From Pyrus communis (lineage: Eukaryota > Streptophyta > Magnoliopsida > Rosales > Rosaceae): a stretch of 64,000 bases of DNA. The stretch covers positions 1 through 64,000 of the forward strand of contig NW_026908891.1 in NCBI RefSeq assembly GCF_963583255.1. The letters are read 5' to 3'. A program made the position numbers and the translations under genes. This document shows positions 1 through 64,000 of the stretch, in pieces. The notes beneath the pieces are model-generated. The model was not told where the DNA came from. It saw only the letters and a list, made by a program, of their open reading frames with translations, and did no database searches. The number at the start of each line of letters is the position of its first letter. Position 1 is the first letter of the stretch.

Positions 1-716
1 ACTTATATTCACAAGTAGTGGAGGTTGCTTATAAACAATCGCGTTAAATGAATTCTTGGCACGAGTTTCATGCTCATCATAGTAACGAATGCCTCGTCAA
101 CACTTATAGTTTTCATAATGCTTAATGATCTTTGATTGTGTCTTTATTGTGCTGTTCACGTAAAGGACTTTTGGAGAATGTTGTGAATTGCGTTGCGCTA
201 ACCCATCCAATTCATTAACTTAAGGAAAACTTGACGGTTAATTTAAGCGGATCTAATTAACCCGGAGTGTTGAGTTTCATAATTTATCGAAAGACCAACT
301 GAGAATCAATCTTGTATGCAAGTGTAACATGTGTGGAGAAGAACCCCTTGGCTATTCCATCATCCATATTTTCATCACATTCATATTTACGTTTTGCCTT
401 TAATTACAATTTGTGCAATTTAGTTAATTTCGTCAAATCAAACCCCCCCTTTACTTTCTTGTTCTTTAGTGCTTAGAATCTGTTTAGTTTATGTTTTAAA
501 GCATTTTGAGTTTTTGGTTTGTCTTAGTATTTTAAAGTTTAGTTTTGCATTCTTTGAGTCTAGTATAGTGTTTTAAACTTTGTTTTTACGTTTTTGAGTC
601 AAATCCAAGTGATTAACAATCCCTCCTAATCCCCGGTCTAGAACGATCCCTACTTATACTTATACTACAATTGTCAAAAAGAGGGTTTAATTTGTGTGCG
701 TATAAATCACGCATCA
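1..716 (+). repeat. 5' LTR of element A, 3' portion only
   Basis: Ends in GCATCA directly before AATT and the PBS. It matches the last 710 bases of the 3' LTR. The conserved block near 620-716 (ending in the run GTGCGTATAAATCACGCATCA) recurs at the 3' end of nearly every LTR in the window. The promoter half lies left of the window. Confidence 0.92.
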
Positions 717-721
717 AATTT

Positions 722-740
722 TGGCGCCGTTGCCGGGGAT
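722..740 (+). other. Primer binding site of element A (tRNA-Asp)
   Basis: TGGCGCCGTTGCCGGGGAT starts five bases after the LTR end. It is the perfect complement of the 3' end of plant tRNA-Asp (GTC), including CCA. tRNA-Asp priming is characteristic of Athila elements. Confidence 0.93.
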
Positions 741-834
741 TAGAAAATTTGCTAATCCCTTGGATTGTTTGTTTCTGTTTTGTCTTTTAGATTTAGTTTT
801 TTTTTTTATTTGTGTTTTGTTTGTTAAGAACAAG

Positions 835-1758
835 ATGGCACTTGATAATGCTTCTCTTTTGTCACAACTCATGGAAAGGTCCCAAATGCAAAGAGTTGAT
901 ATATTGAATCTTCAATCAAGGAATAACGTGTTTTCCAATACTTACAATTCGGATTGGAGTGATCATTCAAACTCTATGTGGTGGGAACCTCAAAATGCTC
1001 AACAAGGAGGATATTGGCAGCCACCACAACCTCATATTCAATATGCCCAACCAAACTTAAGTTCGTCAATAGATTATAATCAAAAGCTTAACGAATTAAT
1101 TTGTTTGGTGCAGGGCTCACAAAATCAAGACAATGAGGCTCGACAAGAAGACAAAAGGTTGGACCACTTGGAAAAGCAAATTGGGCAGATAGCGGAGTTC
1201 GTAGGACAATTTTGCGACCAAGGCAAACTCCCTAGTTCAACCATTGTAAATCCGAAGGGAGAATTTGAAGCACCTTTGCTGGAAGCACTTATTGCTCCTA
1301 CGCCATCTAATTCAAGTAAGGTTGTTCCAATTAGTTCTAACCCCATTCCACCTAATATCCCTATTCCTTGCAGGTTCATGAATTCCAAGGAAGAAAAAAG
1401 TGAAAAAGACATCTTGGAAGACCTTCCAAAGGTGCAAAGTAGGGAATTTCATGAATTCATCAAAGAGGATATACTTGAGACAACAATGCCCAAAGAAGTT
1501 GAATTTGATGACATTGGACAAGTCATAACCATCACATGCAATCTGGCCAAGTCCAATATCCCTGAAACTTTCAAAGGAGTGGTGTTTGTCATTGAGTTCT
1601 TGTCAGACAAAACAAGTAAGTCATTTTTTTCAAATTCCATTACATTTTATACTAACTTGTTGTTTTTTATGAATTAGGCACCTACATTAGAATTCAAACC
1701 AATGCCGGTTCACTTCAAGTATCACCTTCCATTCAAGGACCAATTCCATGCCGTTTGA
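835..1758 (+). pseudogene. Truncated Gag-derived ORF of element A, one nonsense codon
   Basis: The reading frame starts at the ATG at 835 (MALDNASLL) and runs to TGA at 1756-1758, broken by TAG at 1675-1677. Element D has CAG at the same place, so a single C-to-T change explains the stop. The N-terminal part corresponds to the region just after the zinc knuckle of Athila Gag: NTYNSDWSDHSN here against NTYNLGWRDHPN in element C. The middle (DKRLDHLEKQIGQIAEFVGQF) matches the C-terminal Gag helix of element C. The last 25 residues, ending HFKYHLPFKDQFHAV, resemble the leader in front of RT ([13 protein letters not shown] in C). Capsid core, zinc knuckle, protease and RT are missing. It is therefore a deletion-fused Gag tail, possibly once translated; function unknown. 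Confidence 0.8.
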
Positions 1759-1774
1759 TTTTATTTATGTTAAT

Positions 1775-1803
1775 AAAAAAAAAAAAAAATTAAATAAATA
1801 AAA

Positions 1804-1843
<40 letters not shown>

Positions 1844-1845
1844 AA
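1775..1845 (+). repeat. A-rich tract between sense ORF and antisense cassette, element A
   Basis: Nearly pure A on the element sense strand, with a few T interruptions and a 30-base pure run. It sits 17 bases after the sense-ORF stop. A homopolymer is found at the same place in B, D and E. Confidence 0.9.
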
Positions 1846-1874
1846 GATACTAAACATGGAGAAAGATGGAGCCT

Positions 1875-2561
1875 TCACAGAGGATGTTTACGTGAAGCCC
1901 CACTACGAAGCGTCGAAGCAGAAGGAATAGAAGCGGACGGCATAGGAGCGGAAGGCATAGAAGCAGGAGGCATAGAAGCGGACGGCATCGGAGCGGAAGG
2001 CATCGGAGCTAGAGCATTCCAGGCCTCAATACTTGGCCAAACGCTGGATGACCCAGGAAAAAGGTGCCTCTGGAGATAAGACGCAAGCCTTTGACGGTCA
2101 CTGTGAATTCGACCCTCAGATTCTTGCAGCTCATCAAGCTTCCTCTTCATGCCCGCCGAATAGTTATTTGCAAGCACATGCAAACTTCTATTCTCGTACT
2201 TAAGCTGTTTGATTTCCTGCTTAAGACTTTCCACCTCTGCCATCAACGATTCCACCTGACGGGAGCGGGCAAGCAGGCGTAGGCCCATGTTGGACACAGA
2301 GCTCGCACACTGAACACTAAGTGCGAGGGACTCTTGAACGGCCAACTCATCGGACCGTCCTGACAGCAGCCTACTATCTTTTGGAGTGAGGAGGTTCCTA
2401 GCTACTATTGTAGCTGTTGTGGCGTCCTGCATCACAGAGTCTTCACCTGAAAGAGGACCGTTAGAAGATAAAAAAGAAGGGCGCCATACATTACCTTGAC
2501 GGGGCGCAACCGGATCGCTGCTGAGACTCAAATCTAAGCTAAGGTTCGATGAGTTTGCCAT
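1875..2561 (-). CDS. Antisense coiled-coil protein, element A copy (228 aa)
   Basis: Open frame of 228 codons on the strand opposite to the element. ATG at 2561 (MANSSNLSL). Residues 1-60 are polar and serine-rich. Residues about 70-165 are heptad-like and charged (ARSRQVESLMAEVESLKQEI, then KRKLDELQESEG), predicting a long coiled coil. The tail of about 45 residues is a run of MPSAP/MPPAS-type pentapeptides. There is no signal peptide, membrane segment or enzyme motif. Related frames occur antisense in B, D, E and H, so it is a fixed part of this family. A promoter-like segment with a TATA-like box lies upstream. I do not recognise a named family; dimerising structural or regulatory protein is a guess. 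Similar ORFs are, as I remember, common in Rosaceae gene sets. Confidence 0.75.
   Translation of the reverse strand: MANSSNLSLDLSLSSDPVAPRQGNVWRPSFLSSNGPLSGEDSVMQDATTATIVARNLLTPKDSRLLSGRSDELAVQESLALSVQCASSVSNMGLRLLARSRQVESLMAEVESLKQEIKQLKYENRSLHVLANNYSAGMKRKLDELQESEGRIHSDRQRLASYLQRHLFPGSSSVWPSIEAWNALAPMPSAPMPSASMPPASMPSAPMPSASIPSASTLRSGASRKHPL
1918..2010 (-). repeat. 15-bp minisatellite encoding the pentapeptide tail
   Basis: Imperfect tandem repeats of a 15-base unit containing GGCAT and GGAGCGGA on the plus strand. They encode the MPSAP/MPSAS/MPPAS repeats at the C-terminus of the antisense protein. Unit number differs among copies in D, E and A, keeping frame. Confidence 0.85.
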
Positions 2562-3150
2562 TTTCTTTCAAAAGTGTTCAAAGAGAAGGGGTGGATGGAG
2601 TTAAATTTCGAAGGGCCGGAGACGATTATCAAGAATGGGAGATCTTCAGAGTGTGTATGTTGGCAGTGATAGATAGCTCTATAAAAAGCCAAGGCGACGC
2701 GTCCACCGATTCAAAGAGCCGGATTTTCCGGCGTAAGTTAGGCGACGCTCCCTCGGCTTTTCAGAAAATGCGTTCAACTTTGTCAAAAGATTTCTGACAA
2801 AGCTGAAAACACGTGGAGGCCATCATCGCAACTACACATCTTTAGCCGACAAGCGCAAAGTTCGGCGACGCTTTCTCTGCTTTTCAGAAGACGCGTGCAG
2901 CTTTGTCAAAAGGAGCCGCATCTGCACTACCATGTGTCGTTCAGAAAGCGAAGGGACGTTGTTCAGAAATCGAAGGGGCGTCGTTCAGAAATCGAAGGGG
3001 CGCCTGCTCAGAAATCGAAGAGGCGTATTCAAAGATCGAAGAAGCGCCACTATTTCAAAAAGCCGGATTTGCGGGATCAAAACGTTTGTCGACAAGGGTA
3101 AAATGTACCACCACTTGATATTATCTCTATATATGTCGACCTTCGTCTTT
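2562..3150 (-). promoter_or_regulatory. Putative promoter and 5' UTR of the antisense gene, element A
   Basis: Reading leftwards: five units of a 22-23-base repeat built on TTCAGAAATCGAAGGGGCG (about 2936-3055), a G-box CACGTG in ACACGTGGAGG (about 2808-2818), several GGCGACGC/GACGCGT motifs, a TATA-like box (complement of CTCTATAAAAA, 2678-2688) and about 115 bases of leader to the ATG. The layout is like an ordinary plant pol II promoter, but transcription is inferred only. Confidence 0.55.
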
Positions 3151-3868
3151 TATGGCAGGGCAAACCTGAAGAAAATGCCCAACTCTCCCTCACCTCTGAG
3201 GGCGCACTCCCAGCAAAGCCTTTCGAAATACTCAATTCTTTCTTCTTCCCCAAAGATGATACCAGATGCCTGGAGTACAGATGACCCAGGAGGAAACAGC
3301 ACAACAAATACATGTGCTGATTCATTCACCGCTTCTTCAAAAGCAAAGGTATCTCATATCATCAAGGTCAAAAGCAAAAGTATCTCATATCATGCTCTTT
3401 CCCTGTCTTTTTCTTTGTCCTTGTTCTTACTCGCATGGCAAAGTAAAAAAAGCAATCAGCCAGCACTTGGAGTCAGTCTTCCGATCTGGAGCCAACTGCC
3501 TGGAATCTATTCCTGATTGCGTACCTAGCGTTGCTCTCGAGTAGTCATCTTCAACGGTTGATACACTTCCAGAGAAGGGACCACTTCTGCAAAGGGGAGC
3601 GAGTAAGGCAAGTGAAAATGATACATTGAAGCATGTGGAGACAAACTTAGGCTGAGTTATCCTCCAACCCTTTTCAATACGAATTGGAAAGATTGAACAA
3701 AGAAACAGACCAAAGGAGTAAGCTCAGACCTTCGGGGGAGACCAAAAGAATCCTGCTGCCCAAATGAAGAGTAGCACAAAGGAAAATCAACGATGGGCGG
3801 CAACCAGTTCGAGAGTAAGCCTGTGGAATCATCAAGATCAAGCCTCAATGCAATCAACAAAGAGAAGA
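3151..3868 (-). other. Distal part of antisense cassette, element A
   Basis: Sequence shared with B, D, E and H. It contains no convincing protein: the open frames seen here differ in start, end and frame between copies. It ends at about 3868, where the sequence resumes homology with the cassette-free element G (ACCAGATTTGCGT block near 3890). Confidence 0.6.
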
Positions 3869-5690
3869 TGGAATTTACACTCCATAACCAGATTTGCGTC
3901 CCTAAACTCTTCTCTTTGTTAATTACATTTTGCCATGTTTAGTATGTTTAAGTGCTTTTTGTGTGTTTACTTATGTTTTGTGTGAATCTATGCTTAAAAC
4001 ATTGAGGACAATGTTTGATTTAAGTGTGGGGGGGGGGGGGGGGGGTAACTAATGTTGTTAATGCAAATTTGTGGGATTTTATCACCCATAACTTCAAATG
4101 TTGTTCCTTGCTGTTTTAAGGTGTTTTTAAATTGTTTTAGAGTGTTTTAGTGTGTGTTGTTTTATAACTCCGAAAAACACATAAAAATTTGAAAAAAATG
4201 TTTTGAAAAGCCTAAAAAGAGTGTTTTGAGTCGTTTTTGTGTCGTAGGTCACCTTCCAACACAATGATAAGGATTTGGTTTCTAATTGCATGACTGTTAA
4301 AAAGAGTTATAAACATAGCGAAAAGTTTGATTTACTCTTGGTATATGCTTGGTTATGGTTATAATGTATGACTTCACATGCAATCATAAAAGAAAAAAAT
4401 TCGTTTTTGTAACATGCTTGAAGGAAGGAACTCAAACAAACGCTACAACCCTGAGAGACTTGAGCCTATAACGTTCTTTGGAGAGTATAATCTGTGATTT
4501 CTTGTTTTCTAAAGTCGTTGCATGATCTCATTATTCTTTGCTTGGTTACTACTTAGAAGGCGTTTCATCATATAGTTCCAAATGCTAGAACTCATGCCCA
4601 TTTCATTCAAAGCATGTTATTGATTTGCATAACATATATCAAGATGAAGTTGTGTAGTTGCCACCATAGCCAAATAGCCTCACTTCCCATATTTCGTATT
4701 TGTTGTAAGTTTTAACCCCGTTGAGCCTTGTTTATCCTCTATTCTTTGTTTACCCATATTTTCCTCACCTAGCCTAGTTTAGGACAATCCACACCCTTGT
4801 TCTTAAAAGATAGTGAGCATGACTTAAATGAATTCCTTTTGAGTTACATTATGCAAGAAAATGAGTGTGGGGGAAGGAATGCTTGTTCTTAAGTATGTTT
4901 GAGATTCAAAAGAAAAGAAAGATAGAAAAAGAGAGCTTGAAAAAAAAAAAAAAAGAATGAGTGATTGAAGAAAGGGTCCAAAAAGTGAATATGGCCCTAA
5001 GTTTTGTGTGACTTTCCCTTGGGTGTTCAAAGTTGACTTCTGCGTTCTTAAGGGAATTCTAAGTGCCTGATTCAATACTTTGCTCACTATTGCTTTAAGA
5101 ATGTTTGTTTATCCTTCACCTTTCATTGTTAGCCAATACCCTAGCCCCGTTACAACCCTTGACTTCTATCTTGAGTGTTATGTGTTTCAATTTGTGGAGT
5201 TTGAATTTGGTATGAGCATATGGTGTCACTGGTTCTCGCATCTAAGTAGTAGCATTCCATTCATGAGATCATATCTAAACATGCTTATTAACTCCAGAAA
5301 TTGCGTTCTTTGTGATACATATATGTGAGTGTTCGTTTTCATGTTTACATCAATCTTCTCACATATGACTAGATTAGGGTGTGTAGTTAGAAAATCTGAG
5401 TGAAAATCGAGTGCATATCTTGTAAGGAATTGAGCAAATTCTCTAAGGCATGTTACTACATTCAAAACATGGTTTTAAATGCTTAATTGTGAACTAGTAT
5501 ATGGTGACTATGATTAAGAATGTACTTAAGTGTGAAGATGACTAAAATCTGTGGGAATGATGATTTTTAACGTGTCATGTGCATTGGAAATCCCTAAGAC
5601 GGTTGTTGGAAGGTTTAGGTTGTGTTTTACTTGTTTTGTTTCGTTTGGTTTTGTTTTGTTTTTCTTTCTGTTTTGCTCGAGGACTAGCAA
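3869..5690 (+). other. 3' noncoding region of element A
   Basis: No coding content. It holds a perfect 8-base stem hairpin at 3997-4016 (AAACATTG, loop AGGA, CAATGTTT), followed by AAGTGTG and an 18-G run (4028-4045). A second GAGTGTGGGGG motif lies near 4863. An A-rich tract lies at 4938-4954. The same region, in the same order, is present in D, E, G and H, so it is an ancient part of the lineage. Confidence 0.8.
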
Positions 5691-5710
5691 AAGATAAGTG
5701 TGGGGGTATT
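5691..5710 (+). other. 3' polypurine tract of element A
   Basis: AAGATAAGTGTGGGGG followed by TATT directly before the 3' LTR. It is the expected plus-strand priming site. The same string precedes the 3' LTR in D and, inverted, in E. Confidence 0.85.
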
Positions 5711-8294
5711 TGATAGGAGCATATTCATGCGACTTAAATGGCTTGTTCTCGTGCATTTACGTTATGTTTCTCTAGTTATTTTAGTCCTTTATGCTTCTTT
5801 TGTGTGTTTTCAGGTTCTAAGGGCAAGGTATGCAAAAGGATGCCTTTTGGAGCCTTTTGGAGCAAATTAGAGATTGGAATGGATATCATATGCTTGGAGC
5901 CAAGAGGATGGACGAAATTAAAGACTTGAAGTAGGAAAGTTAAATCCTAAAAGACCTCATGTTTAAGCATCATTGAAGACTCCTACGCATTTTAGAACAC
6001 AAAAACAACATTCCTTGCAACCGTAGGACATTGTCGTGTGTTTCCTTGTGTCTCCCTTCCTTGCCATGCAAGGAAGGGCTTTGTTCCCTATTTTAAACAC
6101 TTAAAGCATTCACTTATCAAACCATTCACTTATCACTTCCATTCACTTATCACTCACCACATATCATTCATTTATCACTTAACATATCATTCATTTATCA
6201 CTTAATACATCATTCACTTATCACTTATCATACTCATAATCATCTACACATTTCAACCATTTAAACATATGCATTTCAACTCACATGCATCATCATCATG
6301 CAACCAACCTTGCCACATGCTTTCCAAGCTTTCCCCCTTCATCATTAAGCCACATTCACTCCCATTTCTCTCCCCTTAACAGCCCTAAACCGTGCATAAT
6401 TAAAGGACACCATTCAACACACACATGCCCCAAAAGACAACATTGGCATGCATCACATGCATTTCCAACACTTCCCCCTTTGTGCCGTGCCCTCCCTTCC
6501 ACTTTCCAACCACATTCTTTCAATTCCCACTTCATCATTACACCACCTAAGCCACATGCACTCCCATTCTTTAATTCAGCCACTTAATCATTCAACCACA
6601 AAACAATCACACAACACACCAACACACATGCATCCTGAAATTCTTTGCCGTGCAATCACATGCATTTCCCTTGACATTTTCAGCCATCACACTTCATCAT
6701 TACACCACCATTCACTCTTTAACCCACACACACTTCACACAAACAACATTCACATGCATTCACATGCATTTCCAACACAAAACACACTCAAAACCGTGGC
6801 CACCTTTGCATTTCAGCATTCCCATTTGCATTTTCAGATTTCCAGCTTTCCAACCTAGCCACATTCACATGCATTCACTCATAATCATTCACCAAACTTG
6901 CAGCCACATTTCCACCCACCTCCTAGCTGTCATGTTCCCTCCATTACTCCTATAAATACCCTTGCATTCATTCATTCAATATCATCTCATTTCATACACA
7001 ACACATTACAAACACATTCTCCCTTCCCTAGCCGTGAGCTTCCCATCTCCCCCCTTATAATCCAAACACCATTTTTCCATTCCCCTTCCACTTCTACACC
7101 ACTCCTCATCCATTTCCATAATCCCCCAAACCTCACCTTAGACCTTGTGCTACAACAACGAGGAAGATAAGAGGGCCTAAACGTTCATACAATTCAAGTT
7201 TGAGTTGTTGGAATGTTTAGGTGTTTCTTTGATTTCAAAGTTTAAATTCAATTCTCTTTGTTTTGTACGTATGAGGAATGGAAGAGAAGAGTGCCTAAAC
7301 GTTCATACAATTCAAGTTTGAGTTGTTGGAATGTTTAGGTGTTTCTTTGATTTCAAAGTTATGAGGAACTAAAAACCCCCTTTAGCTAGGGGGTGATTCG
7401 AAACTATGTTTATGTTTGCATTATGAATTGATTAACTTTCGTTGGAATTTCATAAGTTGTTGAGTCAATTTGTTTAACCGTTTGATTGATAACTTATTTA
7501 TGTATGTTTATTAAGAATGCGCGCTTAATTTTCATGCATGAATATGACGCTAGAATATAAGTGAGTTTCACCTAATCGTTATGAACTTATATTCACAAGT
7601 AGTGGAGGTTGCTTATAAACAATCGCGTTAAATGAATTCTTGGCACGAGTTTCATGCTCATCATAGTAAAGAATGCCTCGTCAACACTTATAGTTTTCAT
7701 AATGCTTAATGATCTTTGATTGTATCTTTATTGTGCTGTTCACGTAAAGGACTTTTGGAGAATGTTGTGAATTGCGTTGCGCTAACCCATCCAATTCATT
7801 AACTTAAGGAAAACTTGACGGTTAATTTAAGCGGATCTAATTAACCCGGAGTGTTGAGTTTCATAATTTATCGAAAGACCAACTCAATCTTGTATGCAAG
7901 TGTAACATGTGTGGAGAAGAACCCCTTGGCTATTCCATCATCCATATTTTCATCACATTCATATTTACGTTTTGCCTTTAATTACAATTTGTGCAATTTA
8001 GTTAATTTCGTCAAATCAAACCCCCCCTTTACTTTCTTGTTCTTTAGTGCTTAGAATCTGTTTAGTTTATGTTTTAAAGCATTTTGAGTTTTTGGTTTGT
8101 CTTAGTATTTTAAAGTTTAGTTTTGCATTCTTTGAGTCTAGTATGGTGTTTTAAACTTTGTTTTTACGTTTTTGAGTCAAATCCAAGTGATTAACAATCC
8201 CTCCTAATCCCCGGTCTAGAACGATCCCTACTTATACTTATACTACAATTGTCAAAAAGAGGGTTTAATTTGTGTGCGTATAAATCACGCATCA
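5711..8294 (+). repeat. 3' LTR of element A (2584 bp)
   Basis: TGATAGGAGC to GCATCA. The first 1.2 kb (U3) is C/A-rich and dense in CATGCA. CTAGCTGTCATGTTCC lies about 25 bases before a TATA box CTATAAATA (6950-6958). Two copies of a block of about 65 bases (CCTAAACGTTCATACAATTC and following, near 7170 and 7285) follow. The hairpin CCCCC/TTTAGCTA/GGGGG is at about 7376-7393. Many small open frames here are low-complexity by-products. Confidence 0.93.
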
Positions 8295-10827
8295 CATCCC
8301 AATGGGGGTTTTGTACGCCGTACGATACGCCCAAAGTGCATCATCTAACTGTAAGCTCCAATCCTTCCTTGTTGGCCCAACGGTCTTCTCAAGTATTTGC
8401 TTGATCTCTCGGTTGGAAACCTCGGCTTGGCCATTCGTTTGAGGATGGTAAGGTGTAGAAACCTTATGGGTGACATGGTATTTCCTCAATAACGCTTCAA
8501 TGGTCCGATTGCAAAAGTGTGACCCTCCATCACTAATGATCACTCGTGGCATTCCAAACCTTGCAAAAATGTTAGTTCTAATAAAATCAGCAACCACTTT
8601 AGAATCATTAGTCCGGGTGGCCTTGGCTTCCACCCATTTTGACACATAATCAACCACAAGCAAAATATACATGAAACCATACGATGAAGGGAAGGGACCC
8701 ATAAAATCAATACCCCAAACATCAAAAATTTCAACATTTAAGATAGAAACCTGCGGCATTTGGTCCTTTGCACTAATACCACCCATTCTTTGGCATTTAT
8801 CACATGTTAGGCAAAACGTTCTAGCATCCTTAAAAATACTAGGCCAATAAAATCCACATTGTAACACTTTGAGGGCCGTGCGTTGTGTGCCAAAGTGCCC
8901 TCCACATGCATATGTATGACAAAAACTCAAAATTGAATGACATTCAGAATCATGCACACAACGACGTATAATCTGATTGGGGCAAAATTTCCATAAGTAC
9001 GGATCATCCCACACATAAAACCGTGCATCATGCCTAAGTTTATCACGTTGGTGCCTAGTGAACTCACTTGGAATACGTTTTGATACCAAAAAATTAACAA
9101 TATCGGCATACCAAGGTGCACTAACCTTAATGGACAGCAATTGTTCATCGGGGAATGTCTCGGCAATGGGTAGGGCCTCTTCATTGTGCACCATTCGGCT
9201 TAGGTGGTCAGCCACCACGTTTTCACTTCCCTTCTTGTCCCGAATCTCTATGTCGAACTCTTGAAGTAGCAACATCCATCGAATTAGCCGTGGCTTGGCC
9301 TCCTTTTTAGTGAGCAAGTACTTTAGAGCTGCATGATCAGTGAAAACAATTACTTTAGTGCCAATTAGATATGATCGAAATTTATCTAAAGCAAAGACAA
9401 CGGCAAGAAGTTCTTTTTCCGTAGTGGAGTAGTTCAATTGTGCATCGTTCAATGTCCGTGAGGCGTAGTAGATGACATGCGGCCTCTTGTCCTTTCTTTG
9501 TCCTAAAACTGCTCCTAAAGCATAGTCGGACGCATCACACATGAGCTCAAAAGGTAGACTCCAATCCGGTGGAACAATTATGGGTGCCGTGGTCAACAAC
9601 TCCTTAAGTTGGTTGAATGATGCCGTGCACTCCTTGGTGAATTCAAACGTCACGTCTTTTTGTAGGAGACGGCAAAGAGGTTGCGCAACCTTCGAGAAAT
9701 CCTTGATAAACCTACGATAAAATCCTGCATGGCCAAGAAAAGAACGAACCTCTCTAACCGAAGTTGGAGAGGGTAAGTGACGTACAAGATCTATTTTTGA
9801 CTTATCAACCTCAATACCGTTTTCAGAGACTATATGACCTAAAACTATGCCTTGTTTAACCATGAAATGGCATTTTTCCCAATTAAGAACAAGGTTAGTT
9901 TCAACGCAACGTTTTAAGATTAAACTAAGATTATGCAAGCAACCATCAAAAGAATCACCAAACACGCTAAAATCATCCATAAATACTTCAATGATTTTCT
10001 CAACATAATCAGAAAATATGCTCATCATGCATCGTTGAAATGTAGCAGGTGCATTACATAAACCAAAAGGCATGCGACGATATGCAAAAGTACCGAAGGG
10101 GCATGTAAAAGTGGTTTTTTCTTGATCTTCGGGTGTTATGACAATTTGATTATAACCAGAATAACCATCAAGAAAACAATAGAAAGCATAACCAGCTAAC
10201 CTCTCAAGCATTTGGTCGATGAACGGCAGTGGGAAGTGATCCTTCCTTGTTGCGGCGTTTAGCTTCCTATAATCGATGCACACCCTCCAACCGGTTTGAA
10301 TGCGTTGAGGAACAAGTTCATTCTCGGCATTTGCAACCACAGTCACTCCAGATTTCTTCGGAACGCATTGAACGGGTGAGACCCACTTACTATCCGAGAT
10401 TGGATAGATTACTCCACAATCCAAAAGCTTGATTACCTCCTTCTTCACAACTTCCATCATCGGAGGGTTGAGACGGCGTTGAGCCTCTCGGGATGTTTTG
10501 GAGCCCTCCTCTAGAAGTATGCGATGCATGCGTGTAGTAGGGCTAATTCCCTTGATGTCGGCCAAGGTCCATCCAATTGCCGTTTTGTACTCCTTGAGCA
10601 CTCGCACCAATTTGTTTTCTTTTTGTGCCGTGAGTGAGGATGAGATAATGACGGGCAATGTCTCATCCTCGCCCAAGAAAACATACTTCAAATGACTAGG
10701 CAACGGCTTAAGTTCAAGTGTAGGTGGCTGCACAACTGAGGGAAGCATTTTATTAGCCGAAACTGAACTTAAAATAGGGTCCAAAAACTTACCCGATTGT
10801 GATGGCAATGACTCGAGGGCAGCCACC
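8295..10827 (-). pseudogene. pol: Athila pol: RT, RNase H and integrase of element C, both ends cut
   Basis: About 843 codons with no stop or frameshift. RT: leader [14 protein letters not shown], then [23 protein letters not shown] core and FMDD at about residue 282. RNase [13 protein letters not shown] and [10 protein letters not shown]. Integrase: zinc-binding H/H/C/C with CLTCDKC, then catalytic D in WGIDFMG (about 705), D in SDGGSHF (about 767) and E in QAEVSNRE (about 803). The frame has no start of its own: its right end is cut by LTR B at VAALESLP and its left end by LTR A just after KTPIGM. The intact frame suggests recent activity before the insertions. The C-terminal integrase is outside the window. 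Confidence 0.92.
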
Positions 10828-12959
10828 TGATAGGAGCATATTCATGCGACTTAAATGGCTTGTTCTCGTGCATTTACGTTATGTTTCTTTAGTTATTTTA
10901 GTACTTTAAGCTATTTTCGTGTGTTTGTAGGTCCAAAGGGCTAAAGGAGCAAAAAGATGCATTTTGGAGACTTTTGGAGCACTTTTGATGGATAGCTTAT
11001 GCTTGGAGCCAAAGTGTTGGACGAAATTGAAGACCTAATTGAAGACCAAAGTGTTGGAACCTTGTTCCCTTTAGTTTTAGGACATTTAAACCATTTCAGA
11101 AACTCCACAATCCCATTCATCAACACATGCATTCACCCTTTAAACCATTAAATCCACATGCTTTCCTATTCAATTAAATCAGCCACATGCATTCATCATC
11201 ATAACCTAGCTGTCATTCCACTTCATTGCACATGCATCTTCAAATAAATCAGATTTCCATCATATTCACATGCATTCCATCCTTTAAAACATTGCACATG
11301 CACTCCCTTTAATTAATTAAGCCACATGCACTCCCATCCATTTCATCATTGCAGCCAACACATGCTTTCACAAGCATTTTCAGATTGTCCCCTTGCACAT
11401 GCAGCCACATATTCATTGCACATGCAATTCCAACCCACATGCATCCTTTAATCATTCAAACATGCAGCCACATTCCCTCCTAGCTGTCATGTTCCCCCAT
11501 TTCACCTATAAATAAGCATCCATTGCATTCATTCTCATTCACTCATCCATTGCAGAAATGTAGACCATAAACCACCCTTGCCGTGACTCTCCCTTACAAT
11601 CCAAACACCATTCTTCCATTTCCACCACTCCTCTTCCATTCATCCACCACTCCCCAAATCATTCACACCATCAAACTATCCTTAGACCTTGTGCTACAAC
11701 GAAGAGGAAGATAAGAGGGCCTAAACGTTCATACAATTCAAGTTTGAGTTGTTGGAATGTTTAGGTGTTTCTTTGATTTCAATGTTTAATTTCAATACTC
11801 TTTGTTTTGTACGAATGAGGAATGGAAGAGAAGAGTGCCTAAACGTTCATACAATTCAAGTTTGAGTTGTTGGAATGTTTAGGTGTTTCTTTGATTCTCT
11901 TTATTTTGTACGTATGAGGTACTAAACCCCCCTTGGCTAGGGGGGGATTCGAAATAAATGTTTATGCTTGCATTTTGATTTGATTACTTCTAATTGCGTT
12001 TCATAAGTTGTGGATTCAATTTGTTTAACCGTTTGATTGATAACTTATTTATGTATGTTTATTGAGAGTGCACGCTTAATTTTCATGCATGAATATGACG
12101 CTAGAATATAAGTGAGTTTCACCTAATCGTTATGAACTTATATTCACAAGTAGTGGAGGTTGCTTATAAACAATCGCGTTAAATGAATTCTTGGCACGAG
12201 TTTCATGCTCATCATAGTAACGAATGCCTCGTCAACACTTATAGTTTTCATAATGCTTAATGATCTTTGATTGTATCTTTATTGTGCTGTTCACGTAAAG
12301 GACTTTTGGAGAATGTAGTGAATTGCGTTGCGCTAACCCATCCAATTCATTAACTTAAGGAAAACTTGACGGTTAATTTAAGCGGACCTAATTGACCCGG
12401 GGTGATGAGTTTCATAATTTATTGAAATGCAATTGGAAATCTTTTTATTATGTAAGTGTAACATGTGTGGAGAAGAACCCCTTAGCTATTCTATCATCCA
12501 TTCATTCCATTTCGTCAATTTCGTTTTTATAATCTGTTTTAATTAGAATCTGTCCATTTAGTTTATTTTCGTCCAAACCTCAATCCCCATTTATTTTAAA
12601 GTGTTAGATTAGTTATAAATACTTTTAGTTTGTGTTTATAAGTGTTTTGATTCAATTTGTTAAACAAATTCGTCCAAATTTGTGTTTGTGCTCAAATCTG
12701 CCCAGAAAGTGGTTTTTAGGCAGATTTGAGTGTGTTTGTGTTGTTTTGAATCTTTTGGTTTGTTTGAGTGTTTTAAGCATTTAGTTTTGCATTCTTTGAG
12801 TCTAGTATAATGTTTTATATTGTGTTTTTACGTTTTTGAGTCAAATCCAAGTGATTAACAATCCCTCCTAATCTCCGGTCCAGAACGATCCCTACTTATA
12901 CATATACTACAATTTGACGAAAAGAGGGTTTAATTTGTGCGCGTATAAATCTCGCATCA
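10828..12959 (+). repeat. 5' LTR of element B (2132 bp)
   Basis: TGATAGGAGC to CTCGCATCA. TATA box CTATAAATA at 11506-11514, preceded by CTAGCTGTCATGTTCCC. The duplicated CCTAAACGTTCATACAATTC block is near 11720 and 11838, and the C6/G6 hairpin near 11925-11947. U3 is shorter than in A. Confidence 0.92.
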
Positions 12960-12964
12960 AATTT

Positions 12965-12983
12965 TGGCGCCGTTGCCGGGGAT
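12965..12983 (+). other. Primer binding site of element B (tRNA-Asp)
   Basis: Perfect 19-base complement of the tRNA-Asp 3' end, five bases after the LTR. Confidence 0.92.
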
Positions 12984-13083
12984 TAGAAAATTTGCTAATC
13001 CCTTGGATTGTTTTATTTTCGTTTGTTTTTATTTTATTCCAGTTTCTTAATCTTGTTTTGTTTCTTGTTCTAGGTACTAGTTT

Positions 13084-13128
13084 ATGACTCCGAGTTCTCA
13101 TCCGATTCGTGAACATATCCTGGAATGA
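13084..13128 (+). pseudogene. Gag start remnant (14 codons) of element B
   Basis: MTPSSHPIREHILE then TGA. It matches the Gag start of element C (MTRSSNPVHEHILD). Right after it comes a post-integrase spacer: CGTCCGGCTACAAGACG and CTTGGGAGGCAACCCA at 13138-13188, equivalent to 32735-32680 inverted in G. All gag-pol between these points is deleted, so B keeps only the two edges of the coding region. Confidence 0.8.
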
Positions 13129-13213
13129 TTGGGTTCTTCGTCCGGCTACAAGACGTAAAAGAAAGCGCTACTTGGGAGGCAACCCAATGCACCGAATAAA
13201 ACAAAGCATGTTC

Positions 13214-13239
13214 AAAAAAAAAAAAAAAAAAAAAAAAAA
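13214..13239 (+). repeat. A26 run at cassette boundary, element B
   Basis: Pure A on the sense strand, between the post-integrase spacer and the antisense cassette. Confidence 0.9.
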
Positions 13240-13277
13240 CATGGCAGAACGATGGAGGCTTCACAAAGGTTGTTTAC

Positions 13278-13847
13278 TTAAAGACCCACTACGTGGCAAA
13301 ACTCTTGAAGCGGAAGGCATCGGGACGGAAGGCATCGGAGCCGAAAAAGGTGCCTCTGGAGGAAAGACGAAAACCTTTGACGGTCACTTTGAATCCGACC
13401 TTCAGACTCTTGCAGCTCATCAAGCTTCCTCTTCATGCCCGTCGAATAGTTGTTGGCAAGCACATGCAAACTTCTATTCTCATGCTTAAGCAGTTTGATC
13501 TCCTGCTTACGACTTTCCACCTCTGCCATCAATGATTCCACCTGATGGGAGCGGGCAAGCAGGCGTTGGCCCATGTTGGACACAGAACTCGCACACTGAA
13601 CACTAAGTGCGAGGGACTCTTGAACGGCCAACTCATCGGACCGTCCTGACAGCAGCCTACTATCTTTTGGAGTGAGGAGGTTCCTAGCTACTATTGTAGC
13701 TGTTGTGGCGTCCTGCATCACGGAGTCTTCACCTGTGAGAGGACCGTTAGAAGATAAGAAAGAAGGGCGCCATACGTTACCTTGACGCGGGGCGCCCGTA
13801 TCACTGCTGAGACTCAATTCTAAGCTAAGGTTCGATGGGTTTGCCAT
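13278..13847 (-). pseudogene. Antisense coiled-coil protein, element B copy (189 aa, altered tail)
   Basis: Starts MANPSNLSLELSL at 13847 and keeps the coiled-coil region intact. After QRHLF a deletion removes the PGSSSVWPSIEAWNAL-type segment and shifts the frame, so the pentapeptide tail is replaced by RLRCLPSRCLPL and it stops early. The N-terminal 165 residues closely match A, D and E. Translation of the shortened form cannot be excluded. Confidence 0.72.
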
Positions 13848-14345
13848 TTTTCAAAAGTGTTCAAAGAGATGGGGTGGATGGAGTTAATTCTCAAAGGGCC
13901 GGAGTCGATTTTCAAGAATGGGAATTCTTCAGAGTGTGTTTGTTGTGGTGTTCGATAGCTCTATAAGAAGCCAAGGCGACGCGTCCACCAATTCAAAAAG
14001 CCGGAATTTCCGGCGTAATTTAGGCGACGCTTTCTCTGCTTTTCAGAAGACGCGTTCAACTTTGTCAAAAGATTTCTTCTTTTCAGACAACACGTGGAGG
14101 CCATCATCGCAACTACACATCTTTAGCCGACAAGCGCAAAGTTCGGCGACGCTTTCTCTACTTTTCAGAAAACGCGTGCAGCTTTGTCAAAAGGAGCCGC
14201 ATCCGCACTACTACGTGTCGTTCAGAAAGCAAAGGGGCGTCGTTCAGAAATCGAAGGGGCGCCTGCTCAGAAATCGAAGAGGCGTCGTTCTGATATCGAA
14301 GAGACATTTGTCGACAAGGGTAAAAGAACAGTACCACCACTTGAT
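13848..14345 (-). promoter_or_regulatory. Putative promoter of antisense gene, element B
   Basis: Same layout as in A: TTCAGAAATCGAAG repeats (about 14216-14306), ACACGTGGAGG G-box (about 14091), GGCGACGC motifs, and a TATA-like box (complement of CTCTATAAGAAGC, about 13959-13971), then a leader to the ATG at 13847. Confidence 0.5.
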
Positions 14346-15446
14346 ATTATCTCTATATATGTCGACCTTCGTCTTTTATGGCAAGGCAGACCTGAAGAAA
14401 ATGCCCAACTCTCCCTCACCTCTGAGGGCGCACTCCCAGCAAAGCCTTTCGAAATACTCAATTTTTTCTTCTTCCCCAAAGATGATACCAAATGCCTGGA
14501 GTACAGATGACCTAGGAGGAAACGGCGGATTGAAGCATGTGCTGATTCATTCACCGTTTCTTCAAAAGCAAAGGTATCTCATATCATCAAGGTCAAAAGC
14601 AAAAGTATCTCATATCATGCTCTTTCCCTATCTTTTTCTTTGTCCTTGTTCTTACTTGCATGGCAAAGTAAAAGAAGCAATCAGCCGGCACTTGGAGTCA
14701 GTCTTCCGATCTGGAGCCGACTGCCTGGAATCTATTCCTGATTGCTTACCTAGCGTTGCTCTCGAGTAGTCATCTTCAACGGTTGATACACTTCCAGAGA
14801 AGGGACCACTTCTGCAAAGATTGAACAAAGAAACAGAGATAAAAGGAGGAAGCTCAGACCTTCGGGGGAGACCAAAAGAAATCCTGCTGCCCAGTTCAAG
14901 AGTAGCACAAAGGAAAATCAACGATGGGAGGAAACCAGTTCAAAAGTAAGCCTGTGGAATCACAAAGATCAAAGCCTCAATGCAATCACCAAGGAGAAGA
15001 GGGAATTTACACTCCATAACCAGATTTGCGTCCCTAAACTCTTCTCTTTGTTAATTACATTCTGCCATGTTTAGTATGTTTAAGTGTTTTTTGTGTGTTT
15101 ACTTATGTTTTGTGTGAATCTATGCTTAAAACATTGAGGACAATGTTTGATTTAAGTGTGGGGGGGTAACTAAGTATTTTTGATGCAAATTCGTGGGATT
15201 TTATCACCCATAACTTCAAATGTTGTTCCTTGCTGTTTTAAGGTGTTTTTAAGTTGTTTTAGAGTGTTTTAGTATGTTTTGTTTTTATAACTCCGAAAAT
15301 CACATAAAAATTTGAAAAACTTGTTTTAAAAACCCTAAAAAGAGTGTTTTGAGTCGTTTTTGTGTGTTTGTGTCTTAGGGTACCTTCCAACACTATGACA
15401 TGGATTTGGTTTGTAATTGCATGACTGTTAAAGAGAGTTATAAACA
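14346..15446 (+). other. Distal cassette and truncated 3' noncoding region, element B
   Basis: The cassette ends near 15005. The noncoding region follows with the AAACATTG/CAATGTTT hairpin (about 15129-15148) and AAGTGTGGGGGGG, and breaks off at about 15446. A 283-codon open frame across 13918-14769 is not conserved in position among copies, and I do not call it a gene. Confidence 0.65.
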
Positions 15447-17565
15447 CATCTTCCAAAACTCCCTTTGGATAGGCATTAGATCTATCGGCTAATTGTATGA
15501 TCACACCATCGTTTTTCAACGCTCCTAGGTTCATAGATGCATAAATTGAATATGGCATGACATTTATAGATGCACCTAGGTCTAACATGGCAGATTCAAA
15601 CCTAGAATTACCAATAACACACAGAATTGTAAAACTACCCGGATCTTTGCATTTTGGGGGCAGCTTGCGTTGTAAGATGGCTGAGACGTTTTCACCTACT
15701 TTGACCACCTCCTTGGTCGAAATCCTCCTCCTATTGGTGCAAAGTTCCTTCAAGAACTTGGCGTACCTCGGGACTTGCTTGATTGCATCCAAAAGGGGGA
15801 TATTGACTTGAACTTTCCGAAACGTCTCCAAAATGTCCTTTTCCGCTTCTTCTTTCTTTGTTTGCTTAAACCTACTAGGAAAAGGAACATTCGCAGGAAA
15901 ATCATTAGTAGGAACCGAACTTGACACGTTTTTACCTTTATTGGTTGAATTGGACGACTTGGGATCACTTGGAACTTGCGGCACATTTGGTTCCACCTTG
16001 GCCGTGAGTGGCCTTTGCTCCTCCTCTTCAATTCTCAACTCGTCCTCCTCGTTGGAACGTGATTTGGATGGTTTGAGGTCAGATCCGACTTGCTTTCCAC
16101 TTCGCAAATGCATAGCTTTTGCAGATTCGAATCCACCTTTCGGATTGACCACCGTTGAGCTAGGCAACCTTCCTTGCTCACGAAATTGCCCCATGAATTC
16201 GGCAATCTTTCCCACTTGCTTCTCCAAGTTGTCCACCCTCTTGTCTTGGATTTGCCTCTCCTTGTTTTGAGTTTGGACTTCCTGCGTCAAAGTAGTAAGT
16301 AATTGAAAAATCTTATCATTATCATTTGAATTACCTACATTGCTTTAGGCAGGTTGTGCTTGGGCTTGTGGTGGTGCCAATGGTTTTTGATAGAAACCCG
16401 AGGGTTGTTGCCTAAATCCGCTTTGTTGTTGACCTTGTTGGGGATCTCGCCATTTGAAATTCGGATGATCACGCCAACCGAGATTGTAAGTATTAAAAAA
16501 CGGATCACCACGTGTTTGGTATTGGTTGCCATATCCCACGGCATTGAGTGTCTCCCACCCTCCATTCTCGATCAATTGTGGGCACTTGTCCGTAGGGTGT
16601 TCTTGCATGGAGCATACGCCACAAGAAGCTACGGTTTTGACTTTTGGACCTTCCACCACCTGAGAAAGCAACGTAGTAAGGTTAGCCATTTGATTTTGAA
16701 GTTCGGTTATGGCACTTACCTCATTGACTTGGTGTTGTCGTGGGGTACTCCTCTGTCCAACGCCTTCGTATTGTTGAGCGTTCAATGCTCGATTAGCAAT
16801 CAAGGACTTTGCAGCCGTGGGGGTTTTGTCCACCAAGGCTCCTCCCGCTGAGGCATCTAGCATTTGACGTTCAATAGGTAGAAGTCCCTCGTAAAAGTAT
16901 TGTAGAAGTAGTTCCTCCTTCATTTGATGCTGTGGACATGAAGCAACAAGAGATTTAAAACGTTCATAATAAGTAGGAAAGGATTCACCTTCATCTTGTT
17001 GAATTCCACTTATCCTTGTTCGTAGGAGGATGACTCGAGAAGTTGGGAAAAACTTCTCCAAGTAAGCTCGTTTCATGCTCTCCCATGATGTGACAGTTCC
17101 GGGAGCCAATTCGTACAACCAATCTTTCGCTTTCTCTTGGAGAGAAAAGGGAAAGGCCTTCATCTTCAAGATGCTCTCATCCACGTTCACCGGAGTCATG
17201 CTTGAGCAAACGACTTCAAACTCCTTCAAGTGCTTGTTCGGATCTTCCATGGATAGCCCATGGTACTTCGGAATGTGATGTAACAGGCTTGACTTCAATT
17301 CGAACTCGGCAGTCTTGTCTTGAGCCGCCCTTGGGTATTGGATGCACAAGGGTGCGGCATTGGCCAATCCCGAAGCGGAAAACTCCTTGATTGTTCGGTT
17401 GTCCGCTGCCATGTCTTCCACTTCTTCTTCAAATTCAGAAACGGACTCGGAACTTGCACTTGATTCACTAGGTTCCGGGTTCTTCCTCTTACGTCTCAAC
17501 TCACGCTCAAAATCGTCGTCAAAGTCTAAAATATGTTCGTGAACCGGATTAGAACTCCGAGTCAT
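15447..17565 (-). pseudogene. gag: Athila gag-pro of element C, one stop and 3' truncation
   Basis: Starts at the ATG at 17565 (MTRSSNPVHEHIL). Residues about 85-250 form a retrotransposon Gag core (FPFSLQEKAKDWLYELAPGT; MKRAYLEKFFPTSR). One CCHC knuckle, CGVCSMQEHPTDKC, follows. The same frame is broken by TAA at 16347-16345 and then continues with the Gag tail helix (DKRVDNLEKQVGKIAEFMGQF), an acidic linker and the aspartic protease (FTILCVIGNSRFESAMLDLGAS, catalytic D in DLGAS). It ends abruptly at YPKGVLEDV, where B begins. A single nonsense change and the B-associated deletion are the only lesions seen. No overlapping gene on the other strand is credible. Confidence 0.9.
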
Positions 17566-17659
17566 AAACAAGTACCTAAAACAAGAAACAAAATAACATA
17601 AGAATCTGATCTAATAAGAAAAACGAAAATAACAATCCAAGGGATTAGCAAAGTTGCTA

Positions 17660-17678
17660 ATCCCCAGCAACGGCGCCA
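17660..17678 (-). other. Primer binding site of element C (tRNA-Asp, one mismatch)
   Basis: On the minus strand TGGCGCCGTTGCTGGGGAT, one base different from the tRNA-Asp complement, five bases inside the LTR. Confidence 0.9.
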
Positions 17679-17683
17679 AAATT

Positions 17684-19328
17684 TGATGCGAGAATTATAC
17701 GCACACAAATTAAACCCTCTTTTTATCAATTGTAGTGAAGAATGTAAGTAGGGATCGTTCTGGACCGGGGATTAGGAGAGATTGTTAATCACTTGGAAAC
17801 TGACTCAAATATGTAAAAACAAGTTTAAAACACTATACTAGACTCAAAGAATGTAAAACTAAACTTTAAAACACCAAAACAAACCAAAAGACTCAAAACA
17901 GCACCAAAACACTCAAAACTGCCTTAAAAACACAATCTGGGCAGTTTTGAACACTAGACACAACTTTGGACGAAAATTGGTTTTACTTTGACCTAAGACA
18001 CTTAAAAACACAAACTAAAGTGATTTCTAACTACTATGACTCAACAAAGTAAAGGGGGATTGGTTTTGGACGAATTTAAAAACAAAACAAACTTTTTAAA
18101 TTAGAACAGATTGTAAAACGAATTTGATGGAATTGAATGGATGGGAAGCTAGCTAAGGGGTTCATCTCCACACATGTTATACTTGCATATAAAACGATTT
18201 CCAATTGCTTTTCAATAACCCATGAATTCTCAACGCCCCAAGTTAATTAGGTTCGCTTAAATTAACCTTCAGATTTTCCTAACGTTATTGAATTGGATGA
18301 TTGCATACGACAACCCAAAACATTCCCCACAAGTCCCCTACATGATTGCATAATAGAGATACAAGCAAGAATCATTAAGTTCTATGAAAACCATAAGCAT
18401 TGACGAAGCAATTGTTACTATGATTGCATGAAACTTATGCCAAGAATTTACTTAACGCGATTGAGATCATCAACCTTTACTACTATTGAATATAATTCCA
18501 TAACGATTTAGGTGAAATTTCCTTATATCCTAGCATCCAATTTATGCATGATAATTAAGCGTGCACTCTCAACCAACACACACAAATCAATGTAATTCAC
18601 ATAGATAAGTAAATTGAATTCACAACTTATGAAACGCAATTAGAAGTAATCAAATTATATAGCAAGTATGTTCATGGTTTCGAATCCCCCCCTAGCCAAG
18701 GGGGGTTTAGTTCCTCATACGTACAAGACAAAGGGAAATAAATTTAAACATTGAAATCAAAGGAGAGGAAACACCTAAACATTCCAGCCACTCGAACTTG
18801 AATTGCATGAACTCCCGAGCTTCCTTCTCCTCCTCCTTGGTGCGGCAAGGGTCTAGGGATAGGTTTAGGGCCTTAGGTGTATGGATGCATGGTTATGGAG
18901 GGATGTAGTAGTGTTTAGGGGAAGGGGATGGTGCGGCAAAGCTTAAAACTAAGGAGAAAGGTGTTTGGTGGCTGCGGCAAGGGTGTGGAGAGGGTTGGAC
19001 GAATTTCTGGAATTAATGAATGTGTATGAGAGGTGGTGATCTGATCTAGGGGTTAATATGAGTATATATAGGCACTTAAAACCCTAGGGTAATCAGATAT
19101 GGACTTGAATAACCCAAATCCACAAGGAAATAGGCCATCTAGAAGGTAGGAAACCCCAAAGGAAAAGGAATAGAGGCGCCAGATTTTTAGGGTTCTAGAA
19201 ACAAAGTGTTTTGTGGCAGAAATTGGCACTTCTAGAAGGATTTGGGGCGCCACCTTTGTAGGAGATAAGATAAGGTTCCTAGAATCATGTTTTAAGGGCC
19301 AAATTTGTAGGAAAAAGAGATAAGGGTG
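17684..19328 (-). repeat. 5' LTR of element C, part 1 (split by element D)
   Basis: Inverted LTR starting TGATGCGAGA. The U5 side resembles the other LTRs, but the U3 side is different: no CATGCA-dense region, instead G-rich text with GCGGCAAGG and GGCGCCA. TATA box on the minus strand CTATATATAC (about 19073-19082). The target duplication of D, GGGTG, is at 19324-19328. Confidence 0.9.
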
Positions 19329-21637
19329 TGATAGGAGCATATTCATGCGACTTAAATGGCTTGTTCTCGTGCATTTACGTTATGTTTCTTTAGTTATTTT
19401 AGTACTTTAAGCTATTTTCGTGTGTTTGTAGGTCCAAAGGGCTAAAGGAGCAAAAAGATGCATTTTGGAGACTTTTGGAGCACTTTTGGGCTAAGGATGG
19501 ATAGCTTATGCTTGGAGCCAAAGTGTTGGACGAAATTGAAGACCTAATTGAAGACCAAAGTGTTGGAACCTTGTTCCCTTTAGTTTTAGGACATTTAAAC
19601 CTTTCCAATTCCCTTATGCCGTGCATCTCCACAATCCCATTCATCAACACATGCATTCACATGCTTTCACAACCTAATCCACATGCTTTCCCATTACTTA
19701 TCATCACCACATATCATACATTTATCACTTATCACTTATCATACACTTATCACTTATCACTCATCATAACCATACACTTATCACTTATCATAACCACATA
19801 TCATACACTTATCATCACCACTTATCACTTATCATCACCACATATCATATCACTTATCATAACCACTTATCACTTATCATAACCATACACTTATCACTTA
19901 TCATACTCATAATCATTCACACCATGCAGCCACATGCATTCCCCTTTTGCACATGCTTTCCCAATTCATTAAAACATTGCACATGCACTTTGCCTTTCAT
20001 CATTGCACCACAAATCAGCACATTCACCTTCATTTCCAGATTGTCCCCTTGCACATGCAGCCACATATTCATTGCACATGCATTTCCACCCTTTAATCAC
20101 ATGCATAAATCAGCCACATGCATCTCCCATCACCATTCCAGATTTCCACCAAGTTCCTAGCTGTCATGTTCCCCCCATTTCACCTATAAATAAGCATCCA
20201 TTGCAGCCACAATTCATTCATTCCATTCTTCCACACACTCTTCCATATTCCAGAAATTCGTCAAAACCTCTCCACACCCTTGCAGCAGCCACCAAAACAC
20301 TTTTCTCCTCCATTGCAGCCACTCCAACCACTCCCCAAACCATTCACACCACCAAAACTCACCTTAGACCTTGTGATACAACAACGAGGAAGAGAAGAGT
20401 GCCTAAACGTTCATACAATTCAAGTTTGAGTTGTTGGAATGTTTAGGTGTTTCTTTGATTTCAATGTTTAAATTCAATTCTCTTTGTTTTGTACGTATGA
20501 GGAATGGAAGAGAAGAGTGCCTAAACGTTCATACAATTCAAGTTTGAGTTGTTGGAATGTTTAGGTGTTTCTTTGATTTCAAAGTTATGAGGAACTAAAC
20601 CCCCCTTGGCTAGGGGGGGATTCGAAATATATGTTTATGCTTGCATTTTGATTTGATTACTTCTAATTGCGTTTCATAAGTTGTGGATTCAATTTGTTTA
20701 ACCGTTTGATTGATAACTTATTTATGTATGTTTATTGAGAATGCGCGCTTAATTTTCATGCATGAATATGACGCTAGAATATAAGTGAGTTTCACCTAAT
20801 CGTTATGAACTTATATTCACAAGTAGTGGAGGTTGCTTATAAACAATCGCGTTAAACGAATTCTTGGCATAAGTTTCATGCGTATTCCATAGTAACGAAT
20901 GCCTCGTCGATGTTTATGATTTCCGTTGAACTTAATAATCTTTGTTGAATGTCTCTATCATGCGTATTCCATAGTTAGGGACTTTGATTAGGAATAATTT
21001 GGTTGTAATGCGTATTCCATTCAATCCAATGAATCTAGGGAAATCTGAAAGTTAATTTAAGCGGACCTAATTAACTTGGAGCATTGAGAATTCATGGTTT
21101 ATTGAAATGCAATTGGAAATCATTTTATTATGCAAGTGTAACATGCATGGAGATGAACCCCTTAGCTATTCTATCATCCATTCATTCCATTTCATCATAT
21201 TCATAGTTACATTCTGTTTTAATTGCAATTTGTTCATTTAATTTAATTTCGTATAAACCTCAATCCCCCTTTACTTTAGTGTCCAATTTAGTTAGAAAGT
21301 GTCTTAGTTTGTGTTTCTAAGTGTTTTGAATCAATTTATTAACCAATTTCGTCCAAAGTAGTCAAAGTGCTCAAAACTGCCCAGATTGTGTTTTTAAGGC
21401 AGTTTTGAGTGTTTGGGTGCTGTTTTGAGTCTTTTAGTTTGTTTGAGTGTTTTAAAGTTTAGTTTTGCATTCTTTGAGTCTAGTATAGTGTTTTATATTG
21501 TGTTTTTACGTTTTTGAGTCAAATCCAAGTGATTAACAATCCCTCCTAATCCCCGGTCCAGAACGATCCCTACTTACATACTTACTACAATTGACAAAAA
21601 AGAGGGTTTAATTTGTGTGCGTATAAATCACGCATCA
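19329..21637 (+). repeat. 5' LTR of element D (2309 bp)
   Basis: TGATAGGAGC to CACGCATCA. U3 has a microsatellite-like stretch of ATCACTTATC/ATAACCATAC units (about 19690-19915) and several CATGCA motifs. CTAGCTGTCATGTTCCCC lies before the TATA box. The duplicated block is near 20400 and 20520, and the C6/G7 hairpin near 20600-20620. Confidence 0.95.
20184..20192 (+). promoter_or_regulatory. TATA box of element D 5' LTR
   Basis: CTATAAATA about 25 bases after the conserved CTAGCTGTCATGTTCCCC. The transcription start would be near 20215-20225. The same pair of motifs recurs in most other LTRs of the window. Confidence 0.7.
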
Positions 21638-21642
21638 AATTT

Positions 21643-21661
21643 TGGCGCTGTTGCCAGGGAT
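21643..21661 (+). other. Primer binding site of element D, two mismatches
   Basis: TGGCGCTGTTGCCAGGGAT differs from the tRNA-Asp complement at two positions, although the LTRs are almost identical. Confidence 0.85.
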
Positions 21662-21767
21662 TAGCAAATTTGCTAATCTCTTGGATTGTTCGTTTCTGTT
21701 ATGTATTTTAGTTTTAGTTTTTTATTTGTGTTTTATTTGTTGAATTCAAGTACTAGAGAAGAACAAC

Positions 21768-22801
21768 ATGGCACTTGATAATGCTTCTCTTTTGTCACAG
21801 CTCATGGAACGGTCCCAAATGCAAAGCGTTGATATATTTGATCTTCAATCAAGGAATAACGTGTTTTCCAATACTTACAATTCAGATTGGAGTGATCATT
21901 CAAACTCTATGTGGTGGGAAGCTCAACATTTTCAAGAAGAAGGATATTGGCAGCCACCACAACCTCATATTCAATATGCCCAACCAAATTCAAGTTCGTC
22001 AATAGATTATAATCAAAAGCTTAATGAATTAATTTGTTTGGTGCAGGGCTCACAAAATCAAGTCAAGGAGGGCCAAAATAAAGACAAAAGGTTGGACCAC
22101 TTGGAAATGCAAATTGGGCAGATCGCGGAGTTTGTAGGACAGTTTCGAGACCAAGGCGAACTCCCTTTTTCAACCATTGCAAATCCGAATGGAGAATTTG
22201 AAACTGCCAAGGAAATCATGTTGAGAAGTGACAAGGAGGTTGGAACGGACCCTCAACCATCAAAATCAAATCATAAGGAAGAGGAATACACCCAACCCAC
22301 GGCAAGGGTGGAAACACCTTTACCGGAGGCACCTATTGCTCCTTTGCCATCTAATTCAGGTATGGTTGTTCCAAATTTCATTATTTTTAACCCCGTTCCA
22401 ACAAGTATCCCTATTCTGCGTTCATGAATTCCAAGGAAGAAGAAAGTGAAAAAGACATCTTGGAAGCACTTCCAAAGGTGCAAAGTATGGAATTTCATGA
22501 ATTCATCACAGAGGACGTTCTTGAGATAAACAACCCCAAAGAAGTTGAATTTTATGACACAAGACAAGGACAAATCCTCACATCAAATTTGACCAAGTGC
22601 AAAGTCCCTGAAACGTTCAAAGAAGGGGTGTTTATTCTTAAGTTCATGTCGGAGCACAAAGGTAAGCCGCCTCCCCGAATTTCAATGTTCTTTTATACTA
22701 ATATGTTGTTAATGATTCAGGCATCCACTCTAGAATTTAAACTATTACCGGATCATTTCAAGTATCACCGCCCATTCAAAGATCAATTCTATGCCGTTTG
22801 A
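21768..22801 (+). pseudogene. Truncated Gag-derived ORF of element D, frameshifted
   Basis: MALDNASLLSQLMERSQMQS starts at 21768. The first frame ends at 22427 and the second, overlapping frame (22424-22801) continues with MNSKEEESEKDILEALPKVQ to the end HFKYHRPFKDQFYAV. A 4-base shortening relative to A just before 22424 explains the frame change. It has the same composition as in A: Gag tail with the QIGQIAEFVGQF helix, acidic linker, and an RT-leader-like end. No capsid core or zinc knuckle. Confidence 0.8.
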
Positions 22802-22805
22802 TTTG

Positions 22806-22808
<3 letters not shown>

Positions 22809-22842
<34 letters not shown>
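22809..22842 (+). repeat. A34 run at cassette boundary, element D
   Basis: Pure A run starting eight bases after the stop of the sense ORF, before the antisense cassette. Confidence 0.92.
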
Positions 22843-22847
<5 letters not shown>

Positions 22848-22874
22848 GAAAAGAAAAATAAAAGAATGTAACTT

Positions 22875-23522
22875 TCACAAAGGTTGTTTGCGTGAAGACC
22901 TACTACGTGGCAAAACTATCGGAGCGGAAGGCATCGGGGCGGAAGGCATCGGAGCGGGAGGCATCGAAGATAGAGCATTCGAGGCCTCAATACTTGGCCA
23001 AACGCTGGAAGACCCAGGAAAAAGGTGCCTCTGGAGGAAAGCCGAAAACCTTTGACGGTCGCTTTGAATCCGACCTTCAGACTCTTGCAGCTCATCAAGC
23101 TTCCTCTTCATGCCCGTCGAATAGTTATTTGCAAGCACGTGCAAACTTCTATTCTCATACTTCAGCTGCTTGATCTCTTGCTTGAGACTTTCCACCTCTG
23201 CCATCAACGATTCAACCTGACGGGAGCGAGCAAGTAGGCGTTGGCCCATGTTGGACACAGAGCCTGCACACTGAACGCTGAGAGCGAGGGACTCTTGAAC
23301 GGCCAACTCATCGGACCGTCCTGAAAGCAGCCTACTATCCTTAGGAGTGAGGAGGTTTCTAGCTACTATCATAGCTGTTGTTGCATCCGTCATCTTGGAG
23401 TCTTCACCTGTAAGAGGACCGTTAGAAGATAAAAAAGAAGGGCGCCATACATTACCTTGACGGGGCGCAACCGGATCGCTGCTGAAACTCAAATCTAAGC
23501 TAAGGTTCGATGAGTTAGTCAT
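22875..23522 (-). CDS. Antisense coiled-coil protein, element D copy (215 aa)
   Basis: Intact frame from ATG at 23522 (MTNSSNLSLDLSF). The coiled-coil region runs from about residue 70 to 165 (QRLLARSRQVESLMAEVESL; RKLDELQESEGRIQSDRQRF). The tail has three MPxAP pentapeptides and ends KQPL, like A and E. It is 13 residues shorter than A because of fewer 15-base units, with the frame kept. Upstream lies the same promoter-like segment. Function unknown. Confidence 0.75.
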   Translation of the reverse strand: MTNSSNLSLDLSFSSDPVAPRQGNVWRPSFLSSNGPLTGEDSKMTDATTAMIVARNLLTPKDSRLLSGRSDELAVQESLALSVQCAGSVSNMGQRLLARSRQVESLMAEVESLKQEIKQLKYENRSLHVLANNYSTGMKRKLDELQESEGRIQSDRQRFSAFLQRHLFPGSSSVWPSIEASNALSSMPPAPMPSAPMPSAPIVLPRSRSSRKQPL

Positions 23523-24070
23523 TTTTCAAAGGTGTTCAGAGAGAAGGGTTGGATGGAGTTAATTTTCAAAGGGCCGGAGACGATGTTCAAGAATGGGAAA
23601 TCTTCAGAGTGTGTTTGTTGTGGTGATCGATAGCTCTATAAAAAGCCAAGGCGACGCGTCCACCGATTCAAAAAGCAGGAATTTCCGGCGTAATGTAGGC
23701 GACGTTTTCTCGGCTTTTCAGAAGACGCGTTCAACTTTGTCAAAAGATTTCTTCTTTTCAGACAACACGTGGAGGCCATCATCGCAACTACACATCTTTA
23801 GCCGACAAGCGCAAAGTTCGGCGACGCTTTCTCTGCTTTTCAGAAAACGCGTGCAGCTTTGTCAAAAGAGCCGCATCCGCACTACTACGTGTCGTTCAGA
23901 AAGCGAAGGGGCGTCGTTCAGAGATCGAAGAGGCGTCTGCTCAGAAATCGAAGAGGCGTTTTCAAAGATCAAAGAGGCGCCACTATTTCAAAAAACCGAA
24001 TTTGCGGGATCAAAACGTTTGTCGACAAGGGTAAAAGAACAATACCATCACTTGATATTATCTCTATATA
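23523..24070 (-). promoter_or_regulatory. Putative promoter of antisense gene, element D
   Basis: TTCAGAAATCGAAGAGGCG-type repeats (about 23895-23985), ACACGTGGAGG (about 23765), GGCGACG motifs, and a TATA-like box (complement of CTCTATAAAAAGC, about 23634-23646), followed by about 110 bases of leader. Confidence 0.52.
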
Positions 24071-26328
24071 TGTTGACCTTCGTCTTTTATGGCAAGGCAA
24101 ACCTGAAGAAAAATGCCCAACTCTCCCTCACCTCTGAGGGCGCACTCCCAGCAAAGCCTTTCGAAATACTCAATTCTTTCTTCTTCCCCAAAGATGATAC
24201 CAGATGCCTGGAGTACATATGACCCAGGAGGAAACGGCGGATTGAAGCATGTGCTGATTCATTCACCGCTTCTTCAAAGCAAAGGTATCTCATATCATCA
24301 AGGTCAAAAGCAAAAGTATCTCATATCATGCTCTTTCCCTGTCCTTTTCTTTGTCCTTGTTCTTACTCGCATGGCAAAGTGAATGAAGCAATCAACCGGC
24401 ACTTGGAGTCAGTCTTCCGATCTGGTTCCGACTGCCTGGAATTTATTCCTGGTTGCTTACCTAGCGTTGCTCTCGAGTAGTCATCTTCAACGGTTGATAC
24501 ACTTCCAGAGAAGGGACCACTCCTGCAAAGATTGAACAAAGAAACAGATAACAGGAGGAAGCTCAGACCTTCGGGGGAGACCCTAAAGGGAATCCTGCTG
24601 CCCAGTTCAAGAGTAGCACAAAGGAAAATCAACGATGGGCGGAAACCAGTTCAAGAGTAAGCCTGTGGAATCATCAAGATCAACCCATGCAATCACCAAG
24701 GAGAAGAGGGAATTTACACTCCATAACCAGATTTGCGTCCCTAAACTCTTCTCTTTGTTAGTTATATTCTGCTATGTTTAGTATGTTTAAGTGCTTTTTA
24801 TGTGTTTACTTATGTTTTGTGTGAATCTATGCTTAAAACATTGAGGACAATGTTTGATTTAAGTGTGGGGGGGTAACTAAGTATTTTTTATGCAAATTCG
24901 TGGGATTTTATCACCCATAACTTCAAATGTTGTTCCTTGCTGTTTTAAGGTGTTTTTAAGTTGTTTGAGAGTGTTTTAGTATGTTTTGTTTTTATAACTC
25001 CGAAAATCACATAAAAATTTGAAAAACATGTTTTGAAAAGCCTAAAAAGAGTGTTTTGAGTCGTTTTTGTGTGTTTGTGTCTTAGGGTACCTTCCAACAT
25101 AATGATAAGGATTTGGTTTGTAATTGCATGACTGTTAAAAAGAGTTATAAACATAGAGAAAAGTTTGATTTACTCTTGGTATATGCTTGGTTATGGTTAT
25201 AATGTATGACTTCACATGCAATCATAAAAGAAAAATTCGTTTTTGTAACATGCTTGAAGGAAGGAACTCAAACAAGCGCTACATCCCTATGAGACTCGAG
25301 CCAGTACTTTCTTTGGAGAGTTATTTTCTGTGATTCTTTGTTTTCTAAATTTGTTGCATGATCTCATTATTCCTTGCTAGGTTGCTACTTAGAATGGAAT
25401 TGTATCATGATAGAACTAAATGCTAGAACTTATATCCGTTTCATTCAAAGCATGACGTTGAATTGCATAACATATATCAAGATGAAGTTGTGTAGTTGCC
25501 ACCATAGCCAAATAGCCTTACTTCCCATATTTCGTATGTATTAGTTTTAACCCCGTTGAGCCTCGTTTAGCCTATTTTCTTTGTTAACCCGCATTATCCT
25601 CACCTAGCCTAGTGTAGGACAGTCCACACCCTTGTTCTTAAAAGATAGTGAGCATGACTTAAATGAATTCCTTTTGAGTTACATTATGCAAGAAAATGAG
25701 TGTGGGGGAAGGAAAGTTTGTTCTTAAGTTTATATGTATGTTTTGAGATTCAAAAGAGAAAAAAAAAAAAAAAAAAAAAAAAAAGAAAAGAAAAACATAT
25801 GAAAAAGAAAAACAGAAAAGAAAGGAAAAAGAGCTTGTTCCCCCTTGTTGTTCAAAAGTGAATTCTAAGTTAATTCAAATGCTTTGCTCGCTATTTCTTT
25901 AAGAACCTTTGTTTTCCATATCCCTTCTTTGTTAGCCAAACACCTTTAGCCCCGTTACACCCCTTTGACTTCTATCTTGATCGTTATGTGTTCAATAATG
26001 TGGAGTTTGGAATTGATATGAGCTTATGGAATCACTGGTTCTCATTCTAAGTAGTAGCATTCCATTAATGAGATCATATATATACATGTTAATAATTCCA
26101 GAAAATGCTTTCCTTGTTATAACATATGTGAGTGTTCGTCTACATGTTTACATCAATCTTCTCACATATACCTAGTGTAGGGAGTGTAGTCAGAAAATCT
26201 GTGTGAAAAACGAGAGTACATCTAGTAAGGAATTGAGGGAATTCTCTAAGGCATGTTACTACATTCAAAACATGGTTTTAAATGCTTAATTGTGAAATAA
26301 TATGTGGTGACTATGAGTAAGAATGTAC
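24071..26328 (+). other. Distal cassette and 3' noncoding region of element D
   Basis: The cassette ends near 24712. Beyond it is the shared noncoding region: hairpin AAACATTG/CAATGTTT near 24836-24855, AAGTGTGGGGGGG, GAGTGTGGGGG near 25700, and an A-rich tract 25760-25784. The target duplication TGTAC of the nested solo LTR is at 26324-26328. No credible gene. Confidence 0.7.
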
Positions 26329-28094
26329 TGATGCGATTATTTATACGCACACAAATTAAACCCTCTTTTTATCAATTGTAGTATAAGTATAAGTAGGGAT
26401 CGTTCTAGACCGGGGATTAGGAGGGATTGTTAACCACTTGGATTTGACTCAAAAACGTAAAATAACAATATGAAACACTATACTAGACTCAAGGAATGCA
26501 AAACTAAACTTTAAAACATTAAAACAAACCAAAAGACTCAAACATTACCCAAAACACTCAAAACTGCCTTAAAATCACTTTCTGGGCAGTTTTGAGCACT
26601 TTGAGTACTTTGGACGAATTTATGTAACAAATTGAATCACAACACTTATAAACACAAACTAAATTGATTTCTAACTAATTTGACAAGAAAGTAAAGGGGG
26701 ATTTAGGTTTTGACGAATTTAAACTAAAAGAACAGATTGTAAGTAAAAGCAAAATGTGAATGTGAATGTGTGATAGAATTGAATGGAATGACGGCTAGCT
26801 AAGGGGTTCATCTCCATACATGTTATACTTGCATAATAAAACGATTTCCAATTGCATTTCAATAAATCATTAATTCTCAACACTCCAAGTTAACCGTGAT
26901 GCACTAATTAACCTTCAAATCTTCCTAACGTTATTGAATTGGATGATTGCATACGACAACCCAAAACATTCCCCACAAGTCCCCTACATGATTGCATTAT
27001 AGAGATACAAGCAAGAATCATTACGCTCTATGAAAATTATAAGTGTTGACGGGGCATTCGTTACTATGATTGCATGAAACTTATGCCAAGAATTCGTTTA
27101 ACGCGATTGTTTATAAGCAACCTCCACTACTTGTGAATATAAGTTCGTAACTATTAGGTGAAACTCACTTATATTCTAGCGTCAAATTCATGCATGAAAA
27201 TTAAGTGTGCACTCTCAATAAACATACATAAATAAGTTATCAATCAAACAGTTAAACGAATTGAATCCACAACTTATGAAACGCAATTAGAAGTAATCAA
27301 ATCAAAATGCAAGCATAAACATATATTTCAAATCCCCCCCTAGCCAAGGGGGGTTTAGTTCCTCATACGTACAAAACAAAGAGAATCAAAGAAACACCTA
27401 AACATTCCAACAACTCGAACTTGAATTGTATGAACGTTTAGGCCCTCTTCTCTTCCATTCCTCATTCGTACAAAACAAAGAGTATTGAAATTAAACATTG
27501 AAATCAAAGAAACACCTAAACATTCCAACAACTCAAACTTGAATTGTATGAACGTTTAAGCCCTCTTCTCTTCCTCTTTGTTGCTGCACAAGGTCTAAGG
27601 TGAGTTTTGGGGATTATGGATGATGTAGAATGATAGGTTTTGTGTATGAATGGATGGGGAGTGGTTGGTGTGGCTGCAATGGAGGAGAAAAGTGTTTTGG
27701 TGGCTGCTGCAAGGGTGTGGAGAGGTTTTGACGAATTTCTGGAATATGGAAGAGTGAATGTGCATGTGGATTAAAGAGTGAATGGTGGCTGCAAAGTGAA
27801 TGAATAATGAAATGGGAAAGCATGTGCAAGGTTTTGGTGTGAATGATTGAATGTGCATGTGGCTGCAATGGATTAGGAATCCTTCATTTTCGTCCATTCC
27901 TTTTGCTCCAAACATAAGCTATCCATTCCAAGTCCAATTTTGCTCCAAAATGCTCCAAAATGCATCTTTTTGCTTCCTTAGCCATATGAACCTAAAAACA
28001 CACGAAAATGGCTTAAACTACTAAAACAACTATGAATTAACAATATAAATGCACGAAAACAAGCTAAGTAAGTCGCCTAAATATGCTCCTATCA
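26329..28094 (-). repeat. Solo LTR inside element D (1766 bp)
   Basis: Inverted LTR from TGATGCGATT to CTCCTATCA, with perfect TSD TGTAC (26324-26328 and 28095-28099). It belongs to the sub-type whose start reads TGATAGGAGCATATTTAGGC, as does the solo LTR at 59729. U3 is about 330 bp shorter than in that copy. It must have arrived after D, as a full element that later lost its interior by LTR-LTR recombination. Confidence 0.93.
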
Positions 28095-28099
28095 TGTAC

Positions 28100-28280
28100 T
28101 TAAGTATAAAGATGGCTAAAATCTGTGGGAATAATGATTTTTAACTTGTCATGTGCATTGGAAATCCATGAGACGATTGTTGGAAGGTGTAGGTTGTGTT
28201 TTGTTCGTTTTGTCTAGTTTCGTGTTCTTTTGTTGTTTTGTTTTGCTCGAGGACTAGCAAAAGATAAGTGTGGGGGTATT
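28100..28280 (+). other. End of element D interior with polypurine tract
   Basis: Noncoding continuation after the solo LTR, ending AAGATAAGTGTGGGGG and TATT (28261-28280) directly before the 3' LTR. Confidence 0.85.
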
Positions 28281-30587
28281 TGATAGGAGCATATTCATGC
28301 GACTTAAATGGCTTGTTCTCGTGCATTTACGTTATGTTTCTTTAGTTATTTTAGTACTTTAAGCTATTTTCGTGTGTTTGTAGGTCCAAAGGGCTAAAGG
28401 AGCAAAAAGATGCATTTTGGAGACTTTTGGAGCACTTTTGGGCTAAGGATGGATAGCTTATGCTTGGAGCCAAAGTGTTGGACGAAATTGAAGACCTAAT
28501 TGAAGACCAAAGTGTTGGAACCTTGTTCCCTTTAGTTTTAGGACATTTAAACCTTTCCAATTCCCTTATGCCGTGCATCTCCACAATCCCATTCATCAAC
28601 ACATGCATTCACATGCTTTCACAACCTAATCCACATGCTTTCCCATTACTTATCATCACCACATATCATACATTTATCACTTATCACTTATCATACACTT
28701 ATCACTTATCACTCATCATAACCATACACTTATCACTTATCATAACCACATATCATACACTTATCATCACCACTTATCACTTATCATCACCACATATCAT
28801 ATCACTTATCATAACCACTTATCACTTATCATAACCATACACTTATCACTTATCATACTCATAATCATTCACACCTTGCAGCCACATGCATTCCCCTTTT
28901 GCACATGTTTTCCCAATTCATTAAAACATTGCACATGCACTTTGCCTTTCATCATTGCACCACAAATCAGCACATTCACCTTCATTTCCAGATTGTCCCC
29001 TTGCACATGCAGCCACATATTCATTGCACATGCATTTCCACCCTTTAATCACATGCATAAATCAGCCACATGCATCTCCCATCACCATTCCAGATTTCCA
29101 CCAAGTTCCTAGCTGTCATGTTCCCCCCATTTCACCTATAAATAAGCATCCATTGCAGCCACAATTCATTCATTCCATTCTTCCACACACTCTTCCATAT
29201 TCCAGAAATTCGTCAAAACCTCTCCACACCCTTGCAGCAGCCACCAAAACACTTTTCTCCTCCATTGCAGCCACTCCAACCACTCCCCAAACCATTCACA
29301 CCACCAAAACTCACCTTAGACCTTGTGATACAACAACGAGGAAGAGAAGAGTGCCTAAACGTTCATACAATTCAAGTTTGAGTTGTTGGAATGTTTAGGT
29401 GTTTCTTTGATTTCAATGTTTAAATTCAATTCTCTTTGTTTTGTACGTATGAGGAATGGAAGAGAAGAGTGCCTAAACGTTCATACAATTCAAGTTTGAG
29501 TTGTTGGAATGTTTAGGTGTTTCTTTGATTTCAAAGTTATGAGGAACTAAACCCCCCTTGGCTAGGGGGGATTCGAAATATATGTTTATGCTTGCATTTT
29601 GATTTGATTACTTCTAATTGCGTTTCATAAGTTGTGGATTCAATTTGTTTAACCGTTTGATTGATAACTTATTTATGTATGTTTATTGAGAATGCGCGCT
29701 TAATTTTCATGCATGAATATGACGCTAGAATATAAGTGAGTTTCACCTAATCGTTATGAACTTATATTCACAAGTAGTGGAGGTTGCTTATAAACAATCG
29801 CGTTAAACGAATTCTTGGCATAAGTTTCATGCGTATTCCATAGTAACGAATGCCTCGTCGATGTTTATGATTTCCGTTGAACTTAATGATCTTTGTTGAA
29901 TGTCTCTATCATGCGTATTCCATAGTTAGGGACTTTGATTAGGAATAATTTGGTTGTAATGCGTATTCCATTCAATCCAATGAATCTAGGGAAATCTGAA
30001 AGTTAATTTAAGCGGACCTAATTAACTTGGAGCATTGAGAATTCATGGTTTATTGAAATGCAATTGGAAATCGTTTTATTATGCAAGTGTAACATGCATG
30101 GAGATGAACCCCTTAGTTATTCTATCATCCATTCATTCCATTTCATCATATTCATAGTTACATTCTGTTTTAATTGCAATTTGTTCATTTAATTTAATTT
30201 CGTATAAACCTCAATCCCCCTTTACTTTAGTGTCCAATTTAGTTAGAAAGTGTCTTAGTTTGTGTTTCTAAGTGTTTTGAATCAATTTATTAACCAATTT
30301 CGTCCAAAGTAGTCAAAGTGCTCAAAACTGCCCAGATTGTGTTTTTAAGGCAGTTTTGAGTGTTTGGGTGCTGTTTTGAGTCTTTTAGTTTGTTTGAGTG
30401 TTTTAAAGTTTAGTTTTGCATTCTTTGAGTCTAGTATAGTGTTTTATATTGTGTTTTACGTTTTTGAGTCAAATCCAAGTGATTAACAATCCCTCCTAAT
30501 CCCCGGTCCAGAACGATCCCTACTTACATACTTACTACAATTGACAAAAAAGAGGGTTTAATTTGTGTGCGTATAAATCACGCATCA
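28281..30587 (+). repeat. 3' LTR of element D (2307 bp)
   Basis: Nearly identical to 19329-21637. TATA box CTATAAATA at 29136-29144. It ends GCATCA, followed by the target duplication GGGTG. Confidence 0.95.
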
Positions 30588-31298
30588 GGGTGCGGCACCT
30601 TAGTAGGGATAATGTTAGGGCTTCTAGAAAGCCTAAAACTAAGGGGATTTGTATAAAACCCACGGCAAAGATAGGATAGGGCATCTAAGGCTTCTAGAAA
30701 CCCTCCAAGATAAGGTAAAGTGCATGGCATCCCTATAGGATTAGGATAAGGTGTCCTAAAGTGTTTAGGACTCCTCTTTGTGGCTGAAAACCTTGTGCAT
30801 TAGGATTAGGAAAGCTAATCCTTCTTCATCTTGGAATTCTTCTCCTTCTTGGACTTGGAAAGCTTCTTTGTTGCTTCACTTGGGACCATATGGATTTTGA
30901 CTTTCCTTCATCAAGTAGGAAACCTTATTTGAGTAGGAATCTTCATTCTTCTAGGAATCCTAATTCAACTAGGAAACCCATTTTAACTAGGAATCCTAAT
31001 TCAACTAGGAAACCCATCTTCCATTTAGGGACTTTCCTACTTCAACTAGGAAACCTTGCTCAAGTAGGAATCATCATCTTCAAGTCTTCAATTTCGTCCA
31101 TCCTCTTGGCTCCAAGCATATGATGTCCATTCCAAGCTCTAATTTGCTCCAAAAGGCTCCAAAATGCATCCTTTTGCATACTTTGCCCTTAAAACCTGAA
31201 AACACATAGAACTAGCTTAAAAGACTACTTTACTAAGGAAAAACACTATAAATGCACAAAAACAAGCTAAACTAAGGTGCGTAAATATGCTCCTATCA
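30588..31298 (-). repeat. 5' LTR of element C, part 2, with internal tandem repeat
   Basis: The remaining 706 bases of the C LTR (after the GGGTG duplication), ending CTCCTATCA. Together with 17684-19328 it makes about 2.35 kb. Positions about 30910-31080 carry imperfect tandem units containing CAACTAGGAAACCC and TAGGAATCCTAATT. A 77-codon open frame over them is a by-product. Confidence 0.88.
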
Positions 31299-32736
31299 AA
31301 GTCAAAGGGTTGTAACGGGGCTAAGGTATTGGCTAACAAGGAAAGGTAGAGGAAACAAACGTTCTTGAAGCACTAGTGAGCAAAGTAACGAATTAGGCAC
31401 TTAGAATTCCCTTTAGATTGCAAAAATCAACTTTGAACACCCAAGGGGAAGTCACACAAAACTTAGGGCCATATTCAACTTTTTGGGCCCTTTCTTCAAC
31501 AACCAACACTTGTGAGTTCATTCTCACTTATTTTCAACTCCTTTTCTTTCTTTCTTCTCTTTTTTTCTTCTTTTTCACATTTCTTTTTTTTTCCTTTTTT
31601 TTTTCTTTTTTTCTCATGCCTCCTTTTAGACTTTGGCACACACATACACACAAAAAACCCTTCCCCCACACTTGTTTTCTACAAGAATGGAATTCCTTCT
31701 AAGTCATGCTCCACTATACTTCAAGAACAAGGGTATGGAAAGTCCTATTCTAGGCTAGGTAAGGGGGATGTGGTTAACAAGGAAAATAGGCTAAACAAGG
31801 CTCAAAGGGGTTTAATCCTACAATACAAATGACAAGGGTGGATTCGGCTATTTGGCTGTGGTTTTAACTAAACAACTTCATCTTGTTTTATGTTTTGCAC
31901 TCAATTTTATGCTTTGAATGAAATGGGCATGAGTTCTAGTATTTGGAACTATAGTGATAAAACGCATTCTAAGTAGCAACCAAGCAAAGAATAATGAGAT
32001 CATGCAACGACTTTAGAAAACAAGAAATCAAGATTAATAACTCTCCAAAGAACGTTTAGGCTCAAGTCTCTCAGGGTTGTAGCGTTAGTTTGAGTTTCTT
32101 CCTTCAAGCATGTTACAAAGACTGAATTTTTCTTTGTGATTACATGTGAATTCGTAAATGTCAACTACAAGTAAGCATAAACCAAAGAGCATATCAAACT
32201 TCCATTCATGTTTGTAACTTTCTTTAATAGTCATGCAATTAAAACCAAATCCTCATCATTGTGTTGGAAGGTACCCTAAGACACAAACAAACATAAAAAC
32301 AAAAACGACTCTAAAAACAACTCTTTTTGGGTTTTTCAAACACTTTTTTCGATTTTTTTTCAAATTTTTCGGATTTTCTGATTAAGACACATAAAAATAA
32401 TTCAAAACACACTAAAAACACTTAAAAACAGTGAAAACCAACTTTAGAAGTATAGGTGATAAAATCCAACGAATTTTCATGTAAAAACAACTTGTTTACC
32501 CCCCCACACTTAAACCAAACATTGTCCTCAATGTTTTAAGCATAGACTCACAAGCAAATAAACAAATAATGCAACTACACCTGACAATCATGGCAAAGTA
32601 AAAGAAATAAAGAGTAGGGTTTAGGAACGCAAATCTGGTTGTGGAGCTAGAGTTCCATCATCTCCTCGTTCGAACACATGGGTTGCCTCCCAAGAAGCGC
32701 TTGCTTTAACGTCTTCCAGCCGGACGATACCTCCTT
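31299..32736 (-). other. 3' noncoding region and post-integrase spacer of element G, cassette-free
   Basis: Read leftwards: spacer with AAGCGCTTCTTGGGAGGCAA (32706-32682 region), then about 32670-32640, where the cassette would lie in other elements, then the ACCAGATTTGCGT block, the hairpin CAATGTTT/AAACATTG region near 32520-32540, a CCCCCCAC complement of the G-run, and the remaining noncoding region to where C was inserted (31298/31299). No genes. Confidence 0.8.
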
Positions 32737-32772
32737 TTAATCTTTACTAGGGCTCACGGCATGGAGGGGTAT
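32737..32772 (-). pseudogene. pol: Last 12 codons of element G integrase
   Basis: Minus-strand frame IPLHAVSPSKD then TAA (32739-32737). It continues the frame that ends EHTVED at 44659. The GTCCT at 32773-32777 is the target duplication of solo LTR F. The protein ends here without a chromodomain, as is usual for Athila. Confidence 0.85.
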
Positions 32773-32777
32773 GTCCT

Positions 32778-33441
32778 TGATGCGAAAATTATACGCACAC
32801 AAATTAAACCCTATTTTTGACAATTGTAGTAAGTATGTAAGTAGGGATCGTTCTGGACCGGGGATTATGAGGGATTGTTAATCACTTGGATTTGACTCAA
32901 AAACGCTAAAAACACAATCTAAAACACTATACTAGACTCAAAGAATGCAAAACTAAACTTTAAAACACTAAGACAAACCAAAGACTCAAAATGCTTTAAA
33001 GCATAAACTAAATTGATTTCTAACTAAATTGAACAATAAGGTAAAGGGGGATTTAGGTTTTGATTAAACTAAATGACAGATTGTAAATTAAAGCATAAGG
33101 AAATGAAGTAAACACAAAATGAATGAATCAACAGCTAATAAAAAAAGATAGCACAAATGGAGATGAAGCTAGAGATTCGATTTCACCATTGCTAAGCCAA
33201 GTCCATGCTTGTTAAGTCAGATTATACTCATCCCTCTACTTATTTCTTGGGTTTGTTTCACTTAGATATGATCAGCCATATGATGTGTGGATTTGATCAA
33301 ATGTCTCTAATTATGAGCCTAATTGTGATGTGCAACTTTGGTTCCTAATCAAGACTATGTAGTGCACAAGAAACTTTCACAAAACCAAAGGGAACACTCG
33401 GCAGGATGTTTGCAAAACATTCCCTTCATTCATTCACATAT
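32778..33441 (-). repeat. Solo LTR F, part 1 (recombinant LTR)
   Basis: Inverted LTR starting TGATGCGAAA, with TSD GTCCT at 32773-32777 and 44659-44663. The first about 340 bases match the U5 end of the family. From about 33115 the sequence no longer resembles the other LTRs. The LTR is split by element E, whose target duplication CATAT is at 33437-33441. Confidence 0.88.
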
Positions 33442-35559
33442 TGATGCGAGAATTATACGCACACAAATTAAACCCTCTTTTTGTCGATTTGTAGTATGAG
33501 TATAAGTAGGGATCGTTCTGGACCGGGGATTAGGAGGGATTGCAAATCTCTTGGAAACTGACTCAAAAATGTAAAATAAAGTTTAAAACACTAAACTAGA
33601 CTCAAAGAATGCAAAATTAAAGTTTAAAACACTAAGACAAACCAAAAACTCAAAATGCTTTAAAAACACAAACTAAATTGAATTCTAACTAAAATGAACA
33701 TTAAAGCAAAAGGGGGATTGAGGTTTTTACGAAAATTGAAATAACGAAACAAGTTAATAAACTAGACAGAATGTAAATATGAAATTTATGGATGAATGCT
33801 AGCTAAGGGGTTCATCTCCATACATGTTACACTTGCATACAAGATTGATTCTCAGTTGGTCTTTCGATAAATTATGAAACTCAACGCCCCGGGTTAATTA
33901 GGTCCGCTTAAATTAACCGTCAAGTTCTCCTTAAGTTAATGAATTGGATGGGTTAGCGCAACGCAATTCACCACATTCTCCAAAAGTCCTTTACGTGAAA
34001 AGCACAATAAAGATACAATCAAAGATCATTAAGCATTATGAAAACTATAAGTGTTGACGAGGCATTCGTTACTATGGAATACCCATGAAACTTATGCCAA
34101 GAATTCGTTTAACGCGATTGTTTATAAGCAACCTCCACTACTTGTGAATATAAGTTCATAACGATTAGGTGAAATTCACTTATATTCTAGCGTCATATTT
34201 ATGCATGAAAATTAAGCGCGCATTCTTAATAAACATTCATAAATAAGTTATCAATCAAACGGTTAAACAAATTGAATTCAAAACTTATGAAATTCCAACG
34301 AAAGGTAATCAAATCAAAATGCAAGTATAAACATTTATTTCGAATCACCCCCTAGCTAAAGGGGGGTTTATTTCCTCATAACTTTGAAATTAAAGAAACA
34401 CCTAAACATTCCAACAACTCAAACTTGAATTGTATGAACGTTTAGGCACTCTTCTCTTCCATTCCTCATACGTACAAAACAAAGAGAATTGAATTTAAAC
34501 TTTGAAATCAAAGAAACACCTAAACATTCCAACAACTCAAACTTGAATTGTATGAACGTTTAGGCCCTCTTATCTTCCTCGTTGTTGTAGCACAAGGTCT
34601 AAGGTGAGGTTTGGGGGATTATGGAAATGGTAGAGGAGTGGTTTGGAGGGTTGGGAAGTGGTGGAAATGGAAAGATGGTTTTGGATTCTAAGGGGACTCA
34701 CGGCAAAGAGAAGAATGGAAGTGTTTGAGGGGTGTTGTGTTGTGAATGAGATGATGCTTGAATGAATGAATGCAAGGGTATTTATAGGGGGAATGGGAGA
34801 ATATGTGGGTGATTGTTTAAGAGTGAATGTGGTTGTTATGATTGAGAGTGCATGTGTATGAAATAATGATGGAAAAAGAGCTAGGTTGTTGGTGTGTGAA
34901 TGCATGTGTTGAATTGGTGGTGCAATGATGAAAGAGTAAGTGCATGTGTGTGTGAAAGAGTAAGTGCATGTGTGTGTGAATGGTGGTGTAATGATGAAAT
35001 AAATAATGCATGTAGGGTTAGGAAATAATGAAGAAATGCATGTGAGATGTTTGGAAAGGAATAAAGAATGAATGGTGGAAATGTGAGTGAATGATGTGCA
35101 TGTGTGAGAATGCATGTGGAATTAAGAGGAGTATGGAAGTGAAATAAATGAATGATATGTTAAGTGATAAGTGAATGATATGTGGTGAGTGATAAGTGAA
35201 TGGTTTGATAAGTGATAAATGAACTAGTTTAAAGGGCTAGGGTTTAAGTACATAGAATGGGCCTAAAATAGGTTGGTTTGTATGGCATAATGTGTTATGT
35301 GATTGGGTTAGGGCCATTGTTTTGTGTCTTCAAGTGCATACAAGGCCTTCAAATTCGTCCATCCTCTTGGCTCCATGGATAAGCTATCCAATCCATGCCC
35401 AAAAATGCTCCAAATGGCCTCAAAATGCACTTACTTGCTCCCTAGGCCCTTAGAACCTGAAAACACACAAAAGAAGCATAAAGGACTAAAATAACGAGAG
35501 AAACATAACGTAAATACACGAGAACAAGCCATTTAAGTCGCATGAATATGCTCCTATCA
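33442..35559 (-). repeat. 3' LTR of element E (2118 bp)
   Basis: TGATGCGAGA to CTCCTATCA on the plus strand. Same parts as in the other LTRs in reverse: hairpin CCCC/TAGCTAAA/GGGG near 34348-34366, duplicated block near 34390-34440 and 34510-34560, TATA box (minus CTATAAATA, 34779-34787), U3 with TGCATGTG repeats. Confidence 0.95.
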
Positions 35560-35582
35560 AATACCCCCACACTTAGCTTTTG
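35560..35582 (-). other. 3' polypurine tract of element E
   Basis: Complement reads AAAAGCTAAGTGTGGGGG then TATT, adjoining the 3' LTR. Confidence 0.85.
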
Positions 35583-36308
35583 CTAGTCCTCGAGCAAAAC
35601 AGAATAAAAACGAATAAACAAAACGACACTAAACACGTAAAACACAACCTAAACCTTCCAACAACCGTCTTAGGGATTTCCAATGCACATGACATGTTAA
35701 AAATCATCATTCTCACAGATTTTAGTCATCTTCACACTTAAGTACATTCTTAATCATAGTCACCATATACTAGTTCACAATTAAGCATTTAAAACCATGT
35801 TTTGAATGTAGTAACATGCCTTAGAGAATTTGCTCAATTTCTTTCAAGATATGCACTCAATTTTTACTCAGATTTTCTAACTACACACCCTAATCTAGTC
35901 ATATGTGAGAAGATTGATGTAAACATGAAAAAGACACTCACATATATGTATCACAAAGAACGCAAATTCTGGAGTTAATAATCAAGTTTAGATATGATCT
36001 CATGAATGGAATGCTACTACTTAGACGCAAGAACCAGTGACACCATAAGCTCATACCAAGTTCAAACTCCACAAATTGAAATACACAACACTCAAGATAG
36101 AAGTCAAGGGTTGTAACGGGGCTTGGGGTATGTGGATAACAAAGAAGGGATATGGAAAACAAAGGTTCTTAAAGAAATAGTGAGCAAGCATTTGAATCAA
36201 CTTAGAATTCACTTTTGAATGAAAACTCAACTTTTGAACAAAAAGGGAGAATTTAGACAATTTACGCCCAGAATTGGTGTTTTGGAACCTTTCTTCAATC
36301 ACTTATTC

Positions 36309-36356
<48 letters not shown>

Positions 36357-37400
36357 AATCTCAAAACAAAAACACTTAAACATTCTCTCCCCCACACTTA
36401 GCTTATTTTCTTTCATAATGTAACTCAAAAGGAATTCAATTAAGTCATGCTCACTATCTTTTAAGAACAAGGGTAAGGACGGTCATATTCTAGGTTAGGT
36501 GAAGATAAAGTGGGTTAACAAAGAACATGGGTTAACATGGCTCAACGGGGGTAAAACTTACAACATATACGAAATATGGGAAGCGAGGCTATTTGGCTAT
36601 GGTGGCAACTACACAACTTCATCTTGATATATGTTATGCAAATCAATAACATGCTTTGAATGAAATGGGCATGAGTTCTAGCATTTGGAACTATATGATG
36701 AAACGCCTTCTAAGTAGTAACCAAGCAAAGAATAATGAGATCATGCAACGACTTTAGAAAACAAGAAATCACAGATTATACTCTCCAAAGAACGTTATAG
36801 GCTCAAGTCTCTCAGGGTTGTAGCGTTTGTTTGAGTTCCTTCCTTCAAGCATGTTACAAAAACAAATTTTTTTTCTTTTATGATTGCATGTGAAGTCATA
36901 CATTATAACCATAACCAAGCATATACCAAGAGTAAATCAAACTTTTCTCTATGTTAATAACTCTTTTTAACAGTCATGCAATTACAAACCAAATCCTAAT
37001 CATTGTGTTGGAAGGTACCCTAAGACACAAACACACAAAAACGACTTAAAACACTCTTTTTAGGCTTTTCAAAACATTTTCTTCAAATTTTTATGTGATT
37101 TTCGGAGTTATAAAACAAAACACACTAAAACACTCTAAAACAATTTAAAAACACCTTAAAACAGCAAGGAACAACATTTGAAGTTATGGGTGATAAAATC
37201 CCACGAATTTGCATTAACAACATTAGTTACCCCCCCACACTTAAATCAAACATTGTCCTCAATGTTTTAAGCATAGATTCACACAAAACATAAGTAAACA
37301 CACAAACAGCACTAAACATACTAAACATGGCAGAATGTAATTAACAAAAAGAAGAGTTTAGGGACGCAAATCTGGTTATGGAGTGTAAATTCCCTCTTCT
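35583..37400 (-). other. 3' noncoding region of element E
   Basis: Inverted version of 3869-5690. It contains a long T run (about 36317-36355; A on the sense strand), the CCCCCACAC motifs near 36389 and 37231, and the hairpin CAATGTTT/AAACATTG near 37250-37270. No credible gene. Confidence 0.8.
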
Positions 37401-38128
37401 CCTTGGTGATTGCATTGAGGCTTGATCTTGATGATTCCACAGGCTTACTCTTGAACTGGTTTCTGCCCATTGTTGATTTTCCTTTGTGCTACTTCTTGAA
37501 CTGGGCAGCAGGATGGTTCTTTTGGTCTCCCCCGAAGGTCTGAGCTTACCCTTTTGGTCTGTTTCTTTGTTCAATCTTTCCAATTCGTATTGAAAAGGGT
37601 TGGAGGATAACTCAGCCTATGTTTGTCTCCACATGCTTCAATGTATCATTTTCACTTGCCTTACTCGCTCCCCTTTGCAGAAGTGGTCCCTTCTCCGGAA
37701 GTGTATCAACCGTTGAAGATGACTACTCGAGAGCAACACTAGGTAAGCAATCAGGAATATATTCCAGGCAGTTGGCTCCAGATCGGAAGATTGACTCCAA
37801 GTGCCGGCTGATTGCTTCTTTTACTTTGCCATGCGAGTAAGAACAAGGACAAAGAAAAAGACAGGGAAAGAGCATGATATGAGATACTTTTGCTTTTGAC
37901 CTTGATGATATGAGATACCTTTGCTTTGAAGAAGCGGTGGATGAATCAGCACATGCTTCAATCCGCCGTTTCCTCCTGGGTCATATGTACTCCAGGCATC
38001 TGGTATCATCTTTGGGGAAGAAGAAAGAATTGAGTATTTTGAAAGGCTTTGCTGGGAGTGCGCCCTCAGAGGTGAGGGAGAGTTGGGCATTTTCTTCAGG
38101 TTTGCCCTGCCATAAAAGACGAAGGTCG
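37401..38128 (+). other. Distal part of antisense cassette, element E
   Basis: Homologous to 3151-3868 in A. It holds possible splice-like and coding-like fragments but no frame conserved across copies. Origin unknown; it may be 5' flank of the captured gene. Confidence 0.55.
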
Positions 38129-38636
38129 ACATATATAGAGATAATATCAAGTGGTGGTACTTTTTACCCTTGTCGACAAACGTTTTGATCCCGCAATTCC
38201 GGCTTTTTGAAATAGTGGCGCCTCTTCGATCTTTGAATACGCCTCTTCGATTTCTGAGCAGGCGCCCCTTCGATTTCTGAACGACGCCCCTTCGCTTTCT
38301 GAATGACACGTGGTAGTGCAGATGCGGCTCCTTTTGACAAAGCTGCACGCGTTTTCTGAAAAGCAGAGAAAGCGTCGCCGGACTTTGCGTTTGTCGGCTA
38401 AAGATGTGTAGTTGCGATGATGGCCTCCACGTGCTTTCAGCTTTGTCAGAACGCGTCGCCTTGATTACGCCGGAAATTCCGGCTTTTTGAATTGGTGGAC
38501 GCGTCGCCTTGGCTTCTTATAGAGCTATCGATCACCACAACAAACACACTCTGAAGAACTCCCATTCTTGAAAATCGACTCCGACCCTTTGAAAATTTAC
38601 TCCATCAACCCCTATCTTTGAACACCTTTAAAAAAA
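38129..38636 (+). promoter_or_regulatory. Putative promoter and leader of antisense gene, element E
   Basis: Starts with ATATATAGAG (about 38131-38140). Then come repeats of CCTCTTCGATTTCTGA type (about 38218-38305), G-boxes CACGTG at 38307-38312 and 38428-38433, the dyad GCCGGAAATTCCGGC at 38469-38483, two GACGCGTCGCC-like motifs, and a TATA-like box CTTATAGAGC (38517-38526), followed by a CA-rich start region and about 110 bases of leader to the ATG. This order fits a pol II promoter better than retrotransposon interior. Activity not shown. Confidence 0.6.
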
Positions 38637-39323
38637 ATGGCAAACTCATCGAACCTTAGCTTGGAATTGAGCCTTAGCAGTGATACGGGCGCGCCGCGTC
38701 AAGGTAACGTATGGCGCCCTTCTTTTTTATCTTCTAACGGTCCTCTTTCAGGTGAAGACTCTGTGATGCAGGACGCCACAACAGCTACAATAGTAGCTAA
38801 GAATCTCCTCACTCCAAAAGATAGTAGGCTGCTGTCAGGACGGTCCGATGAGTTGGCCGTTCAAGAGTCCCTCGCACTTAGTGTTCAGTGTGCGAGCTCT
38901 GTGCCCAACATGGGCCTACGCCTGCTTGCCCGCTCCCGTCAGGTGGAATCGTTGATGGCAGAGGTGGAAAGACTTAAGCAAGAGATCCAGCAGCTTAAGT
39001 ACGAGAATAGAAGTTTGCATGTGCTTGCAAATAACTATTCGTCGGGGATGAAGAGGAAGCTTGATGAGCTGCAGGAATCTGAGGGTCGAATTCACAGTGA
39101 CCGTCAAAGGCTTGCGTCTTATCTCCAGAGGCACCTTTTTCCTGGGTCATCCAGCGCTTGGCCAAGTATTGAGGCCTGGAATGCTCTAGCTCCGATGCCT
39201 CCTGCTCCGATGGCTTCCGCTCCGATGCCTCCCGCTTCTATGCCTCCCGCTTCTATGCCTCCCGCTTCTGCGCCTTCCGCTTCTGCGCCTCGTAGTGGGG
39301 CTTCACGTAAACAACCTTTGTGA
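38637..39323 (+). CDS. Antisense coiled-coil protein, element E copy (228 aa, intact)
   Basis: ATG at 38637 (MANSSNLSLELSL), TGA at 39321-39323. Layout: polar N-terminus (1-60); conserved LTPKDSRLLSGRSDELAVQE (about 58-77); coiled coil to about 165 (ARSRQVESLMAEVERLKQEI, ENRSLHVLANNYSSGMKRKL); QRHLFPGSSS; tail of about 9 MPPAP/MPPAS/APSAS pentapeptides; end KQPL. It is antisense to the element, convergent with the sense ORF that ends at 39411, with T36 between the two. It keeps length and frame with A and D despite repeat changes, which hints at selection for an open frame. No catalytic motif; function unknown. Confidence 0.8.
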   Translation: MANSSNLSLELSLSSDTGAPRQGNVWRPSFLSSNGPLSGEDSVMQDATTATIVAKNLLTPKDSRLLSGRSDELAVQESLALSVQCASSVPNMGLRLLARSRQVESLMAEVERLKQEIQQLKYENRSLHVLANNYSSGMKRKLDELQESEGRIHSDRQRLASYLQRHLFPGSSSAWPSIEAWNALAPMPPAPMASAPMPPASMPPASMPPASAPSASAPRSGASRKQPL

Positions 39324-39357
39324 AGCTCCACCTTTCTCCATGTTTAGTATCTTTCTT

Positions 39358-39361
<4 letters not shown>

Positions 39362-39397
<36 letters not shown>
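39362..39397 (+). repeat. T36 run (A36 on element sense strand), element E
   Basis: Pure T run between the stops of the convergent antisense and sense ORFs. It corresponds to the A runs in A, B and D. Confidence 0.93.
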
Positions 39398-39402
<5 letters not shown>

Positions 39403-39410
39403 AAATAAAA

Positions 39411-40745
39411 TCAAACGGCATGGAATTTATCTTTGAATGGGCGGTGATACTTGAAATGATCCGGTAATAGTTTAAATTCCAGATTGGGTGCCTGAATCAT
39501 TAACCACATGTTAGTATAAAAGAAAATTGAAATTCGGGGATGCGGCTTACCTGTGTGCTCCAAAATGAACTCCAGAATAAACACCCCTTCGAAAGTTATG
39601 ACTTGTCCCGTGTCATAAAATCCAACTTCCTTGGGAATTGTGGTTTCAAATTTGTCCTCTTTGATGCCTTCTACATCTTCTCCAGCCACTACCTTCTCTT
39701 GAATCATTCTTCTTGGTGTACAAAGTCCTTTGAAGAATTCAACACCATCTAAAACTTGCTGTGTTGCACCAAGAATTTGAATAGCATTTTGCACCTTTGG
39801 GAAGGCTTCCACGATGTCCTTTTTACTCTCTTCTTGGTTGGGAATCAAAAACCTGTTAGGAAAAGGGACATTGGGTGGAATAACATCAGAATAACATGAA
39901 ATTGGGACGTCCTTACTGGTGGTGGGTGGTTTAGAGGGCTTAGGGGGCTGCGGCAAGGGTTGTTCTACCCTTGCCGTGTGCATGTCTTCTTCCTCCTCCT
40001 CAATTAGCAGCTCTTCATCCACTTCTAGGCTATGTTTGGACATTTTTAGGTCAGCTCCAACCTCCATAGCACTTCCCAAAGTGATAGCATTATGGATTTC
40101 AAAATCTTCCTTCGAGTTTTCAATAGTTGAGTTGGAAAGTTCACTTTGCTCTTGAATTTGTTTCATGAACTCCATAATCTGCCCAAATTGCTCGTCCAAT
40201 TTACCCAACTTCTTGTCTTGATTTTGTTCGTCCTGCGTCAAAGAGGTTAGTAATTGAAAATTTTTATCATTATCCATGGACATACTTGAACTTGATTGGA
40301 ATTGTTGTGGGGGAGGTTGTGGTGGCTGGATAGGTGTTGTATTGAACTCCTCATATGGTTGCCAATATGCTTCTTGTTGAGCCTCCTTGGCTTGATTTTG
40401 TGACCCCTGCGCCAAAGAATTTATTTCATTAAGAATTTGAATATAATCTATTGGCGAACTTGAATTTAATTGAGCATATTGCATATGAAGTTGTGGTGGC
40501 TGCATAGGTCTTGAATAGAACTCCTCATATGGTTGCCAATATGCTTCACGTTGAACTTGTTGATCTTCCCACCATATAGAGTTTGAATGATCCCTCCAAT
40601 CTCTTTGTGGACATTGATTGGCTTGAAATCCTTGCCTATACGAAGCACCAAATGTAGGGACACTCTGCATTGTGGTCCTTTCGGCATACGGCGACAATTT
40701 AGAAGTAAGATTTGCCAATTGAGCTTGAATGCTAGCAAAATCCAT
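39411..40745 (-). CDS. Truncated Gag-derived protein of element E (444 aa)
   Basis: Intact frame from ATG at 40745, about 150 bases after the PBS. The N-terminus (IQAQLANLTSKLSPYAER) matches the Gag linker just before the zinc knuckle of C (LQNQMANLTTLLSQ), but the knuckle itself is absent. Residues 67-124 and 125-180 are an imperfect duplication, each starting EAYWQPYEEF. Next come a predicted helix (LDEQFGQIMEFMKQIQEQ), acidic linkers, and an end (LEFKLLPDHFKYHRPFKDKF) like the leader before RT. No capsid core, protease or RT. It may have a Gag-accessory role, or may only keep the RNA open to translation. Confidence 0.78.
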   Translation of the reverse strand: MDFASIQAQLANLTSKLSPYAERTTMQSVPTFGASYRQGFQANQCPQRDWRDHSNSIWWEDQQVQREAYWQPYEEFYSRPMQPPQLHMQYAQLNSSSPIDYIQILNEINSLAQGSQNQAKEAQQEAYWQPYEEFNTTPIQPPQPPPQQFQSSSSMSMDNDKNFQLLTSLTQDEQNQDKKLGKLDEQFGQIMEFMKQIQEQSELSNSTIENSKEDFEIHNAITLGSAMEVGADLKMSKHSLEVDEELLIEEEEEDMHTARVEQPLPQPPKPSKPPTTSKDVPISCYSDVIPPNVPFPNRFLIPNQEESKKDIVEAFPKVQNAIQILGATQQVLDGVEFFKGLCTPRRMIQEKVVAGEDVEGIKEDKFETTIPKEVGFYDTGQVITFEGVFILEFILEHTGKPHPRISIFFYTNMWLMIQAPNLEFKLLPDHFKYHRPFKDKFHAV

Positions 40746-40897
40746 ATCTTACTTCTCTAGTACCTAAAAAGAAAGAGAACTAAATCAAAAATCAAAAGTA
40801 ACAACAAACAAAGAAAACAACACTAAGTTAGAAACTAAAACGAAAACAACTAAACCAAAAAAAAAAGAAAAGAACTAAGGGATTAGCAAAGTTGCTA

Positions 40898-40916
40898 ATC
40901 CCCGGCAACGGCGCCA
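40898..40916 (-). other. Primer binding site of element E (tRNA-Asp)
   Basis: Minus strand TGGCGCCGTTGCCGGGGAT, perfect complement to tRNA-Asp, five bases inside the 5' LTR. Confidence 0.94.
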
Positions 40917-40921
40917 AAATT

Positions 40922-43039
40922 TGATGCGAGAATTATACGCACACAAATTAAACCCTCTTTTTGTCGATTTGTAGTATGAGTATAAGTAGGGATCGTTCTG
41001 GACCGGGGATTAGGAGGGATTGCAAATCTCTTGGAAACTGACTCAAAAATGTAAAATAAAGTTTAAAACACTAAACTAGACTCAAAGAATGCAAAATTAA
41101 AGTTTAAAACACTAAGACAAACCAAAAACTCAAAATGCTTTAAAAACACAAACTAAATTGAATTCTAACTAAAATGAACATTAAAGCAAAAGGGGGATTG
41201 AGGTTTTTACGAAAATTGAAATAACGAAACAAGTTAATAAACTAGACAGAATGTAAATATGAAATTTATGGATGAATGCTAGCTAAGGGGTTCATCTCCA
41301 TACATGTTACACTTGCATACAAGATTGATTCTCAGTTGGTCTTTCGATAAATTATGAAACTCAACGCCCCGGGTTAATTAGGTCCGCTTAAATTAACCGT
41401 CAAGTTCTCCTTAAGTTAATGAATTGGATGGGTTAGCGCAACGCAATTCACCACATTCTCCAAAAGTCCTTTACGTGAAAAGCACAATAAAGATACAATC
41501 AAAGATCATTAAGCATTATGAAAACTATAAGTGTTGACGAGGCATTCGTTACTATGGAATACGCATGAAACTTATGCCAAGAATTCGTTTAACGCGATTG
41601 TTTATAAGCAACCTCCACTACTTGTGAATATAAGTTCATAACGATTAGGTGAAATTCACTTATATTCTAGCGTCATATTTATGCATGAAAATTAAGCGCG
41701 CATTCTTAATAAACATTCATAAATAAGTTATCAATCAAACGGTTAAACAAATTGAATTCAAAACTTATGAAATTCCAACGAAAGGTAATCAAATCAAAAT
41801 GCAAGTATAAACATTTATTTCGAATCACCCCCTAGCTAAAGGGGGGTTTATTTCCTCATAACTTTGAAATTAAAGAAACACCTAAACATTCCAACAACTC
41901 AAACTTGAATTGTATGAACGTTTAGGCACTCTTCTCTTCCATTCCTCATACGTACAAAACAAAGAGAATTGAATTTAAACTTTGAAATCAAAGAAACACC
42001 TAAACATTCCAACAACTCAAACTTGAATTGTATGAACGTTTAGGCCCTCTTATCTTCCTCGTTGTTGTAGCACAAGGTCTAAGGTGAGGTTTGGGGGATT
42101 ATGGAAATGGTAGAGGAGTGGTTTGGAGGGTTGGGAAGTGGTGGAAATGGAAAGATGGTTTTGGATTCTAAGGGGACTCACGGCAAAGAGAAGAATGGAA
42201 GTGTTTGAGGGGTGTTGTGTTGTGAATGAGATGATGCTTGAATGAATGAATGCAAGGGTATTTATAGGGGGAATGGGAGAATATGTGGGTGATTGTTTAA
42301 GAGTGAATGTGGTTGTTATGATTGAGAGTGCATGTGTATGAAATAATGATGGAAAAAGAGCTAGGTTGTTGGTGTGTGAATGCATGTGTTGAATTGGTGG
42401 TGCAATGATGAAAGAGTAAGTGCATGTGTGTGTGAAAGAGTAAGTGCATGTGTGTGTGAATGGTGGTGTAATGATGAAATAAATAATGCATGTAGGGTTA
42501 GGAAATAATGAAGAAATGCATGTGAGATGTTTGGAAAGGAATAAAGAATGAATGGTGGAAATGTGAGTGAATGATGTGCATGTGTGAGAATGCATGTGGA
42601 ATTAAGAGGAGTATGGAAGTGAAATAAATGAATGATATGTTAAGTGATAAGTGAATGATATGTGGTGAGTGATAAGTGAATGGTTTGATAAGTGATAAAT
42701 GAACTAGTTTAAAGGGCTAGGGTTTAAGTACATAGAATGGGCCTAAAATAGGTTGGTTTGTATGGCATAATGTGTTATGTGATTGGGTTAGGGCCATTGT
42801 TTTGTGTCTTCAAGTGCATACAAGGCCTTCAAATTCGTCCATCCTCTTGGCTCCATGGATAAGCTATCCAATCCATGCCCAAAAATGCTCCAAATGGCCT
42901 CAAAATGCACTTACTTGCTCCCTAGGCCCTTAGAACCTGAAAACACACAAAAGAAGCATAAAGGACTAAAATAACGAGAGAAACATAACGTAAATACACG
43001 AGAACAAGCCATTTAAGTCGCATGAATATGCTCCTATCA
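40922..43039 (-). repeat. 5' LTR of element E (2118 bp)
   Basis: Same as 33442-35559 except one base found. It is followed by the target duplication CATAT. Confidence 0.95.
42259..42267 (-). promoter_or_regulatory. TATA box of element E 5' LTR
   Basis: Minus strand CTATAAATA; the predicted start is about 30 bases to the left. Transcription would run leftwards through the Gag-derived ORF. Confidence 0.7.
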
Positions 43040-44658
43040 CATATCTACCAAGATTATGCATGATGTGTGCTTTAATCTTGGCTAAACAACCTGTGGTTAA
43101 TTCAAATGATGATCAAGCATTAAAATCAACACACTAAGTCACAATTAAATCGGAGAATGAAGCAAGAAATAGATAGATTAAATGAGAATTCCGAATTAAC
43201 TATATGGCAAACTTTGCAAGGCTACATCAAATCCCTAGAGGAGGATTAGTTACAATTCATGTTTGCAAAGGATTTAACATAAAAATATAAAACATGAATG
43301 AACATAGAATTAATAAGAAGAAAGAACCCTTGAAGCAAAACTGATGTAGAATCAAAGAAACACCTAAACATTCCAACAACTCAAACTTGAATTGTATGAA
43401 CGTTTAGGCCCTCTTATCTTCCTCTTCGTCATAGCACAAGGTCTAAGGGATGTTGTTGGTGTGTTGAATGGATTGGGGAATTATGGAAATGGAAAGATGA
43501 TGTTTGGATTGTAAGGGAGAGTCACGGCACAAAGGGGGGTTTATGGTCTACATTTCTGCAATGGATGAAGTGTATGAATGGAATGGATGGACTTTGTGAA
43601 GGGCACGGCCCCAAGGGACCAATTTCTGTTGTGAAATGAATTGTGTCTTGATGTGTGAAGTGTGCCTAGTTTTATAGGAAGGAATGTGGCTGCCAACATT
43701 CAGATTGGATCTTGGATCTGCACATGTGAGATGGAAGTGCATAAATGAGCTGGAATTGATGGGTTTTTGAGGTAGTGGATGCACGGCACTAGGGAAGTAT
43801 GCATGCATTTGGCTATTTTGGTTGAATCATGCATGTTTATTGGCTGCAAAGGCTGAAGTGACAACCTGGAAAGGGTATCAAAGTGCACGGCATAGACAAA
43901 GAGGAGCTGGAATCACATGGAATGATGGGATGAATGGTTTTCTGGAATAATGGGTGCATGGCAAAAGGGAAATGTGCAAGCATGGGGTTTATTTAATTGA
44001 GATGCATGTGGATTTCTGCAAAGATGAAGTGGAGAAAGGTAATGGAATGCACGGCAATGATGGTGATTGTTTGAATGATTTCAGATTGTGTGGGTGAGTG
44101 ATTAGGTTGGAAATGCATGTGAATGCAAGGTGTGAATGATTATGAGTGCATGTGGGAGAATTAAAGGATGGAATACATGGAATTAGGCACGACACAAAAG
44201 GAGTTTTCTGTGGTGCATGTGTTGATGTGAATGTGGACGACAATGGTTGGAGTGTGCAAGGGAATGCATGTGAAAAATGCATGTGAAAGCATGTAAATGC
44301 ATGTGTTGATGAATGGGATTGTGGAGATGTATGGCACATGTGTAGGAATGGGCTGGAATGTGTGGTGGATGAATGAGATTAGGAAAGGTTTAAATGTCCT
44401 AAAACTAAAGGGAACAAGGTTCCAACACTTTGGTCTTCAATTAGGTCTTCAATTTCGTCCACACTTTGGCTCCAAGCATAAGCTATCCATCCTTAGCCCA
44501 AAAGTGCTCCAAAAGTCTCCAAAATGCATCTTTTTGCTCCTTTAGCCCTTTGGACCTACAAACACACGAAAATAGCTTAAAGTACTAAAATAACTAAAGA
44601 AACATAACGTAAATGCACGAGAACAAGCCATTTAAGTCGCATGAATATGCTCCTATCA
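43040..44658 (-). repeat. Solo LTR F, part 2
   Basis: Starts with the CATAT duplication of E. About 300 bases of unfamiliar sequence follow, then from about 43349 the family LTR returns (AAACACCTAAACATTCCAAC) and runs to CTCCTATCA at 44658. U3 is unusually rich in GGCACGGCA and TGCATGTG motifs. Excluding E, F is about 2.28 kb. Confidence 0.88.
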
Positions 44659-45063
44659 GTCCTCCACGGTATGCTCCTTGAAATTGTCGTAGTAGGGCTT
44701 CAAACGGTGTCCATTCACTTTAAATTCATGTCCCGTCTTCAAGCTTTGAATTTGCACTGCACCATGAGGAAAGACATTAGTAATAACAAAAGGACCTATC
44801 CATTTAGAACGTAACTTACTTGGGAACAAGCGAAGGCGAGAATTGAAAAGTAACACTTTCTGCCCTATTGAGAATGTCTTGCTCCGAAGCATCCTGTCAT
44901 GGTAAGCCTTTGTTTTCTCTTTGTAAATGCGCGCGTTCTCATAAGCCTCATTCCTTATCTCCTCCAGCTCATTCAATTGAAGCTTCCTATGAACTCCAGC
45001 GGCATCAATGCCCATATTGAATGTCTTTACGGCCCAATGTGCTTTATGCTCCAATTCAACGGG
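44659..45063 (-). pseudogene. pol: Integrase C-terminal part of element G
   Basis: Frame from [16 protein letters not shown] to EHTVED. It includes the linker-SH3-like domain typical of Athila integrase ([30 protein letters not shown]). There is no stop in the fragment. It is cut on the right by the LTR at 45064 and on the left by solo LTR F, beyond which it continues at 32772. About 85 bases of integrase are missing between it and 48608. Confidence 0.88.
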
Positions 45064-47350
45064 TGATAGGAGCATATTCATACGACTTAAATGACTTGTT
45101 CTCGTGCATTTACGTTATGTTTCTTTAGTTATTTTAGTCCTTTAAGCTATTTTCGTGTGTTTGTAGGTCCAAAGGGCTAAAGGAGCAAAAAGATGCATTT
45201 TGGAGACTTTTGGAGCACTTTTGGGCTAAGGATGGATAGCTTATGCTTGGCGCCAAAGTGTTGGACGAAATTGAAGACCTAATTGAAGACCAAAGTGTTG
45301 GAACCTTGTTCCCTTTAGTTTTAGGACATTTAAACCTTTCCAATTTCCTTAGCCGTGCATAACATTCCAACATTCCACTCCTTCATTTCAGCCACACTAC
45401 CACATATCAAATCATCATCACTTATCACTTATCACTTATCATAACCACATATCATATCATCATCACTTATCACGTATCACTTATCATCATCACTTATCAC
45501 TTATCACTTAACATGCACCCATCACCTAACACAACACCTTTAATTCACATGCATTCACTCTTTAATTCACATGCATTTACTCTTTAATTCACATGCAAAA
45601 CACCTCCATTCCATCTCCCATTTCAGATTGCATTCCATAATCATTCACTCACCTTTAATCCACATGCATTCCATCCTTTAAAACATTGCACATGCACTCC
45701 CTTTAATTAATTAAGCCACATGCACTCCTATCCATATCATCATTGCAGCCAACACATGCTTTCACATGCATTTTCAGATTGTCCCCTTGCACATGCAGCC
45801 ACATATTCATTGCACATGCAATTCCAACCCACATGCATCCTTTAATCATTCAAACATGCAGCCACATTCCCTCCTAGCTGTCATGTTCCCCCCATTTCAC
45901 CTATAAATAAGCATCCATTGCATTCATTCTCAAACAATTCGTCCATATTCAGAAAATCATCCAAAACACCACCAGAAATCATCCCCTTGTGCCGTGAGTA
46001 TCCCTACTAATCCAAACACCACTCCAACCACTCCCCATCCCTCCAAAACACTTCACACTATCCCAAAACACACCTTAGACCTTGTGATACAACAACGAGG
46101 AAGAGAAGAGTGCCTAAACGTTCATACAATTCAAGTTTGAGTTGTTGGAATGTTTAGGTGTTTCTTTGATCTCAATGTTTAAATTCAATTATCTTTGTTT
46201 TGTACGTATGAGGAATGGAAGAGAAGAGTGCCTAAACGTTCATACAATTCAAGTTTGAGTTGTTGGAATGTTTAGGTGTTTCTTTGATTTCAAAGTTATG
46301 AGGAACTAAACCCCCCCTTGGCTAGGGGGGGATTCGAAATAGATGTTTATGCTTGCATTTTGATTTGATTACTTCTAATTGCGTTTCATAAGTTGTGGAT
46401 TCAATTTGTTTAACCGTTTGATTGATAACTTATTTATGTATGTTTATTGAGAATGCGCGCTTAATTTTCATGCATGAATATGACGCTAGAATATAAGTGA
46501 GTTTCACCTAATAGTTACGAACTTATATTCGCAAGTAGTGGAGGTTGCTTATAAACAATCGCGTTAAATGAATTCTTGGCATAAGTTTCATGCGTATTCC
46601 ATAGTAACGAATGCCTCGTCGATGTTTATGATTTCCGTTGAACTTAATGATCTTTGTTGAATGTCTCTATCATGCGTATTCCATAGTTAGGGACTTTGAT
46701 TAGGAATAATTTGGTTGTAATGCGTATTCCATTCAATCCAATGAATCTAGGGAAATCTGAAAGTTAATTTAAGCGGACCTAATTAACTTGGAGCTTTGAG
46801 AAGTCATGGTTTATTGAAATGCAATTGGAAATCATTTTATTATGCAAGTGTAACATATATGGAGATGAACCCCTTAGCTATTCTATCATCCATTCATTCC
46901 ATTTCATCAATTTCATATTTACAATCTGTTTTAATTAGAATCTGTGCATTTAGTTTAAATTCGTCCAAAACTCAATCCCCCTTTACTTTAATGTCAAATT
47001 AGTTAGAAATCAATTTAGTTTGTGTTTTTAAGAGTCTTGAGTCAAGTTACAACTTAATTTCGTCCAAAATTGTGTTTATACTCAAAACTGCCCAGAAAGT
47101 GGTTTTTAGGCAGATTTGAGTGTGTTTGTGCTGTTTTGAGTCTTTTAGTTTCTTTGAGTGTTTTAAAGTTTAGTTTTGCATTCTTTGAGTCTAGTTTAGT
47201 GTTTTATATTGTGTTTTTACGTTTTTGAGTCAAATCCAAGTGATTAACAATCCCTCCTAATCCCCGGTCCAGAACGATCCCTACTTATACTTATACTACA
47301 ATTTGACGAAAAAGAGGGTTTAATTTGTGTGCGTATAAATTCCCGCAACA
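45064..47350 (+). repeat. LTR in plus orientation, left arm of an inverted LTR pair (2287 bp)
   Basis: TGATAGGAGC to CCCGCAACA. TATA box CTATAAATA at 45901-45909. It is followed by AATTTTG (47351-47357), the first seven bases of an element interior up to the PBS, so this is the 5' LTR end of a truncated element. Positions 45064 to about 46341 pair with 47358-48607. Confidence 0.9.
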
Positions 47351-47357
47351 AATTTTG

Positions 47358-48607
47358 ATTTCAAATTACCCCCTAGCCAAGGGGGGTTTAGTTCCTCATA
47401 ACTTTGAAATCAAAGAAACACCTAAACATTCCAACAACTCAAACTTGAATTGTATGAACGTTTAGGCACTCTTCTCTTCCATTCCTCATACGTACAAAAC
47501 AAAGATAATTGAATTTAAACATTGAGATCAAAGAAACACCTAAACATTCCAACAACTCAAACTTGAATTGTATGAACGTTTAGGCACTCTTCTCTTCCTC
47601 GTTGTTGTATCACAAGGTCTAAGGTGTGTTTTGGGATAGTGTGAAGTGTTTTGGAGGGATGGGGAGTGGTTGGAGTGGTGTTTGGATTAGTAGGGATACT
47701 CACGGCACAAGGGGATGATTTCTGGTGGTGTTTTGGATGATTTTCTGAATATGGACGAATTGTTTGAGAATGAATGCAATGGATGCTTATTTATAGGTGA
47801 AATGGGGGGAACATGACAGCTAGGAGGGAATGTGGCTGCATGTTTGAATGATTAAAGGATGCATGTGGGTTGGAATTGCATGTGCAATGAATATGTGGCT
47901 GCATGTGCAAGGGGACAATCTGAAAATGCATGTGAAAGCATGTGTTGGCTGCAATGATGAAATGGATGGGAGTGCATGTGGCTTAATTAATTAAAGGGAG
48001 TGCATGTGCAATGTTTTAAAGGATGGAATGCATGTGGATTAAAGGTGAGTGAATGATTATGGAATGCAATCTGAAATGGGAGATGGAATGGAGGTGTTTT
48101 GCATGTGAATTAAAGAGTAAATGCATGTGAATTAAAGAGTGAATGCATGTGAATTAAAGGTGTTGTGTTAGGTGATGGGGTGCATGTTAAGTGATAAGTG
48201 ATAAGTGATGATGATATGATATGTGGTTATGATAAGTGATAAGTGATAAGTGATGATGATTTGATATGTGGTAGTGTGGCTGAAATGAAGGAGTGGAATG
48301 TTGGAATGTTATGCACGGCTAAGGAAATTGGAAAGGTTTAAATGTCCTAAAACTAAAGGGAACAAGGTTCCAACACTTTGGTCTTCAATTAGGTCTTCAA
48401 TTTCGTCCAACACTTTGGCGCCAAGCATAAGCTATCCATCCTTAGCCCAAAAGTGCTCCAAAAGTCTCCAAAATGCATCTTTTTGCTCCTTTAGCCCTTT
48501 GGACCTACAAACACACGAAAATAGCTTAAAGGACTAAAATAACTAAAGAAACATAACGTAAATGCACGAGAACAAGCCATTTAAGTCGCATGAATATGCT
48601 CCTATCA
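47358..48607 (-). repeat. Partial inverted LTR, right arm of the pair (1250 bp)
   Basis: Reverse complement of the U3-R half of the neighbouring LTR. Near-identical apart from a few bases, including two in the first 40, and a 27-base difference in the ATCACTTATC region. Its U5 half is absent. It abuts integrase codons at 48608 without TSD. Confidence 0.9.
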
Positions 48608-49459
48608 ATCCTCTAACCTCAAGCTCCAATCTTTTCTTGTTGGCCCAACCGTCTTCTCAAGAATCTGTTTAACCTCCCGATTCGACACCTCGACTTGCCC
48701 GCTTGTTTGAGGATGATAGGGTGTCGAAACCCTATGTGTAACGTTATACTTCTTGAGCAGTGCCTCAATTGTGCGATTACAAAAATGTGAACCTCCATCA
48801 CTTATCAGGACTCGAGGCATTCCGAACCTAGCAAAAATGTTAGACTTCACAAAATCTGCAACCACTTTGGAATCGTTAGTACGGGTGGCTTTTGCTTCCA
48901 CCCATTTGGAAACATAATCCACCGCCAACAAGATATAGAGAAAACCATGTGATGAAAGAAAAGGACCCATAAAATCAATTCCCCACACATCAAATATTTC
49001 AACAGAAAGTATAGGGTTTTGTGGCATTTGATCCTTAACACTTATATTACCCATTCGTTGACAACGATCACATGTAAGGCAAAATGTCCTAGCATCCCTA
49101 AAAATGGTTGGCCAATAAAACCCACATTCTAAGACCTTAAGGGCAGTGCGTTGGGTGCCAAAATGTCCCCCACATGCATATGAATGATAGAATGTTAAAA
49201 TAGATTGAAACTCATATTCATTCACACAACGTCGTACAATCTGATCGGGACAAAATTTCCAGAGGTATGGGTCATCCCAAACATAAAACCTAGCATCCTT
49301 TTTAAGCTTATCACGTTGATTCCTATTAAGTGTGCTAGGGATATGTTTAAACACCAAAAAGTTCACCAAATCTGCATACCAAGGCTCACTTACCTGGATA
49401 GACATTAATTGTTCATCGGGGAAGGTTTCAGAAATTGGCAATGCTTCCTCATGCACCAT
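48608..49459 (-). pseudogene. pol: RNase H-integrase segment of element G
   Basis: Starts at [18 protein letters not shown]. It contains the integrase zinc-binding region ([11 protein letters not shown]), [18 protein letters not shown] and QVEVSNRE, and ends DWSLRLED, where the inverted LTR begins. Open throughout. ACCAT at 49455-49459 is the target duplication of the solo LTR on its right. Confidence 0.9.
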
Positions 49460-51841
49460 TGATGCGGGATTTATACGCACACAAATTAAACCCTCTTTTT
49501 GACAATTGTAGTATAAGTATAAGTAGGGATCGTTCTGGACCGGGGATTAGGAGGGATTGTTAATCACTTGGATTTGACTCAAAAACGTAAAAACACAATA
49601 TCAAACACTATACTAGACTCAAAGAGTGTAAAACTAAAATTTAAAACACTAAAACAAACCAAAAGACTCAAACATCACCCAAAACACTCAAAACTGCCTT
49701 AAAAACACTTTCTGGGTAGTTTTGAGCACTTTGGTGAATTTGGACGAATTTGTGCAACAAATTGAATCAAAACACTTATAAACACAAACTAAGACGCTTT
49801 TTAACTAATTTGGACAATAAAGTAAAGGGGGATTGAAATTTGGACGAAATTAAACTAAATGAACAAATTGTAATTTAAAGCAAAATGTAAATATGAATGT
49901 GATGAAATAGAATGGATGGAAAGTTAGCTACGGGGTTCATCTCCACATATGTTATACTTGCATAATAAAACGATTTCCAATTGCGTTTCAATAAACCATG
50001 AAACTCATCACCCCGGGTTAATTAGGTCCGCTTAAATTAACCGTCAAGTTTTCCTTAAGTTAATGAATTGGATGATTGCATACGACAACCCAAAGCATTC
50101 CCCACAAGTTCCCTACATGAATTGCATAATAGAGATACAAGCAAGAATCATTAAGTTCTTTGAAAACTATAAGTGTTGACGAGGCATTCGTTACTATGAT
50201 TGCATGAAACTTATGCCAAGAATTTATTTAACGCGATTGTTTATAAGCAACCTCCACTACTTGTGAATATAAGTTCATAACTATTAGGTGAAACTCACTT
50301 ATATTCTAGCGTCATATTCATGCATGAAAATTAAGCGTGCACTCTCAATAAACATACATAAATAGGTTATCAATAAAACAGTTAAACAAATTGAATCCAC
50401 AACTTATGAAACGCAATTAGAAGTAATCAAATCAAAATGCAAGCATAAACATATATTTCGAATCACCCCCTAGCTAAGGGGGGTTTAGTTCTTCATAACA
50501 TTGAAATCAAAGAAACACCTAAACATTCCAACAACTCAAACTTGAATTGTATGAACGTTTAAGCACTCTTTTCTTCCATTCCTCAAACATACAAAACAAA
50601 GAGAATTGAATTTAAACATTGAAATCAAAGAAACACCTAAACATTCCAACAACTCAAACTTGAATTGTATGAACGTTTAGGCCCTCTTCTCTTCCTCTTT
50701 ATTGTAGCACAAGGTCTAAGGATAGTTTGATGGTGTGAATGGTTTGGGGAGTGATGGAAATGGAAGAGGAGTGGTGTTTGGATTTGTAGGGAAACTCACG
50801 GCCAAGGGGATGTTTCTTGGTGTGAATGGATGATTTTCTGAAATGTGGAAGAATGTATGAGAATGAATGAATGTTGTGTGAAGTGTGTATGGTATTTATA
50901 GGGAGAAAGAGAGGGAACATGACAGCTAGGAACTTGGTGGAAATCTGAAATGGTGATGGGAGATGCATGTGGCTGATTTATGCATGTGATTAAAGGGTGG
51001 GAATGCATGTGCTTTGACAGAAATGAAAGGGAATGCATGTGCAATGAGTGTGGAGTGAATGATTGAATGCATGTGGCTGATTTATGAAGAGTGAATGCAT
51101 GTGGCTGATAGGTATGAATGATTATGGTTGCATGTGGGTGGAAATGCATGTGGAATTAAAACTAGAGTGAATGATTATGAATGCATGTGGATTAAAGAGA
51201 GAGAATGTGGTGTAATGATGAAGTGGAATAAGTGCATGTGGATGTGGCTGATTTGATTTATGGAAGATGCATGTGGATTAAAGATGAGTGAATGATTATG
51301 GGTGCATGTGGATGAATGTGCATGTGCAAGGTTGTTGTTGTGATAAGTGATAAGTGTATGGTTATGATAAGTGTATGATATGATAAGTGAATGATATGAT
51401 AAGTGAATGATATGATAAATGAATGATATGATAAGTGAATGATAAGATAAGTGAATGATATGATAAGTGAATGATAAGTGGTGAATGATATGTAATGATA
51501 TGTGGGAGTGTGGTTGAAATGAAGGAGTGGAATGTTGGAATGTTATGCACGGCTAAGGATATAGGAAAGGTTTAAATGTCCTAAAACTAAAGGGAACAAG
51601 GTTCCAACACTTTGGTCTTCAATTAGGTCTTCAATTTCGTCCAACACTTTGGCTCCAAGCATAAGCTATCCATCCTTAGCCCAAAAGTGCTCCAAAAGTC
51701 TCCAAAATGCATCTTTTTTCTCCTTTAGCCCTTTGGACCTACAAACACACGAAAATAGCTTAAAGTACTAAAATAACTAAAGAAACATAACGTAAATGCA
51801 CGAGAACAAGCCATTTAAGTCGCATGAATATGCTCCTATCA
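49460..51841 (-). repeat. Solo LTR in element G pol (2382 bp)
   Basis: TGATGCGGGA to CTCCTATCA, TSD ACCAT at 49455-49459 and 51842-51846. TATA box on the minus strand at 50893-50901. U3 carries a TGATATGATAAGTGAA-type tandem stretch (about 51340-51500). Element-internal sequence is wholly absent, so LTR-LTR recombination is the likely history. Confidence 0.95.
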
Positions 51842-53639
51842 ACCATTCGACTTAGGTGGTCAGCCACCACGTTCTCCACACCCTTCTTATCCCGAATCTC
51901 AATGTCAAACTCTTGTAGAAGCAACATCCATCAAATTAGTCTAGGCTTGGCCTCCTTTTTTGTGAGCAAATACTTGAGAGCTGCATGATCAGTAAAAATA
52001 ATAACTTTAGTACCAAGTAAGTAGGATCGGAACTTATCTAATGCAAATACCACATCAAGTAATTCTTTTTCAGTGGTTGAGTAATAATTGAGCATCATTT
52101 AGTGTCCTAGATGCATAATAAATAACATGAGGTTGTTTGTTCTTTCGCTGTCCCAAAACAGCACCAATTGCATAGTCCGAAGCATCGCACATCAACTCGA
52201 ATGGAAGGCTCCAATCCGGAGGTGTGATAATGGGAGCCGAAGTGAGAGCCTCCTTGAGGTGGTTGAATGCTTTCTCACACGCCTCGTTGAACTCGAAAAC
52301 CACCTCCGTTTGAAGCAATCGGCATAGTGGCTGCGCAATCTTGGAGAAATCCTTTATGAAGCGCCTATAAAAGCCTGCATGACCAAGAAACGAACAAACC
52401 TCTCTAACCGAAGTTGGAGAGGGTAAGTGACGAACAAGGTCTACCTTAGATTTATCTACTTCAATGCCTTTTTCAGATATGATATGACCTAAAACAATAC
52501 CTTGTTTAACCATAAAGTGGCATTTCTCCCAATTTAACACAAGGTTAGTTTCAATGCATCGTTTTAAAATCAAACTAAGATTATTCAAACAACCATCAAA
52601 TGAATTACCAAAAACGCTGAAATCATCCATAAAAACCTCAATAATTTTCTCAACATAATCTGAAAATATGCTCATCATGCATCTTTGAAATGTGGCAGGT
52701 GCATTACATAAACCAAATGGCATGCGACGATAAGCAAATGTACCAAAGGGGCATGTAAAAGTGGTCTTTTCTTGATCATTCGGGGCAATAACAATTTGAT
52801 TATAACCAGAATATCCATCAAGAAAACAATAAAATGAATGACCCGCTAACCTCTGAAGCATTTGATCTAGGAACGGCAATGGAAAGTGGTCCTTCCTCGT
52901 GGTGGCGTTTATCTTCCTATAATCAATGCATACGCGCCAACCGGTTTGGATTCGAGTGGGCACAAGCTCATTCTCCGCATTCTCCACAACTGTCACTCTA
53001 GATTTCTTGGGAACACATTGGATAGGTGAGACCCAACGGCTATCGGAGATAGGGTAAATCACTCCACAATCAAGGAGTTTGATTATCTCCTTCTTCACTA
53101 CTTCCATCATCGGAGGGTTGAGACGGCGTTGAGCCTCTCTAGTTGGTTTGGCCCCATCCTCAAGAAATATGTGATGCATACATATGACGGGACTAATACA
53201 TTTGATATCAGCCAAAGTCCAACCTAGGGCAGATTTGAACTCCTTCAAAACACGCACTAGTTTCTCTTCTTCTTGTGCCGTGAGTGATGAAGAAATAATG
53301 GCCGGTAAGGTCTCCTCTTCCCCCAAGAAAATGTACTTCAAATGGCTTGGTAATGGCTTGAGATCAAGGAGAGGTGCCTGAACTATGGATGGAAGCAACT
53401 TATTAGTTGAAATGGGAATTGACTCAAAGTTAGAAAACTTACCCTCGTGCCTAGGCAGTGACTCCAGGGCGGCAACCAACTCAAGGCATTCCACATTAGG
53501 AGGCACGTCATGCAATGGAGTGTGTGTGTCGTGGGTTATCAAAAGCTCCCTTCCCTTGGTTTTGACTTCCATGCTTCGTGTAATGACATTTTCTAGTGCA
53601 TCGGCGTTCAAATCTTCAAAGTATCCCTGCACCAATGAG
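51842..53639 (-). pseudogene. pol: RT-RNase H segment of element G with a frameshift and a stop
   Basis: Enters from H at the right with the pre-RT leader (EDLNADALENVITRSMEV). RT includes [28 protein letters not shown] and FMDD. RNase H starts [15 protein letters not shown]. Compared with C, two bases are missing after DAQL (about 52085-52092), which shifts the frame and stops it at 52070. Further left, TGA at 51933-51931 replaces an arginine codon (CGA in C). Both lesions show G is dead. Confidence 0.9.
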
Positions 53640-55884
53640 TGATAGGAGCATATTCATGCGACTTAAATGGCTTGTTCTCGTGCATTTACGTTATGTTTCT
53701 TTAGTTATTTTAGTCCTTTATGCTTCTTTTGTGTGTTTTCAGGTTCTAAGGGCAAAGTATGCAAAAGGATGCCTTTTGGAGCAAATTAGAGATTGGAATG
53801 GATATCATATGCTTAAAGCCAAGTAGATGGACGAAATTGAAGACCAAACCATTCACTTATCACTTATCATAACCATTCACTTATCACTTATCTTAACCAT
53901 TCACTTATCACTTATCATAACCATTCACTTATCACTTATCATAACCATACACTTATCATTTCAATCCTTAGCCGTGCATTTCCCCTTTGCATTTACATGC
54001 ATTCACTTCATTATTGCAGCCATCTCCCATTCTTTAATCCATTGCAGCCACATGCACTTTGCCTTTCATCATTGTACCAATTTCAGCCACATGCACACAA
54101 ACAAAGTTCCTTGCCGTGCACATGCATTCCCACATGCATTTTCACCCTCATGCACATTCACCCTAATCACCATTCCAACACAACCTGCCATCATTCCAGA
54201 AAATCACCATCATTGCCGTGCATCCCATTCCACTTTCCAGCCATTCCACATGCCATTGTCATTCCACTTCATTTCACCTTGCATTTCCAGATTATTCCTT
54301 CATCATTGCACCACAAATCAGCCACACATTCACCCACATGCACCCTTTAATCATTCAACCATAAAAGCACATGCTTTCACATTCATTTCAGCCACCAAAC
54401 ATCCACATGCATTCATCCTAGCTGTTTTGCACATGCATTCACTTAACCTAGCTGTCATGTTCCCTTTCCCATCCAAACCTAGCTGTCATGTTCCCTCTCC
54501 CATCCATTCATCTCCCTATAAAAACCATACACACTTCACACAACATTCATTCACACTCTTCTATACACATTTCAGTCACAAACACCAACCATTCCCTTGT
54601 GCCGTGCCTTCCCTTCCAATCCAAACACCATCCACAAACCCCTAAAGCCCTAAACATCTCCTTAGACCTTGTGCTACAACAACGAGGAAGAGAAGAGTGC
54701 CTAAACGTTCATATAATTCAAGTTTGAGTTGTTGGAATGTTTGGGTGTTTCTTTGATTTCAATGTTTAAATTCAATTCTCTTTGTTTTGTACGTATGAGG
54801 AATGGAAGAGAAAAGTGCCTAAACGTTCATACAATTCAAGTTTGAGTTGTTGGAATGTTTAGGTGTTTCTTTGATTTCAAAGTCATGAGGAACTAAACCC
54901 CCCTTTGGCTAGGGGGATTCGAAATATATGTTTATGCTTTCATTATAATTTGATTACTTCTAATTGCGTTTCATAAGTTGTGAATTCAATTTGTTTAACT
55001 ATTTGATAGATAACTTATTTATGTATGTTTATTGAGAATGCGCGCTTAATTTTCATGCATGAATATGACGCTAGAATATAAGTGAGTTTCACCTAATCGT
55101 TACAAACTTATATTCACAAGTAGTGGAGGTTGCTTATAAACAATCGCGTTAAATGAATTCTTGGCAAGAGTTTCATGCAGTTCATAGTAACGAATGCTTC
55201 TTCAATGCTTATGGTTTTCAAAGAACGTAATGATTCTTGCTTTTATCTCTATTATGCAGTTCATATAGGGAACTTGTGGGGAATGTTTTGGGTTGTCGTA
55301 TGCAATCATCCAATTCAATAACGTTAGGAAAATCTGAGGGTTAAGTGCAATTCACGGTTAACTTGGGGTGTTGAGAATTAATGGTTTATTGAAATGCAAT
55401 TGGAAATCGTTTTATTATGCAAGTGTAACATATGTGGAGATGAACCCCTTAGCTAGCCTTCATTCCATTCAATTCTATCACACATTCACATTTACATTTG
55501 CCTTTAATTTACAATCTGTACATTTAGTTTAAATTCGTCAAAACCTAAATCCCCCTGTACATTTCTAAGTGTTTTGATTCAATTTATTTCCCAAATTCGT
55601 CCAAATTCACCAAAGTGCTCAAAACTGCCCAGAAAGTGTTTTTAAGGCAGTTTTGAGTGTTTTGGGTGATGTTTGAGTCTTTTGGTTTGTTTTAGTGTTT
55701 TAAAGTTTAGTTTTGCATTCTTTGAGTATAGTATAGAGTTTTATATTGTGTTTTTACGTTTTTAAGTCAAATCCAAGTGATTAACAATCCCTCCTAATCC
55801 CCGGTCCAGAACGATCCCTACTTATACTTATACTACAATTGTCAAAAAGAGGGTTTAATTTGTGTGCGTTTAATTCTCGCATCA
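53640..55884 (+). repeat. First LTR of element H (2245 bp)
   Basis: TGATAGGAGC to CTCGCATCA. TATA box CTATAAAAA at 54516-54524. The CTAGCTGT(CATGTTCCC) motif before it is present three times (about 54419-54495). Confidence 0.92.
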
Positions 55885-55889
55885 AATTT

Positions 55890-55908
55890 TGGCGCCATTG
55901 CCGGGGGT
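55890..55908 (+). other. Primer binding site of element H, two mismatches
   Basis: TGGCGCCATTGCCGGGGGT, tRNA-Asp complement with two transitions. Confidence 0.82.
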
Positions 55909-56014
55909 TAGCAAATTTGCTAATCTCTTGGATTGTTCGTTTCTATTATGTATTTTAGTTTTAGTTTTTTATTTGTGTTTTGTTTGTTGATTTTAAGTAC
56001 TAGAGAAGCACAAC

Positions 56015-56144
56015 ATGGCACTTGATAATGCTTCTCTATTGTCGCAGCTCATGGAAAGGTCCCAAATGCGAAGCGTTGATATATTTAATCTTCAATCAAG
56101 AAATAACGCGTTGATATATTTAATCTTCAATTAGGTCCCAAATG
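56015..56144 (+). pseudogene. Start of Gag-derived ORF of element H, then patched deletion
   Basis: MALDNASLLSQLMERSQMRS as in A and D, for about 30 codons. It then runs into two short copied segments (56108-56131 copies 56073-56096; 56133-56145 copies 56057-56069) and a stop, before the second LTR. Confidence 0.8.
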
Positions 56145-58832
56145 CATGCGACTTAAATGGCTTGTTCTCGTGCATTTACGTTATGTTTCTTTAGTTATTT
56201 TAGTACTTTAAGCTATTTTCGTGTGTTTGTAGGTCCAAAGGGCTAAAGGAGCAAAAAGATGCATTTTGGAGACTTTTGGAGCACTTTTGGGCTAAGGATG
56301 GATAGCTTATGCTTGGAGCCAAAGTGTTGGACGAAATTGAAGACCTAATTGAAGACCAAAGTGTTGGAACCTTGTTCCCTTTAGTTTTAGGACATTTAAA
56401 CCTTTCCTTTATCCTTAGCCGTGCATAACATTCCAACATTCCACTCCTTCATTTCAGCCACACTCCCATTTATCATCACCACATATCATCACCACATATC
56501 ACTTATCACATATCACTCCCATTTATCATCACCACATATAATCACCACATATCACTTATCACATATCATTCACCACTTATCATTCAACCAACTTTGCACA
56601 TGCATTCATCATAACCATGCCGTGCATCCCCTTTACATTTCAGCCATTCCACATGCACTCATTGTCATTCCAACCTTTAATCCACATGCATTCCCATCCA
56701 TTTCATCATTGCATTTGCAGAAAATCCACTTCCTTTGCACATGCATTCATCATCATCACTCTAGTTTTAATTCACATGCAAAACCACCAACACATGCACC
56801 CATCACCAAACACTTACCTTTGCCGTGACTCTTCACTCCCATTTCCAGCTTTTCCTTTGCATTCCCCCTTTAATCAACACATGCATCCACTCACTAAGAA
56901 ATCATTCATTCCACATGCACCCAGAAATCACTCAATGCCGTGAGTTCCCATTGCATTTCCAAGCTTTGCACATGCATTCACTCACCACAAACAAGTCACA
57001 TGCATTCATCAACATATCTAGCTGTCATTCACATGCATTTCATTCATCATTTCCACCCCCACATGTCCCTTTAATCATTCAAACATACACTCCCATCCAC
57101 CACTCATGCCGTGCACATTCATACACTTTCACATACATCTTGGCAGCTTTCACATGCACACACATGCATTTCCAGCTCATCCACACTCAATGCCGGGCAC
57201 AACCCATACCATTCCAGCACCAACAACACTCAAAACCGTGCACATTCACTCACCATACCATTCCAGCATTTGCACATGCAACCTAGCTGTCATGTTCCCC
57301 CTATTTCACCTATAAATACTCATTCACACACTCTACCAATTCATTCATTCACAACAGAAATTGGTCCCTTGGGGCCGTGTCCTTCACAAAGTCCATCCAT
57401 TCCATTCATAAAATCATCCATTTGCAGAAATGTAGACCATAAACCACCCTTGCCGTGACTTTCCCTTACAATCCAAACACCATCCTTCCATCTCCACAAC
57501 TCCTCTTCCATTCCTCCACCACTCCCGAAACCATTCACACCATCAAACTATCCCTAGACCTTGTGCTACAACGAAGAGGAAGATAAGAGGGCCTAAACGT
57601 TCATACAATTCAAGTTTGAGTTGTTGGAATGTTTAGGTGTTTCTTTGATTTCAATGTTTAATTTCAATACTCTTTGTTTTGTACGAATGAGGAATGGAAG
57701 AGAAGAGTGCCTAAACGTTCATACAATTCAAGTTTGAGTTGTTGGAATGTTTAGGTGTTTCTTTGATTCTCTTTATTTTGTACATATGAGGTACTAAACC
57801 CCCCTTGGCTTAGGGGGGATTTGAAATAAATGTTTATGCTTGCATTTTGATTTGATTACTTCTAATTACGTTTCATAATTTGTGGATTCAATTTGTTTAA
57901 CCGTTTGATTGATAACTTATTTATGTATGTTTATTGAGAGTGCACGCTTAATTTTCATGCATGAATATGACGCTAGAATATAAGTGAGTTTCACCTAATC
58001 GTTATGAACTTATATTCACAAGTAGTGGAGGTTGCTTATAAACAATCGCGTTAAACGAATTCTTGGCATAAGTTTCATGCGTATTCCATAGTAACGAATG
58101 CCTCGTCAACACTTATAGTTTTCATAATGCTTAATGATCTTTGATTGTATCTTTATTGTGCTGTTCACGTAAAGGACTTTTGGAGAATGTTGTGAATTGC
58201 GTTGCGCTAACCCATCCAATTCATTAACTTAAGGAAAACTTGACGGTTAATTTAAGCGGACCTAATTAACCCGGGGTGATGAGTTTCATAATTTATTGAA
58301 ATGCAATTGGAAATCTTTTTATTATGTAAGTGTAACATGTGTGGAGAAGAACCCCTTAGCTATTCTATCATCCATTCATTCCATTTCGTCAATTTCGTTT
58401 TTATAATCTGTTTTAATTAGAATCTATCCATTTAGTTTATTTTCGTCCAAACCTCAATCCCCATTTATTTTAAAGTGTTAGATTAGTTAGAAATACTTTT
58501 AATTTGTGTTTATAAGTGTTTTGATTCAATTTGTTAAACAAATTCGTCCAATTTTGTGTTTGTGCTCAAATCTGCCCAGAAAGTGGTTTTTAGGCGGATT
58601 TGAGTGTTTTGGGTGATGTTTGAGTCTTTTGGTTTGTTTTAGTGTTTTAAAGTTTAGTTTTGCATTCTTTGAGTCTAGTTTAGTGTTTTATATTGTGTTT
58701 TTACGTTTTTAAGTCAAATCCAAGTGATTAACAATCCCTCCTAATCCCCGGTCCAGAACGATCCCTACTTATACATATACTACAATTTGACGAAAAGAGG
58801 GTTTAATTTGTGTGCTATTATATATCACATCA
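56145..58832 (+). repeat. Second LTR of element H, 5'-truncated (2688 bp)
   Basis: Lacks the first 15 bases of the family LTR and ends with an altered TATATATCACATCA. TATA box CTATAAATA at 57310-57318. U3 is long, with many CACATGCA and GCCGTG motifs. Confidence 0.85.
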
Positions 58833-59178
58833 CCTGCTTAAGACTTTCCACCTCTGCCATCAACGATTCAACCTGACGGGAGCGAGCAAGTAGGCGTTGG
58901 CCCATGTTGGACACAGAGCCTGCACACTGAACACTGAGAGCGAGGGACTCTTGAACGGCCAACTCATCGGACCGTCCTGAAAGCAACCTACTATCCTTAG
59001 GAGTGAGGAGGTTCCTAGCTACTATCGTAGCTGTTGTTGCATCCGTCATCATGGAGTCTTCACCTGAAAGAGGACCATTAGAAGATAAAAAAGAAGGGCG
59101 CCATACATTACCTTGACGGGGCGCAACCGGATCGCTGCTGAGACTCAAATCTAAGCAAAGGTTCGATGGGTTAGTCAT
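58833..59178 (-). pseudogene. Antisense coiled-coil ORF of element H, C-terminal half lost
   Basis: ATG at 59178 (MTNPSNLCLDLSL). The frame is intact through AEVESLKQ, then cut by the LTR end. About 115 codons remain of about 215-228; the second half of the coiled coil and the pentapeptide tail are gone. Confidence 0.82.
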
Positions 59179-59723
59179 TTTTCAAAGGTGTTCAAAGAGA
59201 AGGGGTGGATGGAGTTAAATTTCAAAGGGCCGGAGACGATTTTCAAGAATGGGCAATCTTCAGAGTGTGTATGTTGGTGGTGATCGATACCTCTATAAAA
59301 AGCCAAGGCGCCACGACCACCGATTCAAAGAGCCGGATTTTCCTGCGTAAGTTAGGCGACGATTTCTCGGCTTTTCAGAAGACGCGTTCAACTTTGTCAA
59401 AAGATTTCTTCTTTTCAGAAAACACGTGGAGGCCATCATCGCAACTACACATCTTTAGCCAACAAGCGCAAAGTTCGGCGACGCTTTCTCTGCTTTTCAG
59501 AAAACGCATGCAGCTTTGTCAAAAGGAGCCGCATCCGCACTACTACGTGTCGTTCAGAAAGCGAAGGGGCGCCTGCTCAGAAATCGAAGAGGCGCCTGCT
59601 CAGAAATCAAAGAGGCGTCGTTCAGATATCGAAGAGACGTTTGTCGACAAGGGTAAAAGAACAGTACCACTACTTGCTTTTGAGAAATCCCTAAATATGT
59701 CGACCTTCATCTTTTGTGGCAAG
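59179..59723 (-). promoter_or_regulatory. Putative promoter of antisense gene, element H
   Basis: Same motifs as in A-E: TATA-like complement of CTCTATAAAAAGC near 59291, ACACGTGGAGG near 59423, TTCAGAAATCGAAG repeats 59555-59640. The segment before the solo LTR is shortened relative to D. Confidence 0.48.
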
Positions 59724-59728
59724 GCAGA

Positions 59729-61825
59729 TGATGCGGGATTTATACGCACACAAATTAAACCTTCTTTTTGTCAAATTGTAGTATATTTATAAGTAGGGAT
59801 CGTTCTGGACCGGGGATTAGGAGGGATTGTTAATCACTTGGATTTGACTAAAAAAACGTAAAAACACAATATAAAACACTATACTAGACTCAAAGAATGC
59901 AAAACTAAACTTTAAAACACTAAAACAAACCAAAAGATTCAAAACAAGTTCAAAAGACCCAAAACTGCCTAAAAACACTAACTAGGCAGTTTCTGACCTT
60001 AAACCCAATTTTGGACGAAATTAAGTTGTAACTTGACTCAAAACACTTTAAAACATAAACTAAAATGATTTCTAACTAAATTGAACAATAAAGTAAAGGG
60101 GGATTGGTTTTGAAAACTTGAAATAAAAATAGAAACTTGGAAACAAAACAGATTGTAAAGATGAATGTGATGATATTGAATGGATTGAAGCTAGCTAGAG
60201 GGTTCATCTCCATACATGTTACACTTACATAATAAAAAGATTTCCAATTGCATTTCAATAAATTATGAAACTCATCACCCCGGGTTAATTAGGTCCGCTT
60301 AAATTAATCGTCAAGTTTTCCTTAAGTTAATGAATTGGATGGGTTAGCGCAACGCAATTCACTACATTCTCCAAAAGTCCTTTACGTGAACAGCACAATA
60401 AAGATACAATCAAAGATCATTAAGCATTATGAAAACTATAAGTGTTGACGAGGCATTCGTTACTATGATGAGCATGAAACTCGTGCCAAGAATTCATTTA
60501 ACGCGATTGTTTATAAGCAACCTCCACTACTTGTGAATATAAGTTCATAACGATTAGGTGAAACTCACTTATATTCTAGCGTCATATTCATGCATGAAAA
60601 TTAAGCGTGCACTCTCAATAAACATACATAAATAAGTTATCAATCAAACGGTTAAACAAATTGAATCCACAACTTATGAAACGCAATTAGAAGTAATCAA
60701 ATCAAAATGCAAGCATAAACATTTATTTCAAATCCCCCCCTAGCCAAGGGGGGTTTAGTTCCTCATGGTACAAAACAAAGAGAATCAAAGAAACACCTAA
60801 ACATTCCAACAACTCAAACTTGAATTGTATGAACGTTTAGGCCCTCTTCTCTTCCATTCCTCATTCGTACAAAACAAAGAGTATTGAAATTAAACATTGA
60901 AATCAAAGAAACACCTAAACATTCCAACAACTCAAACTTGAATTGTATGAACGTTTAGGCACTCTTCTCTTCCTCTTCGTTGTAGCACAAGGTCTAAGGA
61001 TAGTTTGATGGTGTGAATGGTTTAGGGAGTGGTGGAGGAATGGAAGAGGAGTGGTGGAAATGGAAGGATGGTGTTTGGATTGTAAGGGAGGGCACGGCAC
61101 AAAGGAGTTTGATGTCTACATTCTGAAATGGAAGAAGTTTGTGACTGAAATGTGTATGAATGAGTGTGAATGAGAATGAATGCAATGGATGCTTATTTAT
61201 AGGTGAAATGGGGGGAACATGACAGCTAGGAACTTGGTGGAAATCTGAAATGGTGATGGGAGATGCATGTGGCTGTTTTATGCATGTGATTAAAGGGTGG
61301 GAGTGCATGTGCTTTGACAGCTAGGATGAATTAATTAAAGGGAGTGCATGTGGCTTGTCTGCAAGGTGTGAAGGATTATAATTGCATGTGCAATGTTTTG
61401 GGAGAAAATGGGAGTGCATGTCAATGATGGTGTTTGGTGCTGAAAATGAATGTGTTTGCATGTGAATTAAAGCTAGGGTGAATGATGATGAATGCATGTG
61501 GATTAAAGAGTGAATGGTGGCTGCAAAGTGAATGAATAATGAAATGGGAAAGCATGTGCAAGGTTTTGGTGTGAATGATTGAATGTGCATGTGGCTGCAA
61601 TGGATTAGGAATCCTTCAATTTCGTCCATTCCTTTTGCTCCAAACATAAGCTATCCATTCCAAGTCCAATTTTGCTCCAAAATGCTCCAAAATGCATCTT
61701 TTTGCTTCCTTAGCCATATGAACCTAAAAACACACGAAAATGGCTTAAACTACTAAAACAACTATGAATTACAATATAAATGCACGAAAACAAGCTAAGT
61801 AAGTCGCCTAAATATACTCCTATCA
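59729..61825 (-). repeat. Solo LTR in element H (2097 bp)
   Basis: TGATGCGGGA to CTCCTATCA, TSD GCAGA at 59724-59728 and 61826-61830. TATA box on the minus strand at 61194-61202. Same LTR sub-type as the solo LTR at 26329. Confidence 0.94.
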
Positions 61826-61830
61826 GCAGA

Positions 61831-64000
61831 CCTGAAGAAAATGCCCAACTCTCCCTCACCTCTGAGGGCGCACTCCCAGCAAAGCCTTTCGAAATACTCA
61901 ATTTTTTCTTCTTCCCCAAAGATGATACCAGATGCCTGGAGTACAGATGACCCAGGAGGAAACAGTAGATTGAAGCATGTGGAGACAAGCACAACAAATA
62001 CATGTGCTGATTCTTTCACCGCTTCTTCAAAGGCAAAGGTATCTCATATCATCAAGGTCAAAAGCAAAAGTATCTCATATCATGCTCTTTCCCTGTCTTT
62101 TTCTTTGTCCTTGTTCTTACTCGCATGGCAAAGTGAAAGAAGCAATCAGCCGGCACTTGGAGTCAGTCTTTGGATCTGGAGCCGACTACCTGGAATCTAT
62201 TCCTGGATCTGGAGCCGACTGCCTGGAATCTTCAACGGTTGATACACTTCCAGAGAAGGGACCACTTCTGCAAAGATTGAACAAAGAAACAGATAAAAGG
62301 GGTAAGCTCAGACCTTCGGGGGAGACCAAAAGAATTCCTGCTGCCCAGTTCAAGAGTAGCACAAAGGAAAATCAACGAGTGGAGGAGACCAAAAGAATCC
62401 TCCAACCCAGTTCAAGAGTAGCCTATGGAAAATCAACGATGGGAGGAAACCAGTTCAAGATTAAGCCTGTGGAATCACCAAGATCAACCCATGCATTCAA
62501 CCAAGGAGAAGATGGAATTTACACTCCATAACCAGATTTGCGTCCCTAAACTCTTCTCTTTGTTAGTTACATTCTGCCATGTTTAGTATGTTTAAATGCT
62601 TTTTGTGTGTTTACTTATGTTTTGTGTGAATCTATGCTTAAAACATTGAGGACAATGTTTGATTTAAGTGTGGGGCGGTAACTAAGTATATTTGATGCAA
62701 ATTCGTGGGATTTTATCACCCATAACTTAAAATGTTGTTCCTTGCTGTTTTAAGGTGTTTTTAAGTTGTTTTAGAGTGTTTTAGTATGTTTTGTTTTTAT
62801 AACTCCGAAAATCACATAAAAATTTGAAAAACATGTTTTGAAAAGCCTAAAAAGAGTGTTTTGAGTCGTTTTTGTGTGTTTGTGTCTTAGGGTACCTTCC
62901 AACACAATGATAAGGATTTGGTTTGTAATTGCATTACTGTTAAAAAGAGTTATAAACATATAGAAAAGTTTGATTTACTCTTGGTATATGCTTGGTTATG
63001 GTTATAATGTATGACTTCGCATGCAATCATAAAAGAAAAATTCGTTTTTGTAACATGCTTGAAGGAAGGAACTCAAACAAACGCTACAACCCTGTGAGAC
63101 TCGAGCCATTACCTTCTTTGGAGAGTTATATTCTGTGATTCTTTGTTTTCTAAAGTTGTTGCATGATCTCATTATTCCTTGCTTGGTTGCTACTTAGAAT
63201 GCAATTGTATCATGATAGAACTAAATGCTAGAACTTATATCCGTTTCATTCAAAGCATGACATTGAATTGCACAACATATATCAAGATGAAGTTGTGTAG
63301 TTGCCACCATAGCCAAATAGCCTTACTTCCCATATTTCGTATTTGTTGTAAGTTTTAACCCCGTTGAGCCTTGTTTAGCCTTTATTCTTTGTTAACCCAC
63401 ATTATCCTCACCTAGCCTAGTGTAGGACAGTCCACACCCTTGTTCTTAAAAGATAGTGAGCATGACTTAAATGAATTCCTTTTGAGTTACATTATGCAAG
63501 AAAATGGGTGTGGGGGAAGGAATGTTTGTTCTTAAGTTTATATGTATGTTTTGAGATTCAAAAGAAAAAAAAAAGGAAAAACATATGAAAAAGAAAAACA
63601 GAAAAGAAAGGAAAAAGAGCTTGTTCCCCCTTGTTGTTCAAAAGTTGAGTTTTCATTCAAAAGTGAATTCTAAGTTAATTCAAATGCTTTGCTCGCTATT
63701 TCTTTAAGAACCTTTGTTTTCCATATCCCTTCTTTGTTAGCCAAACACCTTTAGCCCCGTTTCAACCCTTATGCTTCTATCTTGATCGTTATGTGTTCAA
63801 TAATGTGGAGTTTGGAATTGATATGAGCCTATGGAATCACTGGTTCTCATTCTAAGTAGTAGCATTCCATTCATGAGATCATATTCATGTCATTATCGTA
63901 AATCCAGAAAATGCTTTCCTTGTTATAACATATGCGAGTGTTCGTCTACATGTTTACATCAATCTTCTCACATATACCTAGTGTAGGGAGTGTAGTCAGA
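61831..64000 (+). other. Distal cassette and 3' noncoding region of element H
   Basis: Resumes the cassette directly after the solo LTR and leaves it near 62515. The 3' noncoding region follows, with the AAACATTG/CAATGTTT hairpin near 62640-62660, AAGTGTGGGGCGG (G-run interrupted by C), and GAGTGTGGGGG-like near 63508, continuing past the window. A duplicated GGATCTGGAGCCGACT segment is at about 62173-62223. No credible gene. Confidence 0.75.

Follow-up and report, generated by a model that had tools for sequence, protein, structure and literature searches.

What is an intact reading frame, oriented against its host element, doing inside a non-autonomous LTR retrotransposon of pear? What antisense ORFs do in plant LTR retrotransposons is described as an open question (PMC7264820, PMC11963269). 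We analyzed 64,000 nucleotides of Pyrus communis (positions 1 to 64,000 of contig NW_026908891.1, assembly GCF_963583255.1; hereafter the window), in which such a frame recurs as part of a cassette in several element copies. The reading we prefer, with a probability of about 0.7, is that of a genuine mobile antisense accessory gene (an aORF-3R, like gene23 of Grande) that is common to several retrotransposon backbones and probably encodes a nuclear regulator.

Copy E is intact and was inserted very recently. It is bounded by the target site duplication CATAT (33437-33441 and 43040-43044), and its two LTRs show one difference over 2117 compared bp. Copy D occupies 19329-30587 and has the target site duplication GGGTG. 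Dating by LTR divergence at the pear rate of PMC6409787 gave ages of 0.05 My for E, 0.23 My for D and 0.45 My for A (the last from 710 nt of LTR). The antisense ORFs of these three young elements are intact. The primer binding site TGGCGCCGTTGCCGGGGA was read in A and E; the site departs from this by a single change in the autonomous copy, whereas D has two changes. That of E and A is presumably of the tRNA-Asp type, as in Athila. We take the backbone to belong to the Athila lineage on the basis of its motifs; pol domains were found. The cassette-bearing copies are without pol, and a Pfam scan of the window proteins revealed no recognizable gag domain in them, the sole Pfam match of the 444-aa sense ORF being sub-threshold (E 0.041). 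HODOR, which occurs in apple and pear as a high-copy repeat of 9,716 bp, is likewise an LTR element of similar length (E is 9.6 kb), as outlined in PMC13334179 and PMC6901071; HODOR (KX869746) is likened to E by description.

We identified the cassette in five element copies within the window (A, B, D, E and H), whereas one diverged relative of the element (31086-33061) has the 3' tail but gave no match to the cassette under the cut-offs we applied. The first-pass annotation had described the cassette as always opposite to the element, with an ORF of 215-228 aa in three full and two shortened copies. Both statements agree with our results, as all five cassettes are antisense to their LTRs, the ORF is full in A (228 aa), D (215 aa) and E (228 aa), and it is shortened in B and H. 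In the copies that keep the gag-linker (A, D and E), the cassette has the sense coding part on one side and the 3' LTR on the other. Its candidate poly(A) signal AATAAA is present in A and E and absent from D (three copies compared). By its orientation, position, presence among copies and protein conservation, the cassette fits an antisense additional ORF (aORF-3R). Coordinates are collected in Table 1.

Table 1. Features of the antisense cassette, its host copies and the related autonomous element in the window
Feature	Position	Strand	Basis or remark
Copy E, complete non-autonomous LTR element	33442..43039	-	LTR pair, ends and flanks read
5' LTR of E	40922..43039	-	compared with 3' LTR
3' LTR of E	33442..35559	-	near-identical pair, 2123 bp
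Primer binding site TGGCGCCGTTGCCGGGGATT	40897..40916	-	read in E
Sense ORF, 444 aa, gag C-terminal/linker remnant	39411..40745	-	copy E
Antisense ORF of E, 228 aa, intact	38637..39323	+	
Antisense ORF of A, 228 aa, intact	1875..2561	-	
Antisense ORF of D, 215 aa, intact	22875..23522	-	
Antisense ORF of B, leaves frame after codon 168	13278..13847	-	
Antisense ORF of H, first 116 codons, cut at junction with its LTR	58829..59178	-	
Upstream promoter-like part of cassette	37400..38636	+	stretches match gene-model exons
22-bp tandem repeats, 4 units in E	38219..38307	.	
Second CACGTG	38307..38312	.	E only
G-box CACGTG	38428..38433	.	in 5/5 copies
Dyad GCCGGAAATTCCGGC	38469..38483	.	perfect in E and B only (2/5)
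TATA-like TTATAGAG	38517..38524	+	alignment of 5 copies
Probable 5' untranslated leader, A-rich start context	38547..38636	+	from inferred start site
AATAAA, candidate poly(A) signal of predicted antisense transcript	39404..39409	+	
pol (RT, RNase H, integrase), related autonomous element	8292..10826	-	interrupted by copy A
gag (Retrotrans_gag), autonomous element	16345..17571	-	

The antisense ORF is very probably a real conserved gene under purifying selection. The outcome named beforehand as speaking against a gene, dN/dS near 1 with random stops, is absent from the five window copies, in which dN/dS is 0.13-0.36 in all ten pairs. When the same changes were placed neutrally, nine of these pairs had no more than 2 runs in 2000 with amino-acid and stop changes as few as observed; pair D-H (267 of 2000 runs) is indistinguishable from neutral. 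The ORFs form two groups, one of A, B and E and one of D and H, so that the ten pairs are not independent of each other. Third codon positions hold 48 of the 73 variable sites in A, B, D and E (P = 1.5e-8), and the single ORF indel among A, D and E is a multiple of three. Another frame (minus, offset 1), which shares the third positions, has a similar silent excess, but contains 7-8 stops. Ordinary decay, with a frame open by chance in young copies, would suit the youth of the three dated copies (0.05-0.45 My by LTR divergence) and the two broken ORFs out of five. The dN/dS, codon-position and simulation tests, however, refute it for nine of the ten pairs, and the 51% identity at full length to P0104, a protein from the other side of the family's split, also argues against it; we consider decay extremely improbable.

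The sense gag-linker ORF has a dN/dS of 0.61-0.72 (3 pairs), and its indels are mostly multiples of three (exceptions 2/11, 3/10 and 1/5). It is less constrained than the antisense ORF, yet not free of constraint, so that a strongly and a less constrained gene can be contrasted inside one element. That evolution has kept the antisense protein intact suggests that it is of use to the element. Alternatively, the protein may be a bystander, and the antisense RNA may pair with the element transcript as double-stranded RNA and modulate silencing, which PMC7264820 raises as a possibility. The arrangement is convergent in all five copies, but the clear amino-acid constraint would not be expected if the RNA alone had a function. 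We regard the RNA as an unlikely explanation for the cassette, although it could act in addition.

The cassette had also been credited with a promoter-like region. Here the TATA-like box TTATAGAG (about 120 nt 5' of the ATG in 5/5 copies), one G-box in all five copies and the 22-bp repeats were recovered, the number of repeat units differing among copies; the dyad (two of five copies) and the second G-box (E only) did not hold up as shared motifs. The common presence of these putative promoter motifs is compatible with chance, since the copies hardly differ anywhere in the upstream stretch. The part 37673-38200 has 0.02-0.07 differences per non-CpG site (ten pairs), below the 0.17-0.21 differences at 4-fold sites of the ORF in six between-group pairs, and the two groups of the ORF are not seen upstream (D-E 0.033, D-H 0.064). 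Since the grouping is found in the ORF but not upstream, recombination explains the upstream likeness better than constraint, and we rejected promoter conservation as a sign of function. The upstream part is also spanned by sense ORFs (2932-3516, 13918-14769, 23593-24222, 37821-38348 and 59205-59792), which we judged spurious because of single-base indels in the alignment and differing starts and ends. The upstream DNA matches, in 13 stretches, upstream exons (EYFERLCWEC...) of some Pyrus and Malus gene models. We take this candidate first exon as non-coding homology; its reading frame varies, by eye, between subfamilies.

The protein has 1348 relatives, and one cluster at 90% comprises 2492 members. 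Among 120 of the 1348 matches listed, all 92 that are labelled by organism are from Malus or Pyrus (28 are unlabelled), as are all 49 organism-labelled relatives listed in a second set. A tree of 52 hand-picked rows has one deep split (support 100/97), and both genera are represented on either side of it; the rows are 57 less eight that misfit the core pattern (P0014, P0150, P0152, P0026, P0042, P0159, P0160 and P0156), plus three window copies. We infer that the family predates the Malus-Pyrus split.

In gene models, the protein family is found beside different partner genes. Transposase_28 (TRP28, PF04195) is a domain typical of Retand antisense proteins. Of 110 models with a Transposase_28-like gene, 15 have a family gene upstream of it, with the same order in 15/15; seven of these fused models led us to search for the others, 13 stem from a single Pyrus annotation and four rest on family matches of at most 60 residues. 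Sub-threshold Transposase_28 matches (17.3-20.1 against 26.2 bits) were obtained in two of the six fused models having that part and in three of ten further models scanned. The TRP28-like parts match the window no better than E 0.54. Scanned at E 0.1, the window proteins had no PF04195 match, and the domain is not among the 25 families shown (of 59 in all) for 31 relatives. Gene-model fusions also join unrelated neighbors, for example P0156 to P0158. NET2A in P0153 was taken as a fused gene model: BLASTP puts the family match at residues 673-811, and the Pfam list names NET2A without a place.

These results bear on the origin of the gene. The first-pass annotation proposed that the element family took up a host gene or gene fragment, together with its promoter, on one occasion and then amplified it. 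This is not supported, because no organism-labelled relative outside Malus and Pyrus was found among the matches listed and because the Transposase_28-like neighbor (a weak match) recurs in one order. The deep split, each side of which holds many copies, also speaks against capture, and the antisense ORFs reviewed in PMC7264820 are likewise without host relatives. Points in favor are a compact organization resembling that of a gene, with a TATA-like box, a leader, an A-rich start context and AATAAA, and the annotation of members as ordinary genes in apple and pear; a host relative could also sit among the 1228 of 1348 matches beyond those listed, or in genomes beyond those covered. On balance we judge capture to be decidedly unlikely. 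Instead, we infer that recombination has carried the gene from one retrotransposon backbone to another, Retand-type elements with Transposase_28-like antisense genes among them, with no host capture in this element. Provided that the evidence from gene models holds, this suggests that genes of this kind circulate among lineages of elements. The family also accounts for gene models of apple and pear, some of them named S-RNase, that are in fact transposon genes.

The claim of a coiled-coil protein is borne out by the predicted structure of the 228-aa protein of E, which has a coiled-coil helix at residues 71-166, with 69 residues at a pLDDT of at least 90; the C-terminal part is a Pro/Ala/Ser repeat tail. 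Searches of solved structures and folds returned generic coiled-coil matches only (E 0.07 or worse), and Foldseek against the PDB returned no match. The Pfam families FBF1, ZapB and YabA gave coiled-coil matches below the cut-off, which we took as generic, and plasmid and viral collections contained no match to the protein. An EAR-like LELSL lies at residues 9-13 of the E protein, within an N-terminal stretch of pLDDT <50 that we read as disordered. The EAR-like pattern [LF]xLx[LVIF] is present in 102 of 108 aligned family members, and residue 11 is Leu in all 105 rows with a letter there. The alignment consists of P0001 and 107 of the 120 relatives listed; the 13 left out are gene models longer than 260 aa, P0043 (243 aa) and P0056 (256 aa). 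Strict patterns, with the EAR motif defined as LxLxL or DLNxxP from paper abstracts, are rarer (LxLxL 46/108, DLN 31/108), and LNLNV occurs in 24 members.

The long coiled coil might also point to a structural role, in which the protein would associate with the virus-like particle or the pre-integration complex as a coiled-coil scaffold or in nuclear import, and would not be a transcription regulator. A packaging helper would be useful to copies without a recognizable gag domain. However, antisense orientation with a separate promoter-like region fits early or independent expression better, and a structural role leaves the conserved short N-terminal motif unexplained; we rate it as rather unlikely.

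For the mobile antisense accessory gene, we propose that an antisense RNA would be read from the cassette's own promoter-like region and then translated. The protein is predicted from its modelled structure to form an elongated coiled-coil oligomer and, by analogy, may enter the nucleus. Its N-terminal EAR-like motif might there engage TOPLESS-type co-repressors, a step we put forward tentatively, at somewhat less than even odds. It could in this way tune how the element or host genes are transcribed or silenced, favoring spread of the element, by analogy with HTLV antisense factors. We further speculate, with more doubt, that these are apple and pear non-autonomous retrotransposons whose only strongly constrained gene encodes, in antisense, a coiled-coil protein with an EAR motif. 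Such a gene would travel together with its promoter as a cassette from one LTR backbone to another, unrelated one, and its product would selfishly recruit co-repressors and so steer the transcription of the host or of the element.

Several known systems resemble parts of this proposal. HBZ of HTLV-1 has a helical dimerization region. It is the product of an antisense gene and a nuclear regulator, a parallel named in PMC11963269; unlike in the cassette, the HTLV antisense promoter lies in the 3' LTR (PMC7264820), and no homology is claimed. Gene23 of maize Grande, an antisense aORF between pol and the 3' LTR, likewise has its own promoter region, encodes one small protein, which is nuclear, and occurs in most copies (PMC7264820). 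Unlike Grande, the host element here is Athila-like and pol-less in the cassette copies, and the two are likened by layout. Retand TRP28 proteins are also encoded in an antisense region before the 3' LTR, and the family gene adjoins a weak-TRP28 gene in Malus and Pyrus models, but the window protein is without a TRP28 match. The ORF2 proteins of pvRetro elements in common bean share the opposite orientation, a coiled-coil type domain (some of these antisense ORFs carry an SMC domain) and the LTR retrotransposon context (PMC4093653); compared by description, they differ in belonging to a Gypsy clade other than Athila and in being mostly larger. HaRxL21 and Jsi1, pathogen EAR effectors that bind TOPLESS, are parasite proteins with an EAR motif (PMC7446885, PMC8126959). 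Unlike the cassette protein, they are secreted, and they are unrelated to it; TOPLESS binding here is a prediction from the motif.

With a short protein, very many natural copies and young intact elements, the family makes the role of an antisense ORF testable, and the specific motif gives a clear mutational prediction.

Two details concern the relatives themselves. P0037 lies on the DLN side of the tree, yet has an LSL-type motif. Among the 28 unlabelled matches, 22 come from short contigs (651-1851 nt), a size close to the 0.9 kb expected of the mRNA; as the contigs carry no statement of source, we did not count them as transcripts.

A BLAST search of the window with the parts of copy E identified five cassette copies, each opposite in strand to its own LTRs, as the first-pass annotation had claimed. 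Copy E begins with an LTR and a tRNA-Asp-type primer site, followed by a gag-linker ORF (sub-threshold Pfam match only, E 0.041) and the cassette; a tail of 1.8 kb and a polypurine tract precede the second LTR. Copies A and D have the same plan, B and H are cut copies, and pol is absent from the cassette-bearing copies. Their LTR family also borders an autonomous element (8292-17571) split by insertions A and B, which we take to be Athila-like from sequence motifs and the primer site. At the substitution rate for pear in PMC6409787 (partial text; 4.72e-9 per site and year), LTR divergence gives ages of about 0.05 My for copy E (1 difference in 2117 sites compared), 0.23 My for D (5 in 2306) and 0.45 My for A (3 in 710).

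Cassette-bearing insertions and parts of the autonomous element
Feature	Position	Content	Duplication
Copy E	33442-43039	complete insertion	CATAT
Copy D	19329-30587		GGGTG
Autonomous element, gag	16345-17571		
Autonomous element, gag-protease part	15259-16290		
Autonomous element, pol	8292-10826	reverse transcriptase, RNase H, integrase	

Two LTRs in opposite orientation (45518-46316 and 47381-48179) form an inverted repeat of 799 nt whose arms are 100% complementary. The LTRs of copy E contain a 181-aa sense ORF (34570-35115 and 42050-42595), with no Pfam match in the one of two copies scanned. A diverged relative at 31086-33061 keeps the 3' tail at 74% identity; BLAST of the copy E parts gave no cassette match there. 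Groupings of A, B, D, E and H differ by element part (copy E 35570-40870 versus the others), a mosaic history; between A and E, K is 0.35 in the gag-linker and 0.064 in the antisense ORF.

The first-pass annotation had named dN/dS as a check on its proposal, and rather than approaching 1 the antisense ORF gave 0.13-0.36 (Nei-Gojobori) in all ten pairs of the five copies; the pairs are non-independent. We also redistributed the observed changes at random over each sequence, with base and CpG state preserved (2000 runs per pair). Amino-acid or stop changes were as low as observed in at most 2 of 2000 neutral runs for nine of the ten pairs, and in 267 of 2000 for pair D-H, which is therefore uninformative. 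Over the first 495 nt, copies A, B, D and E vary at 73 sites, and 48 of these are third positions (P = 1.5e-8). Each of the five other frames contains at least four stops (four pairs checked); silent changes are also numerous in the minus-strand frame at offset 1, because its third positions are shared with the antisense ORF. The C-terminal repeat tail of the protein is looser (dN/dS 0.48-0.78, three pairs). The sense gag-linker ORF gave 0.61-0.72 (three pairs) and, since the majority of its indels keep the frame, is probably still read. Of the coding sequences measured in these copies, the antisense gene is kept best, and the substitution patterns argue that it is a real, conserved antisense accessory gene.

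Antisense additional ORFs between pol and the 3' LTR form a known class, in which Grande gene23, antisense like the pear cassette, has its own promoter and a nuclear protein product (PMC7264820, partial text). The bean pvRetro ORF2 proteins, some with an SMC domain, are likewise antisense but belong to a clade other than Athila (PMC4093653, partial text). In searches of open-access literature, read mainly as listings, we found no published description of the pear gene, and the word 'antisense' is absent from the main text of two pear LTR papers. The pear gene is a variant of this class.

The region upstream of the antisense ORF is gene-like in layout. Among the promoter-like motifs claimed earlier, TTATAGAG, about 120 nt upstream of the ATG, and one G-box held in all five copies, whereas the dyad and second G-box are unconserved between copies. 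The start context is A-rich, and AATAAA is present in A and E and absent in D. Likeness between copies in the upstream part appears to reflect recombination, not proven constraint. A run of 36 T (39362-39397), variable in length and purity in A and D, separates the antisense ORF from the AATAAA.

AlphaFold2, run from an alignment of 108 sequences, predicts a single helix spanning residues 71-166 of the protein; pLDDT is >=90 at 69 residues (model mean 64.8, pTM 0.35, ends <50), and the heptad pattern is strongest at residues 100-134. Within the low-confidence N-terminus, a short alternating-hydrophobic stretch is kept and neighbouring residues vary. Near the N-terminus, [LF]xLx[LVIF] occurs in 102 of the 108 family sequences, the remaining six having short or different starts; strict LxLxL occurs in 46 and DLN in 31. 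By definition, an EAR motif reads LxLxL or DLNxxP (PMC6283911, PMC9956375, partial texts). As the N-terminal motif fits an EAR-like pattern, we infer that the protein may recruit TOPLESS through it, and we suggest, as a testable proposal, that it could act as an EAR-type nuclear regulator.

The antisense protein has 1348 relatives; among the 120 matches listed, all 92 organism-labelled ones are Malus or Pyrus (the other 28 carry no organism label), as are all 49 matches of a second search (longer proteins), leaving the proposed capture of a host gene unsupported. In a tree built from 52 selected rows there is a single main split (support 100/97). It sets a side holding the four window rows together with 13 Malus and 13 Pyrus rows apart from one of 18 Malus and 4 Pyrus; the window rows nest within Pyrus rows, which makes pear the probable source of the window. 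The public Pyrus records P0005-P0008, P0010, P0014, P0146-P0148 and P0151 belong to this family of transposon proteins yet bear the name 'S ribonuclease' or 'S2-RNase', apparently through an erroneous annotation that was transferred.

In several long Pyrus gene models the antisense-family ORF continues into a second protein. Two of six scanned fused models match Transposase_28 (PF04195) at 19.7 and 20.0 bits, below the cut-off of 26.2. A search with the second part, scoring limited to the 7993 candidates with most shared words, gave 110 proteins, every one with a Malus or Pyrus label; three of ten scanned match PF04195 at E <=0.01 (20.1, 19.5 and 17.3 bits). The antisense family is present in 15 of the 110 (13 Pyrus, 2 Malus baccata), always upstream of the second part; seven of these models were the ones that had led to the search, and in four of the 15 the family match spans <=60 residues. 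Another coiled-coil part lies downstream of the antisense-family ORF in six of six other models, which came from a search with that family, making co-occurrence a matter of construction. A second coiled-coil protein follows the antisense-family gene in Pyrus models P0146-P0149, P0151 and P0043; P0146 and P0149, when scanned, gave sub-threshold coiled-coil Pfam matches only. Neither partner part matched the window better than E 0.54. Because antisense TRP28 (Transposase_28) proteins are a hallmark of Retand elements (97% of clusters; PMC11963269, partial text) and some of the models carry a weakly TRP28-like neighbour, the antisense gene seems to reside in more than one element backbone. Gene models sometimes join neighbours wrongly; mistaken fusion is disfavoured here because the order is constant across models.
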